A DNA stretch of 64,000 nt from Lentzea aerocolonigenes (lineage in GTDB: Bacteria > Actinomycetota > Actinomycetes > Mycobacteriales > Pseudonocardiaceae), in NCBI RefSeq assembly GCF_000974445.1, contig NZ_BBOJ01000024.1:62001-126000 (forward strand). Reading direction: 5' to 3'. The position numbers were made by a program, and so were the translations under genes. The notes beneath the pieces were generated by a model, which saw nothing but the letters and a program-made list of their open reading frames with translations, had not been told where the DNA came from and ran no database searches. The stretch's first letter is position 1, and every line of letters begins with the position of its first letter. This document shows, piece by piece, positions 1-64,000 of the stretch.

Positions 1-3000
1 AGATGTGCATGCGCGGGATCTTGTCGGACACGCCCCAGCCGCTCGGCCAGGTGATCACCCAGTCCATGTCGAGGTCGACCAGCAGGCCCAGCATGCGCGC
101 GATGGTCGGGTCGTCGAGCCGTTCGAAGGCCTCGTCCAGCAGCACCAGGCGCAACGGGTCGAACTCGTTGCTCACCGCGTCGTAGAAGCTCGCCGCCGCC
201 GCGAACAGCGTCACGTACGAGATCAGCCGGGTCTCACCGGACGACAGCTGGCGCAACCGTCGTTCGCGCGGGTTGCCGTCGGGGCCGGTGTCGGCGACGG
301 TCACCGTGAACTGGTGCCACGTCCGGTAGTCCAGCGCCCGGGACAGGATTTCGGCGTAGCCGCCGGAGTGCGTGTCGCGCTCGTTCTCGATCCGTTCGGT
401 GAAGACGCGGCGCAGCGTCGCGTCCTGCTCGGGCGTGCGTTCGCCGAACGGCAGCCGCACGAGCGCAAGCGCTTGCCTCGTCTGGTCGTCGAGCGCGCTG
501 GACGACTTCCAGGCGAGTTTCACGTGCACGCCCTGGCTGGACCGGGCCTGGGAGAGCACCTCGTTCATGCGCTTGGTGAGGTCCTCGGCGACGGTGATCT
601 GGCCGCGCAGCCACTCCGCGAGGTCGCGGATCAGGTAGTCGGCGAAGATGCCCTGGTACTGCTCGTCGAGGAACCCGCGCTGCTCGGCCAGCTTCGTCGT
701 GACCTGGCGGGCGGCGACGGCGACGGGCTTCGCGCCCTCCTCACCGGTCACCGTCACGGTCAGCAGGCCCGCGTGCTGCTCGGCGGCGATGTCGTGGCTG
801 CCGGCGAGCGCGGTCTGGAGGGCCTGCAACTTGGCGATCACGGTGGCCTCGGTGCCGCCGCGCCGGTCCGGCGTCTCGGCGATGGCCTGGCGCACCAGAG
901 CTTCCTCGGGAGCCTCGGGGAAAGCCGCTGCCAACAGGCCCGGTGCGCGCACCGTCGCCTGGAAGTTCGCGGACGCGCGGTCCAGCGCCTCGGAAGCGTC
1001 GGCGACCTGCGTGGAGTTGGTCTCCAGCAACGCTTCGAGCTTCGCCGCCTGCTCACGCGCGGTCGTGATGCTCTCGCGCACTCCCTTGAGGTCCTCGCGC
1101 ATCTTCTTGCGCGACTTCTCCAACGACGTGAGCTGCTCGCTGATCTCCTTGGCCTCGCCGCCGACCGCGTCGGTCAGCTCGGCGAGCGTCCCTGCCTGGG
1201 CCGCGTAGTCGACGCACCGGGTGTCGGCGTCGGCCTCGGCGGTCCGCCGGTCGGCGACGGCCTCGTGGTAGCGGTGCGAGGCGTCGGTGAGGTCGGAGAT
1301 CGTGCCCTGGCAACGCCTCTTCACGGCGTCGCCGAGCAGATCGGCCGTGCGCTGGGCTTCCGACGCCGCTGCTCGGGCCTGCCTGAGCGCCTCGGTGTCC
1401 GACGGCAGACCGGCGTCGCCTGCCTGGCGGGTCAGCTCTGATCGTGCCGCTTCCAGCCGTGCGTTCGCGTTCTCCAGGGCGTCGCGCAGCTCGAACGTGC
1501 GCTGCTGCGCGCGTGCCGCGGACTCCTCGGCGGCCTGGACGCGGCTGTGCTTCGCGATCAGCTCGCCGTCGCCGGGGAACGCCGCGAGGTGCGCCTCCCA
1601 CGTGGCGACGTGCTCGTGGGCGCGGGCCAGTTCGTCCTCAGCGGTGCCGAGTCGTGCGCGCAGCTCGGCCAGTTCCTCTTCCAGAGCCGCGATTCGACGG
1701 CCCCGAGCGGCTTCTCGCGCGCCCGCACCGATGAACTCGGCCTCGGGCTTGACCCAGCGACCGGTCAGCACGCCCGTGCGCCAGTCACCCGTGGTCGTCA
1801 TGTCGTCCAACGACACCGCGCGCAACAGGTCGGCGACGAGCGACTCCGGCACCGGTGATCCTTCCACCGCCGGCACCAGGAACTCGGACAGCGAACGGCC
1901 GTCGACGGCGTCCCGCGGAACGGCCAGGACGTCGTCGAGCTCACCGCCGTGCGCCGTCACCCACGCGTCGAGCAGGCCGCTCGCCTGCAACGCCGCCTCC
2001 AGTCCCGCGCGTTCCGGGTCGGTCAGCGAGGGCGCGAAGTCCACCAGCCGGTAGAACGGGGCGCCCTTGGTGGTGTCGCGGGCCGCCGACGTGTACTGAC
2101 CGGGCACGGGAACGCGCTCGTTGCCCGAGCGCAGGCCGACCAGTTCCTCGTCGAGCGTGTCCAGGCGAGCGCGCAGTTCGGTGCGCTGCTGGGTGAACGC
2201 GTGGGCGGCGTCGCGGGCCGCCTGCACGAGAGGCCCTGCCCACTCGCGCGCGGTGGTGCTCAACGTCTTCGCAGCCGCGGGATCGGCGGTCTGCGGCAAC
2301 ACCAGGGTCTCGGCGGGGCGTTCGTCGAGCAGCGGGCCGCTCGACGTCCAGACCTCGACCTGCTCCAGCCAGGTCTGCACGACCTCGGCCAGCTCCTGCA
2401 TCTCCTGGTTGCGCAGCGCGGTCGCCTCGGTCGCGCCGTGCTGGGCGTCGCGGGTCTTCTGCCGCAACGACTCCACCTCGCGTTGCTGCGAGTCCAGCGC
2501 GATCGCCTGCTCGTGCAACGACAGCGCGAGCGCACCCCGTTGGCGTGCGAGGGAAGCGATGCCGGAGGTCTGGTCGACGACGGACGTGAGCGCGGCCAGC
2601 ACGTCCTCGGTCGCGGCGGCGGGCGGCACGCGGCGTTCGATCGGCAGCGGCCCGGCCTCGGGATCGGGCTTGGCGCGCACCGAGTCCGTGGTCACGGTCG
2701 CCTCGGCGGGAGGCACCTGCGGCACGTCCGGCGCGAGGTCGGCGTCCATGCCGGCCAGGCGCAGGTGCTCGCGCAACGGGTCGCTCAACGCGTCGGCGGC
2801 GCTCAGGTCTTCCGCGAGCCTTCGCAGCAGGCGCAGCACGTTGTCGACGGCCGCGTCCTCCTGGGCGCGCTGGCGGTGAGCGGTCTCGAGAGCGGCGACG
2901 GCGGAGGAACGCTTCTCCGCCACCAGGTTCTCGCGCGTCTTGAGATCCTGGAGGTCGCGGAACGCCGGCAGCTCCTTCAGCGCCGCGATGGTCTCCTCGG

Positions 3001-3940
3001 CCTGCTGCTCGCCGGTCTCCATGTCGACGAGTGCCTGCTCGGACGCCGCACGCTCCATCCGCGTGAGGTCCAGCTCCTGGGTGAGCTTCGACTGCTCGCG
3101 GCGCAGCTTCGCCACCGACTTCTCGGCGGCCTCCAGCCGTTCCGAAGCCGACCGCAGCCCACCGAACGCGTAGTCGCTGTAGGTCTTGAGGAACGTGCTC
3201 AGCGCACTGTCCGCAGAGGACAGTCGCACGATGTTCTCGCGGATCGACTCCAGGTCGTCGAACGACGTCGCGAGCTGCTCGACCATCGTCTGGTCCAGCG
3301 GCGGCAGGGCGTCGCTCAGGATCTGTTCGAGCTGCCCCTCCAGCACCTTCAGGCCGACGTCCGGGTTGCGCAGCGTCCGCTGGAGGTGCAGCAGGTCGCC
3401 GTACCGGGCCGCGGGCACGCCGTAGACGCTCTCGGCGATCTTCGCGCGGAACGCGGGCTCCTCGAACATGCAGTCCGCGCCGATGAGGTCGCGCAGCTGT
3501 GCGGGGCCGTGCGGGACGCGTTCCGGACCGGCGAGCTGGAGTTCCGTGCCGACGCGCATGGGCGTGACGAAGCGCCACGAGTCCGTGATGGCCTGCGAGG
3601 TCTTGGAGGCCTTCACGCCGAGACCGCACGTCAGGTACTCGTTGCCCGAGTGGTCGGCGGCCTCGCGGATCAGCTCGACCCACGCGTAGCCGATGCGGTT
3701 CGGGCCGCCGTCGTAGTCGTCCAGCATGAGGCGCCGGATGCTGACCGTGTCGAAGCCCTTGGAGCCGAGCTGGCGCAGGTCGCCGTCGAGGCACAGCGGC
3801 AGCAGCAGCTCCAGCGTGCGGGACTTGCCGGAACCGTTGGTGCCCTGGAAGATCGCGCGGCCACCGGAGAAGTCGAACGTCTGCTCGGTGTACTGCCAGA
3901 TGTTGACCACGCCGCCGCGGTGCAGCCGCCACCTGCTCAT
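1..3940 (-). CDS. jetC: Wadjet type III JetC, SMC-like ATPase (TIGR02680 family), 3' end outside window
   Basis: Motor subunit of a Wadjet anti-plasmid system: a MukB/SMC-like ATPase thought to extrude loops on circular plasmid DNA so that JetD can cut it. The visible 1,313 codons begin MSRWRLHRGGVVNIWQ. Walker A is GTNGSGKS at residues 33-40. The long middle is rich in Glu, Arg, Ala and Leu, as expected for coiled coils. Near the window edge are an ABC signature (LSSGE) and a Walker B (RLVLLDEAF), followed by DMDWVITWPSGWGVSDKIP, typical of the family's C-terminus, so only a short tail is missing. The start codon overlaps the jetB stop as ATGA, so translation is probably coupled. Gene order jetA-jetB-jetC places the JetD (TIGR02679, Toprim-like) gene just left of the window. 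The family assignment rests on remembered motifs. Confidence 0.93.
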   Translation of the reverse strand, partial: MSRWRLHRGGVVNIWQYTEQTFDFSGGRAIFQGTNGSGKSRTLELLLPLCLDGDLRQLGSKGFDTVSIRRLMLDDYDGGPNRIGYAWVELIREAADHSGNEYLTCGLGVKASKTSQAITDSWRFVTPMRVGTELQLAGPERVPHGPAQLRDLIGADCMFEEPAFRAKIAESVYGVPAARYGDLLHLQRTLRNPDVGLKVLEGQLEQILSDALPPLDQTMVEQLATSFDDLESIRENIVRLSSADSALSTFLKTYSDYAFGGLRSASERLEAAEKSVAKLRREQSKLTQELDLTRMERAASEQALVDMETGEQQAEETIAALKELPAFRDLQDLKTRENLVAEKRSSAVAALETAHRQRAQEDAAVDNVLRLLRRLAEDLSAADALSDPLREHLRLAGMDADLAPDVPQVPPAEATVTTDSVRAKPDPEAGPLPIERRVPPAAATEDVLAALTSVVDQTSGIASLARQRGALALSLHEQAIALDSQQREVESLRQKTRDAQHGATEATALRNQEMQELAEVVQTWLEQVEVWTSSGPLLDERPAETLVLPQTADPAAAKTLSTTAREWAGPLVQAARDAAHAFTQQRTELRARLDTLDEELVGLRSGNERVPVPGQYTSAARDTTKGAPFYRLVDFAPSLTDPERAGLEAALQASGLLDAWVTAHGGELDDVLAVPRDAVDGRSLSEFLVPAVEGSPVPESLVADLLRAVSLDDMTTTGDWRTGVLTGRWVKPEAEFIGAGAREAARGRRIAALEEELAELRARLGTAEDELARAHEHVATWEAHLAAFPGDGELIAKHSRVQAAEESAARAQQRTFELRDALENANARLEAARSELTRQAGDAGLPSDTEALRQARAAASEAQRTADLLGDAVKRRCQGTISDLTDASHRYHEAVADRRTAEADADTRCVDYAAQAGTLAELTDAVGGEAKEISEQLTSLEKSRKKMREDLKGVRESITTAREQAAKLEALLETNSTQVADASEALDRASANFQATVRAPGLLAAAFPEAPEEALVRQAIAETPDRRGGTEATVIAKLQALQTALAGSHDIAAEQHAGLLTVTVTGEEGAKPVAVAARQVTTKLAEQRGFLDEQYQGIFADYLIRDLAEWLRGQITVAEDLTKRMNEVLSQARSSQGVHVKLAWKSSSALDDQTRQALALVRLPFGERTPEQDATLRRVFTERIENERDTHSGGYAEILSRALDYRTWHQFTVTVADTGPDGNPRERRLRQLSSGETRLISYVTLFAAAASFYDAVSNEFDPLRLVLLDEAFERLDDPTIARMLGLLVDLDMDWVITWPSGWGVSDKIPRMHI

Positions 3941-5127
3941 GACACGTTCTCCTCGTCGAACAGGGACCAGCTCGGCACTTCGGGCACGACAACGGGTTCC
4001 GGTTGTTCTCGTTCGGGATCGCCGTCGGGGGACGGCAACCAGCGGTGCGCGGCCGCGCTGATGGACCAGCCTTCGTCGGTCGGGACGGCCAGACCCATGC
4101 GGCGCAACAACTCCGTCACCTCGGCGACCAGCCGGTCGAGGTCGTCGGTGAACTGCTTCGACCACGCGGCGGGGTAGTCCTCGACCAGCGCGGCGCAGAC
4201 CTCGCCGATGCGTTCGGTGGTCACGACGTGCCGTGCGGGCGGGTCTTCCTCGTCGCCCTCGACCAGATCGGGGAGCGCGAGAAGCGCGATGCGGGCGACC
4301 GTCGAGACGCCGGGGAACGACAGGTCGGTCAGGAAGTCCTCGGGGTCGGCGGCGAGCACGCCCTCGACGCGGCACTCGGTGTAGAGGCCGAAAGCCTGCT
4401 CCAGCAACGCGGTTTCCTTGCGCTGGTTGCGGCGCAGCCACTCCGCCTGGTCGTCCGGCAGATCCGCGTAGAGCACCAGCGGCGTCTCGACGAGCTTGCG
4501 CCGCACGGCGTGCTCGACGCCGCGCGGACCGGGGCGGGCAGCCAGTTCGACGAGGTGAGCTGGGTCCTGGGCCTCACCGACCGGGCCCGTCACGAGCTGG
4601 CCCAGCAGGTCGGTGTCGATCGTGATCAGCGCTTCCTGCGGGATCATGTCCTGCGCGACCGAACCCTCGGTTTCCTGCAGCACGCCAAGGGAAACGAGGT
4701 GGCGCAGCGCGGCCGTGAGCGCGCGTCGTTCGGTGACGTCGTCCGGTGCGTCGATGCCTGCTTCCACTGCGGCGGAACGGATGTCGGCGACCAGGCGGGA
4801 CAGCAGCGTCTGGCGGCCGATGCCCGTGAGGACCGCGAGCGTGAGCGCCAGGTACGCGTAGCCGCGCGGGGACATGCTGAGCACGCCGCGGGTGTCGTCG
4901 TGGCCGGGGCCGGACTTGTAGAGGCGCGCGAACCGTCGTTCGACGACGAGCCGGTAGCCGAGCAGGCCCGCGAACAGGTCCTGGAGGGTCGCGCGGTGCC
5001 GGTAGACGAGGCTGAGCAGCTCGCCGTCGGGGCCGTCGCTGCGGAGCATTGGCCTGCGCAGCAACGTTCGGGCGCACCGCACCACGTTGGCGGCGTCGAT
5101 GTCGGAGAGGTTGTCCAAGTGGTTCAT
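3937..5127 (-). CDS. jetB: Wadjet type III JetB (DUF2398 / TIGR02678 family)
   Basis: Predicted MukE-like winged-helix subunit that bridges the kleisin JetA and the ATPase JetC. The protein is 396 residues and begins MNHLDNLSDIDAANVVRCAR. It contains the family-typical RRPMLRSDGPDGELLSLVYRHRATLQDLF and SMSPRGYAYLALTLA stretches. The reading frame stays open upstream of this start, but the ATG at 5127 overlaps the jetA stop codon as ATGA and matches the expected N-terminus, so I chose it. The 3' end overlaps jetC in the same way. The tight overlaps indicate one polycistronic mRNA with fixed subunit ratios. No sign of damage. Confidence 0.9.
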   Translation of the reverse strand: MNHLDNLSDIDAANVVRCARTLLRRPMLRSDGPDGELLSLVYRHRATLQDLFAGLLGYRLVVERRFARLYKSGPGHDDTRGVLSMSPRGYAYLALTLAVLTGIGRQTLLSRLVADIRSAAVEAGIDAPDDVTERRALTAALRHLVSLGVLQETEGSVAQDMIPQEALITIDTDLLGQLVTGPVGEAQDPAHLVELAARPGPRGVEHAVRRKLVETPLVLYADLPDDQAEWLRRNQRKETALLEQAFGLYTECRVEGVLAADPEDFLTDLSFPGVSTVARIALLALPDLVEGDEEDPPARHVVTTERIGEVCAALVEDYPAAWSKQFTDDLDRLVAEVTELLRRMGLAVPTDEGWSISAAAHRWLPSPDGDPEREQPEPVVVPEVPSWSLFDEENVS

Positions 5128-6596
5128 TGCTTCAGCGCCACCGTCGCGTCGTGCAGCGTGAGCGTCCCGGCGGCGGAGCGGATCTGCGTCGTGGTGCCGT
5201 GGGCGATCTCGAGTTTGAGGCCGCGCACGGGATCGCTGGCCGATCCGCTGTCCTGCGGCGAGTCGCGCTGGGCCATCGCGAGCGTCAGCAGCTCGCAGAA
5301 GACCTCCAACGCGCCGTGCGTCAGCGTGGTGTTCTCCAGGTTTCCGGCGGCCTTCGTCAGTTCCGCGACGTGTCGTGCGCGGATCTCGTCGGCCTCCCTG
5401 GCCTCCGCGAGCAGCGACTGCTCGGTCATCGGGTCGTCGAGGATCCGCGACGGCCGTCCACGCGCGCCTCGGTCGCCTCGGGTCCGCACTGAAACCGTCA
5501 CGTCGCAGACCGGTCCGTCGCGCCACGGGGTGCGCTCGTTGTCCGAGTCGTGTTCCGGCGCGGGGGAGAGGTGGCGGGCGCTGTAGAGGCCGAACGCGGC
5601 CGCGTAGATCTCGTGGGCTTGTTCACGCGTCGAGTTGTCGAACCAGCTCGCGAGCTTCAGCAGCTCGGCGCGCCGTCCGGGCAGCAGGCCGCCGCCGGAG
5701 GTCGCTCGCTTGACGCTGGCCAGGAGGCTGCCGATCGCGCGGGCCGTGGCCTCGCGCAGCGCCGTGACCTGGCTCGGGCGGCCGGGCCTGTCGACGAACC
5801 AGTCCGTGAGCTCCTGCCAGTCCTCGGGGGTGCGGCCGCGGGCGCGTTCGACGCTGGCGCCGAGGTCGGTGCTGAGCAGCCTGAGCAGTTCGGAGCGGGC
5901 CTTGGTGAGGCGGGCCAGGGCTTCGGCGATCGGGGGCGTGTACTTCAGGACGTCCTCGACGACCCGCTGGATGTACTCGACCAGCAGGTTCCGGAAGCCC
6001 GCGATCTCGTCCGGCGCCAGGTGGTTCCGCGTCACGACCTGGCCGAGATAGGCGTAGAAGTCGCGCACGGTCGCGGCGAGCTCGGCGTGCTGCAGGAACA
6101 GGGTCGTGACGCGTTCGGCGAGGAGTTCCTTGGTCTTGTCGCCCTCGTTGAGCAGGGCCACGGAGAGGGATCCGCCCAGCTCGTTGAGGCCGCGTTCAAT
6201 GGCGGGGAGGAGCTCCCTGGACACCTCGCGGGCGCCTTCGGGGACCCGGAGCAGCTCGTCGACGTCGCGCTGGACGCGGACGGCGAGCTTCGACACCTGG
6301 TACCGGACGCTGCCGTGCTGGAACTCGGCGATGCTGGCCGCCACGACCTCCCTGCGCCCCTGGACGAGGTTGCCCCACTCGACCAGCTGCTTGAGTCGGT
6401 TGATGACGTTCTCGATGCGGCTCTCGCCGGGCTCTACGCGGCCTTCTCTTTCCTGACCCGCCAGCGCTCCGGCCACCTCGCCCGCGGACAGGTCGGCCAG
6501 CAGCGTGGAGGTGAACAGCCGCATGATCGCCAGGTACGTGCGCTGGTGATCGCGCGCGTCCAGATAGGCGTACAGCTTCAGCCGCTTGTGCTCCAC
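5124..6596 (-). CDS. jetA: Wadjet type III JetA, kleisin-like subunit (DUF2397 / TIGR02677 family)
   Basis: First gene of the leftward Wadjet operon. It encodes a 490-residue protein of the DUF2397 family, the MukF/kleisin counterpart that links the two JetC heads. The N-terminus (MEHKRLKLYAYLDARDHQRT) is the family's usual opening. The rest is largely helical, with a region around residues 150-290 rich in Glu, Leu and Arg. The start lies 72 bp from the divergent cobD gene, so the operon promoter must fall in that short gap or inside the cobD 5' end. The 3' end overlaps jetB by 4 bp. The protein looks intact. Confidence 0.9.
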   Translation of the reverse strand: MEHKRLKLYAYLDARDHQRTYLAIMRLFTSTLLADLSAGEVAGALAGQEREGRVEPGESRIENVINRLKQLVEWGNLVQGRREVVAASIAEFQHGSVRYQVSKLAVRVQRDVDELLRVPEGAREVSRELLPAIERGLNELGGSLSVALLNEGDKTKELLAERVTTLFLQHAELAATVRDFYAYLGQVVTRNHLAPDEIAGFRNLLVEYIQRVVEDVLKYTPPIAEALARLTKARSELLRLLSTDLGASVERARGRTPEDWQELTDWFVDRPGRPSQVTALREATARAIGSLLASVKRATSGGGLLPGRRAELLKLASWFDNSTREQAHEIYAAAFGLYSARHLSPAPEHDSDNERTPWRDGPVCDVTVSVRTRGDRGARGRPSRILDDPMTEQSLLAEAREADEIRARHVAELTKAAGNLENTTLTHGALEVFCELLTLAMAQRDSPQDSGSASDPVRGLKLEIAHGTTTQIRSAAGTLTLHDATVALKQ

Positions 6597-6668
6597 GACC
6601 GGCCACCCTAATGCGCGCGGTGTTGTGGTGCGGCGCTACCGTGCCCACAGCGAGCTGGGGAGGATGCC

Positions 6669-7601
6669 GTGGGCGCGGGGCGCGCGTTGGGGTTGTTGCT
6701 GGGCGTGGCCGCGGACGCGGTGTTCGGTGATCCACGCCGATTTCACCCGGTAGCGGCATTCGGAAGCTCCGCCGCGGCCCTGGAGAAGCGCGTGTACGCG
6801 GACTCCCAGGCCGCCGGCGTCGCGTACTCGGCCGTCCTGGTCGGCGGCACCGTGGCACTCGGCGTGGCCGTGGAACGCGTGGCCCGCCGCCACTGGCTGA
6901 CCCAGGCGCTGGCCACGGGCGTGGCGACGTGGGCGGTGCTCGGCGGTCGTTCGCTGGCCGTCGAGGGCACGTCGATGGGCCGTGAACTGGCGGAGGGCGA
7001 CCTCGACGCCGCGCGGGACCGTCTGCCTTCCCTGTGCGGCCGTGACCCGTCTCGGTTGGACACGTTGGGCCTGGCGCGGGCGACCGTTGAATCCGTGGCG
7101 GAGAACACGTCGGACGCCGTCGTGGCACCGTTGTTCTGGGGCGCCGTCGCCGGCGTTCCGGGCCTGCTGGGCTACCGCGCGGCCAACACGCTGGACGCGA
7201 TGGTCGGCCACAAGTCCCCGCGCTACCAGCGTTTCGGCTGGGCCTCCGCACGCCTCGACGACCTGCTCAACCTGCTGCCTTCCAGGCTGGCCGCGCTGCT
7301 GACCGTCGGCGGCGCCCCCGTGGTGGGCGGATCGGCAACGCAGGCGCTGGAAACGTGGCGCCGCGACGCCTCAGCCCACCCGTCACCCAACGCGGGCCAG
7401 GTCGAAGCGGCGTTCGCCGGAGCGCTGGAGATCAGGCTGGGCGGCCGCACCGTCTACTCGCACGGCGTCGAAGAGCGCCCGGTGATGGGCCACGGCCGCA
7501 ACCCGGACTCAGGTCACGTGACGCGAGCCGTGGAGCTGTCCCGAGTCGTCGGCTTCGGCGCCGGCGTCGTCAGCGCCTTCATCGCCCTCTTCCGCAAGTA
7601 G
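6669..7601 (+). CDS. cobD: Adenosylcobinamide-phosphate synthase CobD/CbiB
   Basis: Integral membrane enzyme of cobalamin biosynthesis that attaches aminopropanol (or its phosphate) to adenosylcobyric acid. The product is 310 residues, the usual length. Family blocks seen are DAVFGDPRRFHPVAAFG near the N-terminus, VESVAENTSDAVVAPLFW in the middle, then YRAANTLDAMVGHKSPRY and FGWASARLDDLLNLLPSRL. The GTG start is preceded by a good ribosome site (GGGGAGGA). The last 93 bp overlap the convergent SURF1 gene. In M. tuberculosis cobD (Rv2236c) also neighbours SURF1 (Rv2235) and ptpA (Rv2234), so this is a conserved neighbourhood. Confidence 0.95.
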   Translation: MGAGRALGLLLGVAADAVFGDPRRFHPVAAFGSSAAALEKRVYADSQAAGVAYSAVLVGGTVALGVAVERVARRHWLTQALATGVATWAVLGGRSLAVEGTSMGRELAEGDLDAARDRLPSLCGRDPSRLDTLGLARATVESVAENTSDAVVAPLFWGAVAGVPGLLGYRAANTLDAMVGHKSPRYQRFGWASARLDDLLNLLPSRLAALLTVGGAPVVGGSATQALETWRRDASAHPSPNAGQVEAAFAGALEIRLGGRTVYSHGVEERPVMGHGRNPDSGHVTRAVELSRVVGFGAGVVSAFIALFRK

Positions 7602-8327
7602 CTCGGCGATCGACTTCTTCTTCGTGCGGCCCTCGTAGAGCACGCCGCCCGGCCGCGCCTCGCGGATGGTGAAGTACAGCCAGCCGCCGACCGCCATGAC
7701 CCCGAACGCGATCCACTGCAGCGCGTAGGAGAAGAACGGCCCGGACTCGATCCGGGGCAGCGGCAGCACGTCGAGCGCACCCGGCTGGTTCTCGATCAGC
7801 TGGTAGTAGCCGGGCTCGATGTCGTTGCCCACGGCCTTGTTGTTGATCGAGTAGATCTGTTTCCGGCCGTCCTGCTCGAACGCGGGCTGCTCGTTCGACT
7901 CGTTGGGCCTGGCAAGCCCGACGAGCGTGACCTCGCCGGTGGGCGGTGCGTCGAAGTTCGGCGGCTTGATGCCGTTGACGGGCCTGACGTACCCGCGGTC
8001 GACGAGGACGGTGTGGCCGGTGGTCGTCCTGAACGGCGTGATGACCTCGAACGCGGCCTCGCCCTGGACCGTGCGGAGTCGGGCGAGGGCTTCCAGCTCG
8101 GGGACGTAACGGCCCTTGAGCTCGACCTTCTGCCACTCGTCGTGCTGGGCGCCGAACGGCACGGGGTCGCTCTTCAGCGACTTGGTGATGGCGGAGTTCT
8201 GCGCCTGACGCTCGTCGTTGCGGCCGAACTGCCACGGCGACAGGAAGTAGATGCAGGCACCCGCGAACACCCAGACGGCCAGGGTCAGAGCGAGCCAACC
8301 CGGCTTGAGGAGGAACTTGAACCGCAC
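7509..8327 (-). CDS. SURF1 family membrane protein
   Basis: SURF1-family protein, likely involved in cytochrome c oxidase assembly at the cytoplasmic membrane. The product is 272 residues with one membrane helix near the N-terminus (after MRFKFLLKPGWLALT), a long extracytoplasmic middle (ITPFRTTTGHTVLVDRGYV is family-typical) and a second helix near residue 220 (YALQWIAFGVMAVGGWLYF). The start is GTG, 5 bp after the upstream DUF1349 gene, so the two are probably co-transcribed. The acidic C-terminal tail is encoded antisense to the last 93 bp of cobD. Orthologue by position of M. tuberculosis Rv2235. Confidence 0.9.
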   Translation of the reverse strand: MRFKFLLKPGWLALTLAVWVFAGACIYFLSPWQFGRNDERQAQNSAITKSLKSDPVPFGAQHDEWQKVELKGRYVPELEALARLRTVQGEAAFEVITPFRTTTGHTVLVDRGYVRPVNGIKPPNFDAPPTGEVTLVGLARPNESNEQPAFEQDGRKQIYSINNKAVGNDIEPGYYQLIENQPGALDVLPLPRIESGPFFSYALQWIAFGVMAVGGWLYFTIREARPGGVLYEGRTKKKSIAELLAEEGDEGADDAGAEADDSGQLHGSRHVT

Positions 8328-8331
8328 GTCT

Positions 8332-8880
8332 TCACGGTAGTTGCGTGAGCTGGACCTCGTGGAACCGGGTAACGAACCCCTCACCCTCAGGGCTGGCCGC
8401 CATCACCCCGACCTTGGCCTCCACCCCGGGCGGGAAGTAGGCCTTCCGCAGCACGTGAACCGGCTGCTCGCCGTCCACCCCGTACCGCACCCACACCGCG
8501 TCACCCTTGCGCTCCGCCGACACCGTGAACCGCTCGAACGGCTCCACCAACGCCAGGTTCCAGTCCGAGAACCCACGCGTCACGACCGTGCTGGCCTGCT
8601 GCTTCCCGTCGAACACCTCGATCCCGGCCTTGATCCAGTTCTCGCCGTCGACCAGCAGTCCGACGCCGGCGTGGTCGTACTGCGCCGCGTACTCGCCGCT
8701 GAAGGTCGCCGTGATGGTGAAGTCGCCGGTCAGCGACACCCCGAACAGGTGGCCGTTGTCGCGGATCACGCCGTTGCCGGTGAGGCGCCAGAAGTCCGAC
8801 GACGGGTCGGCGTGCACGGTCAGAGGGTCGGTCGACCACTTCTGCGGCTCGTTCAGCCAGGTCCAGCCGGTGAGATCCAT
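8332..8880 (-). CDS. DUF1349 family protein (concanavalin-like fold)
   Basis: A 182-residue cytosolic protein of the DUF1349 family, related to yeast YSP1-type regulators of unknown biochemical role and predicted to form a concanavalin-like beta-sandwich. Motifs include WTWLNEPQKW near the start, DFWRLTG, the YDHAGVGLLVDGENWIKAGI block and a WVRYGVDG segment. I placed the start at the ATG with AGGA 8 bp upstream; ATGs also exist 3 and 19 codons upstream. It lies directly ahead of SURF1 on the same strand. It is an addition relative to the mycobacterial order. No catalytic residues can be named. Confidence 0.85.
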   Translation of the reverse strand: MDLTGWTWLNEPQKWSTDPLTVHADPSSDFWRLTGNGVIRDNGHLFGVSLTGDFTITATFSGEYAAQYDHAGVGLLVDGENWIKAGIEVFDGKQQASTVVTRGFSDWNLALVEPFERFTVSAERKGDAVWVRYGVDGEQPVHVLRKAYFPPGVEAKVGVMAASPEGEGFVTRFHEVQLTQLP

Positions 8881-9004
8881 GACGATCATCCTGGCACGCT
8901 CGACCAGCCGGAACGACCGTCCGGCGATCGCGCTCATCGGTCCGGCCGATCACCTTGGCCGATGAGCCGGGCCCGTGTCGGTGCCCGGCAGTACCTTCGA
9001 GGCG

Positions 9005-10285
9005 ATGGACAGGTTCAAGGCCTACTGGGACCGTCCCGAGATGCGTGACGCGTTGGCCTGCCGCGACATCGGGACGGTCTTCCGGCTGCTCGTCGAGGAC
9101 GGTGTCGCTCAACGAGAGATAGCGCTGATCACGAGCCAGAACCAGTCCGAGATTTCCGAGATCATCGGTGGTCGCCAGGTCATGGCGTACGAGCTCCTCG
9201 AACGCATCGCGCTCAGCCTGGGCATCCCGCGCGGCTATCTGGGGCTGGAGTACGACGTGACTCACCATTCGTCGGAGCGGGACGAATGTGCCAAGCGCGC
9301 CTCGTTCCTCGCTCATGCGGCCGAGACCGTGGTCGGTCAACCGGTGTTCGGCAGGCCGGCGCGAGAAGGGCACGAACACGAAGCAACGCCGGTGCCTTCC
9401 CGGGTGGGGCCGGGTGACGTCGAGATCCTCAACCGCGTGCTGCGGGATCTGACGGTGCTGGAGTCGCGGTTCGGTGGCGGGCTGGTGCTGGCGGCTGTCG
9501 AAGGGCAGCTGCGGTGGGCGCGGCGCCTGCTCCATGCTTCGATGCGGGACACCACCAGGCCTGCGTTGTTCGAGGCGGTGGCCTTGCTGCACAGGCGAGC
9601 GTCGAGCGCGGCTTTCGACATGCGGCGTCTTGACCAGGCGCGGAATCACCTGCTCGCCGCGCTGGAGCTGACGCAGGAGACCAAGAACCTGCCGTTGCAG
9701 GCGATGCTGTTCTACTGCGCGGGTCGGATGGAGCAGTACCACGGGCCACCCGACGCGGCGTTGAGGCTGTTCCAGTTCGGCTATCCCGTGGCCCTGGCGT
9801 CGAGGTCACCGAGGCTGTGCGCCTTGCTCGAAGTGCGGGAGGCGCGTTGCCATGCGGTCATGGGCAACCGCGAGTCGGCTGAGCGGTCGCTGTCGCTGGC
9901 CGTGGAGAACTTCCACGCGGAGGGCGAGCTGCCCGACTGGTTGACGTTCTTCGACGAGTCGGAGCTCCTCGCCGCAGTCGGTGTGACCTGGGGCGAGCTG
10001 GGTGCGTGGGACAAGGCCGTCGCGGCGCTTCGTCGGAGCTTGCGTCAGCGAGGCGACGGCTTCGCGCTCGCGAGTTCGTTCGACCTCGCCGAACTGGCGA
10101 CGTGTCACCTCCGCAGTGGCGACGTCGACGAGGGCGTACGGGTGGCGACGAAGTCGTTGGACCTCGTCGGCCAGCTCAACAGCAAGCGTGCCCGCGACCG
10201 TCTGGAGCCACTGGAACGTGCCGCTCGGCGAGGCGGTAGTGAGACCCTCGGCGTTGTGCGCCGGATCACAGATGTCCGCGGGTGA
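9005..10285 (+). CDS. XRE-type helix-turn-helix regulator with TPR-like C-terminal region
   Basis: Putative DNA-binding regulator of the type common in Streptomyces and Lentzea. Residues about 15-75 form a Cro/C1-like helix-turn-helix (VAQREIALITSQNQSEISEI). The remaining 350 residues are helical with TPR-like spacing (ARNHLLAALELTQ, WDKAVAALRRSL, VDEGVRVATKSLDL), usually a ligand or peptide sensor. The ATG used here has only a close GAGG upstream; a GTG 10 codons earlier (8975) is an alternative. The gene is divergent from the DUF1349/SURF1 pair. Its targets cannot be deduced. It is not part of the mycobacterial version of this neighbourhood. Confidence 0.82.
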   Translation: MDRFKAYWDRPEMRDALACRDIGTVFRLLVEDGVAQREIALITSQNQSEISEIIGGRQVMAYELLERIALSLGIPRGYLGLEYDVTHHSSERDECAKRASFLAHAAETVVGQPVFGRPAREGHEHEATPVPSRVGPGDVEILNRVLRDLTVLESRFGGGLVLAAVEGQLRWARRLLHASMRDTTRPALFEAVALLHRRASSAAFDMRRLDQARNHLLAALELTQETKNLPLQAMLFYCAGRMEQYHGPPDAALRLFQFGYPVALASRSPRLCALLEVREARCHAVMGNRESAERSLSLAVENFHAEGELPDWLTFFDESELLAAVGVTWGELGAWDKAVAALRRSLRQRGDGFALASSFDLAELATCHLRSGDVDEGVRVATKSLDLVGQLNSKRARDRLEPLERAARRGGSETLGVVRRITDVRG

Positions 10286-10315
10286 AAGGTCACGGCTTCC
10301 TGAAGAAGTTCGTCC

Positions 10316-10777
10316 TCACAGCTGCTCGCGCACCCACGCGATCAGCCCCGGCATCGCCGCTTCGATCATGACCAGCACGTCGGTGAACCCCGTGTCGTCG
10401 CCGTAGTACGGGTCCGGCACGTCCACGTCGTCGGCGTCCGGGTCGAACGAACGGAGCAACCGGACGCGGTCGGGATCGGCCATCCGGCGCAACGAGCGGG
10501 CGTGGCCGGTGTCGAGGGCCACCAGCAGATCGGCGTCCAAGTGCAGCTCGGAGACCTGGGCGGCGACGTGGTCCGTGGGGTATCCGTTGTCCGCCAACGT
10601 CTTCAGCGCGCGGGGATCGGCGGGGTCGCCGACGTGCCACCCACCGGTCCCCGCGCTGGACACGGTGACGAAAGACGACAATCCTTCCCGCGACAGCCAT
10701 TCGCGGAACACGAGCGCGGCCATGGGGGACCGGCAGATGTTGCCGGTGCAGACAAAGGCGACCTTCACGCGCCACAC
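10316..10777 (-). CDS. ptpA: Low-molecular-weight protein-tyrosine phosphatase (PtpA-like)
   Basis: Cytoplasmic LMW phosphotyrosine phosphatase of 153 residues. The P-loop CTGNICRS lies at the N-terminus, holding the nucleophilic Cys and the phosphate-binding Arg. The general-acid loop appears as DVDVPDPYYGD near residue 125, with the Asp followed by Pro and the two Tyr of the active-site rim. Start is GTG at 10777 or a second GTG three codons later (10768); neither has a clear ribosome site. Position between SURF1 and cobC matches M. tuberculosis Rv2234 (ptpA). The partner kinase gene ptkA found there is not present here. Confidence 0.92.
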   Translation of the reverse strand: MWRVKVAFVCTGNICRSPMAALVFREWLSREGLSSFVTVSSAGTGGWHVGDPADPRALKTLADNGYPTDHVAAQVSELHLDADLLVALDTGHARSLRRMADPDRVRLLRSFDPDADDVDVPDPYYGDDTGFTDVLVMIEAAMPGLIAWVREQL

Positions 10778-10832
10778 GGTAACGCTCAACCGCTGTCGCA
10801 AGATGTACGGACAAACGACATGGAGGCCGCCC

Positions 10833-11039
10833 ATGCAGACAGGTACCGACGTGCCCCCGCAACGGGAGATCATCGGGTGCACCGACGCCCTCGGGCGCCG
10901 TCGTGCGTTCGAGGTGTACCTCAACGAGAAGGGTCGCGTCTGCTTCCGCACCCCGCCCGGTGAGTCGGCGCAGCTCGACGCGTTCCAGCTGGACGAGCTG
11001 ATCAGCCACCTCACCGAGCTCCGCCGCTACATGCAGTGA
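10833..11039 (+). CDS. Small conserved-looking protein of unknown function
   Basis: A 68-residue protein starting MQTGTDVPPQREIIGCTDAL. The ATG is preceded by GGAGG at good spacing, which supports translation. The sequence alternates short beta-like stretches (RAFEVYLNEKGRVCFRTP) with a C-terminal helix (LDAFQLDELISHLTELRRYM). No family is recognised. It diverges from ptpA and lies 36 bp ahead of cobC, so it may be the first gene of the cobC-NIF3-zinc-ribbon operon. Confidence 0.7.
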   Translation: MQTGTDVPPQREIIGCTDALGRRRAFEVYLNEKGRVCFRTPPGESAQLDAFQLDELISHLTELRRYMQ

Positions 11040-11075
11040 CGCGGTGCTCTGAGCTGGTCGCCTAGTATCTCGGCG

Positions 11076-12071
11076 ATGACCAGCCCAGACCTGCGCCACC
11101 ACGGTGACGTCGACGCCGCACCAGGCCTCGCCGACTTCGCCGTCAACGTGCGGGTGCCGCACCCGCCCGGTTGGCTGCGCGACCGGCTGGCCGCGGCGCT
11201 CGACGGACTCGGGCGGTACCCCTCGAAGCAGGCTGAAGAGCGCGCGCGTGAGGCCGTCGCACGCCGCCACGGGCGCTCGCCTGACGAGGTTCTGCTGCTC
11301 AACGGTGCCGCTGAGGGCTTCGCGCTGCTGCCGAAGCTCTCGCCGCGCCGTGCCGCGATCGTCCACCCCGGCTTCACCGAACCCGAGGTGGCTTTCCGCG
11401 ACGCCGGAATTCCGGTGGAACACGTGCTGCTCAGCGGCGACTTCCGGCTGGGCGATGTGCGGTCCGACGCCGACCTCACCGTCATCGGCAACCCGACCAA
11501 CCCCACGTCGGTGCTGCACGAGGCCGCGAAGCTCAAGACCCTGCCCGGCCGCCTGGTCGTCGACGAGGCGTTCATGGACGCCGTGCCGGGCGAACCGGAG
11601 TCGCTCGCGCACGACCCGGACGTGCTGGTGCTGCGCAGCCTCACCAAGACCTGGGGCCTCGCGGGGCTGCGCGCTGGCTACCTCCTCGGCGATCCCGAAA
11701 CTCTCGGACGGCTCGCGCACGGCCGTCCGCACTGGCCCGTCGGCAGCCTGACGCTGGAAGCGATCACCGCCTGCTGCGAGCCGGAGGCGTTGGAGGCCTC
11801 GAAGCGGTTCGCGCTGGCAGGCGTCACCCACGCGGCGTACGCGTTGGAGCAGCTCCAAGACCTCGTCGTCGTACCCCCGAACGGGCCGTTCCTGCTGGTC
11901 AGGGCGCCGAGGGGTACGCGAGAAGCGTTGCGGGACAAGGGGATCGCGGTGCGGCGCTGCGACACGTTCCCCGGACTCGACGACACGTACCTGCGCGTCG
12001 CGATCCGGCCGCCGGAGGAGTTCGCGGTGTTCGTGGACGCGCTGCGGGTAGTGATGGAGGAACTCGCGTGA
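11076..12071 (+). CDS. cobC: CobC-like PLP aminotransferase (Rv2231c family)
   Basis: Fold-type I aminotransferase of the histidinol-phosphate aminotransferase/threonine-phosphate decarboxylase group, 331 residues. The PLP lysine is in [18 protein letters not shown], preceded by the family's GNPTNPTS block and the VVDEAFMD pyridoxal-binding Asp. In the related CobD/CobC enzymes this activity makes aminopropanol phosphate for the cobalamin side chain, which fits the cobD gene 4 kb away, but the substrate here is an inference. The stop overlaps the next start (GTGA). M. tuberculosis Rv2231c sits in the same position next to NIF3 and zinc-ribbon genes. Confidence 0.88.
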
Positions 12072-12895
12072 AGCTCGCCGACGTGATCGCGGTGCTGGAG
12101 GCCGCGTATCCGCCGAAGACCGCCGAGCAGTGGGACGCGGTGGGCCTGGTCTGCGGTGATCCGCGGGAAGAGGTCACGAGGGTCCTGGTGTGCGTCGACC
12201 CGACGTCGTCCACTGTGGACGAGGCGGTCGAGGTGGGCGCGCAGCTCGTGCTCGCGCACCACCCGCTGCTTCTCCGCGGTGTCAACGGGGTTCCCGCCGA
12301 CGACCCCAAGGGTGCGTTGGTGCACAAGCTGATCCGCAACGGTGCCGCCCTGTACTGCGCGCACACCAACGCGGACAGCGCGCTCCCCGGCGTGTCGGAC
12401 GCCCTCGCGAAGGCCATCGGTCTGCACGTCACCGGACCACTCGAACCGGCGGAGCCGTCGGGTGAGACCGGCACCGGCCGCATCGGCGAGCTGGCGGAGG
12501 CCGAACCGCTGAAGGTCTTCGCCCAGCGCGTGGCCGACGCGTTGCCCGCGACCGTGCAGGGCGTGCGGGCGGCGGGCGACCCGGAACGCCTGGTCAGGCG
12601 GGTCGCGGTGTGCGGCGGCGCGGGCGACAGCTTCCTCGGCCTGGTGAAGAGCGCCGGGGTCGACGCGTACGTGACGGCCGACCTGCGGCACCACCCGGCG
12701 AGCGAGCACGTCGAGTCCGGTGGCCCCGCGTTGGTCGACGTGGCGCACTGGGCCAGCGAGTGGCCGTGGTGCGAGCAGGCGGCGGAGATCCTGCGGGAGG
12801 CGTTCGGCGGTAGGGTCGACGTACTCGTCTCCACCCGCCGGACCGATCCGTGGACCGTCGGCGCGGCGAGTTCAGCAGCAGGAGGACATGCGTGA
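12068..12895 (+). CDS. NIF3/YbgI-family dinuclear metal-binding protein
   Basis: Conserved NIF3-like protein (GTP cyclohydrolase I type 2/YbgI family), 275 residues, of uncertain cellular function; homologues form toroidal hexamers with a dimetal site per subunit. Metal ligands are visible in [12 protein letters not shown] and in [17 protein letters not shown], with the C-terminal [11 protein letters not shown] stretch supplying the rest. Translation is coupled to cobC (GTGA overlap at the start) and to the zinc-ribbon gene (GTGA at the end). Position matches M. tuberculosis Rv2230c. Confidence 0.93.
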
Positions 12896-13629
12896 AAGCC
12901 GATCCCGCAGTGCAGCGCAGGCTGCTCGACCTCGCCGAGGTCGACGCCGAACTGGCGCGTGTCACGCACCGTCGCCGCACGCTGCCGGAGATCGCGGAGA
13001 TCGCGGCCGCCGAGCAGCAGGTGCGCACGAAGCAGGACGCGCTGGTGGCCGTCGAGACGACGCTCGGTGACCTCGACCGCGACGTGAAGCGCCAGGAGAC
13101 CGAGATCGACCAGGTTCGCGCCCGCGAGGACCGCGACCGCAAGCTGATGCAGTCGGGCTCGGTCGGCGCCAAGCAGCTCACCGACCTGGAGCACGAGCTC
13201 GCGACGCTCCAGCGCCGCCAGGGCGTCCTGGAGGACGACCTCCTCGAGCTCATGGAACGCCGTGAGGCCGTCGAGGCCGACGCCTCCTTCGCCCGCGTCG
13301 AGCTGGACAAGGCCCGCGAGACCCTGGAAGGCGCGACCGGCCGCCGTGACGCGGCCCTCGCCGACCTGGAGTCGACCGAGACCAAGCGCACGGCCGACCG
13401 CGCGGTCATGGCCAAGGGTTTCCCGGACGACCTGCTGAAGCTCTACGACCGTCAGCGTGAGCAGCGCGGCATCGGCGCGGCCCTCATCCAGTCCCGCCGC
13501 TGCGGCGCGTGCCGGATCGAGCTGGACCGCAGCGCCGTGTCGAAGCTCAAGGAAGCGGCGGCGGACGAGGTCGTGCGGTGCGAGGAGTGCGGCGCGATCC
13601 TGGTCCGCACCACGGAGTCAGGTCTCTGA
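12892..13629 (+). CDS. C4-type zinc-ribbon coiled-coil protein (Rv2229c/CT398 family)
   Basis: A 245-residue protein with a long N-terminal antiparallel coiled coil (residues 5-175, heptad-rich with [20 protein letters not shown]) and a C-terminal zinc ribbon, CGACRIEL...CEECGAIL, at the end. The family is linked to RNase H and NIF3 genes across actinobacteria and is thought to be a nucleic-acid-associated adaptor; the exact role is unsettled. The GTG start has AGGAGG upstream and overlaps the NIF3 stop. In mycobacteria the next gene is the RNase H gene; here that gene lies 31 kb away at 44557, with accessory DNA between. Confidence 0.92.
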
Positions 13630-13667
13630 TTTCGTAACGGCCGACGCAACTCTGCGATCATCCCGTC

Positions 13668-14021
13668 GTGACAGCCGGTAAGAATCGCGCGTGGTGGGTC
13701 TGCGGTGGCGCCATCGTCTGCGGTGGCGCCGTGTGGGCGTTGCTGCGGTTCGGCGTCCCGGTCGTCTTGTCCGACGCGAACCACCCGGCCCGTCCGGCCC
13801 TGGAAGCCCTGAGCTGGATCGCCGGAATCGCGAGCCTGCTCGTCGCCGTCGTGGCATTGATCGTGGCGTTGCGCCAGAGCGGCTCCAGCACTCCGACCGC
13901 GACCCACGGCGGAATCGTCTTCACCGGCAACGTCACCGGCGGCTCCGGCTCGGGCCCGACCACCGGCGTCCACGTCGAACACCCACCGGACCCTCCCTCG
14001 CCGGCGCGGCCCCAGGCCTAG
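13668..14021 (+). CDS. Small membrane protein preceding an NB-ARC/TPR ATPase
   Basis: A 117-residue protein with two predicted membrane helices (WWVCGGAIVCGGAVWALL and WIAGIASLLVAVVALIVAL) and a Gly/Ser/Thr- then Pro-rich tail (FTGNVTGGSGSGPTTG). No family recognised. It ends 38 bp before the GTG start of the STAND ATPase, in a different frame. The tail motif FTGNVTGG resembles FAGSVTGA just inside the downstream frame, so the two may be a split or frameshifted form of one membrane-anchored ATPase, or a coupled pair. It is the first gene of the accessory stretch. Confidence 0.65.
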   Translation: MTAGKNRAWWVCGGAIVCGGAVWALLRFGVPVVLSDANHPARPALEALSWIAGIASLLVAVVALIVALRQSGSSTPTATHGGIVFTGNVTGGSGSGPTTGVHVEHPPDPPSPARPQA

Positions 14022-14059
14022 CCACGCCGGCCACGCCGAGGGCCTCGTTCGCCGGCAGC

Positions 14060-16096
14060 GTGACCGGCGCGACCGCGGTCGGCGTGGTGCAGGGCGACCT
14101 GGTCTTGGGCGGAGCAGCGGTCCCGGACGTGGCTTCGGTTCAGGTGTCGCCCGCCTTGAGCAGGTTCCCCGCCAGCACCGAGCAGTTCGTCGGCAGGTCC
14201 ACCGAACTGCAGCGCCTCGATGACGCCCTGGCGCAGTCGGGCCGCGCTGCGGTAGTGGCGGTGCACGGCCTGGGCGGCGTCGGCAAGAGCACGCTCTCCT
14301 CCGAGTTCGTCCGCCTGCACGCTCAGCGCTACAGCGTGGTCTGGTGGATCACCGCCGACTCACCGACCGCGATCGACACCGGCCTCGCCGACATGGTGAC
14401 GACGTTCGCCCCTCACGCCGCAGACCTCCCGCTGGAGCAACGCACCGAGCTCGCCGTGCAGTGGCTGGCGACGCACGACGGCTGGCTGCTGGTGCTCGAC
14501 AACCTCACCACGCCGGGCGACGTGGCAGGCCTGCTCGAACGCGTCCGCTCCGGCGCGGTCCTGATCACCAGCAGGCAGGGCACAGGCTGGCGCGGCGTGA
14601 CGACCGTGTCGTTGGACGTGTTGTCGCCGCAGCAGGCCGAGGAACTGCTGTCCAAGATCGTGCGGCTGGACTGGCCTTCCGCGGACCTGACCGGTGCTTC
14701 GGAACTGTGTGAGGAGCTGGGCTGGTTGCCGTTGGCCGTCGAGCAGGCTGCGGCCTACATCGGTCAGGCTCACATCACCCCTGGTGACTACCTGGAGCTG
14801 CTGAAGCGGTATCCCGCTCGGATGTTCACCGCGACGGCCGAGGGTGGCGACGCCCAGCGCACGATGGCGCGGGTCTGGCACGTGACGTTGGACCGCCTCG
14901 CGGACACCCCTCTGGCGGGCCGGCTGCTGCGGCACTTGGCCTGGTACGCACCGGACGGGATTCCCCGTGCTTTCCTGGCGTTGCAGTTCGAGGAGCCGGA
15001 TCTGACGGAGGCGCTGGGCAGGCTGGCGGCGCACAGCATGATCACGCTCGGCGTGGACACGATCTCGGTGCACCGCCTGATCCAGGCCGTCTCACGCACG
15101 CCCGACCCCGATGATCGTCATCGGCTGCCGGAGGACGTGGCCGCCTCCCGTGATGCAGCTTGGGTCTGTCTCGCAGAGGTGCTGAAGGAACTTGACGCTC
15201 GCGATCCTGCGGCGTGGCCTGCCTTCCGATTGGTTCTGCCGCACATCCGGGCGATCTTCGCCAACACGAGTTCGGACGATGATTCCCTTGAGGCTTGTTG
15301 GACTCTCAACGAGTTGGCCCGCTTCGTCGAGAACCAAGGGGATGTCGCGACGTCCATCAGCTACAAGATCCGTGCCCTCAGCGGCTACGAACGTCTCTGT
15401 GGCTCTGAGGACCAGGCCACGCTGATCATGCGGAACAACCTGGCATACGCCTACAAGGCGGTGGGCGATCTGGATCGGGCGATCCCCTTGTTGGAGTTGA
15501 CCCTCGCTGACACCGAGAGACTGCTGGGCGCTGATCACCCGGAAACTCTGAACCAGAGGGGCAACCTCGCAAGCTGCTACGGGGAGAAAGGCGGCTGGAC
15601 CGAGGCGATTCCGCTGATGCAGTCGGTGCGTGCTGATCGGGAGAGGGTGTTGGGACCTGATCATCCGCAGACGCTGCGGTCGAGGAACAACCTGGCACAC
15701 GCCTACCAAGCGTCTGGTGATCAAGTCCAGGCGATTGAGCTGTACGAGACCAATCTTGGTGACTACGAGCGAGTGTTGGGGGCAGACCACCCGGAGACGT
15801 TATTCGCGAGGAACAACTTGGCCTGTGCGTACGCGGATGGCGGTCAAACGGGTCGAGCTGCTCGTCTGCTCGAGGCGGTCCTGGAAGTCCAGAATCGGGT
15901 GCTCGGACCGGAACATCCAGACACGCTGGTGTCAGCGATGAACTTTGCATCTGCTCGTGCCTCGACCGGTGACCTGGAACAGGCGATCCGGCTGTTGGAG
16001 TCGGTCCTGGCCACCAGCGAGCGGGTGCTGGGGCCTGACCACAAACGGACCAGAGTCGTACGTGACCGTCTGAGCGAGGTTTTGGAAAAGTTTTAG
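14060..16096 (+). CDS. NB-ARC (STAND) NTPase with C-terminal tetratricopeptide repeats
   Basis: Signal-transduction NTPase, 678 residues from the GTG chosen here. An FVGRSTELQRLDDAL entry motif leads into the NB-ARC core: Walker A GLGGVGKST, Walker B WLLVLDNL, the sensor VLITSRQG and GWLPLAVEQAAAYIG. A winged-helix-like stretch follows to about residue 370, then at least five 42-residue TPRs of the kinesin-light-chain type (LGADHPETLNQRGNLASCY and variants). Such proteins act as sensors or anti-phage defence switches. No effector domain is fused N-terminally, so the preceding membrane protein is the natural candidate. The start is uncertain: no ribosome site precedes GTG 14060, and the frame is open further upstream. 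The TPR half uses less GC-biased codons than the core genes. Confidence 0.85.
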   Translation: MTGATAVGVVQGDLVLGGAAVPDVASVQVSPALSRFPASTEQFVGRSTELQRLDDALAQSGRAAVVAVHGLGGVGKSTLSSEFVRLHAQRYSVVWWITADSPTAIDTGLADMVTTFAPHAADLPLEQRTELAVQWLATHDGWLLVLDNLTTPGDVAGLLERVRSGAVLITSRQGTGWRGVTTVSLDVLSPQQAEELLSKIVRLDWPSADLTGASELCEELGWLPLAVEQAAAYIGQAHITPGDYLELLKRYPARMFTATAEGGDAQRTMARVWHVTLDRLADTPLAGRLLRHLAWYAPDGIPRAFLALQFEEPDLTEALGRLAAHSMITLGVDTISVHRLIQAVSRTPDPDDRHRLPEDVAASRDAAWVCLAEVLKELDARDPAAWPAFRLVLPHIRAIFANTSSDDDSLEACWTLNELARFVENQGDVATSISYKIRALSGYERLCGSEDQATLIMRNNLAYAYKAVGDLDRAIPLLELTLADTERLLGADHPETLNQRGNLASCYGEKGGWTEAIPLMQSVRADRERVLGPDHPQTLRSRNNLAHAYQASGDQVQAIELYETNLGDYERVLGADHPETLFARNNLACAYADGGQTGRAARLLEAVLEVQNRVLGPEHPDTLVSAMNFASARASTGDLEQAIRLLESVLATSERVLGPDHKRTRVVRDRLSEVLEKF

Positions 16097-16117
16097 AACC
16101 CGCTCAAACCCCAGGTG

Positions 16118-16137
16118 AGCGGCTTTTAGAAGCCGCT
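16118..16137 (+). terminator. Hairpin terminator after the NB-ARC gene
   Basis: Perfect 8-bp stem AGCGGCTT / AAGCCGCT with a TTAG loop, 22 bp after the NB-ARC stop codon, followed by a T- and C-rich stretch (GCTTTCTTTC). It separates the ATPase gene from the propeller operon. Confidence 0.75.
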
Positions 16138-16215
16138 TGAGCTTTCTTTCAGCCACCCCCGCCAAGCTTCTCCCATCGCAAGGAACAAGCCGATGAGAGA
16201 AACCTGGTGGGGGAA

Positions 16216-17088
16216 ATGAAGAACGTTCTCGGTCGCGTAATCGCAGCCTCGCTCATCACCGGAATCGCATTGGCCGGCAGCCAGATGGCCGCCAACGCCG
16301 GTGAGCTCCCAGCCGGCGCCGAGCGGATCGCCATCCTCCAGAACGGCACGCTGTCGGCCAAGGAAGGCAGCCTCTTCTCCTCCTGGACCACGCTGCAGGG
16401 TGACGTGCAGAAGTTCGAGGTCGCAGGCAACCTCATCGGCGCTCTGAACACCGACGGCACCCTGCACGTCAAGGAGGGGTCGCTCGGCGCCACGTGGACC
16501 GAGCAGGCCCGGAACGTCAAGGACTTCCGCCTGTCGAGCAACCGCATCGCGGTCCTGCGCACCGACGGCACGCTGGTCGTCAAGGAAGGCCTCCACGGCG
16601 CGTTCGTCGAGCAATCCGCCGACGTCACCGACTTCGAGGTGACCAACAACCGGATCGGCGTGGTCACCAAAAACGGTGAAGCGCACGTCAAGCAGGGCGA
16701 TCTCTTCGCGGCCTGGACCCAGCAGGCGTCCGGCGTCAAGGACCTGGAGCTCACCGGCACCCGTGTCGGCGTCATCCGCACCGACGCCACCGCCGCGGTC
16801 AAGGACGGGGCCGGTGCGTTCGTGGAGCAGGCGAGCGGCATCAGGGACCTGGAGCTGTCCGGCGACCGCATCGGCGTCGTGTCGGACGGCGGTGACGCCC
16901 TGGTCAAGGACGGTCTGTTCGGCGCCTGGTCGCAGCAGGCGTCGAACGTCGCGGACCTGGAGCTCACGAGCACCCGCGTCGCGGTGCTGTTCACCGACGG
17001 CACCGCGGCCGTGAAAAGCGCGCAGGGCTCTTTCGCCGACCAGGCCTCCGGTGCTCAGCAGATCGGTCTCGCCGCGCCCTCCGCGTGA
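16216..17088 (+). CDS. Secreted seven-bladed beta-propeller protein made only of 37-residue repeats
   Basis: A 290-residue secreted protein. After a signal peptide (MKNVLGRVIAASLITGIALA, cleaved near ANA-GE) the whole mature chain is seven tandem repeats of about 37 residues, each shaped like RIAVLRTDGTLVVKEG..W.EQ..NVKDFRL. Seven repeats of this beta-rich type suggest a closed seven-bladed propeller of the tachylectin/PLL-like lectin kind; the fold is inferred, not seen. The same repeats appear in the next two genes fused to cell-wall hydrolases, so this protein may be a free carbohydrate- or wall-binding partner. The ATG overlaps the stop of an 8-codon upstream reading frame (16193). A GTG three codons earlier is an alternative start. 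Confidence 0.85.
   Translation: MKNVLGRVIAASLITGIALAGSQMAANAGELPAGAERIAILQNGTLSAKEGSLFSSWTTLQGDVQKFEVAGNLIGALNTDGTLHVKEGSLGATWTEQARNVKDFRLSSNRIAVLRTDGTLVVKEGLHGAFVEQSADVTDFEVTNNRIGVVTKNGEAHVKQGDLFAAWTQQASGVKDLELTGTRVGVIRTDATAAVKDGAGAFVEQASGIRDLELSGDRIGVVSDGGDALVKDGLFGAWSQQASNVADLELTSTRVAVLFTDGTAAVKSAQGSFADQASGAQQIGLAAPSA
16321..17085 (+). repeat. Seven tandem 37-residue coding repeats (propeller, gene 1)
   Basis: About 111-bp units encoding R[IV][GA]V(L/V)-x-(T/N)DG-x-x-x-VK-(E/D)-x(4-6)-W-x-(E/Q)Q-A-x-x-V-x-D-(F/L)-x-(L/V). Repeat starts are seen at ERIAIL, NLIGAL, NRIAVL, NRIGVV, TRVGVI, DRIGVV and TRVAVL. Confidence 0.85.
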
Positions 17089-17141
17089 AAAAGAAAAACC
17101 CCCGAAAAACTCTCCCGAGCAATTCCGGCAAGGAGCCGATG

Positions 17142-18590
17142 ATGTCCACGATCAAGAACGTTCTCGCCCGACTCACCGCGGCCACTCTCGTCACCGGAAT
17201 CGCGCTCACCGCGATGCAGGCCACCGTGTCCGCCGGCGAGCTCCCGTCCGGCAACCACCGTCTCGGTGTGCTGAGCAACGGTGCCCTCGAGGTCAAGGAG
17301 GGCAATCTCTACGCCAGTTGGGTCGAGGAGATGGGAGGCGGGGTCGAGAAGTTCGACATCGCCGGTGACCGCATCGGTGTCCTCACGACCGACCACAAGC
17401 TCTTCGTCAAGCAGGGCAACCTGTGGGAGAGCTGGACGGAACAGGCCCAGAACGTCAAGGACTTCCGCCTCACCGGGAGCCGGATCGGCGTCCTGCGCCA
17501 GGACTCCACGGTCGCGGTCAAGGAAGGTGACCTCAACGCCACTTGGGTCGAGCAGGCCGGCGGCGTGAAGGACCTCGAGCTGTCCGGGAACCGCGTGGGC
17601 GTCGTGCTCGACAACGGCGTCGCGACCGTCAAAGAGGGCACTCTGTACTCCTCGTGGGTCGATCAGATGGGTAACGTCGCCGACCTCGAGCTCTCCGCAG
17701 ACCGGGTGGGTGTCCTGCGCACCGACGGCACCGTCGCGGTGAAGGAGACCAGTCTCTGGTCGAACTGGGTCGAGCAGATCGCCAACGTGAAGAAGCTCGA
17801 ACTGTCCGGCTCCATGATCGGTGTGGTCACGAACGACGGCCTCGCCACGGTCAAGGAGGGCAACCTCTACGCGACGTGGGTCAACCAGATCTCGGACGTG
17901 GCGGACCTGCAGATCGCCGGTGACCGGATCGGCGTGCTGACCACCGGCGGCACGGTGACGGTCAAGGCGGGCGGCCTCTACGGCTCGTGGGTCAACCAGT
18001 ACGGCGGCGCGCAGAGCTTCCGGCTGGCCGCGGCGGTCGGAAACCAGGGCGGGCGGCACGTCTCGCAGCAGGACATCGTCAACATCTACGGTTCCGCTTA
18101 CGCCACCGACACCGTCGCGGCCGGTCTGACGGACCTGAACGCGGAGATGCAGGCGGCGGGCATCACCTCGCCGACGCGCAAGGCGGCGTTCCTCGCGACC
18201 CTCAAGCACGAGAGCGGGTTCCGCTACAACGCCGGTGAGGCCGGCAACGGCGCCGTCTACAAAGGACGCGGCTTCGTCCAGCTGACCGGTGACTTCAACT
18301 ACCGCGCGGCGGGCGGCTACCTCGGCCACGACTTCCTGAGCCACCCGGAGGACGCCGCGAAGGTCGAGTGGAGCGCCAAGATCGCCCGCTGGTACTGGAC
18401 CGTCGCCCGCAACATCAACGCCTCCGCGGACGCCTACGACATGGGCGGCGTCGGCCGTGCGATCGGTTACTCGTACGACCTCGACCCGACCGAGTCGCTG
18501 AACCGCTGCGCCTCCTACAAGAAGGCCCTCGCCTACTTCAACGGCGGCTCTCTCCCCGTCGCCGAGAGCTCCATCAAGTGCACCCGCTGA
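17142..18590 (+). CDS. Secreted propeller-GH19 lysozyme/chitinase fusion
   Basis: A 482-residue secreted enzyme. Signal peptide (MSTIKNVLARLTAATL...VSA), then seven 37-residue propeller repeats (about residues 39-300), then a glycoside hydrolase family 19 domain (about 305-482). The GH19 catalytic acids are likely Glu357 in LKHESGFRYN and Glu366 in NAGEAGNG; the downstream GRGFVQLTGDFNYRAAGGYL block is typical. GH19 members of this compact type cleave chitin or peptidoglycan; which one is not decidable from sequence. ATGATG starts at 17139 and 17142; the second has better spacing from GGAG. A GTG at 17085 overlaps the previous stop but would spoil the signal peptide. Middle gene of a three-gene operon. 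Confidence 0.9.
   Translation: MSTIKNVLARLTAATLVTGIALTAMQATVSAGELPSGNHRLGVLSNGALEVKEGNLYASWVEEMGGGVEKFDIAGDRIGVLTTDHKLFVKQGNLWESWTEQAQNVKDFRLTGSRIGVLRQDSTVAVKEGDLNATWVEQAGGVKDLELSGNRVGVVLDNGVATVKEGTLYSSWVDQMGNVADLELSADRVGVLRTDGTVAVKETSLWSNWVEQIANVKKLELSGSMIGVVTNDGLATVKEGNLYATWVNQISDVADLQIAGDRIGVLTTGGTVTVKAGGLYGSWVNQYGGAQSFRLAAAVGNQGGRHVSQQDIVNIYGSAYATDTVAAGLTDLNAEMQAAGITSPTRKAAFLATLKHESGFRYNAGEAGNGAVYKGRGFVQLTGDFNYRAAGGYLGHDFLSHPEDAAKVEWSAKIARWYWTVARNINASADAYDMGGVGRAIGYSYDLDPTESLNRCASYKKALAYFNGGSLPVAESSIKCTR
17257..18036 (+). repeat. Seven tandem 37-residue coding repeats (propeller, gene 2)
   Basis: Repeat starts are seen at HRLGVL, DRIGVL, SRIGVL, NRVGVV, DRVGVL, SMIGVV and DRIGVL. Each carries VK(E/Q)G near its middle and an aromatic W before the (E/N)Q pair. 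Same consensus as the flanking genes. Confidence 0.85.
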
Positions 18591-18622
18591 CCCCCTTCGC
18601 CCTGAGCTTCAAGGAGATCACC

Positions 18623-19996
18623 ATGTCCAAGCGCACCGTCACCGCCGTTCTCGCCGCCTCCGCCCTGGCCCTGCTCGGCATCATCCCGGCCAGTGCCGAC
18701 ACCCGCACCGACGTCCGCGACCTGGCCGCCGCGAACCTCGGCAAGACGACCTGCAGCACGAACAGCCTCGGCGGAACGGGCTTCATGGACAGCTGCCGGC
18801 TCCAGCACTTCTGGTGCGCGGACTTCGCGAGATGGGTGTGGGGCAACCGCGACCTCAAGGTCGACCGCCTCAGCCCCGCGGCCGGGAGCTTCTACCTCTA
18901 CGGCGAGCAGAACGGCACGCTGCACAACGACTCGTCCTACGTCCCGCAGGTCGGCGACGCCGTGGTCTTCAACTACTACGGCGCCGGCCGGGCCGACCAC
19001 GTCGCCCTCGTCGACGCGGTCAACTCCAACGGCACCATCCGCACCATCAACGGCAACTTCGGCGGCACCAGCGCCATGAACTCGACCGTCCAGTACGCCA
19101 TCGGCGGCGGCCGCGTCGGCCAGTCGGTGGCCGGCCAGACCATCTCGGCGTTCGTCAGCCCCGCCGGCGTGAGCGCGGTCCGCCCGATCAAGTCCCGCAT
19201 CGGCGTCCGCTTCAACGACTCCTCGGTGCACGTCAAGGAGGGCAACCTCTACGACGGCTGGCTCAACGAGTACGGCGGCGGTGTGGTGAAGTCCGAAGTG
19301 GACGGTGACATGATCGGTGTCCTGACGGCGTCCGGTGACCTGTTCGTCAAGCAGGGCAACCTCTACGAGACCTGGTACAACCAGGCTGGCGGCGTGAAGG
19401 ACTTCTCGCTGGAGTCGTCGAAGGGCCGCGTCGGCATCGTGCGCACCGACGGCACCGTCGCGGTGAAGGAAGGCGGCCCGCAGGGCACCTGGGTCGAGCA
19501 GATGGGCAACGCCAAGGAAGTCGAGCTCTCCGGCGACTACCTGGGCGTGGTCAGCAACGACGGCACCGCGTACGTGAAGAAGGGCAACCTGTACGAGTCC
19601 TGGACGACGCAGCTCGGTGACGTCGCCGACCTGGAGATCTCCGCGAACGGCGACCGCATCGGTGCCCTGCGCACCAACGGTTCGCTCACCGTCAAGGACG
19701 GCGGCCTCTACGGGTCGTGGGTCGAGCAGACCAGCAACGTCAAGGACTTCGACCTCTCCGGTGACTACATCGGCGTCGTGTTCAACGACGGTCTCGCCAC
19801 GGTGAAGCAGGGCACCCTCTACGCGGGCTGGATCAACCAGCTCAGCGCCGCCAAGGCCATCGAGGTCGACGCCAAGGCCGGACGCATCGGTGTTCTGCAG
19901 GACAACGGTTCGCTGACCGTGAAAGAAGGCGGCCCGTACGGCTCCTGGGTCAACCAGACCAGCGGCGTCGCGGACTTCCAGCTGACGAACTACTGA
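18623..19996 (+). CDS. Secreted CHAP amidase/peptidase-propeller fusion
   Basis: A 457-residue secreted protein in the reverse domain order to its neighbour: signal peptide (MSKRTVTAVLAASALALLGI), a CHAP domain (about residues 28-170), then seven 37-residue propeller repeats to the end. CHAP catalytic residues are Cys65 in FWCADFARWVW, His126 in DHVALVDA and Asn143 or Asn145 in INGNFGG. CHAP enzymes cut peptide or amide bonds in peptidoglycan. Start ATG has AAGGAGA upstream, 33 bp after the GH19 stop. With the propeller-GH19 protein it could open both glycan and peptide parts of a wall. The stop is followed by a strong terminator. Confidence 0.9.
   Translation: MSKRTVTAVLAASALALLGIIPASADTRTDVRDLAAANLGKTTCSTNSLGGTGFMDSCRLQHFWCADFARWVWGNRDLKVDRLSPAAGSFYLYGEQNGTLHNDSSYVPQVGDAVVFNYYGAGRADHVALVDAVNSNGTIRTINGNFGGTSAMNSTVQYAIGGGRVGQSVAGQTISAFVSPAGVSAVRPIKSRIGVRFNDSSVHVKEGNLYDGWLNEYGGGVVKSEVDGDMIGVLTASGDLFVKQGNLYETWYNQAGGVKDFSLESSKGRVGIVRTDGTVAVKEGGPQGTWVEQMGNAKEVELSGDYLGVVSNDGTAYVKKGNLYESWTTQLGDVADLEISANGDRIGALRTNGSLTVKDGGLYGSWVEQTSNVKDFDLSGDYIGVVFNDGLATVKQGTLYAGWINQLSAAKAIEVDAKAGRIGVLQDNGSLTVKEGGPYGSWVNQTSGVADFQLTNY
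19194..19993 (+). repeat. Seven tandem 37-residue coding repeats (propeller, gene 3)
   Basis: Repeat starts are seen at SRIGVR, DMIGVL, GRVGIV, DYLGVV, DRIGAL, DYIGVV and GRIGVL, with the same VK(E/Q)G and W.(N/E)Q positions as the two upstream genes. Three of the repeats carry a one- or two-residue insertion. Confidence 0.85.
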
Positions 19997-20006
19997 TTCC
20001 AACCGA

Positions 20007-20047
20007 ACGCGAAGAGGGGCCGTCACCGCGACGGCCCCTCTTCGCGT
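20007..20047 (+). terminator. Strong hairpin terminator closing the propeller operon
   Basis: Perfect 18-bp stem beginning ACGCGAAGAGGGGCCGTC with a 5-base loop, 10 bp after the CHAP-propeller stop. No T-run follows, as is common in high-GC actinomycetes. Confidence 0.88.
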
Positions 20048-20187
20048 GGGCCGAATGCCCTATTGCGCGCACGGCGAGCGGCGCTACGTTCGAGTGGCAG
20101 GACCGCTTCCGGCGAAATGGGGATGGAGCCGAGCGGCAGTTGTGCGGACCTCTGCGCGTCCGCACCTGGGGGAATCGGGGGAGCCCG

Positions 20188-23100
20188 ATGAGGGCTACTT
20201 GTGCTGTCTTGCTCACGGGTGTGCTGGTGCTGTCCAGCGCGCCCTTCTCGGCGGCCGCGGCGGCCGCGATCGACAGACCCGTGGCCGAGCTGTTCGGCGC
20301 CCAGCCGAGCTTCGGCATGGCGGGCGACGGGGTCAACACCGCCACCGGCAACGTCACGCGCACGTCGGTCGACCTGCGCTTCGGGCCGCTCGCGCTGGCC
20401 CGCACCTACAACTCGCTCGACCGCTCGGACCGTGCTCTCGGCGCGGGCTGGAGCACCACCTACAGCGCACATCTCGTGCTGGGGGACGACGGATCGGTCG
20501 CGTACCACGGGGACGACGGGCGGGTGCTCACGTTCGTGCCCGGCGACGGTGGTGGTTTCCGGCGGCCGCAGGACCTCGACGCGGATCTGCGGCGCGAGCC
20601 CGACGGCCGTTTCTCGTTGCGGGACAACCGGGGCGGCAGTTGGACGTTCGACACCTCCGGCAAGCTGCAGGAGGTCGCGGCCGAGGGCGAACGGACGTCG
20701 CTGGGCCGCGACGGGGAGGGCAGGCTGACGTCGGTCGCGCACTCCGGTGGCGAGCGGCTGACCTTCACCTACGACGCGGGCCGCCTGACGAAGGTCGAGT
20801 CCGGTGACGGACGGGCGGTGAAGTACGACTACTCGCCGGAGGGCAGGCTCGCCGCCGCGACGTCACCGGAAGGTGCGGTGGCGCGGTACGAGTACACGCC
20901 GGCCGGACGTCTTTCGGCCGTGTTCGACGCCGAGGGCCGACGCGTCGTCGCGAACGTCTACGACGAGCGGGATCGCGTGCGGCACCAGGACTTCGTGGCA
21001 GGGGGAGGAATCGACCTCGCCTACGACGACCCGAACGCCATCACGACGGTCTCCAGCACCGGCAACGGTGCCCGTGCCGTCTACCAGCACTCCAACGCCG
21101 GCCGGTTGGTGAAGGCCACCGACCCGGCCGGCAAGTCGGTGAGCCAGTCGTTCGACGACAACGGCAGGCTCGTCGAGGTGGTCGCGCGCGGCGGGGCGAA
21201 GGTGCAGCTCGGCTACGACGGACGCGGCAACGTCGTGCGGCGCACGACAGGGGAGATCACGACGTCGTTCTCCTACGACGACCGCGACCGGCTCACCAGC
21301 GCGACCGACGCGGGGCAGGGCACCACGCGGTACGAGTACGCGGGCGAGAGCCGGGTGCCGTCCGCGGTGACCGACCCCAACGGCGCCACGACCAGGAACA
21401 CCGTCGTGGACGGGCTGATCACCGAGACCGTGGACCCCGCGGGCGGCAAGACCACGTTCGGCTACGACGCCGGACGCCGGCTCACCTCGGTCACCGACGG
21501 CCTCGGACAGGCCACGAAGTTCGGGTACGACGCCGCCGGACGGCGCACCACCACGACGTCGCCGCAGGGCCGGGTGTCCACAGTGGAGTACGACGTCGCC
21601 GGCCGGATCACCGCGCAGGTGACCCCGTCCGGCAAGGTCACGCGCAACCGGTACAGCGGATCCGGGCTGCTGCAGGACACGACCGATCCCGCCGGCGGCG
21701 TCACGGCCCACGCCTACGACGGCGCAGGTCAGCGCATCGCCACCACAGACCCGTTGGGGCGCAAGAGCACCTTCACCTACGACGGTGACGGCAACGTCGC
21801 GACGAGCACCGATCCGGCCGGTGCGGTGAGCAAGTACGGCTACGACCAGTTCGGCCGGCTCAGCACCTCGACCGCGCCCACCGGTGCGGTGGTGCGCTAC
21901 TCCTACGACGCCGACGGCAGGCAGTCCGAACGCGCCGAGCCCGCCGGCACCGTGGTGACCGGCTACGACGACCGCGGCAACGTCGTCTCCACCACCGACG
22001 CCGCGGGACGCACGACGCGGTACACCTACGACGCCCGCAACCGCGAGACCAGCCGCACGGACCCGACCGGGGCGGTGTGGCGGACCGGCTACGACGCCGC
22101 CGGGCACGTGACGTCGCGGACGGACCCGCTGGGCGCGGTGACGAAGTACGAGTACGACGCCGCCGGTCGGCTGACGGCCGTGATCGACCCGCTCGGCAAC
22201 AGGACCGAGTACCGGTACGACGCGGCCGGACGTCTGACCGAGACCCTCGACCCCGAGGGCGGTGTCACGCGCAACACCTACGACGCCGACGGGCGCAGGG
22301 TCGCGCAGACCACGCCCGCGGGACTGGTGACCCGCTTCACCTACGACGCCGACGGACGGGTTCTGACCGTCACCGGCCCGCGGGGCGGCGTGACGAAGTA
22401 CGAGTACTCCGCACGGGGTGACCTGATCACCACGACGAGCGCCACCGGTGCGGTGCGGCGCACCGAGTACGACGCCGCCGGGCAGATGATCGCCGCGGTC
22501 GACCCCAACGGCGGCCGCACCGGCTACGGCTACGACCCGGCCGGAAACCTGACGTCGTTGACGGATCCGAAGGGTGCGACCACGAAGTTCGCCTACGACT
22601 CGGCGGGCAGGCAGACCTCGTCGACGGATCCGCTGGGACGCACCGCGAAACGCGAGTACGACGCGTCCGGCAACCTCGTCGCGGTCACCGAACCGGACGG
22701 CAAGGTGCTGCGCATGGAGTACGACGCCGTCGGTGAGCTGGTCAAGCGCAGCGCGGGCGACGGTTCGGTGGTGTCCTTCGGCTACGACGCGGCCGCACGC
22801 CGCACGTCCATGACCGACGGCACCGGCAAGCACGAGTACGGCTACGACGCGGCCGGGCGGCTGACCACCGTCACCGAGCCCGACGGCGCGAAGTTCACCT
22901 CGTCCTACGACGCCGCCGGCCGCAGGACCGCGGTGCAGTACCCGGACGGGTTGAAGATCGACTACCGGTTCGACCGCAACAGCAGGCTCGTCGGGTTGAA
23001 GGACCCGAAGGCGGGCGAGGCGAAGTACGCGCTCGACGCGGACGGCAGGCTGGTCGCGGAGGACCTGCCGGGCAAGTGGGCGCGGAAGTACGCCTACACC

Positions 23101-24873
23101 GGCGGCCTGCTGACGCGGTACGAGGAGTCGGGGCCCGGCAGTTCGGCGCGGATGACCGCGTTCACCAGGGACGCCGACGGCCGCGTGCTCACGGAGACCG
23201 AGGGCAGGGGCCACGACCTCGACGCCGAGGGCAACCCCGTGCGCGAGTACCGCTACGACCCTGCCGGGCAGCTGCTTTCGGTGGGCGGCAAGCACGTCGA
23301 GCCGTTGCGGGCCACCTACGACCCGGCGGGCAACCGCACCAGCGTCGTGCGCGGCAAGACCACCACGAAGCTCACCTACGACGCGGCCGACCAGCTGACC
23401 GCGGCCGAGACCGGCGACCGGCACACCGACTACTCCTACGACTCCGTGGGCAGGCTGCTGGAGAGCCGGGCGGGCGAGAAGTCCGACCGCGGTGAGCGGA
23501 CCACGTTGACCTACAACGGTTTCGGTCTGCTGGTGGCGTCCGCGACGACGCGGCACCACAAGACCGAGCGCACGCAGGCGACCTACAACGGTGACGGCCT
23601 CCTGGTCGCGCTCACGCAGTCCGAGGGCGACCAGGACGACAGCGGCAAGCATCAGCGCACGTCCCGGTACCGGTGGAGCGTGGGCGACCCGGTGCCGCAG
23701 GTGCTGTCCCAGCGCGAGGACGGCCGGCAGGAGGACAGCGGGAACGGGGAAGCGGACTTCGTCTACGGCTACGGCCGCGTGTTCGCGGACACCCGGCACA
23801 AGTCGGCCACGTTCTCCCGCGACGCGTACGGCTCGTCCGTCCGAACAGGACAGACGCACGACTGGGTGCAGGCCGACGGCTACGACGTCTTCGGCGCACC
23901 GCAGAAGGGTGAGGACGCGGACACGTCCAACCCGGACAAGCCGAAGTTCGGCTACCGGGGTGAGCTCGCGCTCGGGCAGGCCGTGTACCTGCGGGCGAGG
24001 TTCTACGAGACCGGCACCGGCCGGTTCCTCAGCCGCGACCCCGTGGCGACGAAGGCGGGGCAGGCCAACCCGGTGAGCGCCTACGTCTACGGCAACAACG
24101 ACCCGGTGAACTTCACCGACCCGCTCGGCGAGTGGGCGATCACCGACGCGTTGTTCCGCGCGGTGGCGGCGATCCTGGCGGGCCTGACGCCCAACTGCCC
24201 GCCGTCGACCAACGCGATCACCAGGCACGACAAGTGCTTCCAGAACCACGTGTACCGCACCAGGGGCTACGTCCCGGAGGACTGCCTCGACGCGGACTAC
24301 AGCTGCCTGGACGCGCTGTGGCACGGCCGTCAGCCGGAACGGGCCTCGCAGGCGTTCACGATCCACGAGCTGAACGTGCGGCGGCAGAGCTGGTGGGACA
24401 ACCTCTGGGACAACAAGGGTTTCAGCACGACGATCAGCGAGAAGGTCGACTGGGAGGTCGGCCCGCCGGACAACTACATGGACACCTTCCGCATCGACAT
24501 CGTGACCGAGGAACGCAACATCTACGAGGTCAAGCGCTGGCGCGGCCCGGCGACCACGACCGAGGTCGACGCCCAGCTCGGGCACTACCAGTACCTCGCT
24601 TTCTGGTACGACAACGTGCACTTCGACCGCGGCCGGGAGCTGATGGACTGGGCGGACACGTACCACGTCAGCGAGGGCTTCTGGGACTTCCTGACCGGCG
24701 GTAAGACGATCTACGTCTGGGGTCTGGAGAACCCGGCGGGCCACATCTACTTCGAGGAGAAGGACAAGACCCCGGAGCGGGTGCGCAGCAAGGTGTGGCG
24801 GCAGAAGTTCGAGGAGGGGTTCCCGATTCCCGTGCCGATCCCGATTCCCGTCCCCGTGCCGGTCCCGGTGTAG
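20188..24873 (+). CDS. RHS/YD-repeat polymorphic toxin with PD-(D/E)XK-type nuclease C-terminus
   Basis: Secreted RHS protein of 1,561 residues. Signal peptide (MRATCAVLLTGVLVLSSAPF), a DUF6531-like entry domain (GDGVNTATGNVTRTSVDL), then dozens of YD repeats (YDAAGRLT and variants) to about residue 1240. The RHS core follows (LRARFYETGTGRFLSRDP at about 1270-1290, ending at NFTDPLGEW). The C-terminal 245 residues differ: Asp1437, Glu1447 and Lys1449 in FRIDIVTEERNIYEVKRW plus Q1463-x3-Y1467 match the PD-(D/E)XK nuclease signature with its QxxxY helix. I infer a DNA- or RNA-cutting toxin released from the RHS shell. The protein ends in a Pro-Ile/Pro-Val repeat tail. Start ATG has GGGGGAG upstream. 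Confidence 0.9.
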   Translation: MRATCAVLLTGVLVLSSAPFSAAAAAAIDRPVAELFGAQPSFGMAGDGVNTATGNVTRTSVDLRFGPLALARTYNSLDRSDRALGAGWSTTYSAHLVLGDDGSVAYHGDDGRVLTFVPGDGGGFRRPQDLDADLRREPDGRFSLRDNRGGSWTFDTSGKLQEVAAEGERTSLGRDGEGRLTSVAHSGGERLTFTYDAGRLTKVESGDGRAVKYDYSPEGRLAAATSPEGAVARYEYTPAGRLSAVFDAEGRRVVANVYDERDRVRHQDFVAGGGIDLAYDDPNAITTVSSTGNGARAVYQHSNAGRLVKATDPAGKSVSQSFDDNGRLVEVVARGGAKVQLGYDGRGNVVRRTTGEITTSFSYDDRDRLTSATDAGQGTTRYEYAGESRVPSAVTDPNGATTRNTVVDGLITETVDPAGGKTTFGYDAGRRLTSVTDGLGQATKFGYDAAGRRTTTTSPQGRVSTVEYDVAGRITAQVTPSGKVTRNRYSGSGLLQDTTDPAGGVTAHAYDGAGQRIATTDPLGRKSTFTYDGDGNVATSTDPAGAVSKYGYDQFGRLSTSTAPTGAVVRYSYDADGRQSERAEPAGTVVTGYDDRGNVVSTTDAAGRTTRYTYDARNRETSRTDPTGAVWRTGYDAAGHVTSRTDPLGAVTKYEYDAAGRLTAVIDPLGNRTEYRYDAAGRLTETLDPEGGVTRNTYDADGRRVAQTTPAGLVTRFTYDADGRVLTVTGPRGGVTKYEYSARGDLITTTSATGAVRRTEYDAAGQMIAAVDPNGGRTGYGYDPAGNLTSLTDPKGATTKFAYDSAGRQTSSTDPLGRTAKREYDASGNLVAVTEPDGKVLRMEYDAVGELVKRSAGDGSVVSFGYDAAARRTSMTDGTGKHEYGYDAAGRLTTVTEPDGAKFTSSYDAAGRRTAVQYPDGLKIDYRFDRNSRLVGLKDPKAGEAKYALDADGRLVAEDLPGKWARKYAYTGGLLTRYEESGPGSSARMTAFTRDADGRVLTETEGRGHDLDAEGNPVREYRYDPAGQLLSVGGKHVEPLRATYDPAGNRTSVVRGKTTTKLTYDAADQLTAAETGDRHTDYSYDSVGRLLESRAGEKSDRGERTTLTYNGFGLLVASATTRHHKTERTQATYNGDGLLVALTQSEGDQDDSGKHQRTSRYRWSVGDPVPQVLSQREDGRQEDSGNGEADFVYGYGRVFADTRHKSATFSRDAYGSSVRTGQTHDWVQADGYDVFGAPQKGEDADTSNPDKPKFGYRGELALGQAVYLRARFYETGTGRFLSRDPVATKAGQANPVSAYVYGNNDPVNFTDPLGEWAITDALFRAVAAILAGLTPNCPPSTNAITRHDKCFQNHVYRTRGYVPEDCLDADYSCLDALWHGRQPERASQAFTIHELNVRRQSWWDNLWDNKGFSTTISEKVDWEVGPPDNYMDTFRIDIVTEERNIYEVKRWRGPATTTEVDAQLGHYQYLAFWYDNVHFDRGRELMDWADTYHVSEGFWDFLTGGKTIYVWGLENPAGHIYFEEKDKTPERVRSKVWRQKFEEGFPIPVPIPIPVPVPVPV

Positions 24874-24887
24874 GGCAGGATCGGCAC

Positions 24888-25952
24888 GTGGCGATCGTCG
24901 TGCGGCAGGAAGCCAGGGCGGAGTTCGGGTCGGCGGACACGGTTCTCGTCGAGATCCGTTCGGACTCTCCTGCCGCACGAACCGCGGTGGAGCAGTTCGC
25001 CGGGGACCTCACGGGGCTGGGCGCGAAGTTCGTGTCGCCCGCGTTCGCCGTCCCCGGCGGCCACCTGCTGATGATCGACCCCGGCGCCGCCGACCTGCGG
25101 CATGCGCCGGACGTGGTCATCGGACGGCTGCGCGAGGCAGGTGTGGAGGACGCGGTGCTCGCCGTGCCCACGCGCATCGGCGAGCGCTACGAGACGATCC
25201 AGGCGCTGGCTCCATCGGCACGGGCGTGGCTGCGCGCACCGCTGGCCAAGCCCTTCGGCGAGGCACCGCGGACACCGCCCGTCTGGCTCGCGGGCCTGGT
25301 CCACGAGTGGACGGGCCCCGATGCGCTGGCAGTGGTGCTGTCGGCGGAGGTGCCCGCCACAGCGGAAGCGGTGGCCGCGGCGGTGTCGTCCGGCGCGCCC
25401 ACGGCGGTGGTGGCGAGCGACTTCGCGACGTGGGTGCGGGCAGGCGCGGTGACCGGAGGCTTCGGCCACCTCACCCCCGGCGCGACCCTCACGGCGTCCG
25501 GGGACGTGGTGGCCCACCTGCGCGCGCAACGCGACGTGGTGCTCACCCACGCCGACAGGCTGGCGTGGGCGGGCGTGTCCGCGGTGCCGGACGCGCGTGA
25601 CCTGCTGTCGGCCGAGCTGCCGGCGGAGGTCGGGAACCTGGCCGACTTCGTCGTGCCGGACGTCATGTGGTGCCAGGTGCTGTCCGCCGGTCACGTCGAA
25701 CGGCTGGGAGGTCCTCCCCCTGGTGCGCGGCGGCTGGACGGCGACCGGTGGGAGCTGGTCGTCGGCGAACCTGAGCAATGGATGCCCGGCCATCCCGATC
25801 AGCAGCGCGTCAGGGAGCAGGCGCGGACCCTGCTCGGCGCCTGCCTGGTGGACGCCGACGAGGCGTTCTCGCTCGCGCGGCAGCGGATGGCCGAGGCGCG
25901 GGAGCGTGACGACGAGGGGTTCTTCCCGCAGGGGCGGCGCCCGCGGAGGTGA
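24888..25952 (+). CDS. Unrecognised 354-residue protein behind the RHS nuclease
   Basis: Begins at a GTG (VAIVVRQEARAEFGSAD) with a purine-rich ribosome site, 14 bp after the RHS stop. It is soluble, with no signal peptide or membrane helices, and rich in Ala, Val and Asp. Its end, LLGACLVDADEAFSLARQR, is helical. I do not recognise the family. Its position makes it a candidate immunity protein for the RHS nuclease, although 354 residues is large for that role; it could equally be an unrelated actinomycete protein. It converges with the peptidase gene, 3 bp apart. Confidence 0.72.
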   Translation: MAIVVRQEARAEFGSADTVLVEIRSDSPAARTAVEQFAGDLTGLGAKFVSPAFAVPGGHLLMIDPGAADLRHAPDVVIGRLREAGVEDAVLAVPTRIGERYETIQALAPSARAWLRAPLAKPFGEAPRTPPVWLAGLVHEWTGPDALAVVLSAEVPATAEAVAAAVSSGAPTAVVASDFATWVRAGAVTGGFGHLTPGATLTASGDVVAHLRAQRDVVLTHADRLAWAGVSAVPDARDLLSAELPAEVGNLADFVVPDVMWCQVLSAGHVERLGGPPPGARRLDGDRWELVVGEPEQWMPGHPDQQRVREQARTLLGACLVDADEAFSLARQRMAEARERDDEGFFPQGRRPRR

Positions 25953-25955
25953 CGG

Positions 25956-27407
25956 TCAGGCCTGGCAACGGCGTCCGCGTTCCGGCACCGCCAGATCCAC
26001 CAGGTAGCGGTCGACGACCTCGTTGACGCACTCCGAACGCAGGTAGGCCGTGTGTCCTTCGCCCTCCCAGGTGAGCAGGACACCGTTGCCGAGGGCGGCG
26101 GTGAGGTCGACGGCGCCCTGGTACGGCGTCGCGGGGTCGTGCAGACCACCGATCACCAGCACCGGTGAGGCGGTGGCCGCGGCCGGACGTGCCAGCGGGT
26201 GGCGCGGCACGTCCCAGAACCGGCAGCCGAACAGCCCTCGCGCCTGATACCCGCCGAACAACGGGAAGTCCTTGCTCCACCGCGCCGCCGCGGTCGCGAT
26301 CTGCTCGTCCGTCAGCACCGCGGTGCCGTCGTTGCACCCGATCACGAACGACGCGTCGGCGGCGTTGGGGAACGTGCCGTCGTGCCGCCCGCTGCCGGCG
26401 TCCGCCAGGTCGAAGAACCCGGTGCCGTCTCCTCGACGAGCCAGGCGCAGAGCGTCCTCGAGCGGCTGCCACCGGGCGCTGTCGTAGAGCGCGGACATGA
26501 CGCCGAACAGCACGGTTCCGCCCTTCGTGCGGCGGTGGTCGGCCGGGTTCTCGTGGGTGAGAGGCGTGGTTGCGGCCTGGGCGAGCACCCCTGTGAGCAG
26601 GGCGCGCAGGTCACCGAGTTCCGCGCAGGACGGCCGTGCCGCGCAGTCCTTGGCGAACCCGTCGAAGGCCTCCTCGAACCCGCGCAGCTGCCGTTCCGCG
26701 GTGGAGTTGTCGTCGACGAGCGGGAACGACGGGGCATCGAGGACGAGCGCGCGCACCTTGTCCGGGAACAGGTGGGCGTAGGTCGCGCCGAGCTTGGCGC
26801 CATAGGAGAAACCCGCGTAGGTGAGCTTCGCGTCGCCGACCGCGTCCCGGATCGCATCCACGTCGCGCGCGGTGGCCTCGGTGTTGAAGAACTGCGCGGA
26901 GTCGCCCAGTTTCTCCTTGCAGGAGAAGGCGGTCCGGCGGCTGTCGCGCTCGGCCTCCGCGCGGCCGGCAGGGGTGCGCATGTCGCCGTTGAAGTCGATC
27001 AGGCGGTCCAGGTCGGGGTCGCTGGTGCAGCGGACGGGCGCGGACTCGCCGACGCCGCGCGGGTCGAAGCCGATGACGTCGAACCTCTTCAGCAGGCCTT
27101 CTGAGGCCCTCGCCGCGAACGACGTGGCGAACTCGATCCCCGCGACCCCTGGTCCACCCGGGTTGAGAACCAGCGACCCGATCCGGCCGGTCTGCTCGCG
27201 GTGGCGGACGCGGACGAGTTTGAGGGAGATGGTTTTCCCGGTGGTGTTGTGGTCGAGCGGCACGGCCAGGGTGCCGCAGCCGACGTCCAGGTGCTCCGCG
27301 AGCGCGGGCCGCCGGTCGCAGTCGGTCCACGTGATCGCGGGAGGCGTGTGCGCGCAGCCGCTCACCGGGAGCACCAGCAGGAGCCCCGCGACGATGGTCC
27401 GGAACAT
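25956..27407 (-). CDS. Lipoprotein alpha/beta-hydrolase, tripeptidyl-aminopeptidase-like (TAP C-terminal)
   Basis: A 483-residue exported hydrolase of the SlpD/SlpE tripeptidyl aminopeptidase group. N-terminus MFRTIVAGLLLVLPVSGCAH has a lipobox (PVSGC), so it is probably membrane-anchored by lipid. The hydrolase core shows the oxyanion-hole block NPGGPGVAG, the GFDPRGVGES strand and the nucleophile in YAGFSYGAKLGATYA. The C-terminal TAP-like domain carries the acid in VIGGLHDPATP and the His in GEGHTAYLRS. Cys pairs typical of the extracellular form are present. It likely trims peptides outside the cell. Divergent from the amidohydrolase, with 25 bp between starts. Confidence 0.9.
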   Translation of the reverse strand: MFRTIVAGLLLVLPVSGCAHTPPAITWTDCDRRPALAEHLDVGCGTLAVPLDHNTTGKTISLKLVRVRHREQTGRIGSLVLNPGGPGVAGIEFATSFAARASEGLLKRFDVIGFDPRGVGESAPVRCTSDPDLDRLIDFNGDMRTPAGRAEAERDSRRTAFSCKEKLGDSAQFFNTEATARDVDAIRDAVGDAKLTYAGFSYGAKLGATYAHLFPDKVRALVLDAPSFPLVDDNSTAERQLRGFEEAFDGFAKDCAARPSCAELGDLRALLTGVLAQAATTPLTHENPADHRRTKGGTVLFGVMSALYDSARWQPLEDALRLARRGDGTGFFDLADAGSGRHDGTFPNAADASFVIGCNDGTAVLTDEQIATAAARWSKDFPLFGGYQARGLFGCRFWDVPRHPLARPAAATASPVLVIGGLHDPATPYQGAVDLTAALGNGVLLTWEGEGHTAYLRSECVNEVVDRYLVDLAVPERGRRCQA

Positions 27408-27432
27408 GCGCTGAGAGTGTCACCATTGGACG

Positions 27433-28710
27433 ATGGCCGCACGGCCGTCCAGGCGCCGCACCGCCACGCTGGCTCTCACCCTCCTGGGGTGTCTGGCGCT
27501 GCCGCACGTGCCGGTGCTGCTGACGAGCCGGACCGCACCGGCCGTGATCTACCACAACGGTGTCGTGCTCACGATGGACCAGACCAGGCCGCACGCGCAG
27601 GCGATCGCGACCAGCAGGGATCGGATCACCGCGGTCGGCGACGACGAGGAAGTCCTGCCGCTCGCCGACCGGGTGACCCGCCTCGTGGACCTGGGCGGCC
27701 GGACCGTGCTGCCGGGATTCATCGACTCGCACGCGCACTGGATCGGCGACGGCCAGCTGGTCGGCCTCAGCCCCGAACAGGCCGTCGAGGCCGCCCTGCG
27801 GCGCGGCTGGACCAGCATCAACGAACAGTTCGTCGACATGCCGCGGCTCAACCGCCTGCGGGAGCTCGACGCCTCCGGCGCACTCCGCGTCCGCGTCAAC
27901 GCCTACCTGCCGCTCAACTTCACCGACGACAAGTTCACCTGGTTCCTCGACCACGAGCCGCGTTACACCTACAGCTCGCACCTGCGAGTGGCGGGCGTGA
28001 AGTTGTTCCTCGACCACGACTGGGGCACCGACTTCCACTGGGACCAGGTCGAGCTCGACACGTTCGTCCTGGCCGCTCACCGCAACGGCTGGCAGGTGAG
28101 CGCGCACGCGGTCAGCGCGCGGGCTCACGACCAGTACCTGACCTCGATCGCCAGGGCGTTGGCCGCCCACCCCGACCCGGACGCCCGCCACCGCGTGGAG
28201 CACGTCGTCCAGCTGCGTGACGACCAGCTCGCCAGGATGCGCGAACTGGGCATGATCGCTTCCATCCAGCCCGGTCTGGTCGGCGCTTCCGTGACAGAAC
28301 AGGGATTCTCCGAACTGGTGGCGCGGGGAGATCCGAAGTGGATCGCCCGGTGGCGCGACCTCGTCGACAGCGGTGTCCGCGCCATCGGGAGCTCAGACAT
28401 GCCGTGGCTGGTGCTGGGACTGGGTTCCCACGCCACCGACCTGCCCCACGGCTCTCCCCTGGAGGCGGTGCACCAGGCGGTGACCCAGCGACTGACGGTC
28501 GACCAGGCGCTGCGGATGTTCACCGTCGACGCCGCGTACGGCACGTTCGAGGAGGACGTGAAGGGCAGCCTGGTTCCCGGCAAGTACGCGGACCTCGTCG
28601 TTCTGGCGGAGAATCCCACGACCGCCGTCTCGTTGCCGGACGTCGGGGTGCTGGCGACAATCGTCGGCGGGAAGGTCGAGCACTGCGCGGATCCCGTGCT
28701 GTGCCGGTGA
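27433..28710 (+). CDS. Exported amidohydrolase (amidohydrolase family 3)
   Basis: Metal-dependent hydrolase of 425 residues with an N-terminal signal or anchor (TLALTLLGCLALPHVPVLL). The amidohydrolase barrel shows the HxH metal pair in GFIDSHAHWIGD, a possible bridging Lys in VKLFLDHDWG, later His in SAHAVSAR and RHRVEHVVQL, and the catalytic Asp in GSSDMPWLVLG. The C-terminal VKGSLVPGKYADLVVLAENP block is the usual family ending. Substrate unknown; related YtcJ-type enzymes act on cyclic amides or exoenzyme substrates. A ribosome site is weak. Three genes (to 30444) follow in the same direction. Confidence 0.88.
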   Translation: MAARPSRRRTATLALTLLGCLALPHVPVLLTSRTAPAVIYHNGVVLTMDQTRPHAQAIATSRDRITAVGDDEEVLPLADRVTRLVDLGGRTVLPGFIDSHAHWIGDGQLVGLSPEQAVEAALRRGWTSINEQFVDMPRLNRLRELDASGALRVRVNAYLPLNFTDDKFTWFLDHEPRYTYSSHLRVAGVKLFLDHDWGTDFHWDQVELDTFVLAAHRNGWQVSAHAVSARAHDQYLTSIARALAAHPDPDARHRVEHVVQLRDDQLARMRELGMIASIQPGLVGASVTEQGFSELVARGDPKWIARWRDLVDSGVRAIGSSDMPWLVLGLGSHATDLPHGSPLEAVHQAVTQRLTVDQALRMFTVDAAYGTFEEDVKGSLVPGKYADLVVLAENPTTAVSLPDVGVLATIVGGKVEHCADPVLCR

Positions 28711-28720
28711 GGAGGCCGGT

Positions 28721-29122
28721 GTGAACGCCGGGAAGACGGCGCTGAGGATCGCGGCGGGCCTCTCGGTCCTGTCCGGACTCGGGTTCGGCCTGCCCGCGGT
28801 GTACGGCGCCGTGCACCTCGCGCGGACCGGCGAAGTCTGGCAGTTCGTGGGATTCCCGACGTACGGGCACGGTCCGTTCGAGAAGGTCGGCGTCCCCACG
28901 ACCGTGCCGCTGCTCGCCGGGTTCGCGGCCGTCTGCGGCGCCGAGGTGATCGCCGGCGGCCTGCTGTGGCGCCGCCGCAGGGCCGGGACGAAGCTGTCGC
29001 TCGCGCTGCTCCCGTTCGAGGTGGCGTACTGGCTCGGGTTCGCGCTTCCGGCAGGGCCCGTCCTCGGCGTCGGGCGCACGCTGGCCGTCCTCGCGGCGCT
29101 CAAGTCGTCCCGCGGCGAATGA
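28721..29122 (+). CDS. Small four-helix membrane protein
   Basis: A 133-residue hydrophobic protein with about four membrane helices (for example AALRIAAGLSVLSGLGFGL-like N-terminal helix and LSLALLPFEVAYWLGFALP). No family is recognised. GTG start 11 bp after the amidohydrolase stop with GGAGG upstream; its stop overlaps the next start as ATGA, so the three genes form one operon. Function unknown. Confidence 0.75.
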   Translation: MNAGKTALRIAAGLSVLSGLGFGLPAVYGAVHLARTGEVWQFVGFPTYGHGPFEKVGVPTTVPLLAGFAAVCGAEVIAGGLLWRRRRAGTKLSLALLPFEVAYWLGFALPAGPVLGVGRTLAVLAALKSSRGE

Positions 29123-30444
29123 ACCGGAGAACCCTGCTCCTGTCCGGCGTCGCCGTCGTGTCGCTGGCCGCCGCCGGGCTGCTGAGGTTCCGCGACGAAC
29201 GGCTGCCCGACCCGATCAACGAGCAGTCGTTGCCGACGGTGCCCGCGCCCGGCCCGACGGCCGAGCCGGTCGAGGTCGTGTACTGCGCGGGCTGGGACGC
29301 CGCCACGCGTGCCCCGGTCCTGCCGATGTCCGAGGCGGTTGCCCGTGCTCAGGACGCCGCGGGCGGTCAGTACGCCGCGGTCCTGCTCGTCGGCGGGGTG
29401 GCGCGGGCGGTGGTCGAGGTGTGCTGGACGGCTCACCACGCCGAGGTGTGGCACGTCGACTCGGCCGGTCGCCGCTACCGCGGTGTCGCCTACCGCCGGT
29501 GGCCGGACGGGCGGGTGCGGCTGTTCGAGGTACGCGGCTGGCGCTACGAGGGAAAGGACACGCCGGAGTTCGCCGGCGAGAGGCCGACCGTGCGGACCCG
29601 CGTCCACCGCACCGCGACGGCGGAGATCGAAAATTTCGAGGTGTCGGCGGAGCTTCCCGACGGGAGCACGTTCCAGACCTCGCGCGAGGACTGGCCCGAA
29701 CCGGTGCGGCCGCCGGACGACGTCGCGGTTCCCCAGGTCGGTGGCTGGCCCGCCCTGGCGGGACTGACCGGCCCGGTGACCACCCGCTCCGGCCCCGACG
29801 AGGTTCCCGCCACGTTCCCGTGGCGCCCACCGCAACCGTTGCGTCCGCACCACATCGAGAAGACCGTCACGGACGGCGCGCGCTTCCGCACGCGGGAAGG
29901 TCGTGTCCTGACCGTGAAGCGGAGTCCCGCGGGCACGATCCGGCTGCCCAGCGGCAAGCTGCTCGTCGGCGACCCCCACTGGTTCGACGCCGAGTCCAAG
30001 CCGCTGGCCGAGACGGTTCCACCCGGCGAGTACCCCGTGGAGGTGTTCGGGCTGACGGAGAACGGGACCGAGCTGACGACGGCCGCGTGCCGGGTGACCG
30101 TCACGGACGCACCGGTCACGTCGTGGCACCTCGCGTTGCGCGACGGCGACCACGAGCTGGACCTCGGTGACGGCGAGTACTTCGGCAACCCGGTCGACAC
30201 CGCCACGCTCGCACTGGTCGACCAGACCGGTGCGACGGCCTACGACGATGCCGCCATCACGGCAGTCTCCGCCGGTGAGGCCCGCCACCACAGGCTTTCC
30301 GACGCCAGGACCGACCTGATCATCGTGCCGGGCTGGAGCGACGGCGCGTTCCCGGTCTGGCTCGGACGCACCGCCCACGGAGCGATCGGCTGTTTCGTGC
30401 TCGACTTCCACACGCCCGAGCTGGCCACCGCCGAACCCGCCTGA
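29119..30444 (+). CDS. Membrane-anchored protein with DUF4241-like C-terminal domain
   Basis: A 441-residue protein with an N-terminal twin-Arg-like signal or anchor (MNRRTLLLSGVAVVSLAAAG). The first 200 residues are unrecognised, with a WHVDSAGRRYRGVAYRRWPDG stretch. Residues about 260-435 resemble DUF4241: KLLVGDPHWFD, VTSWHLAL, DGEYFGNPVDTATLALVD, IIVPGWSDGAFPVWLGRT and a final CFVLDF. The role of DUF4241 is unknown; it is often found in immunity-like or hypothetical proteins. Coupled to the membrane protein upstream by an ATGA overlap. Confidence 0.75.
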   Translation: MNRRTLLLSGVAVVSLAAAGLLRFRDERLPDPINEQSLPTVPAPGPTAEPVEVVYCAGWDAATRAPVLPMSEAVARAQDAAGGQYAAVLLVGGVARAVVEVCWTAHHAEVWHVDSAGRRYRGVAYRRWPDGRVRLFEVRGWRYEGKDTPEFAGERPTVRTRVHRTATAEIENFEVSAELPDGSTFQTSREDWPEPVRPPDDVAVPQVGGWPALAGLTGPVTTRSGPDEVPATFPWRPPQPLRPHHIEKTVTDGARFRTREGRVLTVKRSPAGTIRLPSGKLLVGDPHWFDAESKPLAETVPPGEYPVEVFGLTENGTELTTAACRVTVTDAPVTSWHLALRDGDHELDLGDGEYFGNPVDTATLALVDQTGATAYDDAAITAVSAGEARHHRLSDARTDLIIVPGWSDGAFPVWLGRTAHGAIGCFVLDFHTPELATAEPA

Positions 30445-30479
30445 GCAGGGAATGGGCCGGTGGGCGTGTTAGCGTGCGC

Positions 30480-30489
30480 TGTGCGCACA
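30480..30489. promoter_or_regulatory. Palindrome TGTGCGCACA over the IclR start codon
   Basis: A perfect 10-bp palindrome that contains the GTG start of the IclR gene and follows TTAGCGTGCGC. The same TGTGCGC half-site recurs in the 32276-32464 intergenic region, so it is a plausible autoregulatory operator. Predicted only from pattern. Confidence 0.45.
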
Positions 30490-31275
30490 AACGAGCGGCC
30501 GGCTGGCGAGGATCGAGAGCCGCACTTCGTCCAGTCAGTGGCGCGAGCGTTGTCCGTGATGCGGTCGTTCAACGCCGAGCGTCCGTCCCAGTCGCTCGCG
30601 GACGTCGCACGGGCGACCGGTCTGGACCGGGCGACCGCACGACGGCTGCTGCTCACCCTCGCGGACCTCGGCTACGTGCGCGCCGAAGGGCGGGAGTTCC
30701 AGCTCACCCCGCGCGTGCTCGAGCTCGGCTACGCCTACCTGTCCGGCCTGTCGCTGCCGGAGATCGCGGGCCCGCACCTGCGCAAGCTCGCCGGTGACCT
30801 CAACGAGACCGCTGCGCTGGCCGTGCTCGACGGGGACGAGATCGTCTACGTCGCGCTGATCCCGAGCTCGCGCGTCGCGACGGTGCGCATCAACATCGGC
30901 ACCCGGTTCGATGCCTACCCGACGTCGATGGGGCGCGTGCTGCTGGCGGGCCTGCCGGAGCAACGGCTCGAGGACTACCTGGCGCGCCTGCACCTGGAGA
31001 GCAAGACCGACCGCACGGTGCGGTCGGTCGACGCGTTGCGCGAGGAGATCAACAGGACGCGCGAGCAGGGCTGGGCGCTCGTGGACGCCGAGCTGGAGGC
31101 CGGTCTGCGCGGAGCGGCCGCCCCCGTGCGCGACCGGGCAGGCGCCGTGATCGCGGCGGCCAACGTCTCCGTGCACGCGGGCAGGATGACGCCGCAGGAG
31201 GTCGAGCGGGAGTACGTGCCCGCGATCCTGCGCACGGTCCGGATGATCGAGGCCGACATGATGGGACTGGCCTGA
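30481..31275 (+). CDS. IclR-family transcriptional regulator
   Basis: A 264-residue regulator. The winged helix-turn-helix (residues about 15-75) includes SLADVARATGLDRATARRLL and the wing LGYVRAEGREFQLTPRVLEL. The effector domain follows (PHLRKLAGDLNETAALAVLD...GTRFDAYPTSMGRVLLAG...GWALVDAELEAGLRG), typical of PcaR/PcaU-type regulators of aromatic catabolism. GTG 30481 gives the usual N-terminus (RTNERPAGED); in-frame GTGs at 30460 and 30466 are alternatives. No ribosome site is obvious, so the mRNA may be leaderless. It probably controls the dehydrogenase/transporter/dehydratase genes to its right, which carry the same TGTGCGC motif. Confidence 0.92.
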   Translation: MRTNERPAGEDREPHFVQSVARALSVMRSFNAERPSQSLADVARATGLDRATARRLLLTLADLGYVRAEGREFQLTPRVLELGYAYLSGLSLPEIAGPHLRKLAGDLNETAALAVLDGDEIVYVALIPSSRVATVRINIGTRFDAYPTSMGRVLLAGLPEQRLEDYLARLHLESKTDRTVRSVDALREEINRTREQGWALVDAELEAGLRGAAAPVRDRAGAVIAAANVSVHAGRMTPQEVEREYVPAILRTVRMIEADMMGLA

Positions 31276-32250
31276 TCACGCGGTGAGGTCGATCCAGCAC
31301 TTGCCCGGCGTCGAGCGGACGGCCTCGAACGCCTTCGCGGTCTCCTCGAACCCGAACGCCGCGCCGAGCACGCGGGACGGCGCGATCTTGCCGTCCTCCA
31401 GAGCGGCGACGGTGCCGGCGAAGTCGGACGGGTGGTCGTAGATCAGCGAGCCGACGAGGGTGAGCTGGCGGTAGACGAACTCGGACATCAGCACCCCGAG
31501 CGGCCGGGCGGTGAGGCCGATCAGGACGGCGGTGGCTCCCGGCGCGAGCCGTTCGAGCGCGGGGGCGAGGGCCTCCGGTACGCCGGAGGTCTCGAACATG
31601 AACCGGAACCCGGCGGACGTCTCTCCGGCGGCCACCGCGCCCAGTGACACGGCGAGGTCTCTGCGTCCCTCGTGGGGCTCCAGCACGTGTGGCGTGATCC
31701 CCATTTCCACCAGGGTCAGGCACACGAACAAGCCTTGTGAACCGGTGCCGACGACGAGGCACGAGTCGCCCGGTGCGATCCCTGAACGGCGGATCGCGGC
31801 GCGTGCGACCGTCAGCGGCTCCGCGCACACGAGGTCGGGGAGTGCGACGTGCGCGGCGGCGGGAAAGGCGAACTCGGCGGGGACGGCGACGCGTTCCGCG
31901 AGGAGTCCTGGCGTGCCGAGCCCGATGACGACGCGGTTCGGGCACGCGGACGTGAACCCGGTGCGGCACGGCGGGCACGCGAAGCAGCAGTAGTTGGGTT
32001 CGATCGCCACGTGCTGCCCGACGTGGCGGTCGTGTACCCGCTCGCCCACGGCGACGACCTCGCCGACGCCCTCGTGGCCGAGCACCCACGGCATCGACGG
32101 CACGGCCTTCGCGCCTGAGCGAACCGTGAGGTCGGACCCGCACAGGCCGACGGCGAGCATGCGCACCAGCACCTCGTCCGCACCGCAGTGCGGCTCTTCG
32201 ACGTCGATGATCTCGACGACCCCTGGACTGACCAACGCGGCGGCCTTCAC
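31276..32250 (-). CDS. Zinc-dependent medium-chain alcohol dehydrogenase
   Basis: NAD(P)-dependent dehydrogenase of 324 residues. Catalytic zinc ligands are Cys in GLCGSDL and His in GHEGVGEV; the structural zinc site has its four Cys in CCFACPPCRTGFTSAC. The Rossmann motif is VVGTGSQGL. GTG start with GGGAAG upstream was chosen over longer forms. It faces the IclR gene tail-to-tail (1 bp apart) and is divergent from the MHS transporter. Given the QsuB-like dehydratase and transporter next to it, I infer it oxidises shikimate (or quinate) to the 3-dehydro compound, a role usually filled by SDR- or AroE-type enzymes. Confidence 0.88.
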   Translation of the reverse strand: MKAAALVSPGVVEIIDVEEPHCGADEVLVRMLAVGLCGSDLTVRSGAKAVPSMPWVLGHEGVGEVVAVGERVHDRHVGQHVAIEPNYCCFACPPCRTGFTSACPNRVVIGLGTPGLLAERVAVPAEFAFPAAAHVALPDLVCAEPLTVARAAIRRSGIAPGDSCLVVGTGSQGLFVCLTLVEMGITPHVLEPHEGRRDLAVSLGAVAAGETSAGFRFMFETSGVPEALAPALERLAPGATAVLIGLTARPLGVLMSEFVYRQLTLVGSLIYDHPSDFAGTVAALEDGKIAPSRVLGAAFGFEETAKAFEAVRSTPGKCWIDLTA

Positions 32251-32275
32251 CACACCACTTCCCTTCGTCGCTATA

Positions 32276-32300
32276 CGCACTAACGCGCACGATGCGCACA
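32276..32300. promoter_or_regulatory. Repeated (C)GCGCAC half-sites upstream of the dehydrogenase gene
   Basis: Three closely spaced copies of a GCAC-type half-site (ACGCACTAACGCGCACGATG then CGCACA) lie just upstream of the dehydrogenase start. They match the TGTGCGC half of the IclR-start palindrome in reverse. Candidate IclR operator for the leftward promoter. Confidence 0.4.
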
Positions 32301-32447
32301 CCTGTCAAGCGGACTCACTGTTTTGTGACGGCTCCGTTCCTCTCCGGAAGCGGGTTCATCTGCGCATACATGGTCAACTACCTGTACGCAAACAGTTGAC
32401 TGGGTAATGAGGGTAGACCTACCGTGCCCATGCGCATCAAACACAAT

Positions 32448-32464
32448 TGTGCGCATAGCGCACA
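32448..32464. promoter_or_regulatory. Inverted repeat TGTGCGC-ATA-GCGCACA upstream of the transporter
   Basis: A perfect 7-bp inverted repeat with a 3-base spacer, 46 bp before the transporter start, in the dehydrogenase/transporter divergent region. An extra TGCGCA half-site lies just before it (about 32430) and another near 32361. Strongest candidate operator of the local IclR regulator. Confidence 0.5.
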
Positions 32465-32509
32465 TTAGCCCTCTTCTGTTGATGTCACTGCGCTTCAAAG
32501 GAGAAGACC

Positions 32510-33889
32510 GTGGACACCCCAACATCGAGTTCGCTCGCCACCCGGCGAGCACCGCGCGCGGCCGCCGCGAGCGGATGGTTCGGCAGCGCCCTGGAGTACT
32601 ACGACTTCTTCATCTACGCGCAGGCCGCGGCCCTGGTCTTCCCCTCGATCTTCTTCCCGAAGGGCAACCCGACCGTCGCCATCGTCGCCTCGCTCGCCAC
32701 GTTCGGCGTCGGGTACGTCGCCCGCCCGATCGGTGCCTTCGTGCTGGGCCACTGGGGTGATCGGCACGGACGCAAGAACGTGCTGATCCTGTGCATGCTG
32801 ATGATGGGCCTGTCGACGTTCCTCGTCGCGCTGCTGCCGACGTACTCCTCCGTCGGCGTCCTCGCCCCGGCCCTGCTGGTGGTCCTGCGGCTGATCCAGG
32901 GCTTCGCCGTCGGCGGTGAGATCTCCGGCGCCAGCACGATGATCGGCGAGCACGCCCCGCCGGGCCGCCGCGGCTTCTACGCGAGCTTCGCTCTCCAGGG
33001 CGTGCAGGCAGGGCAGATTCTCGCCGCCGCGGTGTTCCTCCCGTTGGCCGCGATCCTGCCGAAGGACGCGTTCGAGGCGTGGGGCTGGCGGATCCCGTTC
33101 CTGCTCAGCGTCGTGGTGGTGATCGCCGGTTACGTGATCCGGCGCAGGGTTGACGAGACACCGGTGTTCCAGCAGGAGAAGGCGCACGACGCCACCCCGA
33201 AGGCGCCGATCGTGCTGGCGGTGCGGGAGAACGGCTCCGACATGCTCCGGGTCGTCTGCATGGCGTTGATGAACGTCGTCCCGGTGGCCACGACGGTGTT
33301 CGGCGCGACCTACGCCACCAGCAAGGCCTACGGCGTGGGTATGAGCACCACCACCCTGCTGTGGATCTCCGTCGCCGGCAACGCCGTCGCCGTGGCGCTC
33401 ATCCCGTTCGTGGGCAGCCTTTCCGACCGGATCGGGCGCAGGCCGTGCATCGTCGTCGGCGCCCTGAGCTCGGGAGCGTTGTCCTACGCCTACCTCTGGG
33501 CGATCAGCGAGGGCGACACCGTCCTCACGTTCATCCTCGCGATGCTCATGTGGGGAATGGTCTACCAGGGCTACAACGCGGTGTTCCCGTCCTTCTACCA
33601 GGAGCTCTTCCCGGCGAGGACCCGCGTCACCGGGTTCGCGGTCTCGCAGAACCTCGGCACCGCGATCACCGCGTTCCTGCCCACGCTGTACGCCGTCGTC
33701 GCCCCTCCCGGAGCCAACGTGCCTCTGATCGTCGGCAGCTTCACGTTCGGCTGTGCCGTCATCGCTGCGATCGCGGCGCTCTCCGCACGTGAGACCTACC
33801 GCCTGCGCACGGAGGACCTGGGCGTCCGCACCGCCGAACCCCTGCCGCGCGAGGAGTACGACCGCCTCCGCACCACCGTGTCCGCCTGA
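32510..33889 (+). CDS. MFS transporter, metabolite:H+ symporter (MHS) family, shikimate-type
   Basis: Twelve-helix secondary transporter of 459 residues. The MHS signature is clear: WFGSALEYYDFFIYAQAAAL at the start, GHWGDRHGRKNVL in the first cytoplasmic loop, RLIQGFAVGGEISGA and a second loop SLSDRIGRRP. This family includes ShiA (shikimate), QsuA and ProP-like carriers. GTG start with AAAGGAG 7 bp upstream. Followed 20 bp later by a QsuB-like dehydratase, which supports shikimate, quinate or dehydroshikimate as substrate (inference). Confidence 0.9.
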   Translation: MDTPTSSSLATRRAPRAAAASGWFGSALEYYDFFIYAQAAALVFPSIFFPKGNPTVAIVASLATFGVGYVARPIGAFVLGHWGDRHGRKNVLILCMLMMGLSTFLVALLPTYSSVGVLAPALLVVLRLIQGFAVGGEISGASTMIGEHAPPGRRGFYASFALQGVQAGQILAAAVFLPLAAILPKDAFEAWGWRIPFLLSVVVVIAGYVIRRRVDETPVFQQEKAHDATPKAPIVLAVRENGSDMLRVVCMALMNVVPVATTVFGATYATSKAYGVGMSTTTLLWISVAGNAVAVALIPFVGSLSDRIGRRPCIVVGALSSGALSYAYLWAISEGDTVLTFILAMLMWGMVYQGYNAVFPSFYQELFPARTRVTGFAVSQNLGTAITAFLPTLYAVVAPPGANVPLIVGSFTFGCAVIAAIAALSARETYRLRTEDLGVRTAEPLPREEYDRLRTTVSA

Positions 33890-33908
33890 CCGAGGAAGAA
33901 GCAGCACC

Positions 33909-35693
33909 TTGCGCTCACTCGCCACCGTCTGCCTGTCCGGAACCCTGGAGGAGAAGCTCACCGCCGCGGCACGGGCCGGGTTCGACGGCGTGGAGATCTT
34001 CGAGAACGACCTCGTCGCGAGCCCGTGGTCGCCCTCGGAGATCCGGGCGCGGTGCGCGGATCTCGGTCTGTCGATCGAGCTGTACCAGCCGTTCCGCGAC
34101 TTCGAGGACGTCCCGGCGGCGGTGTTCGCCGCGAACCTGCACCGCGCGGAACGCAAGTTCGAGCTCATGCGTGACCTGGGCGCTGACCTGCTCCTGGTCT
34201 GCTCGTCGGTGTCCCCCGACGGTCTCGGCGACGACGATCTCGCCGCCGAGCAACTGCACGCGTTGGCGGGCCGTGCTGCACAGCACGGCCTCCGCATCGC
34301 CTACGAGGCACTGGCCTGGGGCCGGTACGTCAACACCTGGGACCACTCCTGGCGCATCGTGCGCACCGCTGACCACCCCGCGCTCGGGTTGTGCCTGGAC
34401 AGCTTCCACGTCCTGTCGCGCACCCCCGACGTGAGCGGCATCGCCGAAGTGCCGGGGGACAAGCTGTTCTTCGTCCAGCTCGCCGACGCGCCACACCTGG
34501 ACATGGACGTGCTGCAGTGGAGCAGGCACCACCGCCTGTTCCCCGGCCAGGGCGCGTTCGACCTGCCGGGCTTCACGAACCTCGTCCGGCGCACCGGCTA
34601 CGAGGGCCCGCTCTCGCTGGAGGTCTTCAACGACGTCTACCGCCAGGCCGATCCCGGCAGCACGGCCGTGGACGCGATGCGCTCCCTGCTGGACCTGCAG
34701 GACCGTTGCGGCGACGACGTGGTGCCGCCTGCCGCTGAACTGGCCTCGATCGCCTTCGCCCAGCTGACCGCGCACAGCTCCGACACCGAGATCGCCTTGG
34801 CGTCACTGGGTTTCACCCGTCACGCGAACCACCGCACCAGCCCGGTCCGGCTGTGGCGGCAAGGCGCGGCAACACTTCTGGTCACCACCGGCACCTCGCC
34901 CGGCGAGATCAGCGGGCTGGGCCTGGAAAGCGCGGACCCGTCGGCCTCCGCGCGCCGAGCCGCCGCCCTGCTGGCCCCGGAACTGCCCTCGGACTCCGGC
35001 ACGTTCACCGTCGCCGACCCGGACGGACTGTCACTGACGTTCTGCCCGCCCGACGACACGTGGCCGGCCGTGTTCCTCCCGACCGGGGAAGCCGAGGAAG
35101 ACGGCATCGGACTGACCGGCATCGACCACGTCGCACTCGGGCAGCCGTTCGACCGGTTCGACGAGGTGGCGTTGTTCTACCGGTCCGTCCTGGGCTTGCG
35201 GCCACACGACGACACAGAGTACGCGGCACCGTTCGGTCTGGTGCGCAGCCGTTCTCTCGTGCGCGCGGGCGTCCACGTCGTGCTCACGCGCCCACTGCTC
35301 CGGCGTGGGGACTGGGCGCCGCACGTGCCCGATCCGCAGCACATCGCCTTCGCCACGGACGACATCTTCGCCACCGCTGAGGCGTTCCGCGCCTGCGGCG
35401 GCTCGGCACTGTCCATTCCGGACAACTACTACGACGACCTCGAAGCGCGGCTGGCGCTGTCCGCGGAGCTGCTCGCGAGCCTGCGGGAGTTCGGCCTGCA
35501 GTACGACCGGGATGACAGCGGTGGCGAGTTCTTCCACTTCTCCACGCCGATGGTCGGATCGCGCGTGTTCTTCGAGATCGCGCAACGCGTTGGTGGCTAT
35601 TCGGGTGTCGGTGCCGCCAACGCGCCGGTGCGGATGGCCGCGCACCGCCGGCTGCGCGGTCACCTGACGGAAACAGCGTCGTCATCGGGATGA
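33909..35693 (+). CDS. qsuB: 3-Dehydroshikimate dehydratase, two-domain QsuB/QuiC type
   Basis: A 594-residue two-domain protein. N-terminal xylose-isomerase-like TIM barrel (residues 1-275) carries metal-site residues in RIAYEALAWGRYVNTW, LCLDSFHVL, VQLADAPHLDM and LSLEVFND. The C-terminal half (about 285-594) is a vicinal-oxygen-chelate domain like 4-hydroxyphenylpyruvate dioxygenase, with ligands in IDHVALGQP, HIAFATDDIF and RVFFEIAQR. This layout is that of QsuB of Corynebacterium, which converts 3-dehydroshikimate to protocatechuate. Start is a TTG, 20 bp after the transporter, preceded by GAGGAAG. Protocatechuate ring-cleavage genes are not in the window. Confidence 0.9.
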   Translation: MRSLATVCLSGTLEEKLTAAARAGFDGVEIFENDLVASPWSPSEIRARCADLGLSIELYQPFRDFEDVPAAVFAANLHRAERKFELMRDLGADLLLVCSSVSPDGLGDDDLAAEQLHALAGRAAQHGLRIAYEALAWGRYVNTWDHSWRIVRTADHPALGLCLDSFHVLSRTPDVSGIAEVPGDKLFFVQLADAPHLDMDVLQWSRHHRLFPGQGAFDLPGFTNLVRRTGYEGPLSLEVFNDVYRQADPGSTAVDAMRSLLDLQDRCGDDVVPPAAELASIAFAQLTAHSSDTEIALASLGFTRHANHRTSPVRLWRQGAATLLVTTGTSPGEISGLGLESADPSASARRAAALLAPELPSDSGTFTVADPDGLSLTFCPPDDTWPAVFLPTGEAEEDGIGLTGIDHVALGQPFDRFDEVALFYRSVLGLRPHDDTEYAAPFGLVRSRSLVRAGVHVVLTRPLLRRGDWAPHVPDPQHIAFATDDIFATAEAFRACGGSALSIPDNYYDDLEARLALSAELLASLREFGLQYDRDDSGGEFFHFSTPMVGSRVFFEIAQRVGGYSGVGAANAPVRMAAHRRLRGHLTETASSSG

Positions 35694-35821
35694 CGCGCGT
35701 TGTCGGATCTGGATAGTCGGGCCGTATGTCTTCGACGGATTGTCCACTGTTCCTCGCGGTGGTGGCGCTCCCAGACTGATCCGCAGCCAGTCAGTCGCTC
35801 TCGTCGAGGGAAGGAGGGCCG

Positions 35822-37198
35822 ATGTCGCAGGACCTGCAACCCTCATTGCGCAAGCGGCACCTCAGCATGATCGCGATCGCCGGGGTCATCGGCGCCGGGC
35901 TGTTCGTCGGCAGCGGTGCCGCGATCGGCAAGGCCGGACCCGGTGTGCTGCTCTCCTACGCCGCCGCGGGCCTGCTCGTCGTGCTGGTGATGCGGATGCT
36001 GGGAGAGATGTCGGCGGCGAACCCCGACACCGGCAGCTTCTCCGCCTACGCCGAGCGTGCGATCGGTCCGTGGGCGGGTTTCGCGATCGGGTGGCTGTAC
36101 TGGTGGTTCTGGGTCGTCGTGGTCGGCATCGAGGCCACCGCGGGCGCCGCCATCGTGCACCGCTGGGTGCCGGGCGTGCCGCAGTGGACGTGGGCCCTCG
36201 TGCTGACGATCGCGCTGACGCTGACGAACCTCTACTCGGTCAAGTCCTTCGGCGAGTTCGAGTTCTGGTTCGCCGGCATCAAGGTCGCGGCGATCACCGT
36301 GTTCCTCGTGCTGGGCGTGCTCGCCATCGGCGGTCTGCTGCCGGGCTTCTCCTCACCCGGCATGTCGAACCTCACCGGCCACGGCGGCTTCTTCCCGTCG
36401 GGCTCCGGTCCGGTCTTCGCCGCGATGCTCGTGGTCGTCTTCTCGTTCTTCGGCGCGGAGATCGCCACCGTCGCGGCGGGTGAGTCGGCCAACCCCGTGC
36501 AGGCCGTGCGCGCCGCGGTGAAGTCGGTGGTGTGGCGCATCCTCGTCTTCTACATCGGCTCGATCGCCGTGGTCGTCACGCTGCTGCCGTGGGACGACGC
36601 CAACGTCGCCAAGAGCCCGTACGTGGCGGTGCTCGACACCCTCGGCCTGCCCGCGGCCGCGGTGGTCATGGACGTCGTGGTGCTCACGTCGGTGCTGTCC
36701 TGCCTGAACTCGGGCCTGTTCACCGCGTCCCGGATGATCTTCTCGCTGTCCAGGCGCGGCGAGGCCCCCGCGGCCCTCGGCCGGGTCAGCCGCCGGGGAG
36801 TGCCGACCGCCGCGGTCCTCGCGTCCATCGTCGTCGGGTTCGCGACGGTGGCGCTGAACTACCTCTCGCCGGACACGGTGTTCCTGTTCCTGGTGAACTC
36901 CTCCGGCGCGGTGGCGATCTTCGTGTGGCTGGCGATCGCCGTGTCCCAGCTGCGGATGCGGCGGCAGCTCGAACAGCAGACCCCCGGGCAGCTCACGTTG
37001 CGCATGTGGGGCTACCCGTACCTGACCTGGGTGACGATCGTCGGCATGGTGGGCTTGCTCGTGGGCATGCTGTTCGACGCGGACGCCCGTTCCCAGCTGC
37101 TGCTGAGCCTGCTCGTCGCGGCAGTGGTGGTGGCGGTGGGTGTCGTGCGCGGCCGCCGAAGCGCACCGCGACCCGTGACGGTGCCGGAAACGACGTGA
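35822..37198 (+). CDS. APC-family amino-acid permease (GABA/asparagine permease-like)
   Basis: Twelve-helix amino-acid/proton symporter of 458 residues in the AAT group of the APC superfamily. The family opening is seen: RHLSMIAIAGVIGAGLFVGS, then LLVVLVMRMLGEMSAANPDTG and helix 6-7 FSFFGAEIATVAAGESANP. It most resembles GabP/AnsP carriers; the exact amino acid cannot be told. ATG start with GGAAGGAGGG just upstream. It stands alone: 128 bp after qsuB and ending at a shared hairpin with the convergent lectin gene. Confidence 0.9.
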   Translation: MSQDLQPSLRKRHLSMIAIAGVIGAGLFVGSGAAIGKAGPGVLLSYAAAGLLVVLVMRMLGEMSAANPDTGSFSAYAERAIGPWAGFAIGWLYWWFWVVVVGIEATAGAAIVHRWVPGVPQWTWALVLTIALTLTNLYSVKSFGEFEFWFAGIKVAAITVFLVLGVLAIGGLLPGFSSPGMSNLTGHGGFFPSGSGPVFAAMLVVVFSFFGAEIATVAAGESANPVQAVRAAVKSVVWRILVFYIGSIAVVVTLLPWDDANVAKSPYVAVLDTLGLPAAAVVMDVVVLTSVLSCLNSGLFTASRMIFSLSRRGEAPAALGRVSRRGVPTAAVLASIVVGFATVALNYLSPDTVFLFLVNSSGAVAIFVWLAIAVSQLRMRRQLEQQTPGQLTLRMWGYPYLTWVTIVGMVGLLVGMLFDADARSQLLLSLLVAAVVVAVGVVRGRRSAPRPVTVPETT

Positions 37199-37204
37199 CC
37201 TTCA

Positions 37205-37239
37205 GGCCGGGGCTCGTTCGCTCGCCGCGAGCCCCGGCC
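37205..37239. terminator. Shared bidirectional hairpin between permease and lectin gene
   Basis: 12-bp perfect stem GGCCGGGGCTCG / CGAGCCCCGGCC with an 11-base loop, between two convergent stop codons only 47 bp apart. Confidence 0.85.
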
Positions 37240-37245
37240 CGTTTC

Positions 37246-38304
37246 TCAGCGCAGCACCTGGCAGCCCGTCTCGTTGCCCTGCGCGTCGAAGCCGCACACG
37301 TGTGTCGCGCCGGCCTGGTCGGTGAACAAGATCCCCGTCGTCTCGTCCCAGTACCACACGAGCGTGGCCGCGCTGCCGTAGCGGCTGTCGCTCACGCGCA
37401 CCCAGGGCGAGAACTCGGGGCTCGAACCGATCTGCCTGGTGCGGTACAGGTACCCGTCAACGGCACGGATCACGACGTCCGAGCCGTCCCGCCGCCCGTC
37501 GTACATGGCTTCCGGAGGAAGGCTGGTTTTCGGGCTGTTCAGGGAAGTCCACTCGAGGCTGTAGAAGCTGCTGGTCACGACCTGACCGTCCGGCGTCGTG
37601 CCGAACAGCCGGGTGCCCAGCCGCGCGTCCGCCGCGCTCTCCACGCGGTTGCCCGTGAGGGTGCCGCCCCGGTTGAGGAACCTGCTGCCCTCAGGAGTGT
37701 CCGCGTAGTGCTGGTACACGACCGCGCCGCCGCCCTGGCGAATCGCCAGCTGGGCGCCGCGGCCCATCGAGAACGGGATGCTGTGCGTCGGACGGCCGCT
37801 CAGTTCGCTGCCACCGAGGTTCTCCCACGGCGAGAACGCGCCGTCGAAGGTGACCTGCCCGCGATACGACAGCTGTCCCCCGGACACCCCGTAGATCCCG
37901 ACGGCGTCGTTGTGGTTGTAGCCGACCATGTCGATACCGGACGGCATGTTCCCACCCAGGTCCTGGAACGCCTTCCAGGTGCCGTTGAGGGTGGTCTTGC
38001 TGGTGAAGTAGACCTTGCCGTTGTTCTTGACCGCGGCGAGGGACACGTGACCGTCCCTGTGATCGACGACGGCCACCGGCAGCTGGGCGAACCCGGTCGA
38101 CCCGGTCACCGCGGTGTCCCGGTAGGCACCCGTGCTCGACTTGGCCCGCTGCATCACCTTGCCGTTCTTGACGAAGAAGTGCTGGAACTCGTTGGTCCCC
38201 GTCTGGATGACCGCCGGCGGCTCCGGATCGACGGCGGCCGTGGCCGTCGTGGTGCCCGTGACCAGTCCGACGGCCACCGCTGCGGCGATGAACGTTGATC
38301 TCAT
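37246..38304 (-). CDS. Secreted PLL/fucolectin-like beta-propeller protein
   Basis: A 352-residue secreted protein with signal peptide MRSTFIAAAVAVGLVTGTTT. The mature chain has irregular repeats of 40-50 residues around aromatic Trp motifs (TWKAFQDLGG, FSPWENLGG, EFSPWVRVSD) and alternates with VSLAAVKNNGKVYFT-type strands, typical of PLL-like lectin propellers that bind sugars on their blades. It has two Cys near the C-terminus (HVCGFDAQGNETGCQVL). Start ATG has GAGAGGG upstream. It sits downstream of a broken ricin-type lectin gene on the same strand. Binding target unknown; different family from the 37-residue-repeat proteins at 16-20 kb. Confidence 0.8.
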   Translation of the reverse strand: MRSTFIAAAVAVGLVTGTTTATAAVDPEPPAVIQTGTNEFQHFFVKNGKVMQRAKSSTGAYRDTAVTGSTGFAQLPVAVVDHRDGHVSLAAVKNNGKVYFTSKTTLNGTWKAFQDLGGNMPSGIDMVGYNHNDAVGIYGVSGGQLSYRGQVTFDGAFSPWENLGGSELSGRPTHSIPFSMGRGAQLAIRQGGGAVVYQHYADTPEGSRFLNRGGTLTGNRVESAADARLGTRLFGTTPDGQVVTSSFYSLEWTSLNSPKTSLPPEAMYDGRRDGSDVVIRAVDGYLYRTRQIGSSPEFSPWVRVSDSRYGSAATLVWYWDETTGILFTDQAGATHVCGFDAQGNETGCQVLR

Positions 38305-38392
38305 GTGATCCCTCTCTGGGTCGGGTGCCCGGGAGCTTCGCGGTCGCCGCTTCTCTTCGGCTTCCACTCGGCTTCGACCACCGCCGGAAAGA

Positions 38393-38619
38393 TCACGCGT
38401 CGATGACGCGGGCGTCGAACGTCCAGCCCTGCTCCGCACGTCCCGTCGCGGTCCACTGCACGATCTTGGCGCCGTTCGCCGTGCTGCCACCTCCGGCGAC
38501 CGACGCGACCTTGCCGCTCTTGTGGTTGATCAGGTTGTAGCAGGTCGCCGCTCCGGCGGGCGGAGTGATCAGGGCGCGAGGGCGACACCGGTGAGAACCG
38601 TGCTGGCCAAGCGAATCAT
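38393..38619 (-). pseudogene. Frameshifted, truncated ricin-type lectin gene
   Basis: A signal peptide begins at 38619 (MIRLASTVLTGVALAP) and hits a TGA. In the next frame the reading continues as TPPAGAATCYNLINHKSGKV, then AKIVQWTATGRAEQGWTFDA, a clear ricin-B/beta-trefoil subdomain, ending at 38393. A one-base indel near 38570 would join them. Even joined it has one trefoil subdomain of about 45 residues instead of three, so the gene is both frameshifted and truncated. The gap to the downstream lectin gene is 88 bp. A sequencing error could explain the frameshift but not the truncation. Confidence 0.75.
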
Positions 38620-38695
38620 CGGACTCCCAGCTTCGTGTTGATCTGCTCGGCAAGTTAGGAGCCGGCGCTGACACGGCACTGACAGGTGTACAATG

Positions 38696-38725
38696 CCTAG
38701 CAGTTCTATGCATAAGGCACTTAGG
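38696..38725. promoter_or_regulatory. 30-bp dyad operator upstream of the PadR gene
   Basis: Inverted repeat with CCTA and TAGG at its ends and a perfect TATGCATA centre, located just before the PadR start. A -10-like TACAAT (38689-38694) directly abuts it, and CTGACA 15 bp further upstream is -35-like. Position and symmetry suggest an autoregulatory PadR operator. Confidence 0.55.
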
Positions 38726-38731
38726 GGTCTC

Positions 38732-39097
38732 ATGAAGGTCACCAAAGACCTCGTCGCCGCCTCCGCCACGCCGATGGTGCTCGGCATCCTCGCCGATGAG
38801 GACAGCTACGGCTACGCGATCCTCAAACGGATCAACGAGCTGTCCGGGGGAGAGCTCGACTGGACGGAAGGGCTGCTGTACCCGTTGCTGCACAGGCTCG
38901 AGCGGCTCGGGCACGTGGAGTCGTACTGGCAGGCGGTGGCGGGGGAACGCCGCCGCAAGTACTACCGCGTCACTCCCGGCGGCCTGGCCGAGCTCGCCGA
39001 GCAGCGCCGTCAGTGGGACACCGTGGTCGACACGCTCAAGGGCCTCTGGCGCGACTCCAACCAGTTCGTCGTGATCCCGTCGGAGGCCCGCGCATGA
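38732..39097 (+). CDS. PadR-family transcriptional regulator
   Basis: A 121-residue winged-helix regulator: MKVTKDLVAASATPMVLGIL, then ILADEDSYGYAILKRINEL, the recognition-helix block WTEGLLYPLLHRLERLGHVE and the wing RRRKYYRVTPGGLAELAEQ. ATG 38732 follows AGGGG; an ATG 13 codons earlier (38693) would fall inside the dyad operator. Coupled by ATGA to the membrane protein it probably controls, a standard actinomycete pairing in which PadR senses a stress or ligand and represses its own two-gene operon. Confidence 0.92.
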   Translation: MKVTKDLVAASATPMVLGILADEDSYGYAILKRINELSGGELDWTEGLLYPLLHRLERLGHVESYWQAVAGERRRKYYRVTPGGLAELAEQRRQWDTVVDTLKGLWRDSNQFVVIPSEARA

Positions 39098-40446
39098 CCG
39101 AGGATCTGGAAGCCCAGTTCGCCGAGTGGCGACGCTACGTCCGGAGCCGCCCGGAACTGCGGCAGGCCGACGCCGACGAGCTGGAAGACCACCTCCGCGG
39201 CTCCGTCGACGAACTGCTCGCCGCGGGCCTGCACACCGACGAGGCGTTCCTGGTCGCGGTCAAACGCATGGGCAGCCTGGACGACCTGTCCCGCGAGTTC
39301 GCCAGGGAACACTCGGAACGGCTGTGGAAACAGCTCGTCCTGACCGGTGAACCCGATAGCACGTCTCCCCGGTCCCGCCGCGACCTGCTGGTCATGGTCC
39401 TCTGCGCGCTCGGCGCGGCCGTGTCGATCAAGGTGCCGGAGCTGTTCGGTCAGCGGTTCGAACGAGACGGCGGGTTCTACGCCCCCAACCTGGCCCTGTT
39501 CGCGCTGCCCTGGCTGGCGGGTTTCCTGGCGTGGCGCAGGAAGACGGCGCCCCCGGTGATCGCCGCGCTGGTGGGGTTGTTCGCACTCGGCGCCGTGGGA
39601 GCCAACGTCTACCAGCTCGGCGACGAGTCCCAGTCCCTGGTGCTCACCACGATCCACCTGGTCATCGCACTGTGGTTCGTGGTCGGCGTGGCCTACGTCT
39701 CCGACGACCTGCGCTCGTCCCGCCGCCGCATGGACTTCGTGCGGTTCACCGGCGAGTGGTTCGTCTACTACGTCCTCATCGCCCTCGGCGGCGGCGTGCT
39801 GACCGGCCTCACGTTCGGCACCTTCGAAGCCATCGGAATCTCGCCGCAGAACTTCGTGGCGCGCTGGCTGGTGCCGTGCGGCGCGATGGCGGCAGTCGTC
39901 GTGGCAGGCTGGCTCGTCGAGGCCAAACAGAGCGTGGTCGAGAACATCGCCCCGGTCCTCACCAGACTGTTCACGCCGCTGTTCACCGTGGCGCTGCTGG
40001 CTTTCCTCGTCGCGTTCGGCTTCTCCGGCAGCGGCATCGACGTGGAGCGGGAGGCCTTGATCCTGTTCGACGTCCTCCTGGCCGTGGTGCTGGCACTGCT
40101 GCTCTACTCGATCTCGGCCCGCGACCCCCTGGCCCCAGCGGGCCTCTTCGACAAGCTGCAACTGGCCCTGGTGATCAGCGCGCTGGCCATCGACGTCCTG
40201 GTGCTGCTCGAGATCACCGGCCGCATCACCGAGTTCGGCACCACCCCGAACAAGGCGGCGGCACTGGGCGAGAACGTCCTGCTGCTGGCCAACCTGGCCG
40301 TGTCGGCGTGGCTGCTGGTGGGCCTCGCGCGCGGCCGCACCCCGTTTGCGACGCTCGAACGCTGGCAGACCGCGTATCTGCCGGTGGTCGCGGGGTGGGC
40401 GTGGACAGTGGTGCTGGTGTTCCCGCCGTTGTTCGGTTACCTCTGA
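39094..40446 (+). CDS. Membrane protein with N-terminal permease-prefix (DUF1700-like) domain
   Basis: A 450-residue integral membrane protein. The first 80 residues are a soluble helical prefix (FAEWRRYVRSRPELRQADAD, ELEDHLRGSVDELLAAGL) of the type that follows PadR genes. About ten hydrophobic helices fill residues 95-450. No transport signature is recognised. Coupled to padR by a 4-bp ATGA overlap and so under its control. Function unknown; membrane or envelope stress is often suggested for this pairing. Confidence 0.85.
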   Translation: MTEDLEAQFAEWRRYVRSRPELRQADADELEDHLRGSVDELLAAGLHTDEAFLVAVKRMGSLDDLSREFAREHSERLWKQLVLTGEPDSTSPRSRRDLLVMVLCALGAAVSIKVPELFGQRFERDGGFYAPNLALFALPWLAGFLAWRRKTAPPVIAALVGLFALGAVGANVYQLGDESQSLVLTTIHLVIALWFVVGVAYVSDDLRSSRRRMDFVRFTGEWFVYYVLIALGGGVLTGLTFGTFEAIGISPQNFVARWLVPCGAMAAVVVAGWLVEAKQSVVENIAPVLTRLFTPLFTVALLAFLVAFGFSGSGIDVEREALILFDVLLAVVLALLLYSISARDPLAPAGLFDKLQLALVISALAIDVLVLLEITGRITEFGTTPNKAAALGENVLLLANLAVSAWLLVGLARGRTPFATLERWQTAYLPVVAGWAWTVVLVFPPLFGYL

Positions 40447-40827
40447 TCAGGTTCCGAAGCACGACAAAGCGGAGGGGCCGTCGGTGAGACGCGATGGTGG
40501 CCACGGTGGCGCGCATTTTCTCCGTTGCTGGAACATGATCTACACACTCCAGTGTGGACGGTGAGATTCGTTGAAGCCGTTGGACCCGCGGATTGTGGAG
40601 GTCGATCCGAGAATCGCGGGATTCCGCACGTCCATGCTTGCCGCCGTGTGCCGCCGAACTACCCGGAGAGGTTCGCGACCACGGAGCTGAGCACGTCCGC
40701 AGCGGTCAGGCAGGGGTGCGAACGTGCGGATCGTCAGTTGATCGCAAGGCGGCTGAAACGTTCGCGATCGGCCCCATCGGGTTGGGTACGAGTACTGCTG
40801 CCTCAGCGGTGCCCGAAAGGCTGGACC
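40447..40827. other. Intergenic stretch with no gene seen
   Basis: 381 bp between the membrane protein and the DUF4360 remnant. Reading frames on both strands are broken or have no ribosome site and no family resemblance. A short inverted repeat ACAC-TCCA-GTGT lies near 40543. I see no RNA gene. Confidence 0.6.
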
Positions 40828-41133
40828 ATGTTGCGTGCGACGACGATCACCGCGTTCGCGATGCCCACCACGATCACGCCGGGCACCGTGCCTCCTGCTC
40901 GGATCGCCGCCGAGGTGGTGACGATCAATGGATCCGCGCGCCTGGGCACGAACGGCTTCTGCGGCCAGTCGGAGATTGTCGGGAAGTGCCGCACCTTCGA
41001 CGGCCCACTCAGCGACAACCGGCAGGCCGCCGACCACCGGCGCCAGTGTCACGTGAGGCTTCTCCTGGACAGCACTGATCCACCAGCTTCTCCGCCGCTG
41101 CGCACCGCACGAGCCGGAAGGTGTGTCCAATGA
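40828..41133 (+). pseudogene. Decayed copy of the neighbouring DUF4360 gene
   Basis: A 101-codon frame that starts after GAAAGG with an ATG. It keeps two blocks of the downstream protein: AEVVTINGSA against VEVVTVNGSG, and CRTFDGPLSDNRQAAD against HTWQGPLDDNWQATD, but about 80 residues between them are missing. After the second block the sequence loses resemblance. It therefore looks like a duplicated DUF4360 gene with an internal deletion and a shifted end. Its stop still overlaps the next start as ATGA, so it may be translated as a leader. Confidence 0.6.
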
Positions 41134-41744
41134 TCAACACCCTGGTCGCCGTTGTCATGGCGATGTCCACGGTCGCCCTCCCAGCGGCGGACAGCCCACC
41201 GCCCGGTGCGGTCACCGTCGAGGTGGTCACCGTCAACGGGTCCGGCTGCCGCCCCGGCACGGCCGCGGTAGCCCCGTCACCGGACAACGCAACCCTTCAC
41301 GTGCTCTACAGCGACTACCTCGCGGCGGTCGGTGCCGGTACCAGGCCGACGGACTACCGGAAGAACTGCCAACTCAACCTCCGGGTGAACGTGCCGCAGG
41401 ACTTCACCTTCGCCATAGGCCAGATCGACTACCGCGGCTTCGCCCACCTCGAACGCGGCGCTACCGGCACACAGCGAGGGACCTACTACTTCGCCGGCAT
41501 GCCGCAGGTGACGAACAAGAGTCACACCTGGCAAGGTCCGCTGGACGACAACTGGCAGGCCACGGACACCATCGACACACCCTTCTACCGGCCGTGCGGC
41601 GTGCCGGGGAATCTCAACATCAACACCGAGTTGCGGGTCAGCGTCGGCACGTCGGATCCGAAGACGACGAGCTACATGGCGATGGACTCGACTGACGCCT
41701 ACTTCGCCACGGTCTACCACCTCGTGTGGAAGCGCTGCCCCTGA
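41130..41744 (+). CDS. Secreted DUF4360 domain protein
   Basis: A 204-residue secreted protein with signal peptide MINTLVAVVMAMSTVALPAA. The DUF4360 block is clear: VEVVTVNGSGCRPGTAAVA, the SPDNATLHVLYSDYLA strand, two Cys (CQLNLRV...) and the terminal VYHLVWKRC. The role of this family is unknown; it is small, beta-rich, Cys-bonded and common in actinomycetes and fungi. GGAAGG precedes the ATG. Preceded by a decayed paralogue. Confidence 0.85.
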   Translation: MINTLVAVVMAMSTVALPAADSPPPGAVTVEVVTVNGSGCRPGTAAVAPSPDNATLHVLYSDYLAAVGAGTRPTDYRKNCQLNLRVNVPQDFTFAIGQIDYRGFAHLERGATGTQRGTYYFAGMPQVTNKSHTWQGPLDDNWQATDTIDTPFYRPCGVPGNLNINTELRVSVGTSDPKTTSYMAMDSTDAYFATVYHLVWKRCP

Positions 41745-41826
41745 CCGGAAGGTGACCAGGTTCGGCGAGCCGGAAGCACTGCAGAGACTCCACGAGAAGT
41801 GGAACACGGAAATCGTCCACAACGCC

Positions 41827-41864
41827 GACAGGGCGGGACGCTCGATGCGAGCGTCCGCCCTGTC
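41827..41864 (-). terminator. Hairpin matching the tRNA-Leu terminator (displaced copy)
   Basis: 17 base pairs, GACAGGGCGG-g-ACGCTCG / CGAGCGT-CCGCCCTGTC, with one bulged G and an ATG loop. It is closely similar to the hairpin at 44368-44402 and lies at the same distance from a tRNA-Leu 3' end fragment. It may now terminate transcription of the DUF4360 gene. Confidence 0.75.
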
Positions 41865-41880
41865 GGTAGGGATGAAGCTG

Positions 41881-41899
41881 GTGTCCGAGGGGGGACTTG
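41881..41899 (-). repeat. Displaced tRNA-Leu 3' end fragment (candidate att site)
   Basis: 19 bp identical, apart from one base, to positions 44414-44432 of the tRNA-Leu gene (T arm and acceptor 3' strand), in the same orientation. Together with the hairpin 16 bp away it duplicates tRNA 3' end plus terminator. This is the arrangement left when an element integrates into the 3' end of a tRNA gene. Confidence 0.6.
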
Positions 41900-42000
41900 C
41901 TCGCTAAGTACACGCCTCAATGTGAGCTGAACCGGCCAGCAAAGGAGGCCCATGCTTCGACGAGGCAGGACCGGCTCAGATAGCTGCCTTCCTGGCGAGG

Positions 42001-42059
42001 GGTTGGACGTACGTCACGTACTGGCCGTACTTGACGTACGTCAACCAGCGATGCATACT
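42001..42059 (+). promoter_or_regulatory. Promoter embedded in a 46-bp palindromic operator before the antitoxin gene
   Basis: Two copies of the palindrome GACGTACGTC (42006-42015 and 42033-42042) lie in a larger imperfect inverted repeat from GGTT at 42001 to AACC at 42046. TTGACG (42031-42036) and CATACT (42054-42059), 17 bp apart, form a good sigma-70-like promoter overlapping the right arm. This is the layout expected for autoregulation by an antitoxin. Confidence 0.65.
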
Positions 42060-42131
42060 CGATGTCAAGGTCAACGGCAGCTGCGCAGTCGAGGAGCACC
42101 TGTCGCAGTTGGTCGATCTGGGGAGGGCATC

Positions 42132-42542
42132 ATGAGCGCTGCCGTGCACTTTGAGAGCTACAGCGAAGGCCGGGCCAATCTGAAGACGTTGCTCGACGCG
42201 GCGGAGCAAGGGCGCGTCGCGACGCTGCGGCGGGACCGCCACACGGCGGTGGTTGTCGACAGTGATCGCATGCGGCATTTCCTGAGTTCAGTGGTTCCCT
42301 CGCATGCTTCTGTCGTGCCGGAAAACGGCGGCTGGTCCGTGTTCATTCCCGGGTTGCCTGTGTCGGCCGATGGCAACAGCTTCGACGAGGCAATCACCGA
42401 GATGATCGATGCTCTTCGGGAGTACGCCGAGGATTGGCAAGCACGCCTGCGCGATGCACCCAACCACCGCGAGAACTGGGGCATTGTCGCATTGATCGTG
42501 CTGAGTACGGACGAGCAGCTTCAAGCTTGGCTGGTGGGCTGA
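42132..42542 (+). CDS. Type II antitoxin, Phd/YefM-like with HicB-like tail
   Basis: A 136-residue antitoxin. The N-terminus (AAVHFESYSEGRANLKTLLD, then RVATLRRDRHTAVVVDSDRM) has the Phd/YefM "prevent-host-death" shape; the second half (VFIPGLPVSADGNSFDEAITEMIDALREYA) resembles HicB. It should bind the palindrome upstream and neutralise the toxin that starts 6 bp after its stop. ATG 42132 has GGGAGGG upstream. The same frame is open back to an ATG at 41952 preceded by a perfect AAAGGAGG, which would add 60 residues, but that stretch carries the operator and promoter. Confidence 0.85.
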   Translation: MSAAVHFESYSEGRANLKTLLDAAEQGRVATLRRDRHTAVVVDSDRMRHFLSSVVPSHASVVPENGGWSVFIPGLPVSADGNSFDEAITEMIDALREYAEDWQARLRDAPNHRENWGIVALIVLSTDEQLQAWLVG

Positions 42543-42548
42543 TCACCG

Positions 42549-42974
42549 GTGACCTGGCCTGAGCCCACTCGAAGCGACCACAACAAGTTCTGCGAGGTTG
42601 AAGGGTGGGAGTTGGTACGCGACGCTCGCGGCCGCGCCGTCTCCCATCACGTCACATACGAACTCAACCTGCCTGATGGTCGTATTCTGCGCACTCGCGT
42701 TTCACGGCCTGTCAACCGCGACGGATACGGGCCGAGCTTGTGGAAGTACATCCTGCGCGACCAGCTCGACGTCGACGAAGCTGAGTTCTGGTCTTGCGTG
42801 CGTGACGGGGTAATCCCGTCTCGTGGCGGTATTGAACCGCCGCCGGAGGCGATTCCTGCCCAACTTGTCCACCTGCTCATCAGCCAGGTCGGTATCCCTG
42901 AAGTCGAGGTCATGCGGATGACCAAGGAGCAGGCGATCGAACGCGCAAACAGGTACTGGACCGAAGGTGAGTGA
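42549..42974 (+). CDS. Toxin of a type II toxin-antitoxin pair (cytotoxic translational repressor type)
   Basis: A 141-residue protein, GTG start 6 bp after the antitoxin stop. It resembles actinomycete proteins annotated as cytotoxic translational repressors of toxin-antitoxin systems: TWPEPTRSDHNKFCEVEGW at the start, then HHVTYELNLPDGRILRTRVS and YGPSLWKYILRDQLDVDEAE. The likely action is ribonuclease-like inhibition of translation, but catalytic residues are not obvious and the mechanism is inferred. Codon use is markedly less GC-rich than that of the core genes. Confidence 0.78.
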   Translation: MTWPEPTRSDHNKFCEVEGWELVRDARGRAVSHHVTYELNLPDGRILRTRVSRPVNRDGYGPSLWKYILRDQLDVDEAEFWSCVRDGVIPSRGGIEPPPEAIPAQLVHLLISQVGIPEVEVMRMTKEQAIERANRYWTEGE

Positions 42975-43044
42975 CACCAGTCCCGCAGCTGAGTAGGACG
43001 ATGGTGCCGCTCGACGTAGCAACCTCCAGGGCGGGATTCGTCCG

Positions 43045-44247
43045 CTATCCGCGGTAGACGTTGTCGCGGTGCCAAGCGAAGTACGGCTGCGAGCTGGTTC
43101 GGTGTGCTCCACAGGGACGTCCGTGCAGCTGGTTCAGGTGATCGCGCAGGCGGCCGCGGAGCCCGTCCTCGAACCAGGAGAGAACGCGACCGGTGTCGTC
43201 CACGGTGATGTGGCCGGATTCGAACAGGCTGTCGCAGCCGAACTTGCAGGCGAGCATCGCCACGTTGGTCAGGTCGTTGCGCTCGTCGTCGGTGCACAGC
43301 GACCGCTTCTTGATGTGGGCGGCGACGAGGAAGTCTCCTGGGTAGTCGTGCCCGCACAGGTCACAGGGTGCGGCGGTGCGACCGCCGAGCAACAACCTGC
43401 GCAATTCCCTCTGCTCCTTGCGGGTCGTGACCTGCGCGCTGCCGTCGAGCACAGTGAACTTCCGGATGCGCACTGGGAACTTCGGGTCGTGCAAGGTGAC
43501 GATGGCTGGCCGGAGGGAGACGACTGTGCCGGGAATGGTCGCCAATACAGCTCCGACGAACGAGGAACGGTGCCCGAGCTCGTCGACGGCCACGAGCACA
43601 GACCCCTGCGCGTGCAGCTTCTCCAGACCGGCCTCGACATCGGCGATGTCGACCCACTGCCCCAGAGGCGATCGGTCGGTGGTCACCAGTACCTGCTTCT
43701 GCTTGACCTCGACGATGGTGTTCACGCTGCCGGTCACCGTCTCGATGGGATCTCCGATGAGCGAGCGCAGCAGAGCCGACGCGTCCGGTGCCTTGCCGCG
43801 GTTCGCCGCTTTCGCCAGGTCCGCAGCCAGACGGTCGGCGTCGTCGGCGGCGTATCCGGGTACCCGCAGCCTGAGCCGAATCTGCTTGGTGGCGTTACCG
43901 TCCGGGTTCCTGCCGATCTTTCCCTGTGCGCGTCCCAGTTTCTTGCGCAGCGCCTCCACGTCTCGCACCGTCGCCAGCACGACCGGCACTTCGACGATCG
44001 TGCGTTGCGTCTCGGGCAGATCCTGGACCTTGGTGGAGTCGACGACTCCGCTCTGTAGCGCTGCACCGCGCTCGCGAAGCCGGCGGAGCAGTAGCTCCAG
44101 GGCGAGGTTGTACTGGTGGTTGCGGGGGTGAGGACTTCCGTTGACCTTGCCGCCCGAACTCTTCATGACCAACGCGAGATGGTCGCCGTCCGGTTCGATC
44201 TCGAACTCCGCGTTGAGCTCGGCGCCGGCGTCGTCTGTTGCGCGCAT
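43045..44247 (-). CDS. HNH endonuclease, McrA-like (candidate modified-DNA restriction enzyme)
   Basis: A 400-residue protein. The C-terminal HNH nuclease (about residues 300-360) shows zinc Cys in CDLCGHDYPGDFLVAAHIKKR, the HNH His in that AAHI segment and CKFGCDSLFESGHITVDD after it. The N-terminal 130 residues (SPHPRNHQYNLALELLLRRL, VDSTKVQDLPETQRTI, RAQGKIGRNPDG) resemble the head domain of ScoMcrA-type type IV restriction enzymes, from memory only. The middle part may recognise DNA but no SRA or sulfur-binding domain is evident. Start ATG 44247 has only a weak GGGG site. Lies inside the tRNA-bounded islet, antisense to the toxin-antitoxin pair. Confidence 0.78.
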   Translation of the reverse strand: MRATDDAGAELNAEFEIEPDGDHLALVMKSSGGKVNGSPHPRNHQYNLALELLLRRLRERGAALQSGVVDSTKVQDLPETQRTIVEVPVVLATVRDVEALRKKLGRAQGKIGRNPDGNATKQIRLRLRVPGYAADDADRLAADLAKAANRGKAPDASALLRSLIGDPIETVTGSVNTIVEVKQKQVLVTTDRSPLGQWVDIADVEAGLEKLHAQGSVLVAVDELGHRSSFVGAVLATIPGTVVSLRPAIVTLHDPKFPVRIRKFTVLDGSAQVTTRKEQRELRRLLLGGRTAAPCDLCGHDYPGDFLVAAHIKKRSLCTDDERNDLTNVAMLACKFGCDSLFESGHITVDDTGRVLSWFEDGLRGRLRDHLNQLHGRPCGAHRTSSQPYFAWHRDNVYRG

Positions 44248-44367
44248 GGCCCCATCATCGGCGCCTGCTGCAACCGAGTTACCGCGGGCACGCCTCACTG
44301 GTCGGACACCGTGAGACTCGGGGCCGAGTTGTCGTACGACAAAGCAACGAGGCCGTCTGCGGCGCCA

Positions 44368-44402
44368 ACAGGGCGGATGCTCGATGTGAGCATCCGCCCT
44401 GT
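44368..44402 (-). terminator. Hairpin terminator downstream of tRNA-Leu
   Basis: Perfect 15-bp stem ACAGGGCGGATGCTC / GAGCATCCGCCCTGT with a GATGT loop, 12 bp past the tRNA 3' end in the direction of tRNA transcription. Same hairpin family as 41827-41864. Confidence 0.82.
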
Positions 44403-44414
44403 CATTGGCGAACG

Positions 44415-44497
44415 TGTCCGAGAGGGGACTTGAACCCCTACGCCCTTTCGGGCACTAGCACCTCAAGCTAGCGCGTCTGCCATTCCGCCACCCAGAC
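44415..44497 (-). tRNA. tRNA-Leu (anticodon GAG)
   Basis: Class II tRNA of 83 nt without encoded CCA. Acceptor stem GTCTGGG pairs with CTCGGAC, followed by discriminator A. The anticodon arm is CTAGC-TTGAGGT-GCTAG, giving anticodon GAG, which reads CTC and CTT. A long variable arm (TGCCCGAAAGGGCG) and the T arm AGGGG-TTCAAGT-CCCCT complete it. It is divergent from rnhC. Its 3' 18-19 bases are repeated at 41881-41899. Confidence 0.95.
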
Positions 44498-44556
44498 TGA
44501 TGGGATCATCATACAGACCCGTCCGGGCCCCCTGAACGCGGGGCTACGATCGCCGC

Positions 44557-45621
44557 GTGAAGGTCATCGTCGAGGCCGACGGCGGGTCGCGGGGCAACCC
44601 CGGGCCGGCCGGGTACGGCGCGGTCGTCCGGGACAAGCTCAGCGGTGAGACGCTGGCCGAGCGCAAGGGTTCCATCGGTGTCGCCACCAACAACGTCGCC
44701 GAGTACCAGGGGCTGATCGCCGGGCTCAGGGCCGCCAGCGAGCTGAACGCCGAGACCGTCGACGTGCGGATGGACTCCAAGCTCGTCGTCGAGCAGATGA
44801 GCGGGCGCTGGAAGATCAAGCACCCCTCGATGCAGCCGCTCGCGCGTGAGGCTCAGGCTCTTGCGCGGACGTTCAGGGCCGTCAGCTACGAGTGGATTCC
44901 CCGCGAGCGCAACCGGCAGGCCGACCGGCTCGCCAACGAGGCGATGGACGAGGAGACCAAGGGCGAGGCTGAGGGGGACAAGCAGCCGCACTGGAGCGGG
45001 GCTGTCGGTGAGCCCACGCGGCTGATCCTGTTGCGGCACGGGCAGACCAAGCTCTCCATCGAGCGACGCTATTCGGGACGGGGTGATCACCCGCTGACCG
45101 AGCTCGGGCTGGAGCAGGCCACCAAGGCCGCCCAGCGTCTCTCCGAAGTGGACGACATCGCCGCGATCATCTCGTCGCCGCTGCAGCGGGCCGTGCAGAC
45201 CGCGCAGAAGCTCGGGGACGCGACGGGGCTCGAGGTCGTCACGCACCAGGGGCTCATCGAGACCGACTTCGGCACGTGGGAAGGGCTGACGTTCGCCGAG
45301 GCGGCGCAGCAGGACCCCGAGGTGCACCGGCGGTGGCTCGCCGACACGAGTGTCCGGCCGCCGGACGGGGAGAGCTTCGACGAGGTCAACGCCAGGGTGC
45401 GGAAGGCGCGCACCGAGATCATCGCCCGGTACGGCGGCAAGACGCTGGTGCTGGTCAGTCACGTCACGCCGATCAAGACGCTGCTGCGGCAGGCGCTCGA
45501 CGTCGGGCCGCAGTTCCTCTTCCGGATGCACCTCGACCTGACCGGTGTGTCGATCGCCGAGTTCTACCCGGACGGGCACGCCTCGGTGAAGCTCGTCAAC
45601 GACACCTCACACCTCAGCTGA
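44557..45621 (+). CDS. rnhC: Bifunctional RNase HI / acid phosphatase (RnhC, Rv2228c type)
   Basis: A 354-residue two-domain enzyme. N-terminal RNase HI domain (1-140): catalytic Asp in VEADGGSRGNPGPAG, Glu in NNVAEYQGLI, Asp in VRMDSKLVVEQ and Asp in RQADRLANE; it cuts RNA in RNA:DNA hybrids. The linker is Glu/Lys-rich. C-terminal histidine phosphatase (about 150-354): LLRHGQTKLS with the phosphorylated His, Arg in SSPLQRAVQTA and His in LVSHVTPIKT; in mycobacteria it acts on alpha-ribazole phosphate (CobC activity). GTG start has no clear ribosome site. In mycobacteria it directly follows the zinc-ribbon gene; here 31 kb intervene. Overlaps the convergent FMN reductase by 8 bp. Confidence 0.95.
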   Translation: MKVIVEADGGSRGNPGPAGYGAVVRDKLSGETLAERKGSIGVATNNVAEYQGLIAGLRAASELNAETVDVRMDSKLVVEQMSGRWKIKHPSMQPLAREAQALARTFRAVSYEWIPRERNRQADRLANEAMDEETKGEAEGDKQPHWSGAVGEPTRLILLRHGQTKLSIERRYSGRGDHPLTELGLEQATKAAQRLSEVDDIAAIISSPLQRAVQTAQKLGDATGLEVVTHQGLIETDFGTWEGLTFAEAAQQDPEVHRRWLADTSVRPPDGESFDEVNARVRKARTEIIARYGGKTLVLVSHVTPIKTLLRQALDVGPQFLFRMHLDLTGVSIAEFYPDGHASVKLVNDTSHLS

Positions 45622-46135
45622 CCTTGCGCAGCCGCGGCGTCAGCGCCGTCGTGAACCGGTCGGCCGCCGCCTCCAGGGCCGCGGCCGCGCCGGGTGAGTC
45701 CACGTTCCGGTCCAGCACGAACTCGCCGCGCACCACCTGGTCGGCGCCCTTGGCCGCGAGCAGCGGGTGCAACGCGTAGTCCATCGCGACGAGAAAGCCC
45801 TGGTTGCCGCCCGTCGCCAGGGGCAGCACCGCGCGCCCGCGCAGCGCCTTCTTCGGCAGCAGGTCCAGCAACGCCTTGACCAGGCCGCTGTAGGCCGCGC
45901 GGTACACGGGCGAGGCGACCACGACGCCGTCCGCGGAGAGCACACCGCTCACCGCGCCGGCGATCTCCGGGTCGCGCAGGTCTTCGGTGAGCAGCGACAA
46001 CGTGGGCAACGACCGCACGTGGAGCACCGACACGCGGTGTCCGGCCGCGCGGAGGTGCTCCTCCACGAACGACACGACGACGCCGGTCGGCGCGGCGGGG
46101 GACGGCGCGCCGGAGATGATCAGCAGATCGGACAT
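45614..46135 (-). CDS. NADPH-dependent FMN reductase (SsuE/NAD(P)H flavin reductase family)
   Basis: Flavodoxin-like flavin reductase of 173 residues. The FMN phosphate loop is SGAPSPAAPTGVV at the N-terminus; VVASPVYRAAYSGLVKALLDLLP is the family's isoalloxazine/dimer block; LPLATGGNQGFLVAMDYALHPLL follows. It supplies reduced FMN to monooxygenases or acts as an azoreductase-like enzyme; no partner gene is nearby. The start ATG has AGGGAG upstream. Confidence 0.9.
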   Translation of the reverse strand: MSDLLIISGAPSPAAPTGVVVSFVEEHLRAAGHRVSVLHVRSLPTLSLLTEDLRDPEIAGAVSGVLSADGVVVASPVYRAAYSGLVKALLDLLPKKALRGRAVLPLATGGNQGFLVAMDYALHPLLAAKGADQVVRGEFVLDRNVDSPGAAAALEAAADRFTTALTPRLRKVS

Positions 46136-46299
46136 GACAAGGGCTCCCTGAGGTTGCGGACGGGGCAAGCGCTCAGCGGAGGCAACACAGGCTGGCTGCC
46201 ACGCGGCCGTAGTCGACGTGGCGACGTCGTGTCATGGACTGAGTGAACCAACGTCCGGACCACTGGACAACCAGTTCCAGCCGCTGGGATATCCTGGTG

Positions 46300-46690
46300 G
46301 GCGCGGATGAGTCGGCAGGGCGGCCGCGGCAGGAGACTGTCGAGGAAAGTCCGGACTCCACAGGGCAGGGTGGTTGTTAACGGCAACCAGGGGCGACCCT
46401 CGGGACAGTGCCACAGAAAGCAGACCGCCTCGCTTGTCGAGGTAAGGGTGAAACGGTGGTGTAAGAGACCACCAGCGCCCCAGGTGACTGGGGCGGCTAG
46501 GTAAACCCCACCCGGAGCAAGGCCAAGAGGGCACGTGAGTGCCTGCGCGAGCGTTCGAGGGCGGCCCGTCCGATGCTCGCGGGTAGGCCGCTAGAGCCTG
46601 TCGGCAACGGCAGGCCCAGATGGATGGCCGCCAAGTGGGACGCGAGTCCCATGAACAGGATCCGGCTTACATGCCGGCTCATCCGCCCTT
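46300..46690 (+). ncRNA. rnpB: RNase P RNA, bacterial class A
   Basis: About 390 nt with the conserved core: GAGGAAAGTCCGGACTCC near the 5' end (P4 5' strand and CR-I), AAGGGTGAAACGGTG and GGTGTAAGAGACCACCAGCG in the specificity domain, and GGCTAGGTAAACCCCACCC with AGATGGATGGCCGCC further on. The 5' GCGGATGAGTCGGC pairs with the 3' GCCGGCTCATCC, closing P1. Ends are estimated to within about 5 nt. The catalytic RNA matures tRNA 5' ends. Confidence 0.95.
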
Positions 46691-46876
46691 GATCGTTACG
46701 GCGACTGGCCCAGCCTGACCGCACTGGTGCGGTGGGAGAGTTGGCGGCGCCGATTCCTCCATTCGGCCCTGTGCGGCGGTTTGTTCGTCAATTAGCGTCC
46801 CTCTCCGCGTGGATGCCGCGTGGCTTGTCGATCACTGTGGGGTGACGGCCCGCGGCGTCTGAGACCTGGGGGTTAC

Positions 46877-49800
46877 GTGGTGCCGCCGCGTGGATTCAGC
46901 CTGCCCAAAAAACTTCTGGTCGTGTTCTCACTGACCGTTCTCGCGTTGGTCGGCGTCCCCGCCGGACCGGGGATCAACGGCCCAGGCCACCTTCCTGAAC
47001 TGGGATTTTCGGGGCTGTGGCAGTCGATCGCCGGGTGGTTCGGCGGCAGAGCCGAGGCGGCGCCCAGACCGAGACAGGAGCCGCCGAAGCGGGTGCGGGA
47101 GCTGACCGAGCGGCGGACGCCGTCGGTGCGGTTGTTCCAGCTGTCGGACGGCCAGATCGAGGCAGAGGTCTCGCCGCGTCCGAACGTCGACACGACCGTC
47201 AGGGAGAAGCCGCGCGACGGCTACCGGTTCGCCACCGACACCAGCGCTTTCGCGAGCCTGTTCGGTGAGTCGACGGACAAGCTCGCCCGGTTCGAGGCCG
47301 GCGGCAGGCGGATCGGGCTCGGCATCGACGGCACGTCCAGGGTCGTCAAGCCGAAGGTGGAGAAGAACGTCGTCACCTACGCCGGCGCGTTCGACAGCGC
47401 GGACGTGGTCTACCAGGTCACGGGCGAGGCGCTGAAGGAGAAGATCGTCCTCGCCAAGGCGCCGAAGGACGCGACGTACCGCTTCACCCTCGACCTCTCC
47501 GGCGTGACGGCGCGGGCGTTGCCGGACGGCGCGATCGGGTTCTTCGACAACCCGGACGCACCGCCGCTGTTCACCATGCCGAAGCCGTTCATGTTCGACA
47601 ACAAGGCGGATCGCAAGTCGCCGCACGGCAAGGTGTGGAGCGACAAGGTCACGCAGACCGTCGAGCAGCAGGGCTCGAAGCTCACCGTCACGGTGAAGGC
47701 GGACCAGGGCTGGCTCACCGCGAAGGACCGGCAGTACCCGGTCGTCATCGACCCGACGATCAAGCTGCAGCCGACCGCCACCACCGGTCAGGACGTCCAG
47801 ATCTGGTCGGACTCACCGGATCGCAACGACGGGTCGAGCTACCAGCTCTCCGTCGGCACGGACGCGTGGGGCAAGGCCCGCACGCTGATCAAGTTCGACA
47901 CGAGCGTCGTGCCCGCGGGCACCGCGCTCACGAGCGCGAAGCTGCGGCTGTACTACGACTCCGAGCTGTGGACCGGCGCCAACAGCAACGTGCACGAGGT
48001 GCGGCGGGTCACGCAGGGCTGGTCGGAGGACACGGCGACGTGGAACTCGATCAACGGTGCGTTCGCCGAGGCCGCGCTGTCGACCGCCACCAAGCAGGCG
48101 AACGTGAGCAACGTCTGGCACGAGTGGGACGTCCGCAACATCGCCCAGCAGTGGGTGTCGGGTTCGGCGTCGAACTTCGGCCTGATGGTCAAGTCGACCG
48201 ATGAGACGCTGAACCGCGGTGGTGCGATCTACCAGGCCGCCGAGTTCGCCTACAACGGGGAGACCGAGAACTCCCCGAAGCTGGTCCTGACCTACGGCAG
48301 GCCGAGCGCGGACCTGCAGGCACCGACGAAGATCTTCGCGACGGGTGCGGAGCTGAACTGGGGCGCCTACCCGGATCCGGATCCGAACAACCCGGTCGAC
48401 GACGTGGTGGAGTACCAGGTGCACCGGTCGGTGTTCCAGGCGTTCACGCCGTCGGAGTCCACGCTGGTCGCGCCTCTCGCCCCGGCCACGACCACGTTCA
48501 CCGACACCACCGCCCGGCCGACGCCAGCGGATTCACCGGACCCGTTCGGCAACGCCTACTACTACATGGTCGCGGCGAAAACCCGTGACGGACAGGTGAT
48601 TCCGGGTCCGACGCAGCTGGTGCGGCTGCCCAAGGCGGGGTTCATCACGCAGGTGTTCCGCGGTGGCGCAGACGACGCGACCCTGTCGTCGACGCAGCCG
48701 AACACGAACCTGGACACGCTGGGCGGCCAGCCGTGGCTGATGGCGGGCAAGGGTTCCGGCACCTACGGCACGACGCGGGCGGCCGTCCGGTTCCGCGACC
48801 TGTCCGCGCTGCCGGCCGGTGCGCGGGTGACGAACGCCGAGATGACGCTGTGGGGCTTCTACAGCACCGGCTCCGGTGCGATCTTCGACGGCCATCCGCT
48901 GACGAAGTCCTTCGTGGAGAACCAGGTCACGTGGAACCGGGCGTCCACGGCGACGGCGTGGACGGCGCCGGGTGGTGACATCGGTGCGGCCGGCGACAAC
49001 GTCTCCGGCATCACCAACGACCCGAACCGGCACATCTGGGACCTGACCGCGGCCGCGCAGGGCTGGGTGGACAACCCCGCGACCAACTACGGCTACGAGG
49101 TCAAGCTGCGCGACGAGAACGGCCCCACGCAACGGGTTCTGTTCCTGTCCGACGAGGCCGCGGAACCGCATCTGCGGCCGAAGCTGACGGTCACCTACAC
49201 GCAGCCGATCGCGGAGATGACCTACTACGCGCCGGACACCCCGTCGATCCGGATGATCCCCGGCGACGAGTACACGATCCCGGTGACCGTCACGAACTCG
49301 ACCACGTCGACGTGGCGCGCGGCGGACCAGGTCGTGTCCTACCGCTGGAACCTGCCCGACGGCACCGACGTCACCACCGGCGGAAACCGCCTCGAAACGG
49401 CACTGCCGGCCGATGTCCCGCCCGGCGGCAGCGTCACGGTGCAGGCGAAGGTCAAGACGCCGATCCAGTCCGAGGCGGGCAACAAGCGTGAGCAGTTCGT
49501 GCTGAACTGGGACCTGCGCAACAAGACCGCGGGCACGTGGCTGTCCGCGACGGGCGGGATCGCGGCGCTGCCGCAGAACGTCACGGTCGAGGACCCGACG
49601 TCGGACCAGCTGGGCCTGGAGAAGTTCTACTCCTACGCGGGCAAGTCGACCGGGTCCGGCTCGAACGTGCTGGTGAACCAGTTCGCGGGCAACACGGTCT
49701 GGTCGTACGACGCGTTCACCAACCCCGGCCGGGGCCTGAACTCGTTCGTGCGCATGACCTACAACAGCCTGGACACCTCGGCCACGTCGCTCGGGCAGGG

Positions 49801-52800
49801 CTGGTCGCTGGCCGCCGCGGGCGTGACGAGGCTGGGCGCGTACCTGGAGCTGCACCCGAAGGGGCAGGACCACCCGAGCCGGATCACGCTGCCCGACGGT
49901 GACGGCACCTCGCACACCTTCGAGCTCAACAAGAACAACAGCTCCGACCCGGCGCAGTGGACGTACGACGAACCGGCGGGCGTGCACCTGTACGTGCAGC
50001 GCGACGGTGCCGCGGACAAGTCGCGGCGCTGGAAGATGACCCGCCCGGACCGCACCGAGTTCCTGTTCGACGACGAGGGCTGGCTCACCGCCGTCCGCGA
50101 CCGCAACGGCAACGAGCAGCGGTTCACCTACACCGAGCGCAGGTCGAACAACCAGCCGCGCAAGTTCCTCGCCTACGTCACCGACCCGTCCGGCCGGCAG
50201 ACGCTCACCCTGGACTACTGGGAGAAGGGCGAGACGCAGAACCCGAAGATCATCGACAACGTCCAGTCGCTCAAGGACGTCTCGGGCCGCACCATCACCT
50301 TTTCATACGACGACAAGGGTTTGCTGACCCAGCTCGTCGACGGCTCCGGCACGTCGCTCGCCAAGACGTTCAAGTTCGGCTACGACGCCGGACAGGGCAA
50401 CAAGAACGTCAAGCTGGTCAAGGTCACCGACCCGCGCAACCACGACACCGTTCTCGCCTACTACACGGCTCCGGTTGACCCGAAGGACAAGTGGAAGCTC
50501 CAGACGATCACCGATCGCCTGAACGCCACCACGACGTTCGCTTACGCCGACCCCGACGGTTCGGCCGGCTCCGAGGTGGAGTCGACCGTCACCGACTCGG
50601 AGAACCGCCAGACCAAGTTCCGCATCGACGGGTACGGCCGTCCACTCAGGACGACCAACGCCAAGAACCAGACCACGGCGCTGGAGTGGGACGCCGGCAA
50701 CAACGTCACCAAGCTGACCGAGGACAACGGCGCGGTGTCGACGTGGTCCTACGACCAGAAGACCGGTTACCCCACCTCGCTGCGGGACGCCGAGGCGGTG
50801 GCGAACAACTGGCCCGCCACGACGATGGCGTACCAGACGTCGCTGAACGGCCACGTCGCCGAGCTGACCTCGAAGACGTCGCCGGAGGGGCGTGCGTGGG
50901 CGTTCGGCTACGACGCCAAGGGCAACCTGACCTCGGTCACCGACCCGAAGGGCGTGCCGACGGCGTCGCCGGACGACTACAAGTCCGTCTACACCTACGA
51001 CCAGTTCGGGCAGCTGCAGACGTCCACGGACGCCAACGAGAACACCACCACGTACTCGGAGTTCGATCCGACGGGCTATCCGAAGAAGACGACTGATGCG
51101 TACGGGAAGGTGACCAACACGGTCTACGACGTGCGTGGCAACGTCACGTCCACGACCGACGCGCTGGGCAAGACCAGCACGGTCGCCTACGACGTGTTCG
51201 GCCGTCCGCTGGAGCGCAGGACGCCGAAGGATCAGGCCGCCGGCCTCTTCATCACCTCGCCGGCACCGGTCTACGACGCGAACGACAACGTCACCCAGTC
51301 CACGGCTCCCAACGGCGCGGTGTCGACGGCCGTGTACGACAACGCCGACCAGTTGCTGGAGACCACGGCGCCCAAAGACACGCCGACCGGTCCTGAGCGC
51401 AAGACCAGCTTCACCTACGACTCGGTGGGCAACCTCAAGACCGAGACGCAGCCGCTCGGCAACCTGACGCCGGCGAACGCGAACGACTACGTCGCCCGGT
51501 ACGACTACGACGAGATCTACCAGCTGAAGTCGGCGACCGACGCGGACAACAAGAAGATCACCTACGAGTACGACCGCGTCGGCAACCTGATCACCGTGGT
51601 GGACCCGCGCAAGAACGCGACCGCCGACACCACCGACTACACCACGAAGATCGCCTACGACCTCAACCATCGCGCCGTCGACACGACCGATGCCGCGGGC
51701 AAGACCACGCACGTCGGCTTCGACCGCGACGGCAACGTCACCACCCAGCGCGACAAGGAGAACAACACCACTACGCTCGTGTACGACGAGCGCGCCAAGG
51801 TCGTCGAGGCACGCGTCCCGCACAAGGCGGGCGTCACGCGGGTCACGAAGTTCGAGTACGACGAGGTCGGCAACTCCACGCGCGTCATCTCGCCGCGCGG
51901 CGTCGAGACCACCGACGACGCCGACGACTTCGTCGCGCAGACCGTGTACGACAAGCTGAACCGGCCGGTCGAGAAGCTCACGCCGTTCGACAAGGACGAC
52001 TCGCGCTACAAGACCGCGGACAAGACGACCTACGTCTACGACGCCATCGGCAGGGTCGAGCAGGTCAGCGCACCGCCTTCGGCCGGTCAGACCCTCCGCA
52101 ACGTCACCAGGTACTCCTACTTCGACACCGGCTGGGTGCGTTCGTCCACCGACCCGTGGAACATCGTCACCACCTACGACTACAACCCGCTCGGGCAGCA
52201 GGCCTCCCGGACGCTGACGTCGGCCGGTGGTTCGTCGAGCCGCACGATGACGTGGGACCACTTCCCGGACGGCAAGCTGAAGTCGCGTTCGGACAGTGGT
52301 GTGCCGGTCGGCCTGCACGTGGCGCTGACCGACAACTCCGACACCGGGTTCGTCGAGCTGGCGGGCAACTGGACCACCTCGTCCGCGGGGGCGGAGTTTC
52401 AGGGCTACGACTACCGCAGCACCGCCCGCGGCACCGGCGCCACCACGTTCACGTGGAAGCCGGTCATCCCGCAGGACGGCAGCTACGAGGTGTTCGTCAA
52501 GTACCCGAAGGACGTCTCGGGCGCGGCGACCAACGCGCCGTACACGGTCGAGACGGGCACGGCGAGGTCCACCGTCGCGGTGAACCAGACGCAGCGGGGC
52601 GGCGAGTGGGTCAGCGTCGGCAGCTTCGCGTTCACCGCCGGCACCGCAGCCAAGGTGACGGTGTCCGACAACGCCGACGGCACCGTGCTCGCCGACGCGG
52701 TGAAGCTGGTGCGCAACAACGCCTCCGAGCCGGACAACGAGTCGAAGACGTTCGGCCAGTCCTACGACGCCAACGGCAACCTGACGTCGCTGACCGACTC

Positions 52801-54970
52801 GTCGCCGGGTGCGAAGGTGGACGCCTACGCGTTGACCTACAACGGGTTGAACCAGCTGACCAAGGTCGAGGAGAAGCTGGCCTCGGTCATCAAGGGCACG
52901 ACCACGTTCTCCTACAACGAGAACGGTGCTCCGCTGACTCGCGGGCACGACAAGCAGTCCGCTGAGTTCTCCTACGACCCGCGCGACCTGGTCGCGCAGG
53001 TCAAGAACACCGAGACCGGTGGCACACCGAAGATCACCTCCTACAGCTACACCGACCGCGGTCAGGTCAAGGAGGAGACCAAGCCCAACGGCAACAAGGT
53101 CGTCTACGGCTACCACCAGGACGGCGCTCTCGCCTCGCAGGTGGAGTCGAAGTCCGGTGGTGCGCTGGTGTCCCAGCACGTCATCGACTACGACGCCAAC
53201 GGTCACCGGAACAGGGACGCGTCGAAGGTCCAGAACGCGGACAACGCGTCCGCCTACCTGGACGAGGTGCGCGAGTACAGCTACGACCCGCTCGACCGCA
53301 TCCGCACCCTGACGAAGAAGTCGGCCGCCGGCGCAGTGCTGGAGACCGAGGACTACGTCCACGACGCCAACAACAACGTCACGTCGCAGACCATCGAGAA
53401 CAAGACGACGACGTACAACTACGACCGCAACCGCCTGCTGTCGGCTTCGGCGTCGGGCACGGTCGCGTCGTACAACTACGACCCGTTCGGCCGTCTCGAC
53501 TCCGTCACCGCGGCCGGTCAGATCGTGGAGGCCTACGAGTACGACGGGTTCGACCGCACCGTCGAGCACCGCAAGCAGGCCGACGGCGGTGGGCTGAAGA
53601 CCACCACCTACGCCTACGACCCGCTCGACCGCACGTCGTCGAGGACCGAGGACGGCAAGACGACCGACTTCGCCTACCTCGGCCTGTCCGACAAGGTCGT
53701 CTCGGAGACGATCGCGGGCCAGCTGCAGCGCACCTACCAGTACAGCGCGTTCGGGCAGCGCCTCACCCAGATCAAGAAGGACACCGACGGCACCGGTCCC
53801 GGGGTGGCCGAGGACTCCTACTACGGCTACAACCCGCACACCGACGTGGAGACGTTGACGAAGGACGACGGCGACACGCGGGCGACGTACGGGTACACGG
53901 CCTACGGCAAGGACGACAGCGAGGCCTTCACCGGCATCGACAAGCCGGACGCGCAGCAGCCCGGCAAGCAGCCGTTCAACTTCTACCGCTACAACGGCAA
54001 GAGGTTCGACCCGTCGTCCGGTTCGTACGACATGGGCTTCCGCGACTACAACCCCGGCCTCAACCGGTTCACGACGCGGGACATGTACAACGGCGCGCTG
54101 GCCGACCTCAGCCTCGACAGCGATCCGTTCACGGGCAACCGGTACGCGTTCACGAGCGGCAACCCGATCAGCCGGATCGAGCTCAACGGGCACGACTGGT
54201 TCGACGACTACCTGAACATGATCACGGCACCCGCGCCGGCGCCGAGCGGTGACGGCCTGCCGCTGCCGTTGGGCGGCACGGCGAAGAAGGTCGACGCGAC
54301 ACCGGCACCCGAAGTCAAGGACAAGAAGCTCCAGAGCATCGTCAAGGACATCTACGGCAAGCCGGGCGTGCAGGTGTACGGGCGCGGCACCACCGGAGAC
54401 GCGCTGCGCTACGAGCTCCAGACCGGCAACCAGCTCGGCGCCCAGCAGAACCGGTGGCACTACGACGAAGCGGCGAGGCAGTTCAACCAGCTCTCGAAGT
54501 GGCTGGAGGACGTCCGCAAGGTGGAGGCGAACATCGCCGCCGGCAAGGGAGGTACGTTGCCCGACGCCGAGGACATCTCCAGGGCCAGGGTCGAGGCCGC
54601 CGACCTGTGGGACGCTCTGACCACCAAGGACACCGGTGGCAAGGTGGTGAACCACATCAGGGCTGTCGACGCGTCGGGCAACCACAACTTCCGGACGAAC
54701 ATGGAAAACGCGATGAAGAACTCGGCCGTCGCCGACATCACCGGCGCCACGTTCGAGACGGGCTACGGCGGCAGGCCCATCTTCAAGGGCGGGTTCCCGA
54801 AGTTCGCCAACGGTGCGGGCAACGTGCTCGGGGTTCTCGGGTTCGGTGTGGCGGCATACAACAGGGGCTTCGAGAGCGCGTTCATCGAGACGTTCGACGT
54901 CACCGGCGTTGTGGGCGACTACATGCGCATGCAGCAGTGCGCGGCCGATCCGAACTGCGGAACGGCGTGA
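46877..54970 (+). CDS. Giant RHS polymorphic toxin with DNRLRE and golvesin-like modules
   Basis: Exported RHS protein of about 2,697 residues. An N-terminal helix (LLVVFSLTVLALVGVPAG) leads to two DNRLRE-type beta modules (about 294-470 and 585-775; the first has WSEDTATWNSI), a linker, then RHS/YD repeats from about 910. A golvesin-C-terminal-like domain is inserted at about 1805-1945 (GYDYRSTARGTGATTF, QDGSYEVFVKYP). The RHS core is at about 2365-2440 (FYRYNGKRFDPSSGSYDMGF). The C-terminal 255 residues (from about 2441) have Pro/Ala then helical sequence (NRWHYDEAARQFNQLSKWLE) and end with two hydrophobic stretches; no toxin family is recognised. Start GTG 46877 or 46880 after GGGGG. A small immunity-like gene follows. 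Confidence 0.88.
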   Translation: MVPPRGFSLPKKLLVVFSLTVLALVGVPAGPGINGPGHLPELGFSGLWQSIAGWFGGRAEAAPRPRQEPPKRVRELTERRTPSVRLFQLSDGQIEAEVSPRPNVDTTVREKPRDGYRFATDTSAFASLFGESTDKLARFEAGGRRIGLGIDGTSRVVKPKVEKNVVTYAGAFDSADVVYQVTGEALKEKIVLAKAPKDATYRFTLDLSGVTARALPDGAIGFFDNPDAPPLFTMPKPFMFDNKADRKSPHGKVWSDKVTQTVEQQGSKLTVTVKADQGWLTAKDRQYPVVIDPTIKLQPTATTGQDVQIWSDSPDRNDGSSYQLSVGTDAWGKARTLIKFDTSVVPAGTALTSAKLRLYYDSELWTGANSNVHEVRRVTQGWSEDTATWNSINGAFAEAALSTATKQANVSNVWHEWDVRNIAQQWVSGSASNFGLMVKSTDETLNRGGAIYQAAEFAYNGETENSPKLVLTYGRPSADLQAPTKIFATGAELNWGAYPDPDPNNPVDDVVEYQVHRSVFQAFTPSESTLVAPLAPATTTFTDTTARPTPADSPDPFGNAYYYMVAAKTRDGQVIPGPTQLVRLPKAGFITQVFRGGADDATLSSTQPNTNLDTLGGQPWLMAGKGSGTYGTTRAAVRFRDLSALPAGARVTNAEMTLWGFYSTGSGAIFDGHPLTKSFVENQVTWNRASTATAWTAPGGDIGAAGDNVSGITNDPNRHIWDLTAAAQGWVDNPATNYGYEVKLRDENGPTQRVLFLSDEAAEPHLRPKLTVTYTQPIAEMTYYAPDTPSIRMIPGDEYTIPVTVTNSTTSTWRAADQVVSYRWNLPDGTDVTTGGNRLETALPADVPPGGSVTVQAKVKTPIQSEAGNKREQFVLNWDLRNKTAGTWLSATGGIAALPQNVTVEDPTSDQLGLEKFYSYAGKSTGSGSNVLVNQFAGNTVWSYDAFTNPGRGLNSFVRMTYNSLDTSATSLGQGWSLAAAGVTRLGAYLELHPKGQDHPSRITLPDGDGTSHTFELNKNNSSDPAQWTYDEPAGVHLYVQRDGAADKSRRWKMTRPDRTEFLFDDEGWLTAVRDRNGNEQRFTYTERRSNNQPRKFLAYVTDPSGRQTLTLDYWEKGETQNPKIIDNVQSLKDVSGRTITFSYDDKGLLTQLVDGSGTSLAKTFKFGYDAGQGNKNVKLVKVTDPRNHDTVLAYYTAPVDPKDKWKLQTITDRLNATTTFAYADPDGSAGSEVESTVTDSENRQTKFRIDGYGRPLRTTNAKNQTTALEWDAGNNVTKLTEDNGAVSTWSYDQKTGYPTSLRDAEAVANNWPATTMAYQTSLNGHVAELTSKTSPEGRAWAFGYDAKGNLTSVTDPKGVPTASPDDYKSVYTYDQFGQLQTSTDANENTTTYSEFDPTGYPKKTTDAYGKVTNTVYDVRGNVTSTTDALGKTSTVAYDVFGRPLERRTPKDQAAGLFITSPAPVYDANDNVTQSTAPNGAVSTAVYDNADQLLETTAPKDTPTGPERKTSFTYDSVGNLKTETQPLGNLTPANANDYVARYDYDEIYQLKSATDADNKKITYEYDRVGNLITVVDPRKNATADTTDYTTKIAYDLNHRAVDTTDAAGKTTHVGFDRDGNVTTQRDKENNTTTLVYDERAKVVEARVPHKAGVTRVTKFEYDEVGNSTRVISPRGVETTDDADDFVAQTVYDKLNRPVEKLTPFDKDDSRYKTADKTTYVYDAIGRVEQVSAPPSAGQTLRNVTRYSYFDTGWVRSSTDPWNIVTTYDYNPLGQQASRTLTSAGGSSSRTMTWDHFPDGKLKSRSDSGVPVGLHVALTDNSDTGFVELAGNWTTSSAGAEFQGYDYRSTARGTGATTFTWKPVIPQDGSYEVFVKYPKDVSGAATNAPYTVETGTARSTVAVNQTQRGGEWVSVGSFAFTAGTAAKVTVSDNADGTVLADAVKLVRNNASEPDNESKTFGQSYDANGNLTSLTDSSPGAKVDAYALTYNGLNQLTKVEEKLASVIKGTTTFSYNENGAPLTRGHDKQSAEFSYDPRDLVAQVKNTETGGTPKITSYSYTDRGQVKEETKPNGNKVVYGYHQDGALASQVESKSGGALVSQHVIDYDANGHRNRDASKVQNADNASAYLDEVREYSYDPLDRIRTLTKKSAAGAVLETEDYVHDANNNVTSQTIENKTTTYNYDRNRLLSASASGTVASYNYDPFGRLDSVTAAGQIVEAYEYDGFDRTVEHRKQADGGGLKTTTYAYDPLDRTSSRTEDGKTTDFAYLGLSDKVVSETIAGQLQRTYQYSAFGQRLTQIKKDTDGTGPGVAEDSYYGYNPHTDVETLTKDDGDTRATYGYTAYGKDDSEAFTGIDKPDAQQPGKQPFNFYRYNGKRFDPSSGSYDMGFRDYNPGLNRFTTRDMYNGALADLSLDSDPFTGNRYAFTSGNPISRIELNGHDWFDDYLNMITAPAPAPSGDGLPLPLGGTAKKVDATPAPEVKDKKLQSIVKDIYGKPGVQVYGRGTTGDALRYELQTGNQLGAQQNRWHYDEAARQFNQLSKWLEDVRKVEANIAAGKGGTLPDAEDISRARVEAADLWDALTTKDTGGKVVNHIRAVDASGNHNFRTNMENAMKNSAVADITGATFETGYGGRPIFKGGFPKFANGAGNVLGVLGFGVAAYNRGFESAFIETFDVTGVVGDYMRMQQCAADPNCGTA

Positions 54971-54981
54971 GGAAGAGGATC

Positions 54982-55506
54982 ATGGCTGAGAAAGAGGACG
55001 ACTGGGTGCGGATCCAGCTTCCGGGTGGATCGTCGGTTCCGGTTCGCAGGGGCAGCCCGGTGGAGGCGGCGTTCGGCACGTCGCCCGTCCCGGCTCCGAC
55101 GGACAGGATGCAGTGGAGCATCGGGCTCCTCGGCGACTTCCTGTGGCTGAACCTGCCGGAATGCCGTCCGTTCTTCGCGGAACAGATCAAGGCCGAGGTC
55201 GAGCAGGCGATCGACCACGACCGCGAGCTGCGGCCCCTCCAGCCGATGGACATCGCCGACTACGTCCTGTGGCAGCCGCTGATCGAGCCCGCGCTCGAGG
55301 CTCGGCCGATGGACGAGCAGTGGGTGAGCAGGCTGTTGCGGGTCGTCCGCGAGGCCTGGGAGCTGGAGCCTCCTCCGTGGGAGGACACCAGGTACGGCCT
55401 GCGGGTGTACGTGCTGGAGAGGCTCGACGTGCCGGAACACCTGCCGGTCGTCGAACGGCTCGATCCCGCGCTGTACGCCGCGATCAGGGCCGAGATCGGT
55501 TCGTAG
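54982..55506 (+). CDS. Candidate immunity protein of the giant RHS toxin
   Basis: A 174-residue soluble, acidic protein starting MAEKEDDWVRIQLPGGSSVP, 11 bp after the RHS stop, with GGAAGAGG upstream. No family recognised. The body is helical with several Trp/Pro pairs (LWLNLPECRPFF, WELEPPPWEDTRYG). Size, acidity and position right behind a toxin-ended RHS gene are what immunity proteins usually show. Function inferred from context only. Confidence 0.75.
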   Translation: MAEKEDDWVRIQLPGGSSVPVRRGSPVEAAFGTSPVPAPTDRMQWSIGLLGDFLWLNLPECRPFFAEQIKAEVEQAIDHDRELRPLQPMDIADYVLWQPLIEPALEARPMDEQWVSRLLRVVREAWELEPPPWEDTRYGLRVYVLERLDVPEHLPVVERLDPALYAAIRAEIGS

Positions 55507-55515
55507 CTCTACGAA

Positions 55516-55549
55516 GGACGGTGCCGGGCCTGCCCGCCCGGCACCGTCC
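55516..55549. terminator. Shared hairpin between the immunity gene and subtilisin gene
   Basis: Perfect 14-bp stem GGACGGTGCCGGGC / GCCCGGCACCGTCC with a 6-base loop, between two convergent stop codons. Confidence 0.85.
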
Positions 55550-55556
55550 ACGGGGA

Positions 55557-56756
55557 TCAGAACGACGCGACGTTGAGCAGAGGCTCGTGCGTGCCGTCCG
55601 GATCGGTCGCGGAGTTCCAGTTGTTCGTGCCCGCGGCCTGCAGAGCCGACTTCACGGCCGCCGGGGACGCGCTCGGGTGGGTCGACTTGTACAGCGCCGC
55701 CGCACCCGCGACGTGCGGGCTGGCCATCGACGTGCCCGAGATCGTGTTGTAGCCGCCGCCCTTCCAGGTCGACAGGATGCAGACGCCAGGAGCGATGACG
55801 TCCACGTCAGCGCCGTAGTTCGAGAAGTCGGCGAACGTGTCGTCCACGTCGGCACGGCACGTCGAAGCCGCTCCGCCACCCGGCTGGCCGTTGAAGTCGG
55901 CCAGCGCGCTGACCGTGACGACTTCCTCGTAGGTGGCCGGCACGAACGTCGACGAGTTCGCCGCGCTGTTGCCCGCGGCCACGACGTAGGTCACGCCGGC
56001 GGACACCGAGCGGCAGATCGCCTCGTGCATCGCGTCCTTGTTGGACCCGCAGGCGCTGTCGCTGCCGGAGCCGCCGAGGCTCATGTTCGCGACCTCGATC
56101 TCGTTCGCGTGCGCGGTCACGTAGTCGATGCCGCAGATGATCGCGGAGAACGAGCCGCTGCCCTGGTTGTTGAGCACGCGGACCGGCCAGATGCGGGCGC
56201 CGGGGGCGACGCCGACGACCCCGTTGCCGTTGTCGAGCGCGCCGATGGTGCCCGCCACGTGGGTGCCGTGGCCGTTGCCGTCGTCGGCGCTGCGGCCGGT
56301 GGAGCAGTTCTTGGCCCCTGCCGTGTTGACGTTGAGGTCGGGGTGGTCGAGGTCGACGCCCGTGTCGATCACGGCGACGTCCACGTTCACGCGTTCGTCG
56401 GTGCCGTTGATCCGGGCGGTCGGGCTCTGCTCGGCGTCGATGCGGTCGATGCCGGTGGGCAGGGTCTGCGCGGCGATCGAGGCCACGCCGTCGGGCTGCA
56501 CCAGGGCGACCCGCGGGTCACGCGCGAGGCGTGCCGCGGTCGTGGCGGTCATGTGTCCCGAGTAACCGCGCACGGCGGAGGTGTAGACGTTTTCGACGGT
56601 GACGCCGAGAAGGCCGGTCACGCTGGACACGCTCACGCCGTCCTTCAGCAGGACGATGTATCCGCTGGTCTGGGTGTCGGCACTGGCGGGAGCGGCGGGA
56701 ACGGCGGCGGCGAGCAGGACGGCTGCGAACAGGGCCTGGACGGTGAGTCGTCGCAT
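55557..56756 (-). CDS. Secreted S8 subtilisin-like serine protease
   Basis: A 399-residue secreted protease. Signal peptide MRRLTVQALFAAVLLAAAVP, an I9-type inhibitory propeptide (YIVLLKDGVSVSSVTGLLGV...), then a subtilisin catalytic domain. The triad is Asp in VIDTGVDLDHPDLN, His in GNGHGTHVAGTIG and Ser in GTSMASPHVAGAAAL; the oxyanion Asn is in VAAGNSAANSSTF. It should be self-processed and act outside the cell, perhaps in nutrient peptide use. Ends at the shared hairpin with the RHS locus. Confidence 0.95.
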   Translation of the reverse strand: MRRLTVQALFAAVLLAAAVPAAPASADTQTSGYIVLLKDGVSVSSVTGLLGVTVENVYTSAVRGYSGHMTATTAARLARDPRVALVQPDGVASIAAQTLPTGIDRIDAEQSPTARINGTDERVNVDVAVIDTGVDLDHPDLNVNTAGAKNCSTGRSADDGNGHGTHVAGTIGALDNGNGVVGVAPGARIWPVRVLNNQGSGSFSAIICGIDYVTAHANEIEVANMSLGGSGSDSACGSNKDAMHEAICRSVSAGVTYVVAAGNSAANSSTFVPATYEEVVTVSALADFNGQPGGGAASTCRADVDDTFADFSNYGADVDVIAPGVCILSTWKGGGYNTISGTSMASPHVAGAAALYKSTHPSASPAAVKSALQAAGTNNWNSATDPDGTHEPLLNVASF

Positions 56757-56868
56757 GTCTCTCCTCAGGGGCAGGAGCAGGGATCACGATGTTCTCACCC
56801 GAACGGGCAGAAGCGTTAGTACTTTCGGGTGTAAATCGGTGAGCGCATCCGCCTGTATTGATGAACGG

Positions 56869-58029
56869 GTGCTGACTCACCTGGAGTGCGCTCGCTGCGG
56901 CCTGAGCCACGACGCCGACACCGTCCAGAACCTCTGCCACGAGTGCGCGTCACCGCTGCTGGCCCGTTACGACCTCACCAGGGTCGGCCGTCCCACCAGC
57001 GAGAACAGCCTCTGGCGCTACCGCGACGTGCTGCCGGTCCGCGATCCCGACCCCGCCTTCAGCCTCGGCGAGGGCATGACCCCGATCGTGCCGTTGCCCG
57101 CGCTGAGCCGGGCTCTCGACGCGAAGATCCTGATGAAGGACGAGTCGCTCATCCCGACCGGCTCGTTCAAGGCCCGCGGCGCGGCCGTCGGGGTCGCCAG
57201 GGCGAAGGAGCTCGGCGTCGAGGGCATCAAGATGCCGACCAACGGCAACGCGGGCGCCGCCTGGGCCCTGTACGCGGCCCGCGCGGGTCTGCGCAGCGTC
57301 ATCGCGATGCCGGACGACGCCCCGCTGATCACCCGCGAGGAGGTCGAGGCGAGCGGCGCCGAGCTGCGGATCGTGCCGGGCACGATCGCCGACGCCGCCA
57401 AGGCCGTCGCGGACGTCGCCCTCTTCGACGCCTCCACGTTGCGCGAGCCGTACCGCATCGAGGGCAAGAAGACGATGGGGTACGAGATCGTCGAACAGCT
57501 CGGCTGGCGCGTGCCCGACGTGATCGTCTACCCGACCGGCGGCGGGGTCGGATTGATCGGGATTCACAAGGCGCTGCACGAGATGCGCGAGCTCGGCTGG
57601 ATCACCGGGCCGATGCCGCGGCTGGTCGCCGTCCAGTCCACCGGCTGCGCCCCGATCGTCAGGGCGTTCGACGAGGGCGCGGCGGAGTCGGCGTTCTGGG
57701 AGGACGCCTACACCGACGCGTTCGGCATCAACGTGCCGAAACCGTTGGGGGACTTCATCATCCTGCGGGCCATAAGGGAAACCGGCGGCACCGCGCTCGC
57801 CGTCGACGACGAGCGCATCGAAGCCGACCGCGCCGAATGTGCCCGTCTCGAAGGAGTTTTCCTGTGCCCGGAAGGCGCCGCCACGATCAGCGCGGTCCGG
57901 GCTCTGCGTGCGAACGGCTGGCTCGCGGCGGACGACGAGGTGGTCGTGCTGAACACCGGAGCGGGCATCAAGTACCCGAGCGTCAACCGAGGTCCCGCAC
58001 CCGAAGCCGCGCCACACCGGCGGAACTGA
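56869..58029 (+). CDS. thrC: Threonine synthase-like PLP enzyme
   Basis: A 386-residue PLP-dependent enzyme of the threonine synthase family, converting O-phosphohomoserine to threonine. It has an N-terminal zinc-ribbon-like Cys pair, CARCG...CHECA, as in the archaeal-type and some actinobacterial paralogues, then the PLP Lys in PTGSFKARGA, the GNAGAAWALYAARAG block and the PLP-phosphate loop PTGGGVGLIG. GTG 56869 is used; a GTG ten codons earlier is possible. It may be a paralogue of the biosynthetic ThrC rather than the main enzyme. The final 47 bp overlap the convergent permease remnant. Confidence 0.88.
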   Translation: MLTHLECARCGLSHDADTVQNLCHECASPLLARYDLTRVGRPTSENSLWRYRDVLPVRDPDPAFSLGEGMTPIVPLPALSRALDAKILMKDESLIPTGSFKARGAAVGVARAKELGVEGIKMPTNGNAGAAWALYAARAGLRSVIAMPDDAPLITREEVEASGAELRIVPGTIADAAKAVADVALFDASTLREPYRIEGKKTMGYEIVEQLGWRVPDVIVYPTGGGVGLIGIHKALHEMRELGWITGPMPRLVAVQSTGCAPIVRAFDEGAAESAFWEDAYTDAFGINVPKPLGDFIILRAIRETGGTALAVDDERIEADRAECARLEGVFLCPEGAATISAVRALRANGWLAADDEVVVLNTGAGIKYPSVNRGPAPEAAPHRRN

Positions 58030-58919
58030 GCACGACGGCCACCGCCGCGAGCCCGAGCAGGGGCGCGGCGGTGAGCTGTTCCCCGGTCAGCACGCGCGGC
58101 AGGAAGTGGAACGGCGACACCAGGTTCGCCACGCCGTAGTCGATGCCGAGCGACGGCCCCACGATCTCGCCGAACATGTTGACCACCAGCCACACCACGA
58201 ACGAGATCGCCGCGGCCGCCTGCGGCACGAACCCCACGGCGAAACGCCGCGGCGGCCACGACCGGCACCACGAACACCCAGGCCTGTGCGAACGCGAGGT
58301 GGCTCCACCCGTTGGGCGAGAACCACCGCAGCCACAGCACCCCGCTGCCGTCCGCCGCGAACCGCACCCCGTACGTCACGCCCAGCACGCCGCACGCGAT
58401 CAGCCTCGCTGTCGACGACCGTTCGGTGAGCTGTGCGGCCACCCCGGCCACACCCGCGAACACCAGCCCCGGCGCGGCCACCGCGGCGCCGAACCGCAGT
58501 CCGCCGATCGCCGCCACCAATCCGCCGGTCAGCAGCGAAGCGCCCACGGCCAGGGCGAGCGCGGAAGCGAGGGGAGCGAGGCGGGAGACGGGGGTGGCGC
58601 GCAGGAGCTCGTGGCGGCCGGACTCCTCCTCGGCCCTGGTGTGCCGGATGACCGTGAGGATCGCCATCAGGGACGTCAGGGTGAACGCGACGTCGGCGAT
58701 CTTCCACCTGATCAGGCCGGGCAGCGTCGGGTCGGTGAGCTGGCCGGTGAACGCGGTGAGCGCCGCGTTGCCCGCGACGTCGTGGGCGAAGGCGAGGGCG
58801 GAGTCCGGGCTGGGGAACATCCGGGTGTACTGGCCGGTGACGCTGAGGACCACGCCTGCGATCAGCACGATCCAGGAGGCCAGGACGATCCGGTCGCGGC
58901 GCAGCAGGAACCGTAACAT
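57983..58919 (-). pseudogene. ABC-2-type permease gene with an apparent frameshift
   Basis: Membrane subunit of an ABC exporter. From ATG 58919 the frame gives MLRFLLRRDRIVLASWIVLI and helices to AQAWVFVVPVVAAAAF near 58245, then turns into low-complexity Arg/Gly sequence. A second frame continues as VGFVPQAAAAISFVVWLVV and runs to a stop at 57983 with normal membrane helices and a sensible end (LRVRDLG). Removing one T in TTT (plus-strand AAA at 58242-58244) joins them. It is either a recent pseudogene or a sequence error. No ATP-binding gene is adjacent in the window. Confidence 0.75.
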
Positions 58920-58978
58920 GGTTCAGAAGCTACACAGGTTTCACAAATTCATGAAGACTGACGAAGGCGGGTCGCACC

Positions 58979-59311
58979 TCACCGCTTGGCAGGCCGCCCC
59001 GAGGGCATCCGGAGAACGGGCCGAAACGGCTCTCCGGCGTTGTAGAGCTCCTCCAACTCGGTCACATAGGCGAGCACCGCCGGATTCACGATGTCCGCCA
59101 GCGACCGCACCCCGGCCTGAGGCTCGTAGGACGCCAGGTACGTGGCCGCCGCACGAGCCCGCTCCAGCACCGACCTGTCGAAGTTGATCGTCCGCTGGAC
59201 CCGGCGCCGGGATTGCGGGCCCTCCCCGGTAGGCTGATCCACGCCTGGAGCACTAGGGGAGGCTGTGATTCCGTCCACACTTCCGTCCGGCACGAGGTCA
59301 GGTTCGAGCAT
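58979..59311 (-). CDS. Ribbon-helix-helix (Arc/ParB-C-like) DNA-binding protein
   Basis: A 110-residue protein with an acidic, disordered N-terminus and a ribbon-helix-helix segment at about residues 36-100 (RRRVQRTINFDRSVLERARA, then LADIVNPAVLAYVTELEEL), close to the centromere-binding RHH type of actinomycete plasmid partition proteins. ATG start with GAGGAG at good spacing. It is divergent from the secretion-like locus; it may regulate it or bind DNA there. No ParA gene is in the window. Confidence 0.72.
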   Translation of the reverse strand: MLEPDLVPDGSVDGITASPSAPGVDQPTGEGPQSRRRVQRTINFDRSVLERARAAATYLASYEPQAGVRSLADIVNPAVLAYVTELEELYNAGEPFRPVLRMPSGRPAKR

Positions 59312-59657
59312 CGGCGAATCTCCTCGGAGTCGTCGCTCCGGAGCGCGCCCGCGGAGGGGTCGCGAACCGGCCGATCTGGGCGTTCACATGAGTGGACACG
59401 TGCGCGTGTTTGGGACGCACGCACTGTGTGTGACCAGGGCGTTCGCAGTCGGGTGAACCTTGCCAGCGACGGAGAGAATCTTGAGCCGGGTGTTCCCCAC
59501 TGACCTCTCCTCAGTGATGATGTGTCGGCCAGATTAGACGTAATTCCTCCCAGGGGGAACGGCCAGATGATCTACAGCCCGCACCAACAGCTTCACACGA
59601 CGTGACGAACTCGTGTTCTACTCGTAGCGCAAGCCCGAGCGCACTCTGGAGTACCTA
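59312..59657. other. Divergent intergenic region, no gene seen
   Basis: 346 bp between the RHH gene and the secretion-like locus. No convincing reading frame or RNA gene. It must hold the promoters for both directions; I could not pick confident -35/-10 pairs. Confidence 0.55.
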
Positions 59658-59936
59658 ATGACCGCCATGGACCTGGTGACACTCGCTCAGCAGCAGCCGA
59701 CGGTGCCGGGCACAGGCAATGTCCGCGGCTGGATCCTGGACAACATCGTTCCGCTGCTCCTGCTCACCGTCGCGCTCCTCCTCCTCTGGCTGGGAGGTGG
59801 CAAAGGTGACAACGCGGGTGTCATGCGCCGCCTCGGTGGCGTGATCGTCGCCCTGGCCATCATCGGCCTCGCGGTCACCACCGACGCGGGGTCGAACATC
59901 GGCAAGTGGCTCGCCGGCCTGTTCGTCGGAGGCTGA
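59658..59936 (+). CDS. Small two-helix membrane protein, pilin-like position (T4SS-like locus)
   Basis: A 92-residue protein with a polar N-terminus and two membrane helices (VPLLLLTVALLLLWLGGG and LGGVIVALAIIGLAVTT). Size and place resemble the VirB2/TrbC-like small membrane proteins that open Gram-positive type IV secretion loci; this rests on arrangement rather than sequence identity. It is followed 3 bp later by another membrane protein. Confidence 0.65.
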   Translation: MTAMDLVTLAQQQPTVPGTGNVRGWILDNIVPLLLLTVALLLLWLGGGKGDNAGVMRRLGGVIVALAIIGLAVTTDAGSNIGKWLAGLFVGG

Positions 59937-59939
59937 CAC

Positions 59940-60416
59940 GTGCGGGTCCGCACTGACGACGAGGTCTACCGGGTCGACGCCGTCTGGCTCGGCCCGCCCA
60001 AAGCGACTTTTCCCTGGCGCGCGCGGTACGTCGCGTGGGGCGTCGGGATCGTCGTTTTCCTCGTCGTACTCACGATCGAGCGGCAGATGGGCGTCGGGTT
60101 CGGGTTCTTCTCGACCGCGTGGGCCCTCGTCGCCACGATCCTCCTCACGCGCTTCATCACGGCGCGGATCAGTCATGAGCGGCCTCTCACGGCCGTCATG
60201 TCGATGTGGGTCCGCGAGCTCACCGCACCTCGAGAACGCACGGCAAGCTCTGGAGGAGCGGCCAGCGCCGCCCGGATCCGGGTCAGCGCCCAGCGGCCTC
60301 GTCCCAAGTTGAGCAAGAAACAACAACGACGGGCGAGACAGCAGGCCCAGACCCGCCGGACGTCAGCCAGCCGTAAGAAGGAGGTTCGCGGTGTTCGGAC
60401 GCCGGCGAGACCGTGA
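59940..60416 (+). CDS. PrgI/TcpE-like membrane protein of a T4SS-like locus
   Basis: A 158-residue protein with a soluble start (RVRTDDEVYRVDAVWLGPPK), two adjacent membrane helices (VAWGVGIVVFLVVLTIER and FFSTAWALVATILLTRFI) and a basic, Ala/Arg/Gln-rich cytoplasmic tail. The two-helix layout before a VirB4 gene is that of PrgI/TcpE/ConD. GTG start. Its 3' end overlaps the ATPase start by 26 bp, so translation is coupled. Confidence 0.65.
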   Translation: MRVRTDDEVYRVDAVWLGPPKATFPWRARYVAWGVGIVVFLVVLTIERQMGVGFGFFSTAWALVATILLTRFITARISHERPLTAVMSMWVRELTAPRERTASSGGAASAARIRVSAQRPRPKLSKKQQRRARQQAQTRRTSASRKKEVRGVRTPARP

Positions 60417-63249
60417 CCGTCGCTCCGCCCAGCACATCGCCCAGCACGCCGCGGCCGATCCCCGCGAGCGCGCGCAGGTCTACTCGAAGCGCGGCCGGCG
60501 CCTGCCCGGCGAGCAGGCCGTGCCCAGCTACACGCCGTCGATCGCGGCCCGCAGCATCGACGGCCACCTGCTGCGCACCGGCCAGGAGGTCTACGCCTGG
60601 TACCGGCTCGCGCCGCAGCGCTGGTCGTTCCGCAGCGACTCGCAGCGCCAGGACCTGATCGCCGCCATCGCCGGTCAGTACGCCGAGCTGCAGGGCCGCT
60701 GGATGCACCTGCGGGTCACCACGCGGCCGTACCCGATCCGCATGTGGGCAGAGGCGCACGTGCACAACGCCGTCAAGCGCCTGCCGGACACGCCCGGCAC
60801 GCTGTCGTTCGACGACTACATGGTCGGCGAGCAGCAGCAGCTCATGGGCCGCTCGATGGCGGAGAAAGAGGTCTACCTGGGCGTCCAGGTGCAGACCCGC
60901 AACATGATGGACCGCGCCGTCGAACGGGCCGCCCCGGTGCTGCGCAAGGTCTTCCCGGACGCCGTTGACGCCGAGCTGGTCGCGCTCGACTCCGAGGTCG
61001 AGCACCTCGACCAGGTGATCGGGTCCGCCGGTCTCGAAGGCCGTCCCGCGACGGCCGAGGAGATGTCCTGGCTGATGCACCGGTCGTGCTCGCTGGGGCT
61101 GCCCGCGCCGCGCAACCTGCCCGCCGTGCCGGGTGCCGCGTGGGAACCGGAGGACCTGGCGTCGTTCACCGACGCCGCGGACTTCCACCAGGAGCCCTAC
61201 TCGCCGACGGTGACCGTGCGCGGCCGCACCGGCTCGAACGCGGGCATCAAGCGGCACGTCGCGGTGCTCACGGTCGGGCTGATGCACGGCCTGCAGATCC
61301 CCGAGGTCGACGACCCGTGGGTGCAGCGCGCGGACCGGCTCCCGGCGAGTGTCGAGTGGTCCGCCCGCATCTACGTGCGCAAGCCCGAGGAGGTCTCGGG
61401 CGAGCTGTCGCGGCAGATGAGCAAGGTGCGCTCGCAGGTCCGCCACTACACCGACGAGCACGAGCTCGACCCGCCGCAGTCGCTCGCCCGCCAGGCAGGC
61501 CGCGTGCTGGAGATCGACGACGAGATGACGTCGGGCTTCACCGCGCTGGGCACCCGGGTGCGCAGCTGGTGGCGGCTCGCGGTCAGCGGCCCGACCGAGC
61601 GCGAGGCGCTGCGGCTCGCCCAGTCCCTCCTCGAGCTGTACAAGCCGAAGATCGCGATCGAGCACCCCGAGGCGCAGTACGCGATCGCCCGCGAGTTCAT
61701 CCCCGGCGAACCGCTGTCCAACGGCGCGTACCTGCGCCGCGGCTCGGTGTTGTGGGCCGCTTCAGCGGTTCCGACGGCCACGGCCGAGGTCGGCGACCGC
61801 CGCGGAATTCTTCTGGGCGAGACCGTCACGGCCACGCGCCGCCCGGTCGCCTGGGACCCGTGGATGGCGCAGGAGCTCCGCGACGCGTCGGGTCTGACGG
61901 CGATGGTCGCGGGCCTGGGTGCCGGTAAGTCGTTCCTCGGCGGCGGCATGGTCTACAAGACCCTGCGGGCCGGCGCGCACTGGACGTTGCTTGACCCGTC
62001 CGGCCCGCTGTCCGCGCTGTGCGACCTGCCGGAGCTGCGGCCGTACGCGCGTCCGATCAACCTGCTCAACGCCCAGCCCGGCATCCTCAACCCGTACCGG
62101 GTGGTCGCCGAGCCGATGATCGAGCACTTCCTCGACGAGGACGACCCCGAACGGGCCTGGCGCCGCGAGAAGGCACTGGCGGCGGCGACCCGTCGTCGTC
62201 TGGTGCTGGACGTGCTCACCGGTCTGCTGCCGTTCGAGGTCGCGCGGCTGCCCCAGACGCGCATCGTGCTGCTGCGTGCCGTCCGCACGGTCGGTGGCCG
62301 CTTCGACGCGCACCCCGGTCTCGTCTTCGAGGCGCTGCGCCGGGACGCGTCCGAGCACCACGAGCACGCCGTCGTCGTCGCGGACTTCCTCGACGAGATG
62401 CGCGAGCGCATGTCGTTGCTGATCCCCGAGGACAACCACGACCCGTACAACGAGCAGCGCGACGACCGCCTCACCGTCCTGACGATGGCGGGCCTCAACC
62501 TGCCGAAGGACGGCGTCGGCCGCGAGCACTGGACCGACGCGGAGTCGCTCGGCGTCGAGATGCTGAACCTGGCCGCCTGGCTGACCCAGCGGTCGATCTA
62601 CGACCGGCCGAAGGACCTCCGCAAGGGCGTCTGGATCGACGAGGCGTTCTTCCTCTCCGAGGTCCCGACCGGTCGCGTGCTGATGAACCGCTTCGCGCGT
62701 GACTCGCGAAAGTGGAACGTCCGCGTGCTGTTGTCGTCGCAGATCCCAGCGGACTTCCTGAAGATCCAGGGCTTCGTGGCACTGCTCGACTCGGTCTTCG
62801 TCGGCAGGCTCGACGACGACCAGGCGCAGGCGGACGCGTTGCGGTTGCTCAAGGTTCCGGTCGGAGCCGGGTACGAGCAGGTCATCGCGTCGCTCGGCCG
62901 CCGTCCCGGTGGCGAGCGCACCGCGACCGAACGCGACCGCGCGCCGCGGCAGTTCATCTTCGGTGACGGTGCCGGCGGTGTGGAGCGCATCCGCATCGAC
63001 TTCAGCGGCCCGCACCTCGAGCACCTGCGCAACGCCCTCGACACGACCCCCGATGCCAAGCGCGACAACGGCAAGGGCGAGCTCGTGCCGGCGGACGACA
63101 CCAGCGCGGCTCCCCAGCCGCCCGCCTACGTGCCCGACGAGATCGACGACGAACTGGCGGCGGACATGGAACTCGGACTGACGGAGGACGAGGCTCATCT
63201 GGTGGGCCACGGTGACGGCACCAACCGCCACCGGGACGGCGCCGCATGA
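60391..63249 (+). CDS. VirB4/ConE-like ATPase of a type IV secretion-like system
   Basis: A 952-residue ATPase. The N-terminal half (about 1-490) lacks recognisable enzymatic motifs, as in VirB4 proteins. The C-terminal motor has Walker A GLGAGKS at 508-514, then a Walker B with Asp750-Glu751 in GVWIDEAFFLSEVPTGRVLM and RDSRKWNVRVLLSSQIP, the VirB4/TraC block with the Ser-Ser-Gln sensor. It would power substrate or pilus assembly at the membrane. GTG start with AAGGAGG upstream. Stop overlaps the next gene as ATGA. Actinobacterial chromosomal relatives with unknown substrates exist, so conjugation is not proven. Confidence 0.82.
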   Translation: MFGRRRDRDRRSAQHIAQHAAADPRERAQVYSKRGRRLPGEQAVPSYTPSIAARSIDGHLLRTGQEVYAWYRLAPQRWSFRSDSQRQDLIAAIAGQYAELQGRWMHLRVTTRPYPIRMWAEAHVHNAVKRLPDTPGTLSFDDYMVGEQQQLMGRSMAEKEVYLGVQVQTRNMMDRAVERAAPVLRKVFPDAVDAELVALDSEVEHLDQVIGSAGLEGRPATAEEMSWLMHRSCSLGLPAPRNLPAVPGAAWEPEDLASFTDAADFHQEPYSPTVTVRGRTGSNAGIKRHVAVLTVGLMHGLQIPEVDDPWVQRADRLPASVEWSARIYVRKPEEVSGELSRQMSKVRSQVRHYTDEHELDPPQSLARQAGRVLEIDDEMTSGFTALGTRVRSWWRLAVSGPTEREALRLAQSLLELYKPKIAIEHPEAQYAIAREFIPGEPLSNGAYLRRGSVLWAASAVPTATAEVGDRRGILLGETVTATRRPVAWDPWMAQELRDASGLTAMVAGLGAGKSFLGGGMVYKTLRAGAHWTLLDPSGPLSALCDLPELRPYARPINLLNAQPGILNPYRVVAEPMIEHFLDEDDPERAWRREKALAAATRRRLVLDVLTGLLPFEVARLPQTRIVLLRAVRTVGGRFDAHPGLVFEALRRDASEHHEHAVVVADFLDEMRERMSLLIPEDNHDPYNEQRDDRLTVLTMAGLNLPKDGVGREHWTDAESLGVEMLNLAAWLTQRSIYDRPKDLRKGVWIDEAFFLSEVPTGRVLMNRFARDSRKWNVRVLLSSQIPADFLKIQGFVALLDSVFVGRLDDDQAQADALRLLKVPVGAGYEQVIASLGRRPGGERTATERDRAPRQFIFGDGAGGVERIRIDFSGPHLEHLRNALDTTPDAKRDNGKGELVPADDTSAAPQPPAYVPDEIDDELAADMELGLTEDEAHLVGHGDGTNRHRDGAA

Positions 63250-64000
63250 CGGCGCTGACGGTTGTGCTGGTGATCGCCGCCTTGCTCTGGGCCAGGCGGC
63301 GGTTCCACCTGCGCATGTCAGCACGCACCAGGTCGGTGAGCCTCGTGGCAGCCATCCTGGCGCTCCAGGTGGTCCTGGGTGCCCCGATGGCGCACGCCCA
63401 AACCTGTGGCGACCCGCCGAATCCGGAACGGCCCGGCGCGGGCATGGTCGGCGCGCTCGACCCGCCCGTCGGCAACGGCCTGCCCGGCTCGCCGTACCTC
63501 GAGTACGGCTACGCGGGCATGGTGTGGCACACCTACACGACCAAGTGCAACGTCGTCCCGGACGCCAACGCCACGATCGACACGTGGGCGGGCAACGAGC
63601 TGTTCAGCATCGGCAAGAACATCGTCGGTGCCACGAACGCGTTGCACTACACGGTGATGGGCCGCGGTCTGCTGGTCCCGCTGGACGACGCCGTGAAGAA
63701 CGGTGTGCAGAAGGTCTACGACAACGTCTACCTGCGCTGGTTCGGCCTGGTGGCGTTGATCCTGGCGATCCTGATGTTCCGCCAGATCTGGACCGGTGAC
63801 TTCGCCACGATCTCCAAACGCGGGCTCTGGGCGTTGGCCGCGATGTGGCTCGCCACGTCGACTCTCGCGCTACCTCAGTTCTACAACCTCCTCGACAACA
63901 CGCTGGTCTCCAAGACCTCGGAGATCCAGGCGGGTTTCATCGAGGCGCCGGAAGAACAAGGCACACTGCACGTTCTCCCGACGAAACTGCACGACGCGGT
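63246..64000 (+). CDS. VirB6/TrbL-like polytopic membrane protein, 3' end outside window
   Basis: The first 251 residues of a membrane protein coupled by ATGA to the VirB4-like gene. A signal-anchor (SLVAAILALQVVLGAPMAHA) and a Cys pair (CGDPPNPERPG...KCNVVPD) are followed by an extracellular stretch and helices WFGLVALILAILMFR and GLWALAAMWLATSTLALP. The order small membrane protein, PrgI-like, VirB4-like, polytopic protein fits the ConG/TcpH/VirB6 slot of minimal Gram-positive systems. The rest lies beyond the right edge. Confidence 0.7.
   Translation, partial: MTALTVVLVIAALLWARRRFHLRMSARTRSVSLVAAILALQVVLGAPMAHAQTCGDPPNPERPGAGMVGALDPPVGNGLPGSPYLEYGYAGMVWHTYTTKCNVVPDANATIDTWAGNELFSIGKNIVGATNALHYTVMGRGLLVPLDDAVKNGVQKVYDNVYLRWFGLVALILAILMFRQIWTGDFATISKRGLWALAAMWLATSTLALPQFYNLLDNTLVSKTSEIQAGFIEAPEEQGTLHVLPTKLHDA

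Follow-up and report, generated by a model that had tools for sequence, protein, structure and literature searches.

A candidate secreted peptidoglycan-lysis gene set with a shared, predicted seven-bladed propeller in Lentzea aerocolonigenes and related Pseudonocardiaceae

The locus described here poses a simple question: why do three adjacent genes encode proteins with the same repeat domain, once alone and twice joined to different hydrolase domains, and on what do these proteins act? It lies within a window of 64,000 nucleotides, the whole stretch of Lentzea aerocolonigenes DNA that was analysed, which belongs to a genome of 10.7 Mb. Of several possible answers, we favour a secreted two-enzyme kit for the lysis of peptidoglycan, in which the shared propeller would be the wall-binding module (probability roughly 0.5), and which is probably aimed at other bacteria. 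The genes and nearby elements are the following.

13691-16096, + strand: upstream neighbour gene (start at 13691 or 14060), NB-ARC and TPR, without a SARP DNA-binding domain
16116-16139, + strand: weaker hairpin in the interval ahead of the operon, after the upstream gene; its tail is short and T-rich
16216-17088, + strand: gene 1 (protein 1, 290 aa), signal peptide and seven-repeat propeller alone (repeats 16324-17079)
17139-18590, + strand: gene 2 (protein 2, 483 aa), signal peptide, propeller (17259-18035) and C-terminal GH19 domain (about 18054-18587)
18623-19996, + strand: gene 3 (protein 3, 457 aa), signal peptide, CHAP domain (Pfam stretch 18809-19057) and propeller (19196-19993)
20007-20047, + strand: strong hairpin just 3' of gene 3, likely a terminator or end-of-transcript stem

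All three open reading frames are on the same strand, separated by only 50 bp (genes 1/2) and 32 bp (genes 2/3), and AAGGAG is found ahead of genes 2 and 3. The start of gene 2 was picked by its signal peptide and this motif, and longer starts are possible. A putative Sec signal peptide was recognised by eye in each protein, in agreement with a preliminary description of the locus as an operon of three secreted proteins. That description had also placed a single promoter between two hairpin terminators, which holds in part. The hairpin 3' of gene 3 is strong (-42.2 kcal/mol, z -6.7, equalled by none of 200 shuffles), although it has no T-run. The upstream hairpin is weaker (z -2.7, equalled by 2 of 200 shuffles) and is one of two terminator-like sites on both strands of the 15-21 kb region, where shuffled sequences have a mean of 3.4. 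A consensus search found no sigma-70-like promoter for the operon, so that a single promoter for the three genes is suggested by their spacing only. A c-di-AMP riboswitch or other known RNA element near the operon was considered and dropped, as no Rfam family scored above its gathering threshold in the window region and 22 further loci, except for a tRNA in locus L017.

The repeats are unambiguous. When the profile for each protein was built from the other two proteins only, seven consecutive repeats of about 37 residues were found in each (residues 37-288, 41-299 and 192-457 of proteins 1, 2 and 3), all above 10 bits and spaced by 35-39 residues. Whole-protein scores were 247, 369 and 319 bits, against maxima of 6.8, 8.4 and 9.8 bits in 1000 shuffles each, which bears out the earlier claim that all three proteins carry seven tandem repeats of one family, by prediction also a single fold family. 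The propellers of proteins 1 and 2 are 51% identical. The AlphaFold model of protein 2 has 28 strands that form seven four-stranded blades (residues 41-300, block pLDDT 86-98), in line with the seven-bladed propeller considered at first, and residues 35-294 of this model superpose on complete seven-bladed PLL folds. The model of protein 3 is good in blades 3-6 only; it is uncertain for the CHAP part and for blades 1, 2 and 7. By prediction, a seven-bladed propeller is shared by the three proteins, the fold itself being predicted for protein 2. No family in Pfam, NCBIfam or PHROG covers the repeats; scattered matches in these libraries were disregarded as weak, below the cut-off where one exists, and to unrelated families. 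The repeat length resembles that of tectonin repeats, and Foldseek matched Laccaria tectonin 2, while a Pfam sequence match to the tectonin repeat is absent.

The positions first given for the two catalytic domains, C-terminal GH19 in protein 2 and N-terminal CHAP in protein 3, were upheld by Pfam matches above cut-off (PF00182, E 1.2e-6, and PF05257, E 2.8e-11, respectively). Both glutamates of HESGFRYNAGEAGN...GRG, which we take to be of the GH19 catalytic type, are present in 21 of 21 GH19 members (19 by pattern, 2 by eye), and the Cys and His motifs of CHAP are intact in all 14 members read. Three PHROG endolysin families match the GH19 domain with E 9e-26, 3e-18 and 3e-15 and one PHROG chitinase family with E 6.8e-10, values that are not strictly comparable with those from Pfam. 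Among solved structures, the best relatives are the endolysin chains 4ok7, 9hqw and 9hnu (about 1e-11), and chitinases start at 7e-8. The chains 4ok7 and 9hqw, presumably the SPN1S and mycobacteriophage LysA endolysins, match the catalytic domain of protein 2, which differs from them in being shorter between HES and GRG and in having a signal peptide and an additional propeller. Because the GH19 domain is nearer to phage endolysins than to chitinases, and because its neighbour is a peptide cutter, peptidoglycan is the likely target of proteins 2 and 3, and fungal-wall lysis, one of the functions offered in the preliminary description, is no longer supported. The Pfam model PF00182 bears the name chitinase class I, and a Lentzea genome survey reports GH19 from every Lentzea species that it covers and places it under chitin degradation (PMC9120177).

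A first scan of genome contigs yielded four loci, all with a GH19-propeller gene followed by a CHAP-propeller gene, and in the two Lentzea loci among them the stand-alone propeller gene comes first. In a wider survey, the propeller was found in 37 of 390 Pseudonocardiaceae genomes (the union of two profiles with 34 and 36 matches) and, at the genus level, in 6 of 24; an adjacent glycan cutter and peptide cutter with the same propeller type are present in 23 of the 37. GH19 and CHAP domains were named by comparison with those of the window, and by Pfam for those scanned. The arrangements are listed by genome.

Trio, 4 genomes (the window and 3 more): G000, G239, G249, G213
GH19 and CHAP pair, 9 genomes: G141, G107, G061, G073, G065, G063, G072, G227, G327
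GH19 and NlpC/P60 pair, its propeller longer (Pfam matches NlpC/P60 in all 7), 7 genomes: G059, G017, G013, G219, G248, G151, G079
NlpC-like and lysozyme-like pair (by motif only; Pfam silent for the G217 and G148 proteins), 3 genomes: G217, G148, G150
GH19 and a decayed CHAP-like stretch, 1 genome: G385
Three stand-alone propellers, 1 genome: G080
Trypsin-like domain and propeller (Pfam in 2 of 6, the rest by likeness), 6 genomes: G066, G110, G123, G126, G128, G136
Lysozyme-like and peptidase-like propeller genes at contig ends, 2 genomes: G229, G244 (genes run off the contigs and were left out of the pair count; SLT_3 by Pfam in L060; L080 and the peptidase-like assignment by eye)
CHAP-like protein (by eye) with diverged repeats, 1 genome: G127
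Fragments or weak matches, 3 genomes: G007, G040, G163

A chance neighbourhood, which had been named at the outset as one finding that would undo the proposal, is ruled out by the conservation of the gene set in other genera, with the trio in 3 further genomes and the GH19 and CHAP pair in 9 more. Orthologues of protein 1 occur in L014, L017 and L053. The longer propeller is a consistent feature of the GH19 and NlpC/P60 pairs, a 299-position profile spanning nearly the full length in 14 of 14 proteins, and eight repeats were counted in that of L063. One locus (L052) was considered as a CHAP-propeller-GH19 fusion and rejected, as upstream of a normal signal peptide its open frame continues only into a decayed CHAP-like stretch (31 bits).

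In a class-wide set, 4 of 394 genomes gave a match, including the window's own, and the other three have stand-alone propellers; three plasmid records of Streptomyces clavuligerus also match, with a stand-alone propeller in the one that was read (pSCL4). None of 50,697 phage records matched the propeller of protein 1, and two pattern-based scans of viral contigs gave 50 and 148 pattern stretches of which none was confirmed, so a phage origin of the propeller was set aside. Protein 2 is matched by 686 phage records, and among the 20 listed it is the GH19 part that is covered.

Many of the operons lie beside a SARP regulator (winged-helix, BTAD and NB-ARC domains, with TPRs as well in 4 of 5 scanned), a class typical of antibiotic clusters. 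An N-terminal SARP probe showed it to adjoin 15 of the 23 pairs directly and none of the 6 trypsin-propeller loci, the SARP sites not all being independent, as L054, L055, L056, L058 and L059 form one synteny block. BTAD matches number 15-96 per genome (12 genomes); assuming about 9000 genes, roughly 1% of loci should have a SARP neighbour by chance. No SARP match was obtained at the window, L057, L062, L065, L067, L068 and L106; in L014 the match is confined to a SARP tail at the edge of the contig, and in L083 the SARP lies tail-to-tail. At the window, the upstream NB-ARC and TPR gene occupies the place that SARP takes in many relatives. The same genome contains another CHAP-propeller gene, whose product is 85% identical to protein 3; it is located behind an orthologous SARP and before a small NlpC-like gene in which no signal peptide is evident. 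When all fetched loci were compared with one another, the neighbours common between genera were SARP, the small NlpC-like gene and genes that belong to local synteny blocks. An unsystematic look at the neighbours brought up no recognisable immunity gene.

The SARP orthologues also allow gain, loss and exchange of the set to be followed. There are 20 with at least 64% identity (a partial match in G239, 162 of 411 residues, was left out of the count). Of these, 11 adjoin a propeller gene or set and 1 adjoins a different pair, whereas the 8 in G243, G382, G383, G384, G071, G075, G128 and G240 have neither next to them. In G243, SARP and the small NlpC-like gene are kept and the operon is absent, while in G241 SARP is followed by NlpC-like and lysozyme-like proteins (by motif) that share an FG-GAP propeller with 79% identity. 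The lysozyme-like domain is widespread (383 of 390 genomes). Among the 30 loci with the best lysozyme-like matches, 10 have a same-strand neighbour with the same C-terminal module; flanks were 1.5 kb, and absences at the other 20 are not firm. Module and partner were as follows.

FG-GAP, with NlpC-like: L109 (the G241 locus)
FG-GAP, with M23: L111 by Pfam; L110 and L115 by motif
FG-GAP, with a protein having an Fn3-like N-terminus (by eye): L113, L114
DUF346, with NlpC-like: L118 by Pfam; L130 by likeness
Propeller type of the window, with NlpC-like: L119 (the G217 locus)
LGFP, with NlpC-like: L134; by Pfam on L146

A divergent SARP adjoins both DUF346 pairs, and no SARP match was found at L139-L143 (FG-GAP clusters) or L146 (the LGFP pair). 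The regulator linkage, the swapped catalytic domains and the swapped propeller families all go beyond the preliminary description.

In a tree of 46 propellers, grouping is mainly by catalytic partner and not by operon, and the stand-alone propellers form one clade (100/100). Grouping by operon was entertained and discarded, as the tree shows it for L062 only, where the GH19 and CHAP propellers are sisters (100/99); the GH19 propeller of L057 sits with the CHAP group. Identities between the propellers of the window operon are 43-55%, and this, together with the grouping by catalytic partner, raises the possibility that the three may bind different ligands. In two NlpC-like and lysozyme-like pairs the propellers are 97% (L074) and 90% (L106) identical. 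By a simple count, dN/dS lies at 0.39-0.50 (gene 1), 0.16-0.22 (gene 2) and 0.33-0.56 (gene 3), so that purifying selection appears to act on the stand-alone gene, which evolves faster than gene 2.

We envisage the kit to operate as follows. Proteins 1-3 would be exported by the general secretion route, to judge from their signal peptides. The seven-bladed propeller would attach them to the wall, as suggested by its fold relatives and by the LGFP, DUF346 or FG-GAP modules that take its place in related pairs. The endolysin-type GH19 domain of protein 2 would cut the glycan strand and the CHAP domain of protein 3 the stem peptide or an amide bond, as their families and the kept catalytic-type residues indicate. 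If the same or a similar wall feature is bound, both bonds would be cut at one place, and thus faster than by either enzyme alone. Protein 1, as a free binder, might act as adaptor or competitor, either to tune binding or to shield the producer, which is the step we advance with most reserve. The SARP found beside about two thirds of the paired loci (not at the window) probably switches the kit, a role suggested by its linkage, and may have other duties, since 8 of 20 orthologues lack the pair. We favour a weapon against other bacteria over a housekeeping autolysin because of the patchy spread, the empty or swapped SARP sites, the exchange of modules and the link to SARP. It is a much more tentative step to propose a general class of such weapons, often SARP-switched and combining glycan and peptide cutters, in which a single exchangeable module resets the prey range and stand-alone propellers act as decoys. 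Should the favoured reading be correct, it would provide a new candidate family of wall-binding folds, pairs of enzymes matched by nature for the lysis of bacteria, a case in which a change of specificity through module exchange could be tested, and a candidate direct link from SARP regulators to protein rather than small-molecule antibiotics.

The main rival is self-wall remodelling, where the cutters act on the peptidoglycan of the producer during branching, sporulation or germination and the stand-alone propeller limits autolysis. Secreted wall hydrolases are reportedly used in actinomycete development (work of Haiser from 2009), a free stand-alone binder suits such tuning, and the relatives outside the family are stand-alone propellers only. 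BLIP-II, also seven-bladed and found in Streptomyces culture fluid, has a proposed role in wall remodelling (PMC9146315). However, presence in 37 of 390 genomes of the family and 6 of 24 of the genus, together with empty or swapped sites, would be unusual for a developmental core function, and the Rfam search near the operon in the window and in the 22 further loci brought up no family such as the c-di-AMP riboswitch above its gathering threshold. We regard remodelling as possible, if doubtful.

Nutritional scavenging is unlikely. Lentzea is a soil genus, and the proteins might digest dead wall debris there, the propeller holding the enzymes in the manner of carbohydrate-binding modules; the secreted, modular and patchy nature of the set would fit, as would the failure to recognise an immunity gene. 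Against this, the neighbours shared across genera in the fetched loci are SARP, with its typical place in antibiotic clusters, the small NlpC-like gene and local synteny genes, and no uptake gene was noticed among the annotated neighbours.

It is very unlikely that the propeller is a protein-binding module of the BLIP-II/RCC1 type, which would join the three proteins or inhibit a partner instead of acting as a wall lectin. The fold search taken by itself speaks for this nearly as much as for a lectin: the propeller resembles PLL lectins, RCC1 and BLIP-II, and RCC1-type folds and 3qhy_B score nearly equal to PLL lectins, so that by prediction a protein binder is nearly as close a fit. RCC1 folds bind proteins, and three propellers from one operon could associate with one another. 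Yet LGFP, DUF346 or FG-GAP fill the same position in related pairs, and the enzymes, which have a single propeller each, are not accompanied by any constant non-propeller partner. Least credible of all is that the set lyses chitin or fungal walls, GH19 being a chitinase. This reading could invoke the PF00182 match above cut-off, the PHROG chitinase family (E 6.8e-10) and the grouping in the Lentzea survey. Against it, profile and structure-sequence matches favour phage endolysins and we know of no role on chitin for the partner genes, namely CHAP, NlpC/P60 and other peptide cutters.

Secreted peptidoglycan hydrolases with binding modules are already known, and a paired set for two bonds with a shared, exchangeable propeller appears to be undescribed in the open-access literature, where titles and the openings of abstracts gave no account of paired wall cutters with a shared propeller. 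The closest functional parallel is the streptococcal phage endolysin PlyC, which likewise combines a glycan cutter, CHAP and a separate wall binder, the two domains of PlyCA being GyH and CHAP. Unlike PlyC, the window encodes three separate chains, each with a signal peptide and a propeller, and is cellular rather than phage DNA. PlyC is multimeric, with PlyCA carrying two enzymatic domains and PlyCB forming an octameric wall-binding part (PMC10604209). The excerpt of a polymorphic-toxin survey consulted predicts that NlpC/P60 toxins degrade walls, and the paired-cutter arrangement with a shared propeller was not met in it (PMC3482391).

BLIP-II of Streptomyces exfoliatus, the closest secreted actinomycete propeller known to us, binds beta-lactamases, and together with RCC1-type propellers has 14% identity to the window propeller; we know of no enzyme partner for propellers of this type. 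Binding of proteins by BLIP-II is also described in the literature (PMC9146315). That propellers can read wall sugars is suggested, by analogy, by a staphylococcal phage receptor protein that has a five-bladed propeller with a putative GlcNAc cavity (PMC6115969). The lysozyme-like/peptidase pairs of Pseudonocardiaceae with LGFP, FG-GAP or DUF346 follow the same plan of two enzymes and one shared module, and differ in the module families and catalytic combinations. The PLL/DUF346 lectins of Photorhabdus and relatives have the seven-bladed fold that is predicted for the window propeller, with chains of about 340-350 residues versus about 260 in the window and 10-16% identity in structural alignments. 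DUF346 (PF03984) itself was not detected in the window proteins (three proteins at E ≤ 1, A1 at E ≤ 0.1), while the control, the two proteins of L118, gave 7 repeats with E 1e-108 and 1e-122.

The stretch between the operon and the tRNA/RNase HI-like region end is a variable region adjoining a tRNA. This end is common to the window (44557-45621) and L. albidocapillata (locus L017, 14430-15449), and its distance from the operon is about 24.5 kb in the former vs 4.5 kb in the latter.

Immediately 3' of the operon, the window encodes a large RHS/YD-repeat protein with a short and distinct C-terminus (20140-24873, start uncertain), which is possibly a polymorphic toxin. Such a gene was not called as the operon's next gene in four loci (L015, L017, L053 and L054). 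Inspection by eye revealed a HINT-like toxin-tail sequence at L017 3-683.

Among the loci compared, a gene for a small NlpC-like protein, which has no evident signal peptide, is kept 3' of the operon, and it is retained in L097, where the operon is absent:

L017 9940-10362, small NlpC-like protein
L013 7602-8081, small NlpC-like protein
L054 8164-8604, small NlpC-like protein
L097 5064-5477, small NlpC-like protein

Close to the synteny block of the SARP regulator, three genomes encode proteins composed mostly of tandem short repeats:

L013 14071-14583, DSVRIT-type repeat protein
L099 416-1081, DSVRIT-type repeat protein
L103 509-1099, DSVRIT-type repeat protein

The window's propeller type is also found fused to trypsin-like proteases, with no SARP neighbour (L071, L072, L073, L075, L076 and L078), where a propeller function other than that in the wall-cutter pairs may be required. 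Loci L139-L143 carry clusters of adjacent genes for secreted-looking products, including a lysozyme-like protein and some with FG-GAP modules; the clusters of L139, L140 and L143 contain an M23-motif protein.

Elsewhere in the window, three minus-strand genes (1-6596), one encoding a large protein with a P-loop close to its N-terminus, may form a Wadjet-like defence set. A very large open frame of 2697 aa (46877-54970) lies a short distance past this gene:

46308-46685, RNase P RNA gene
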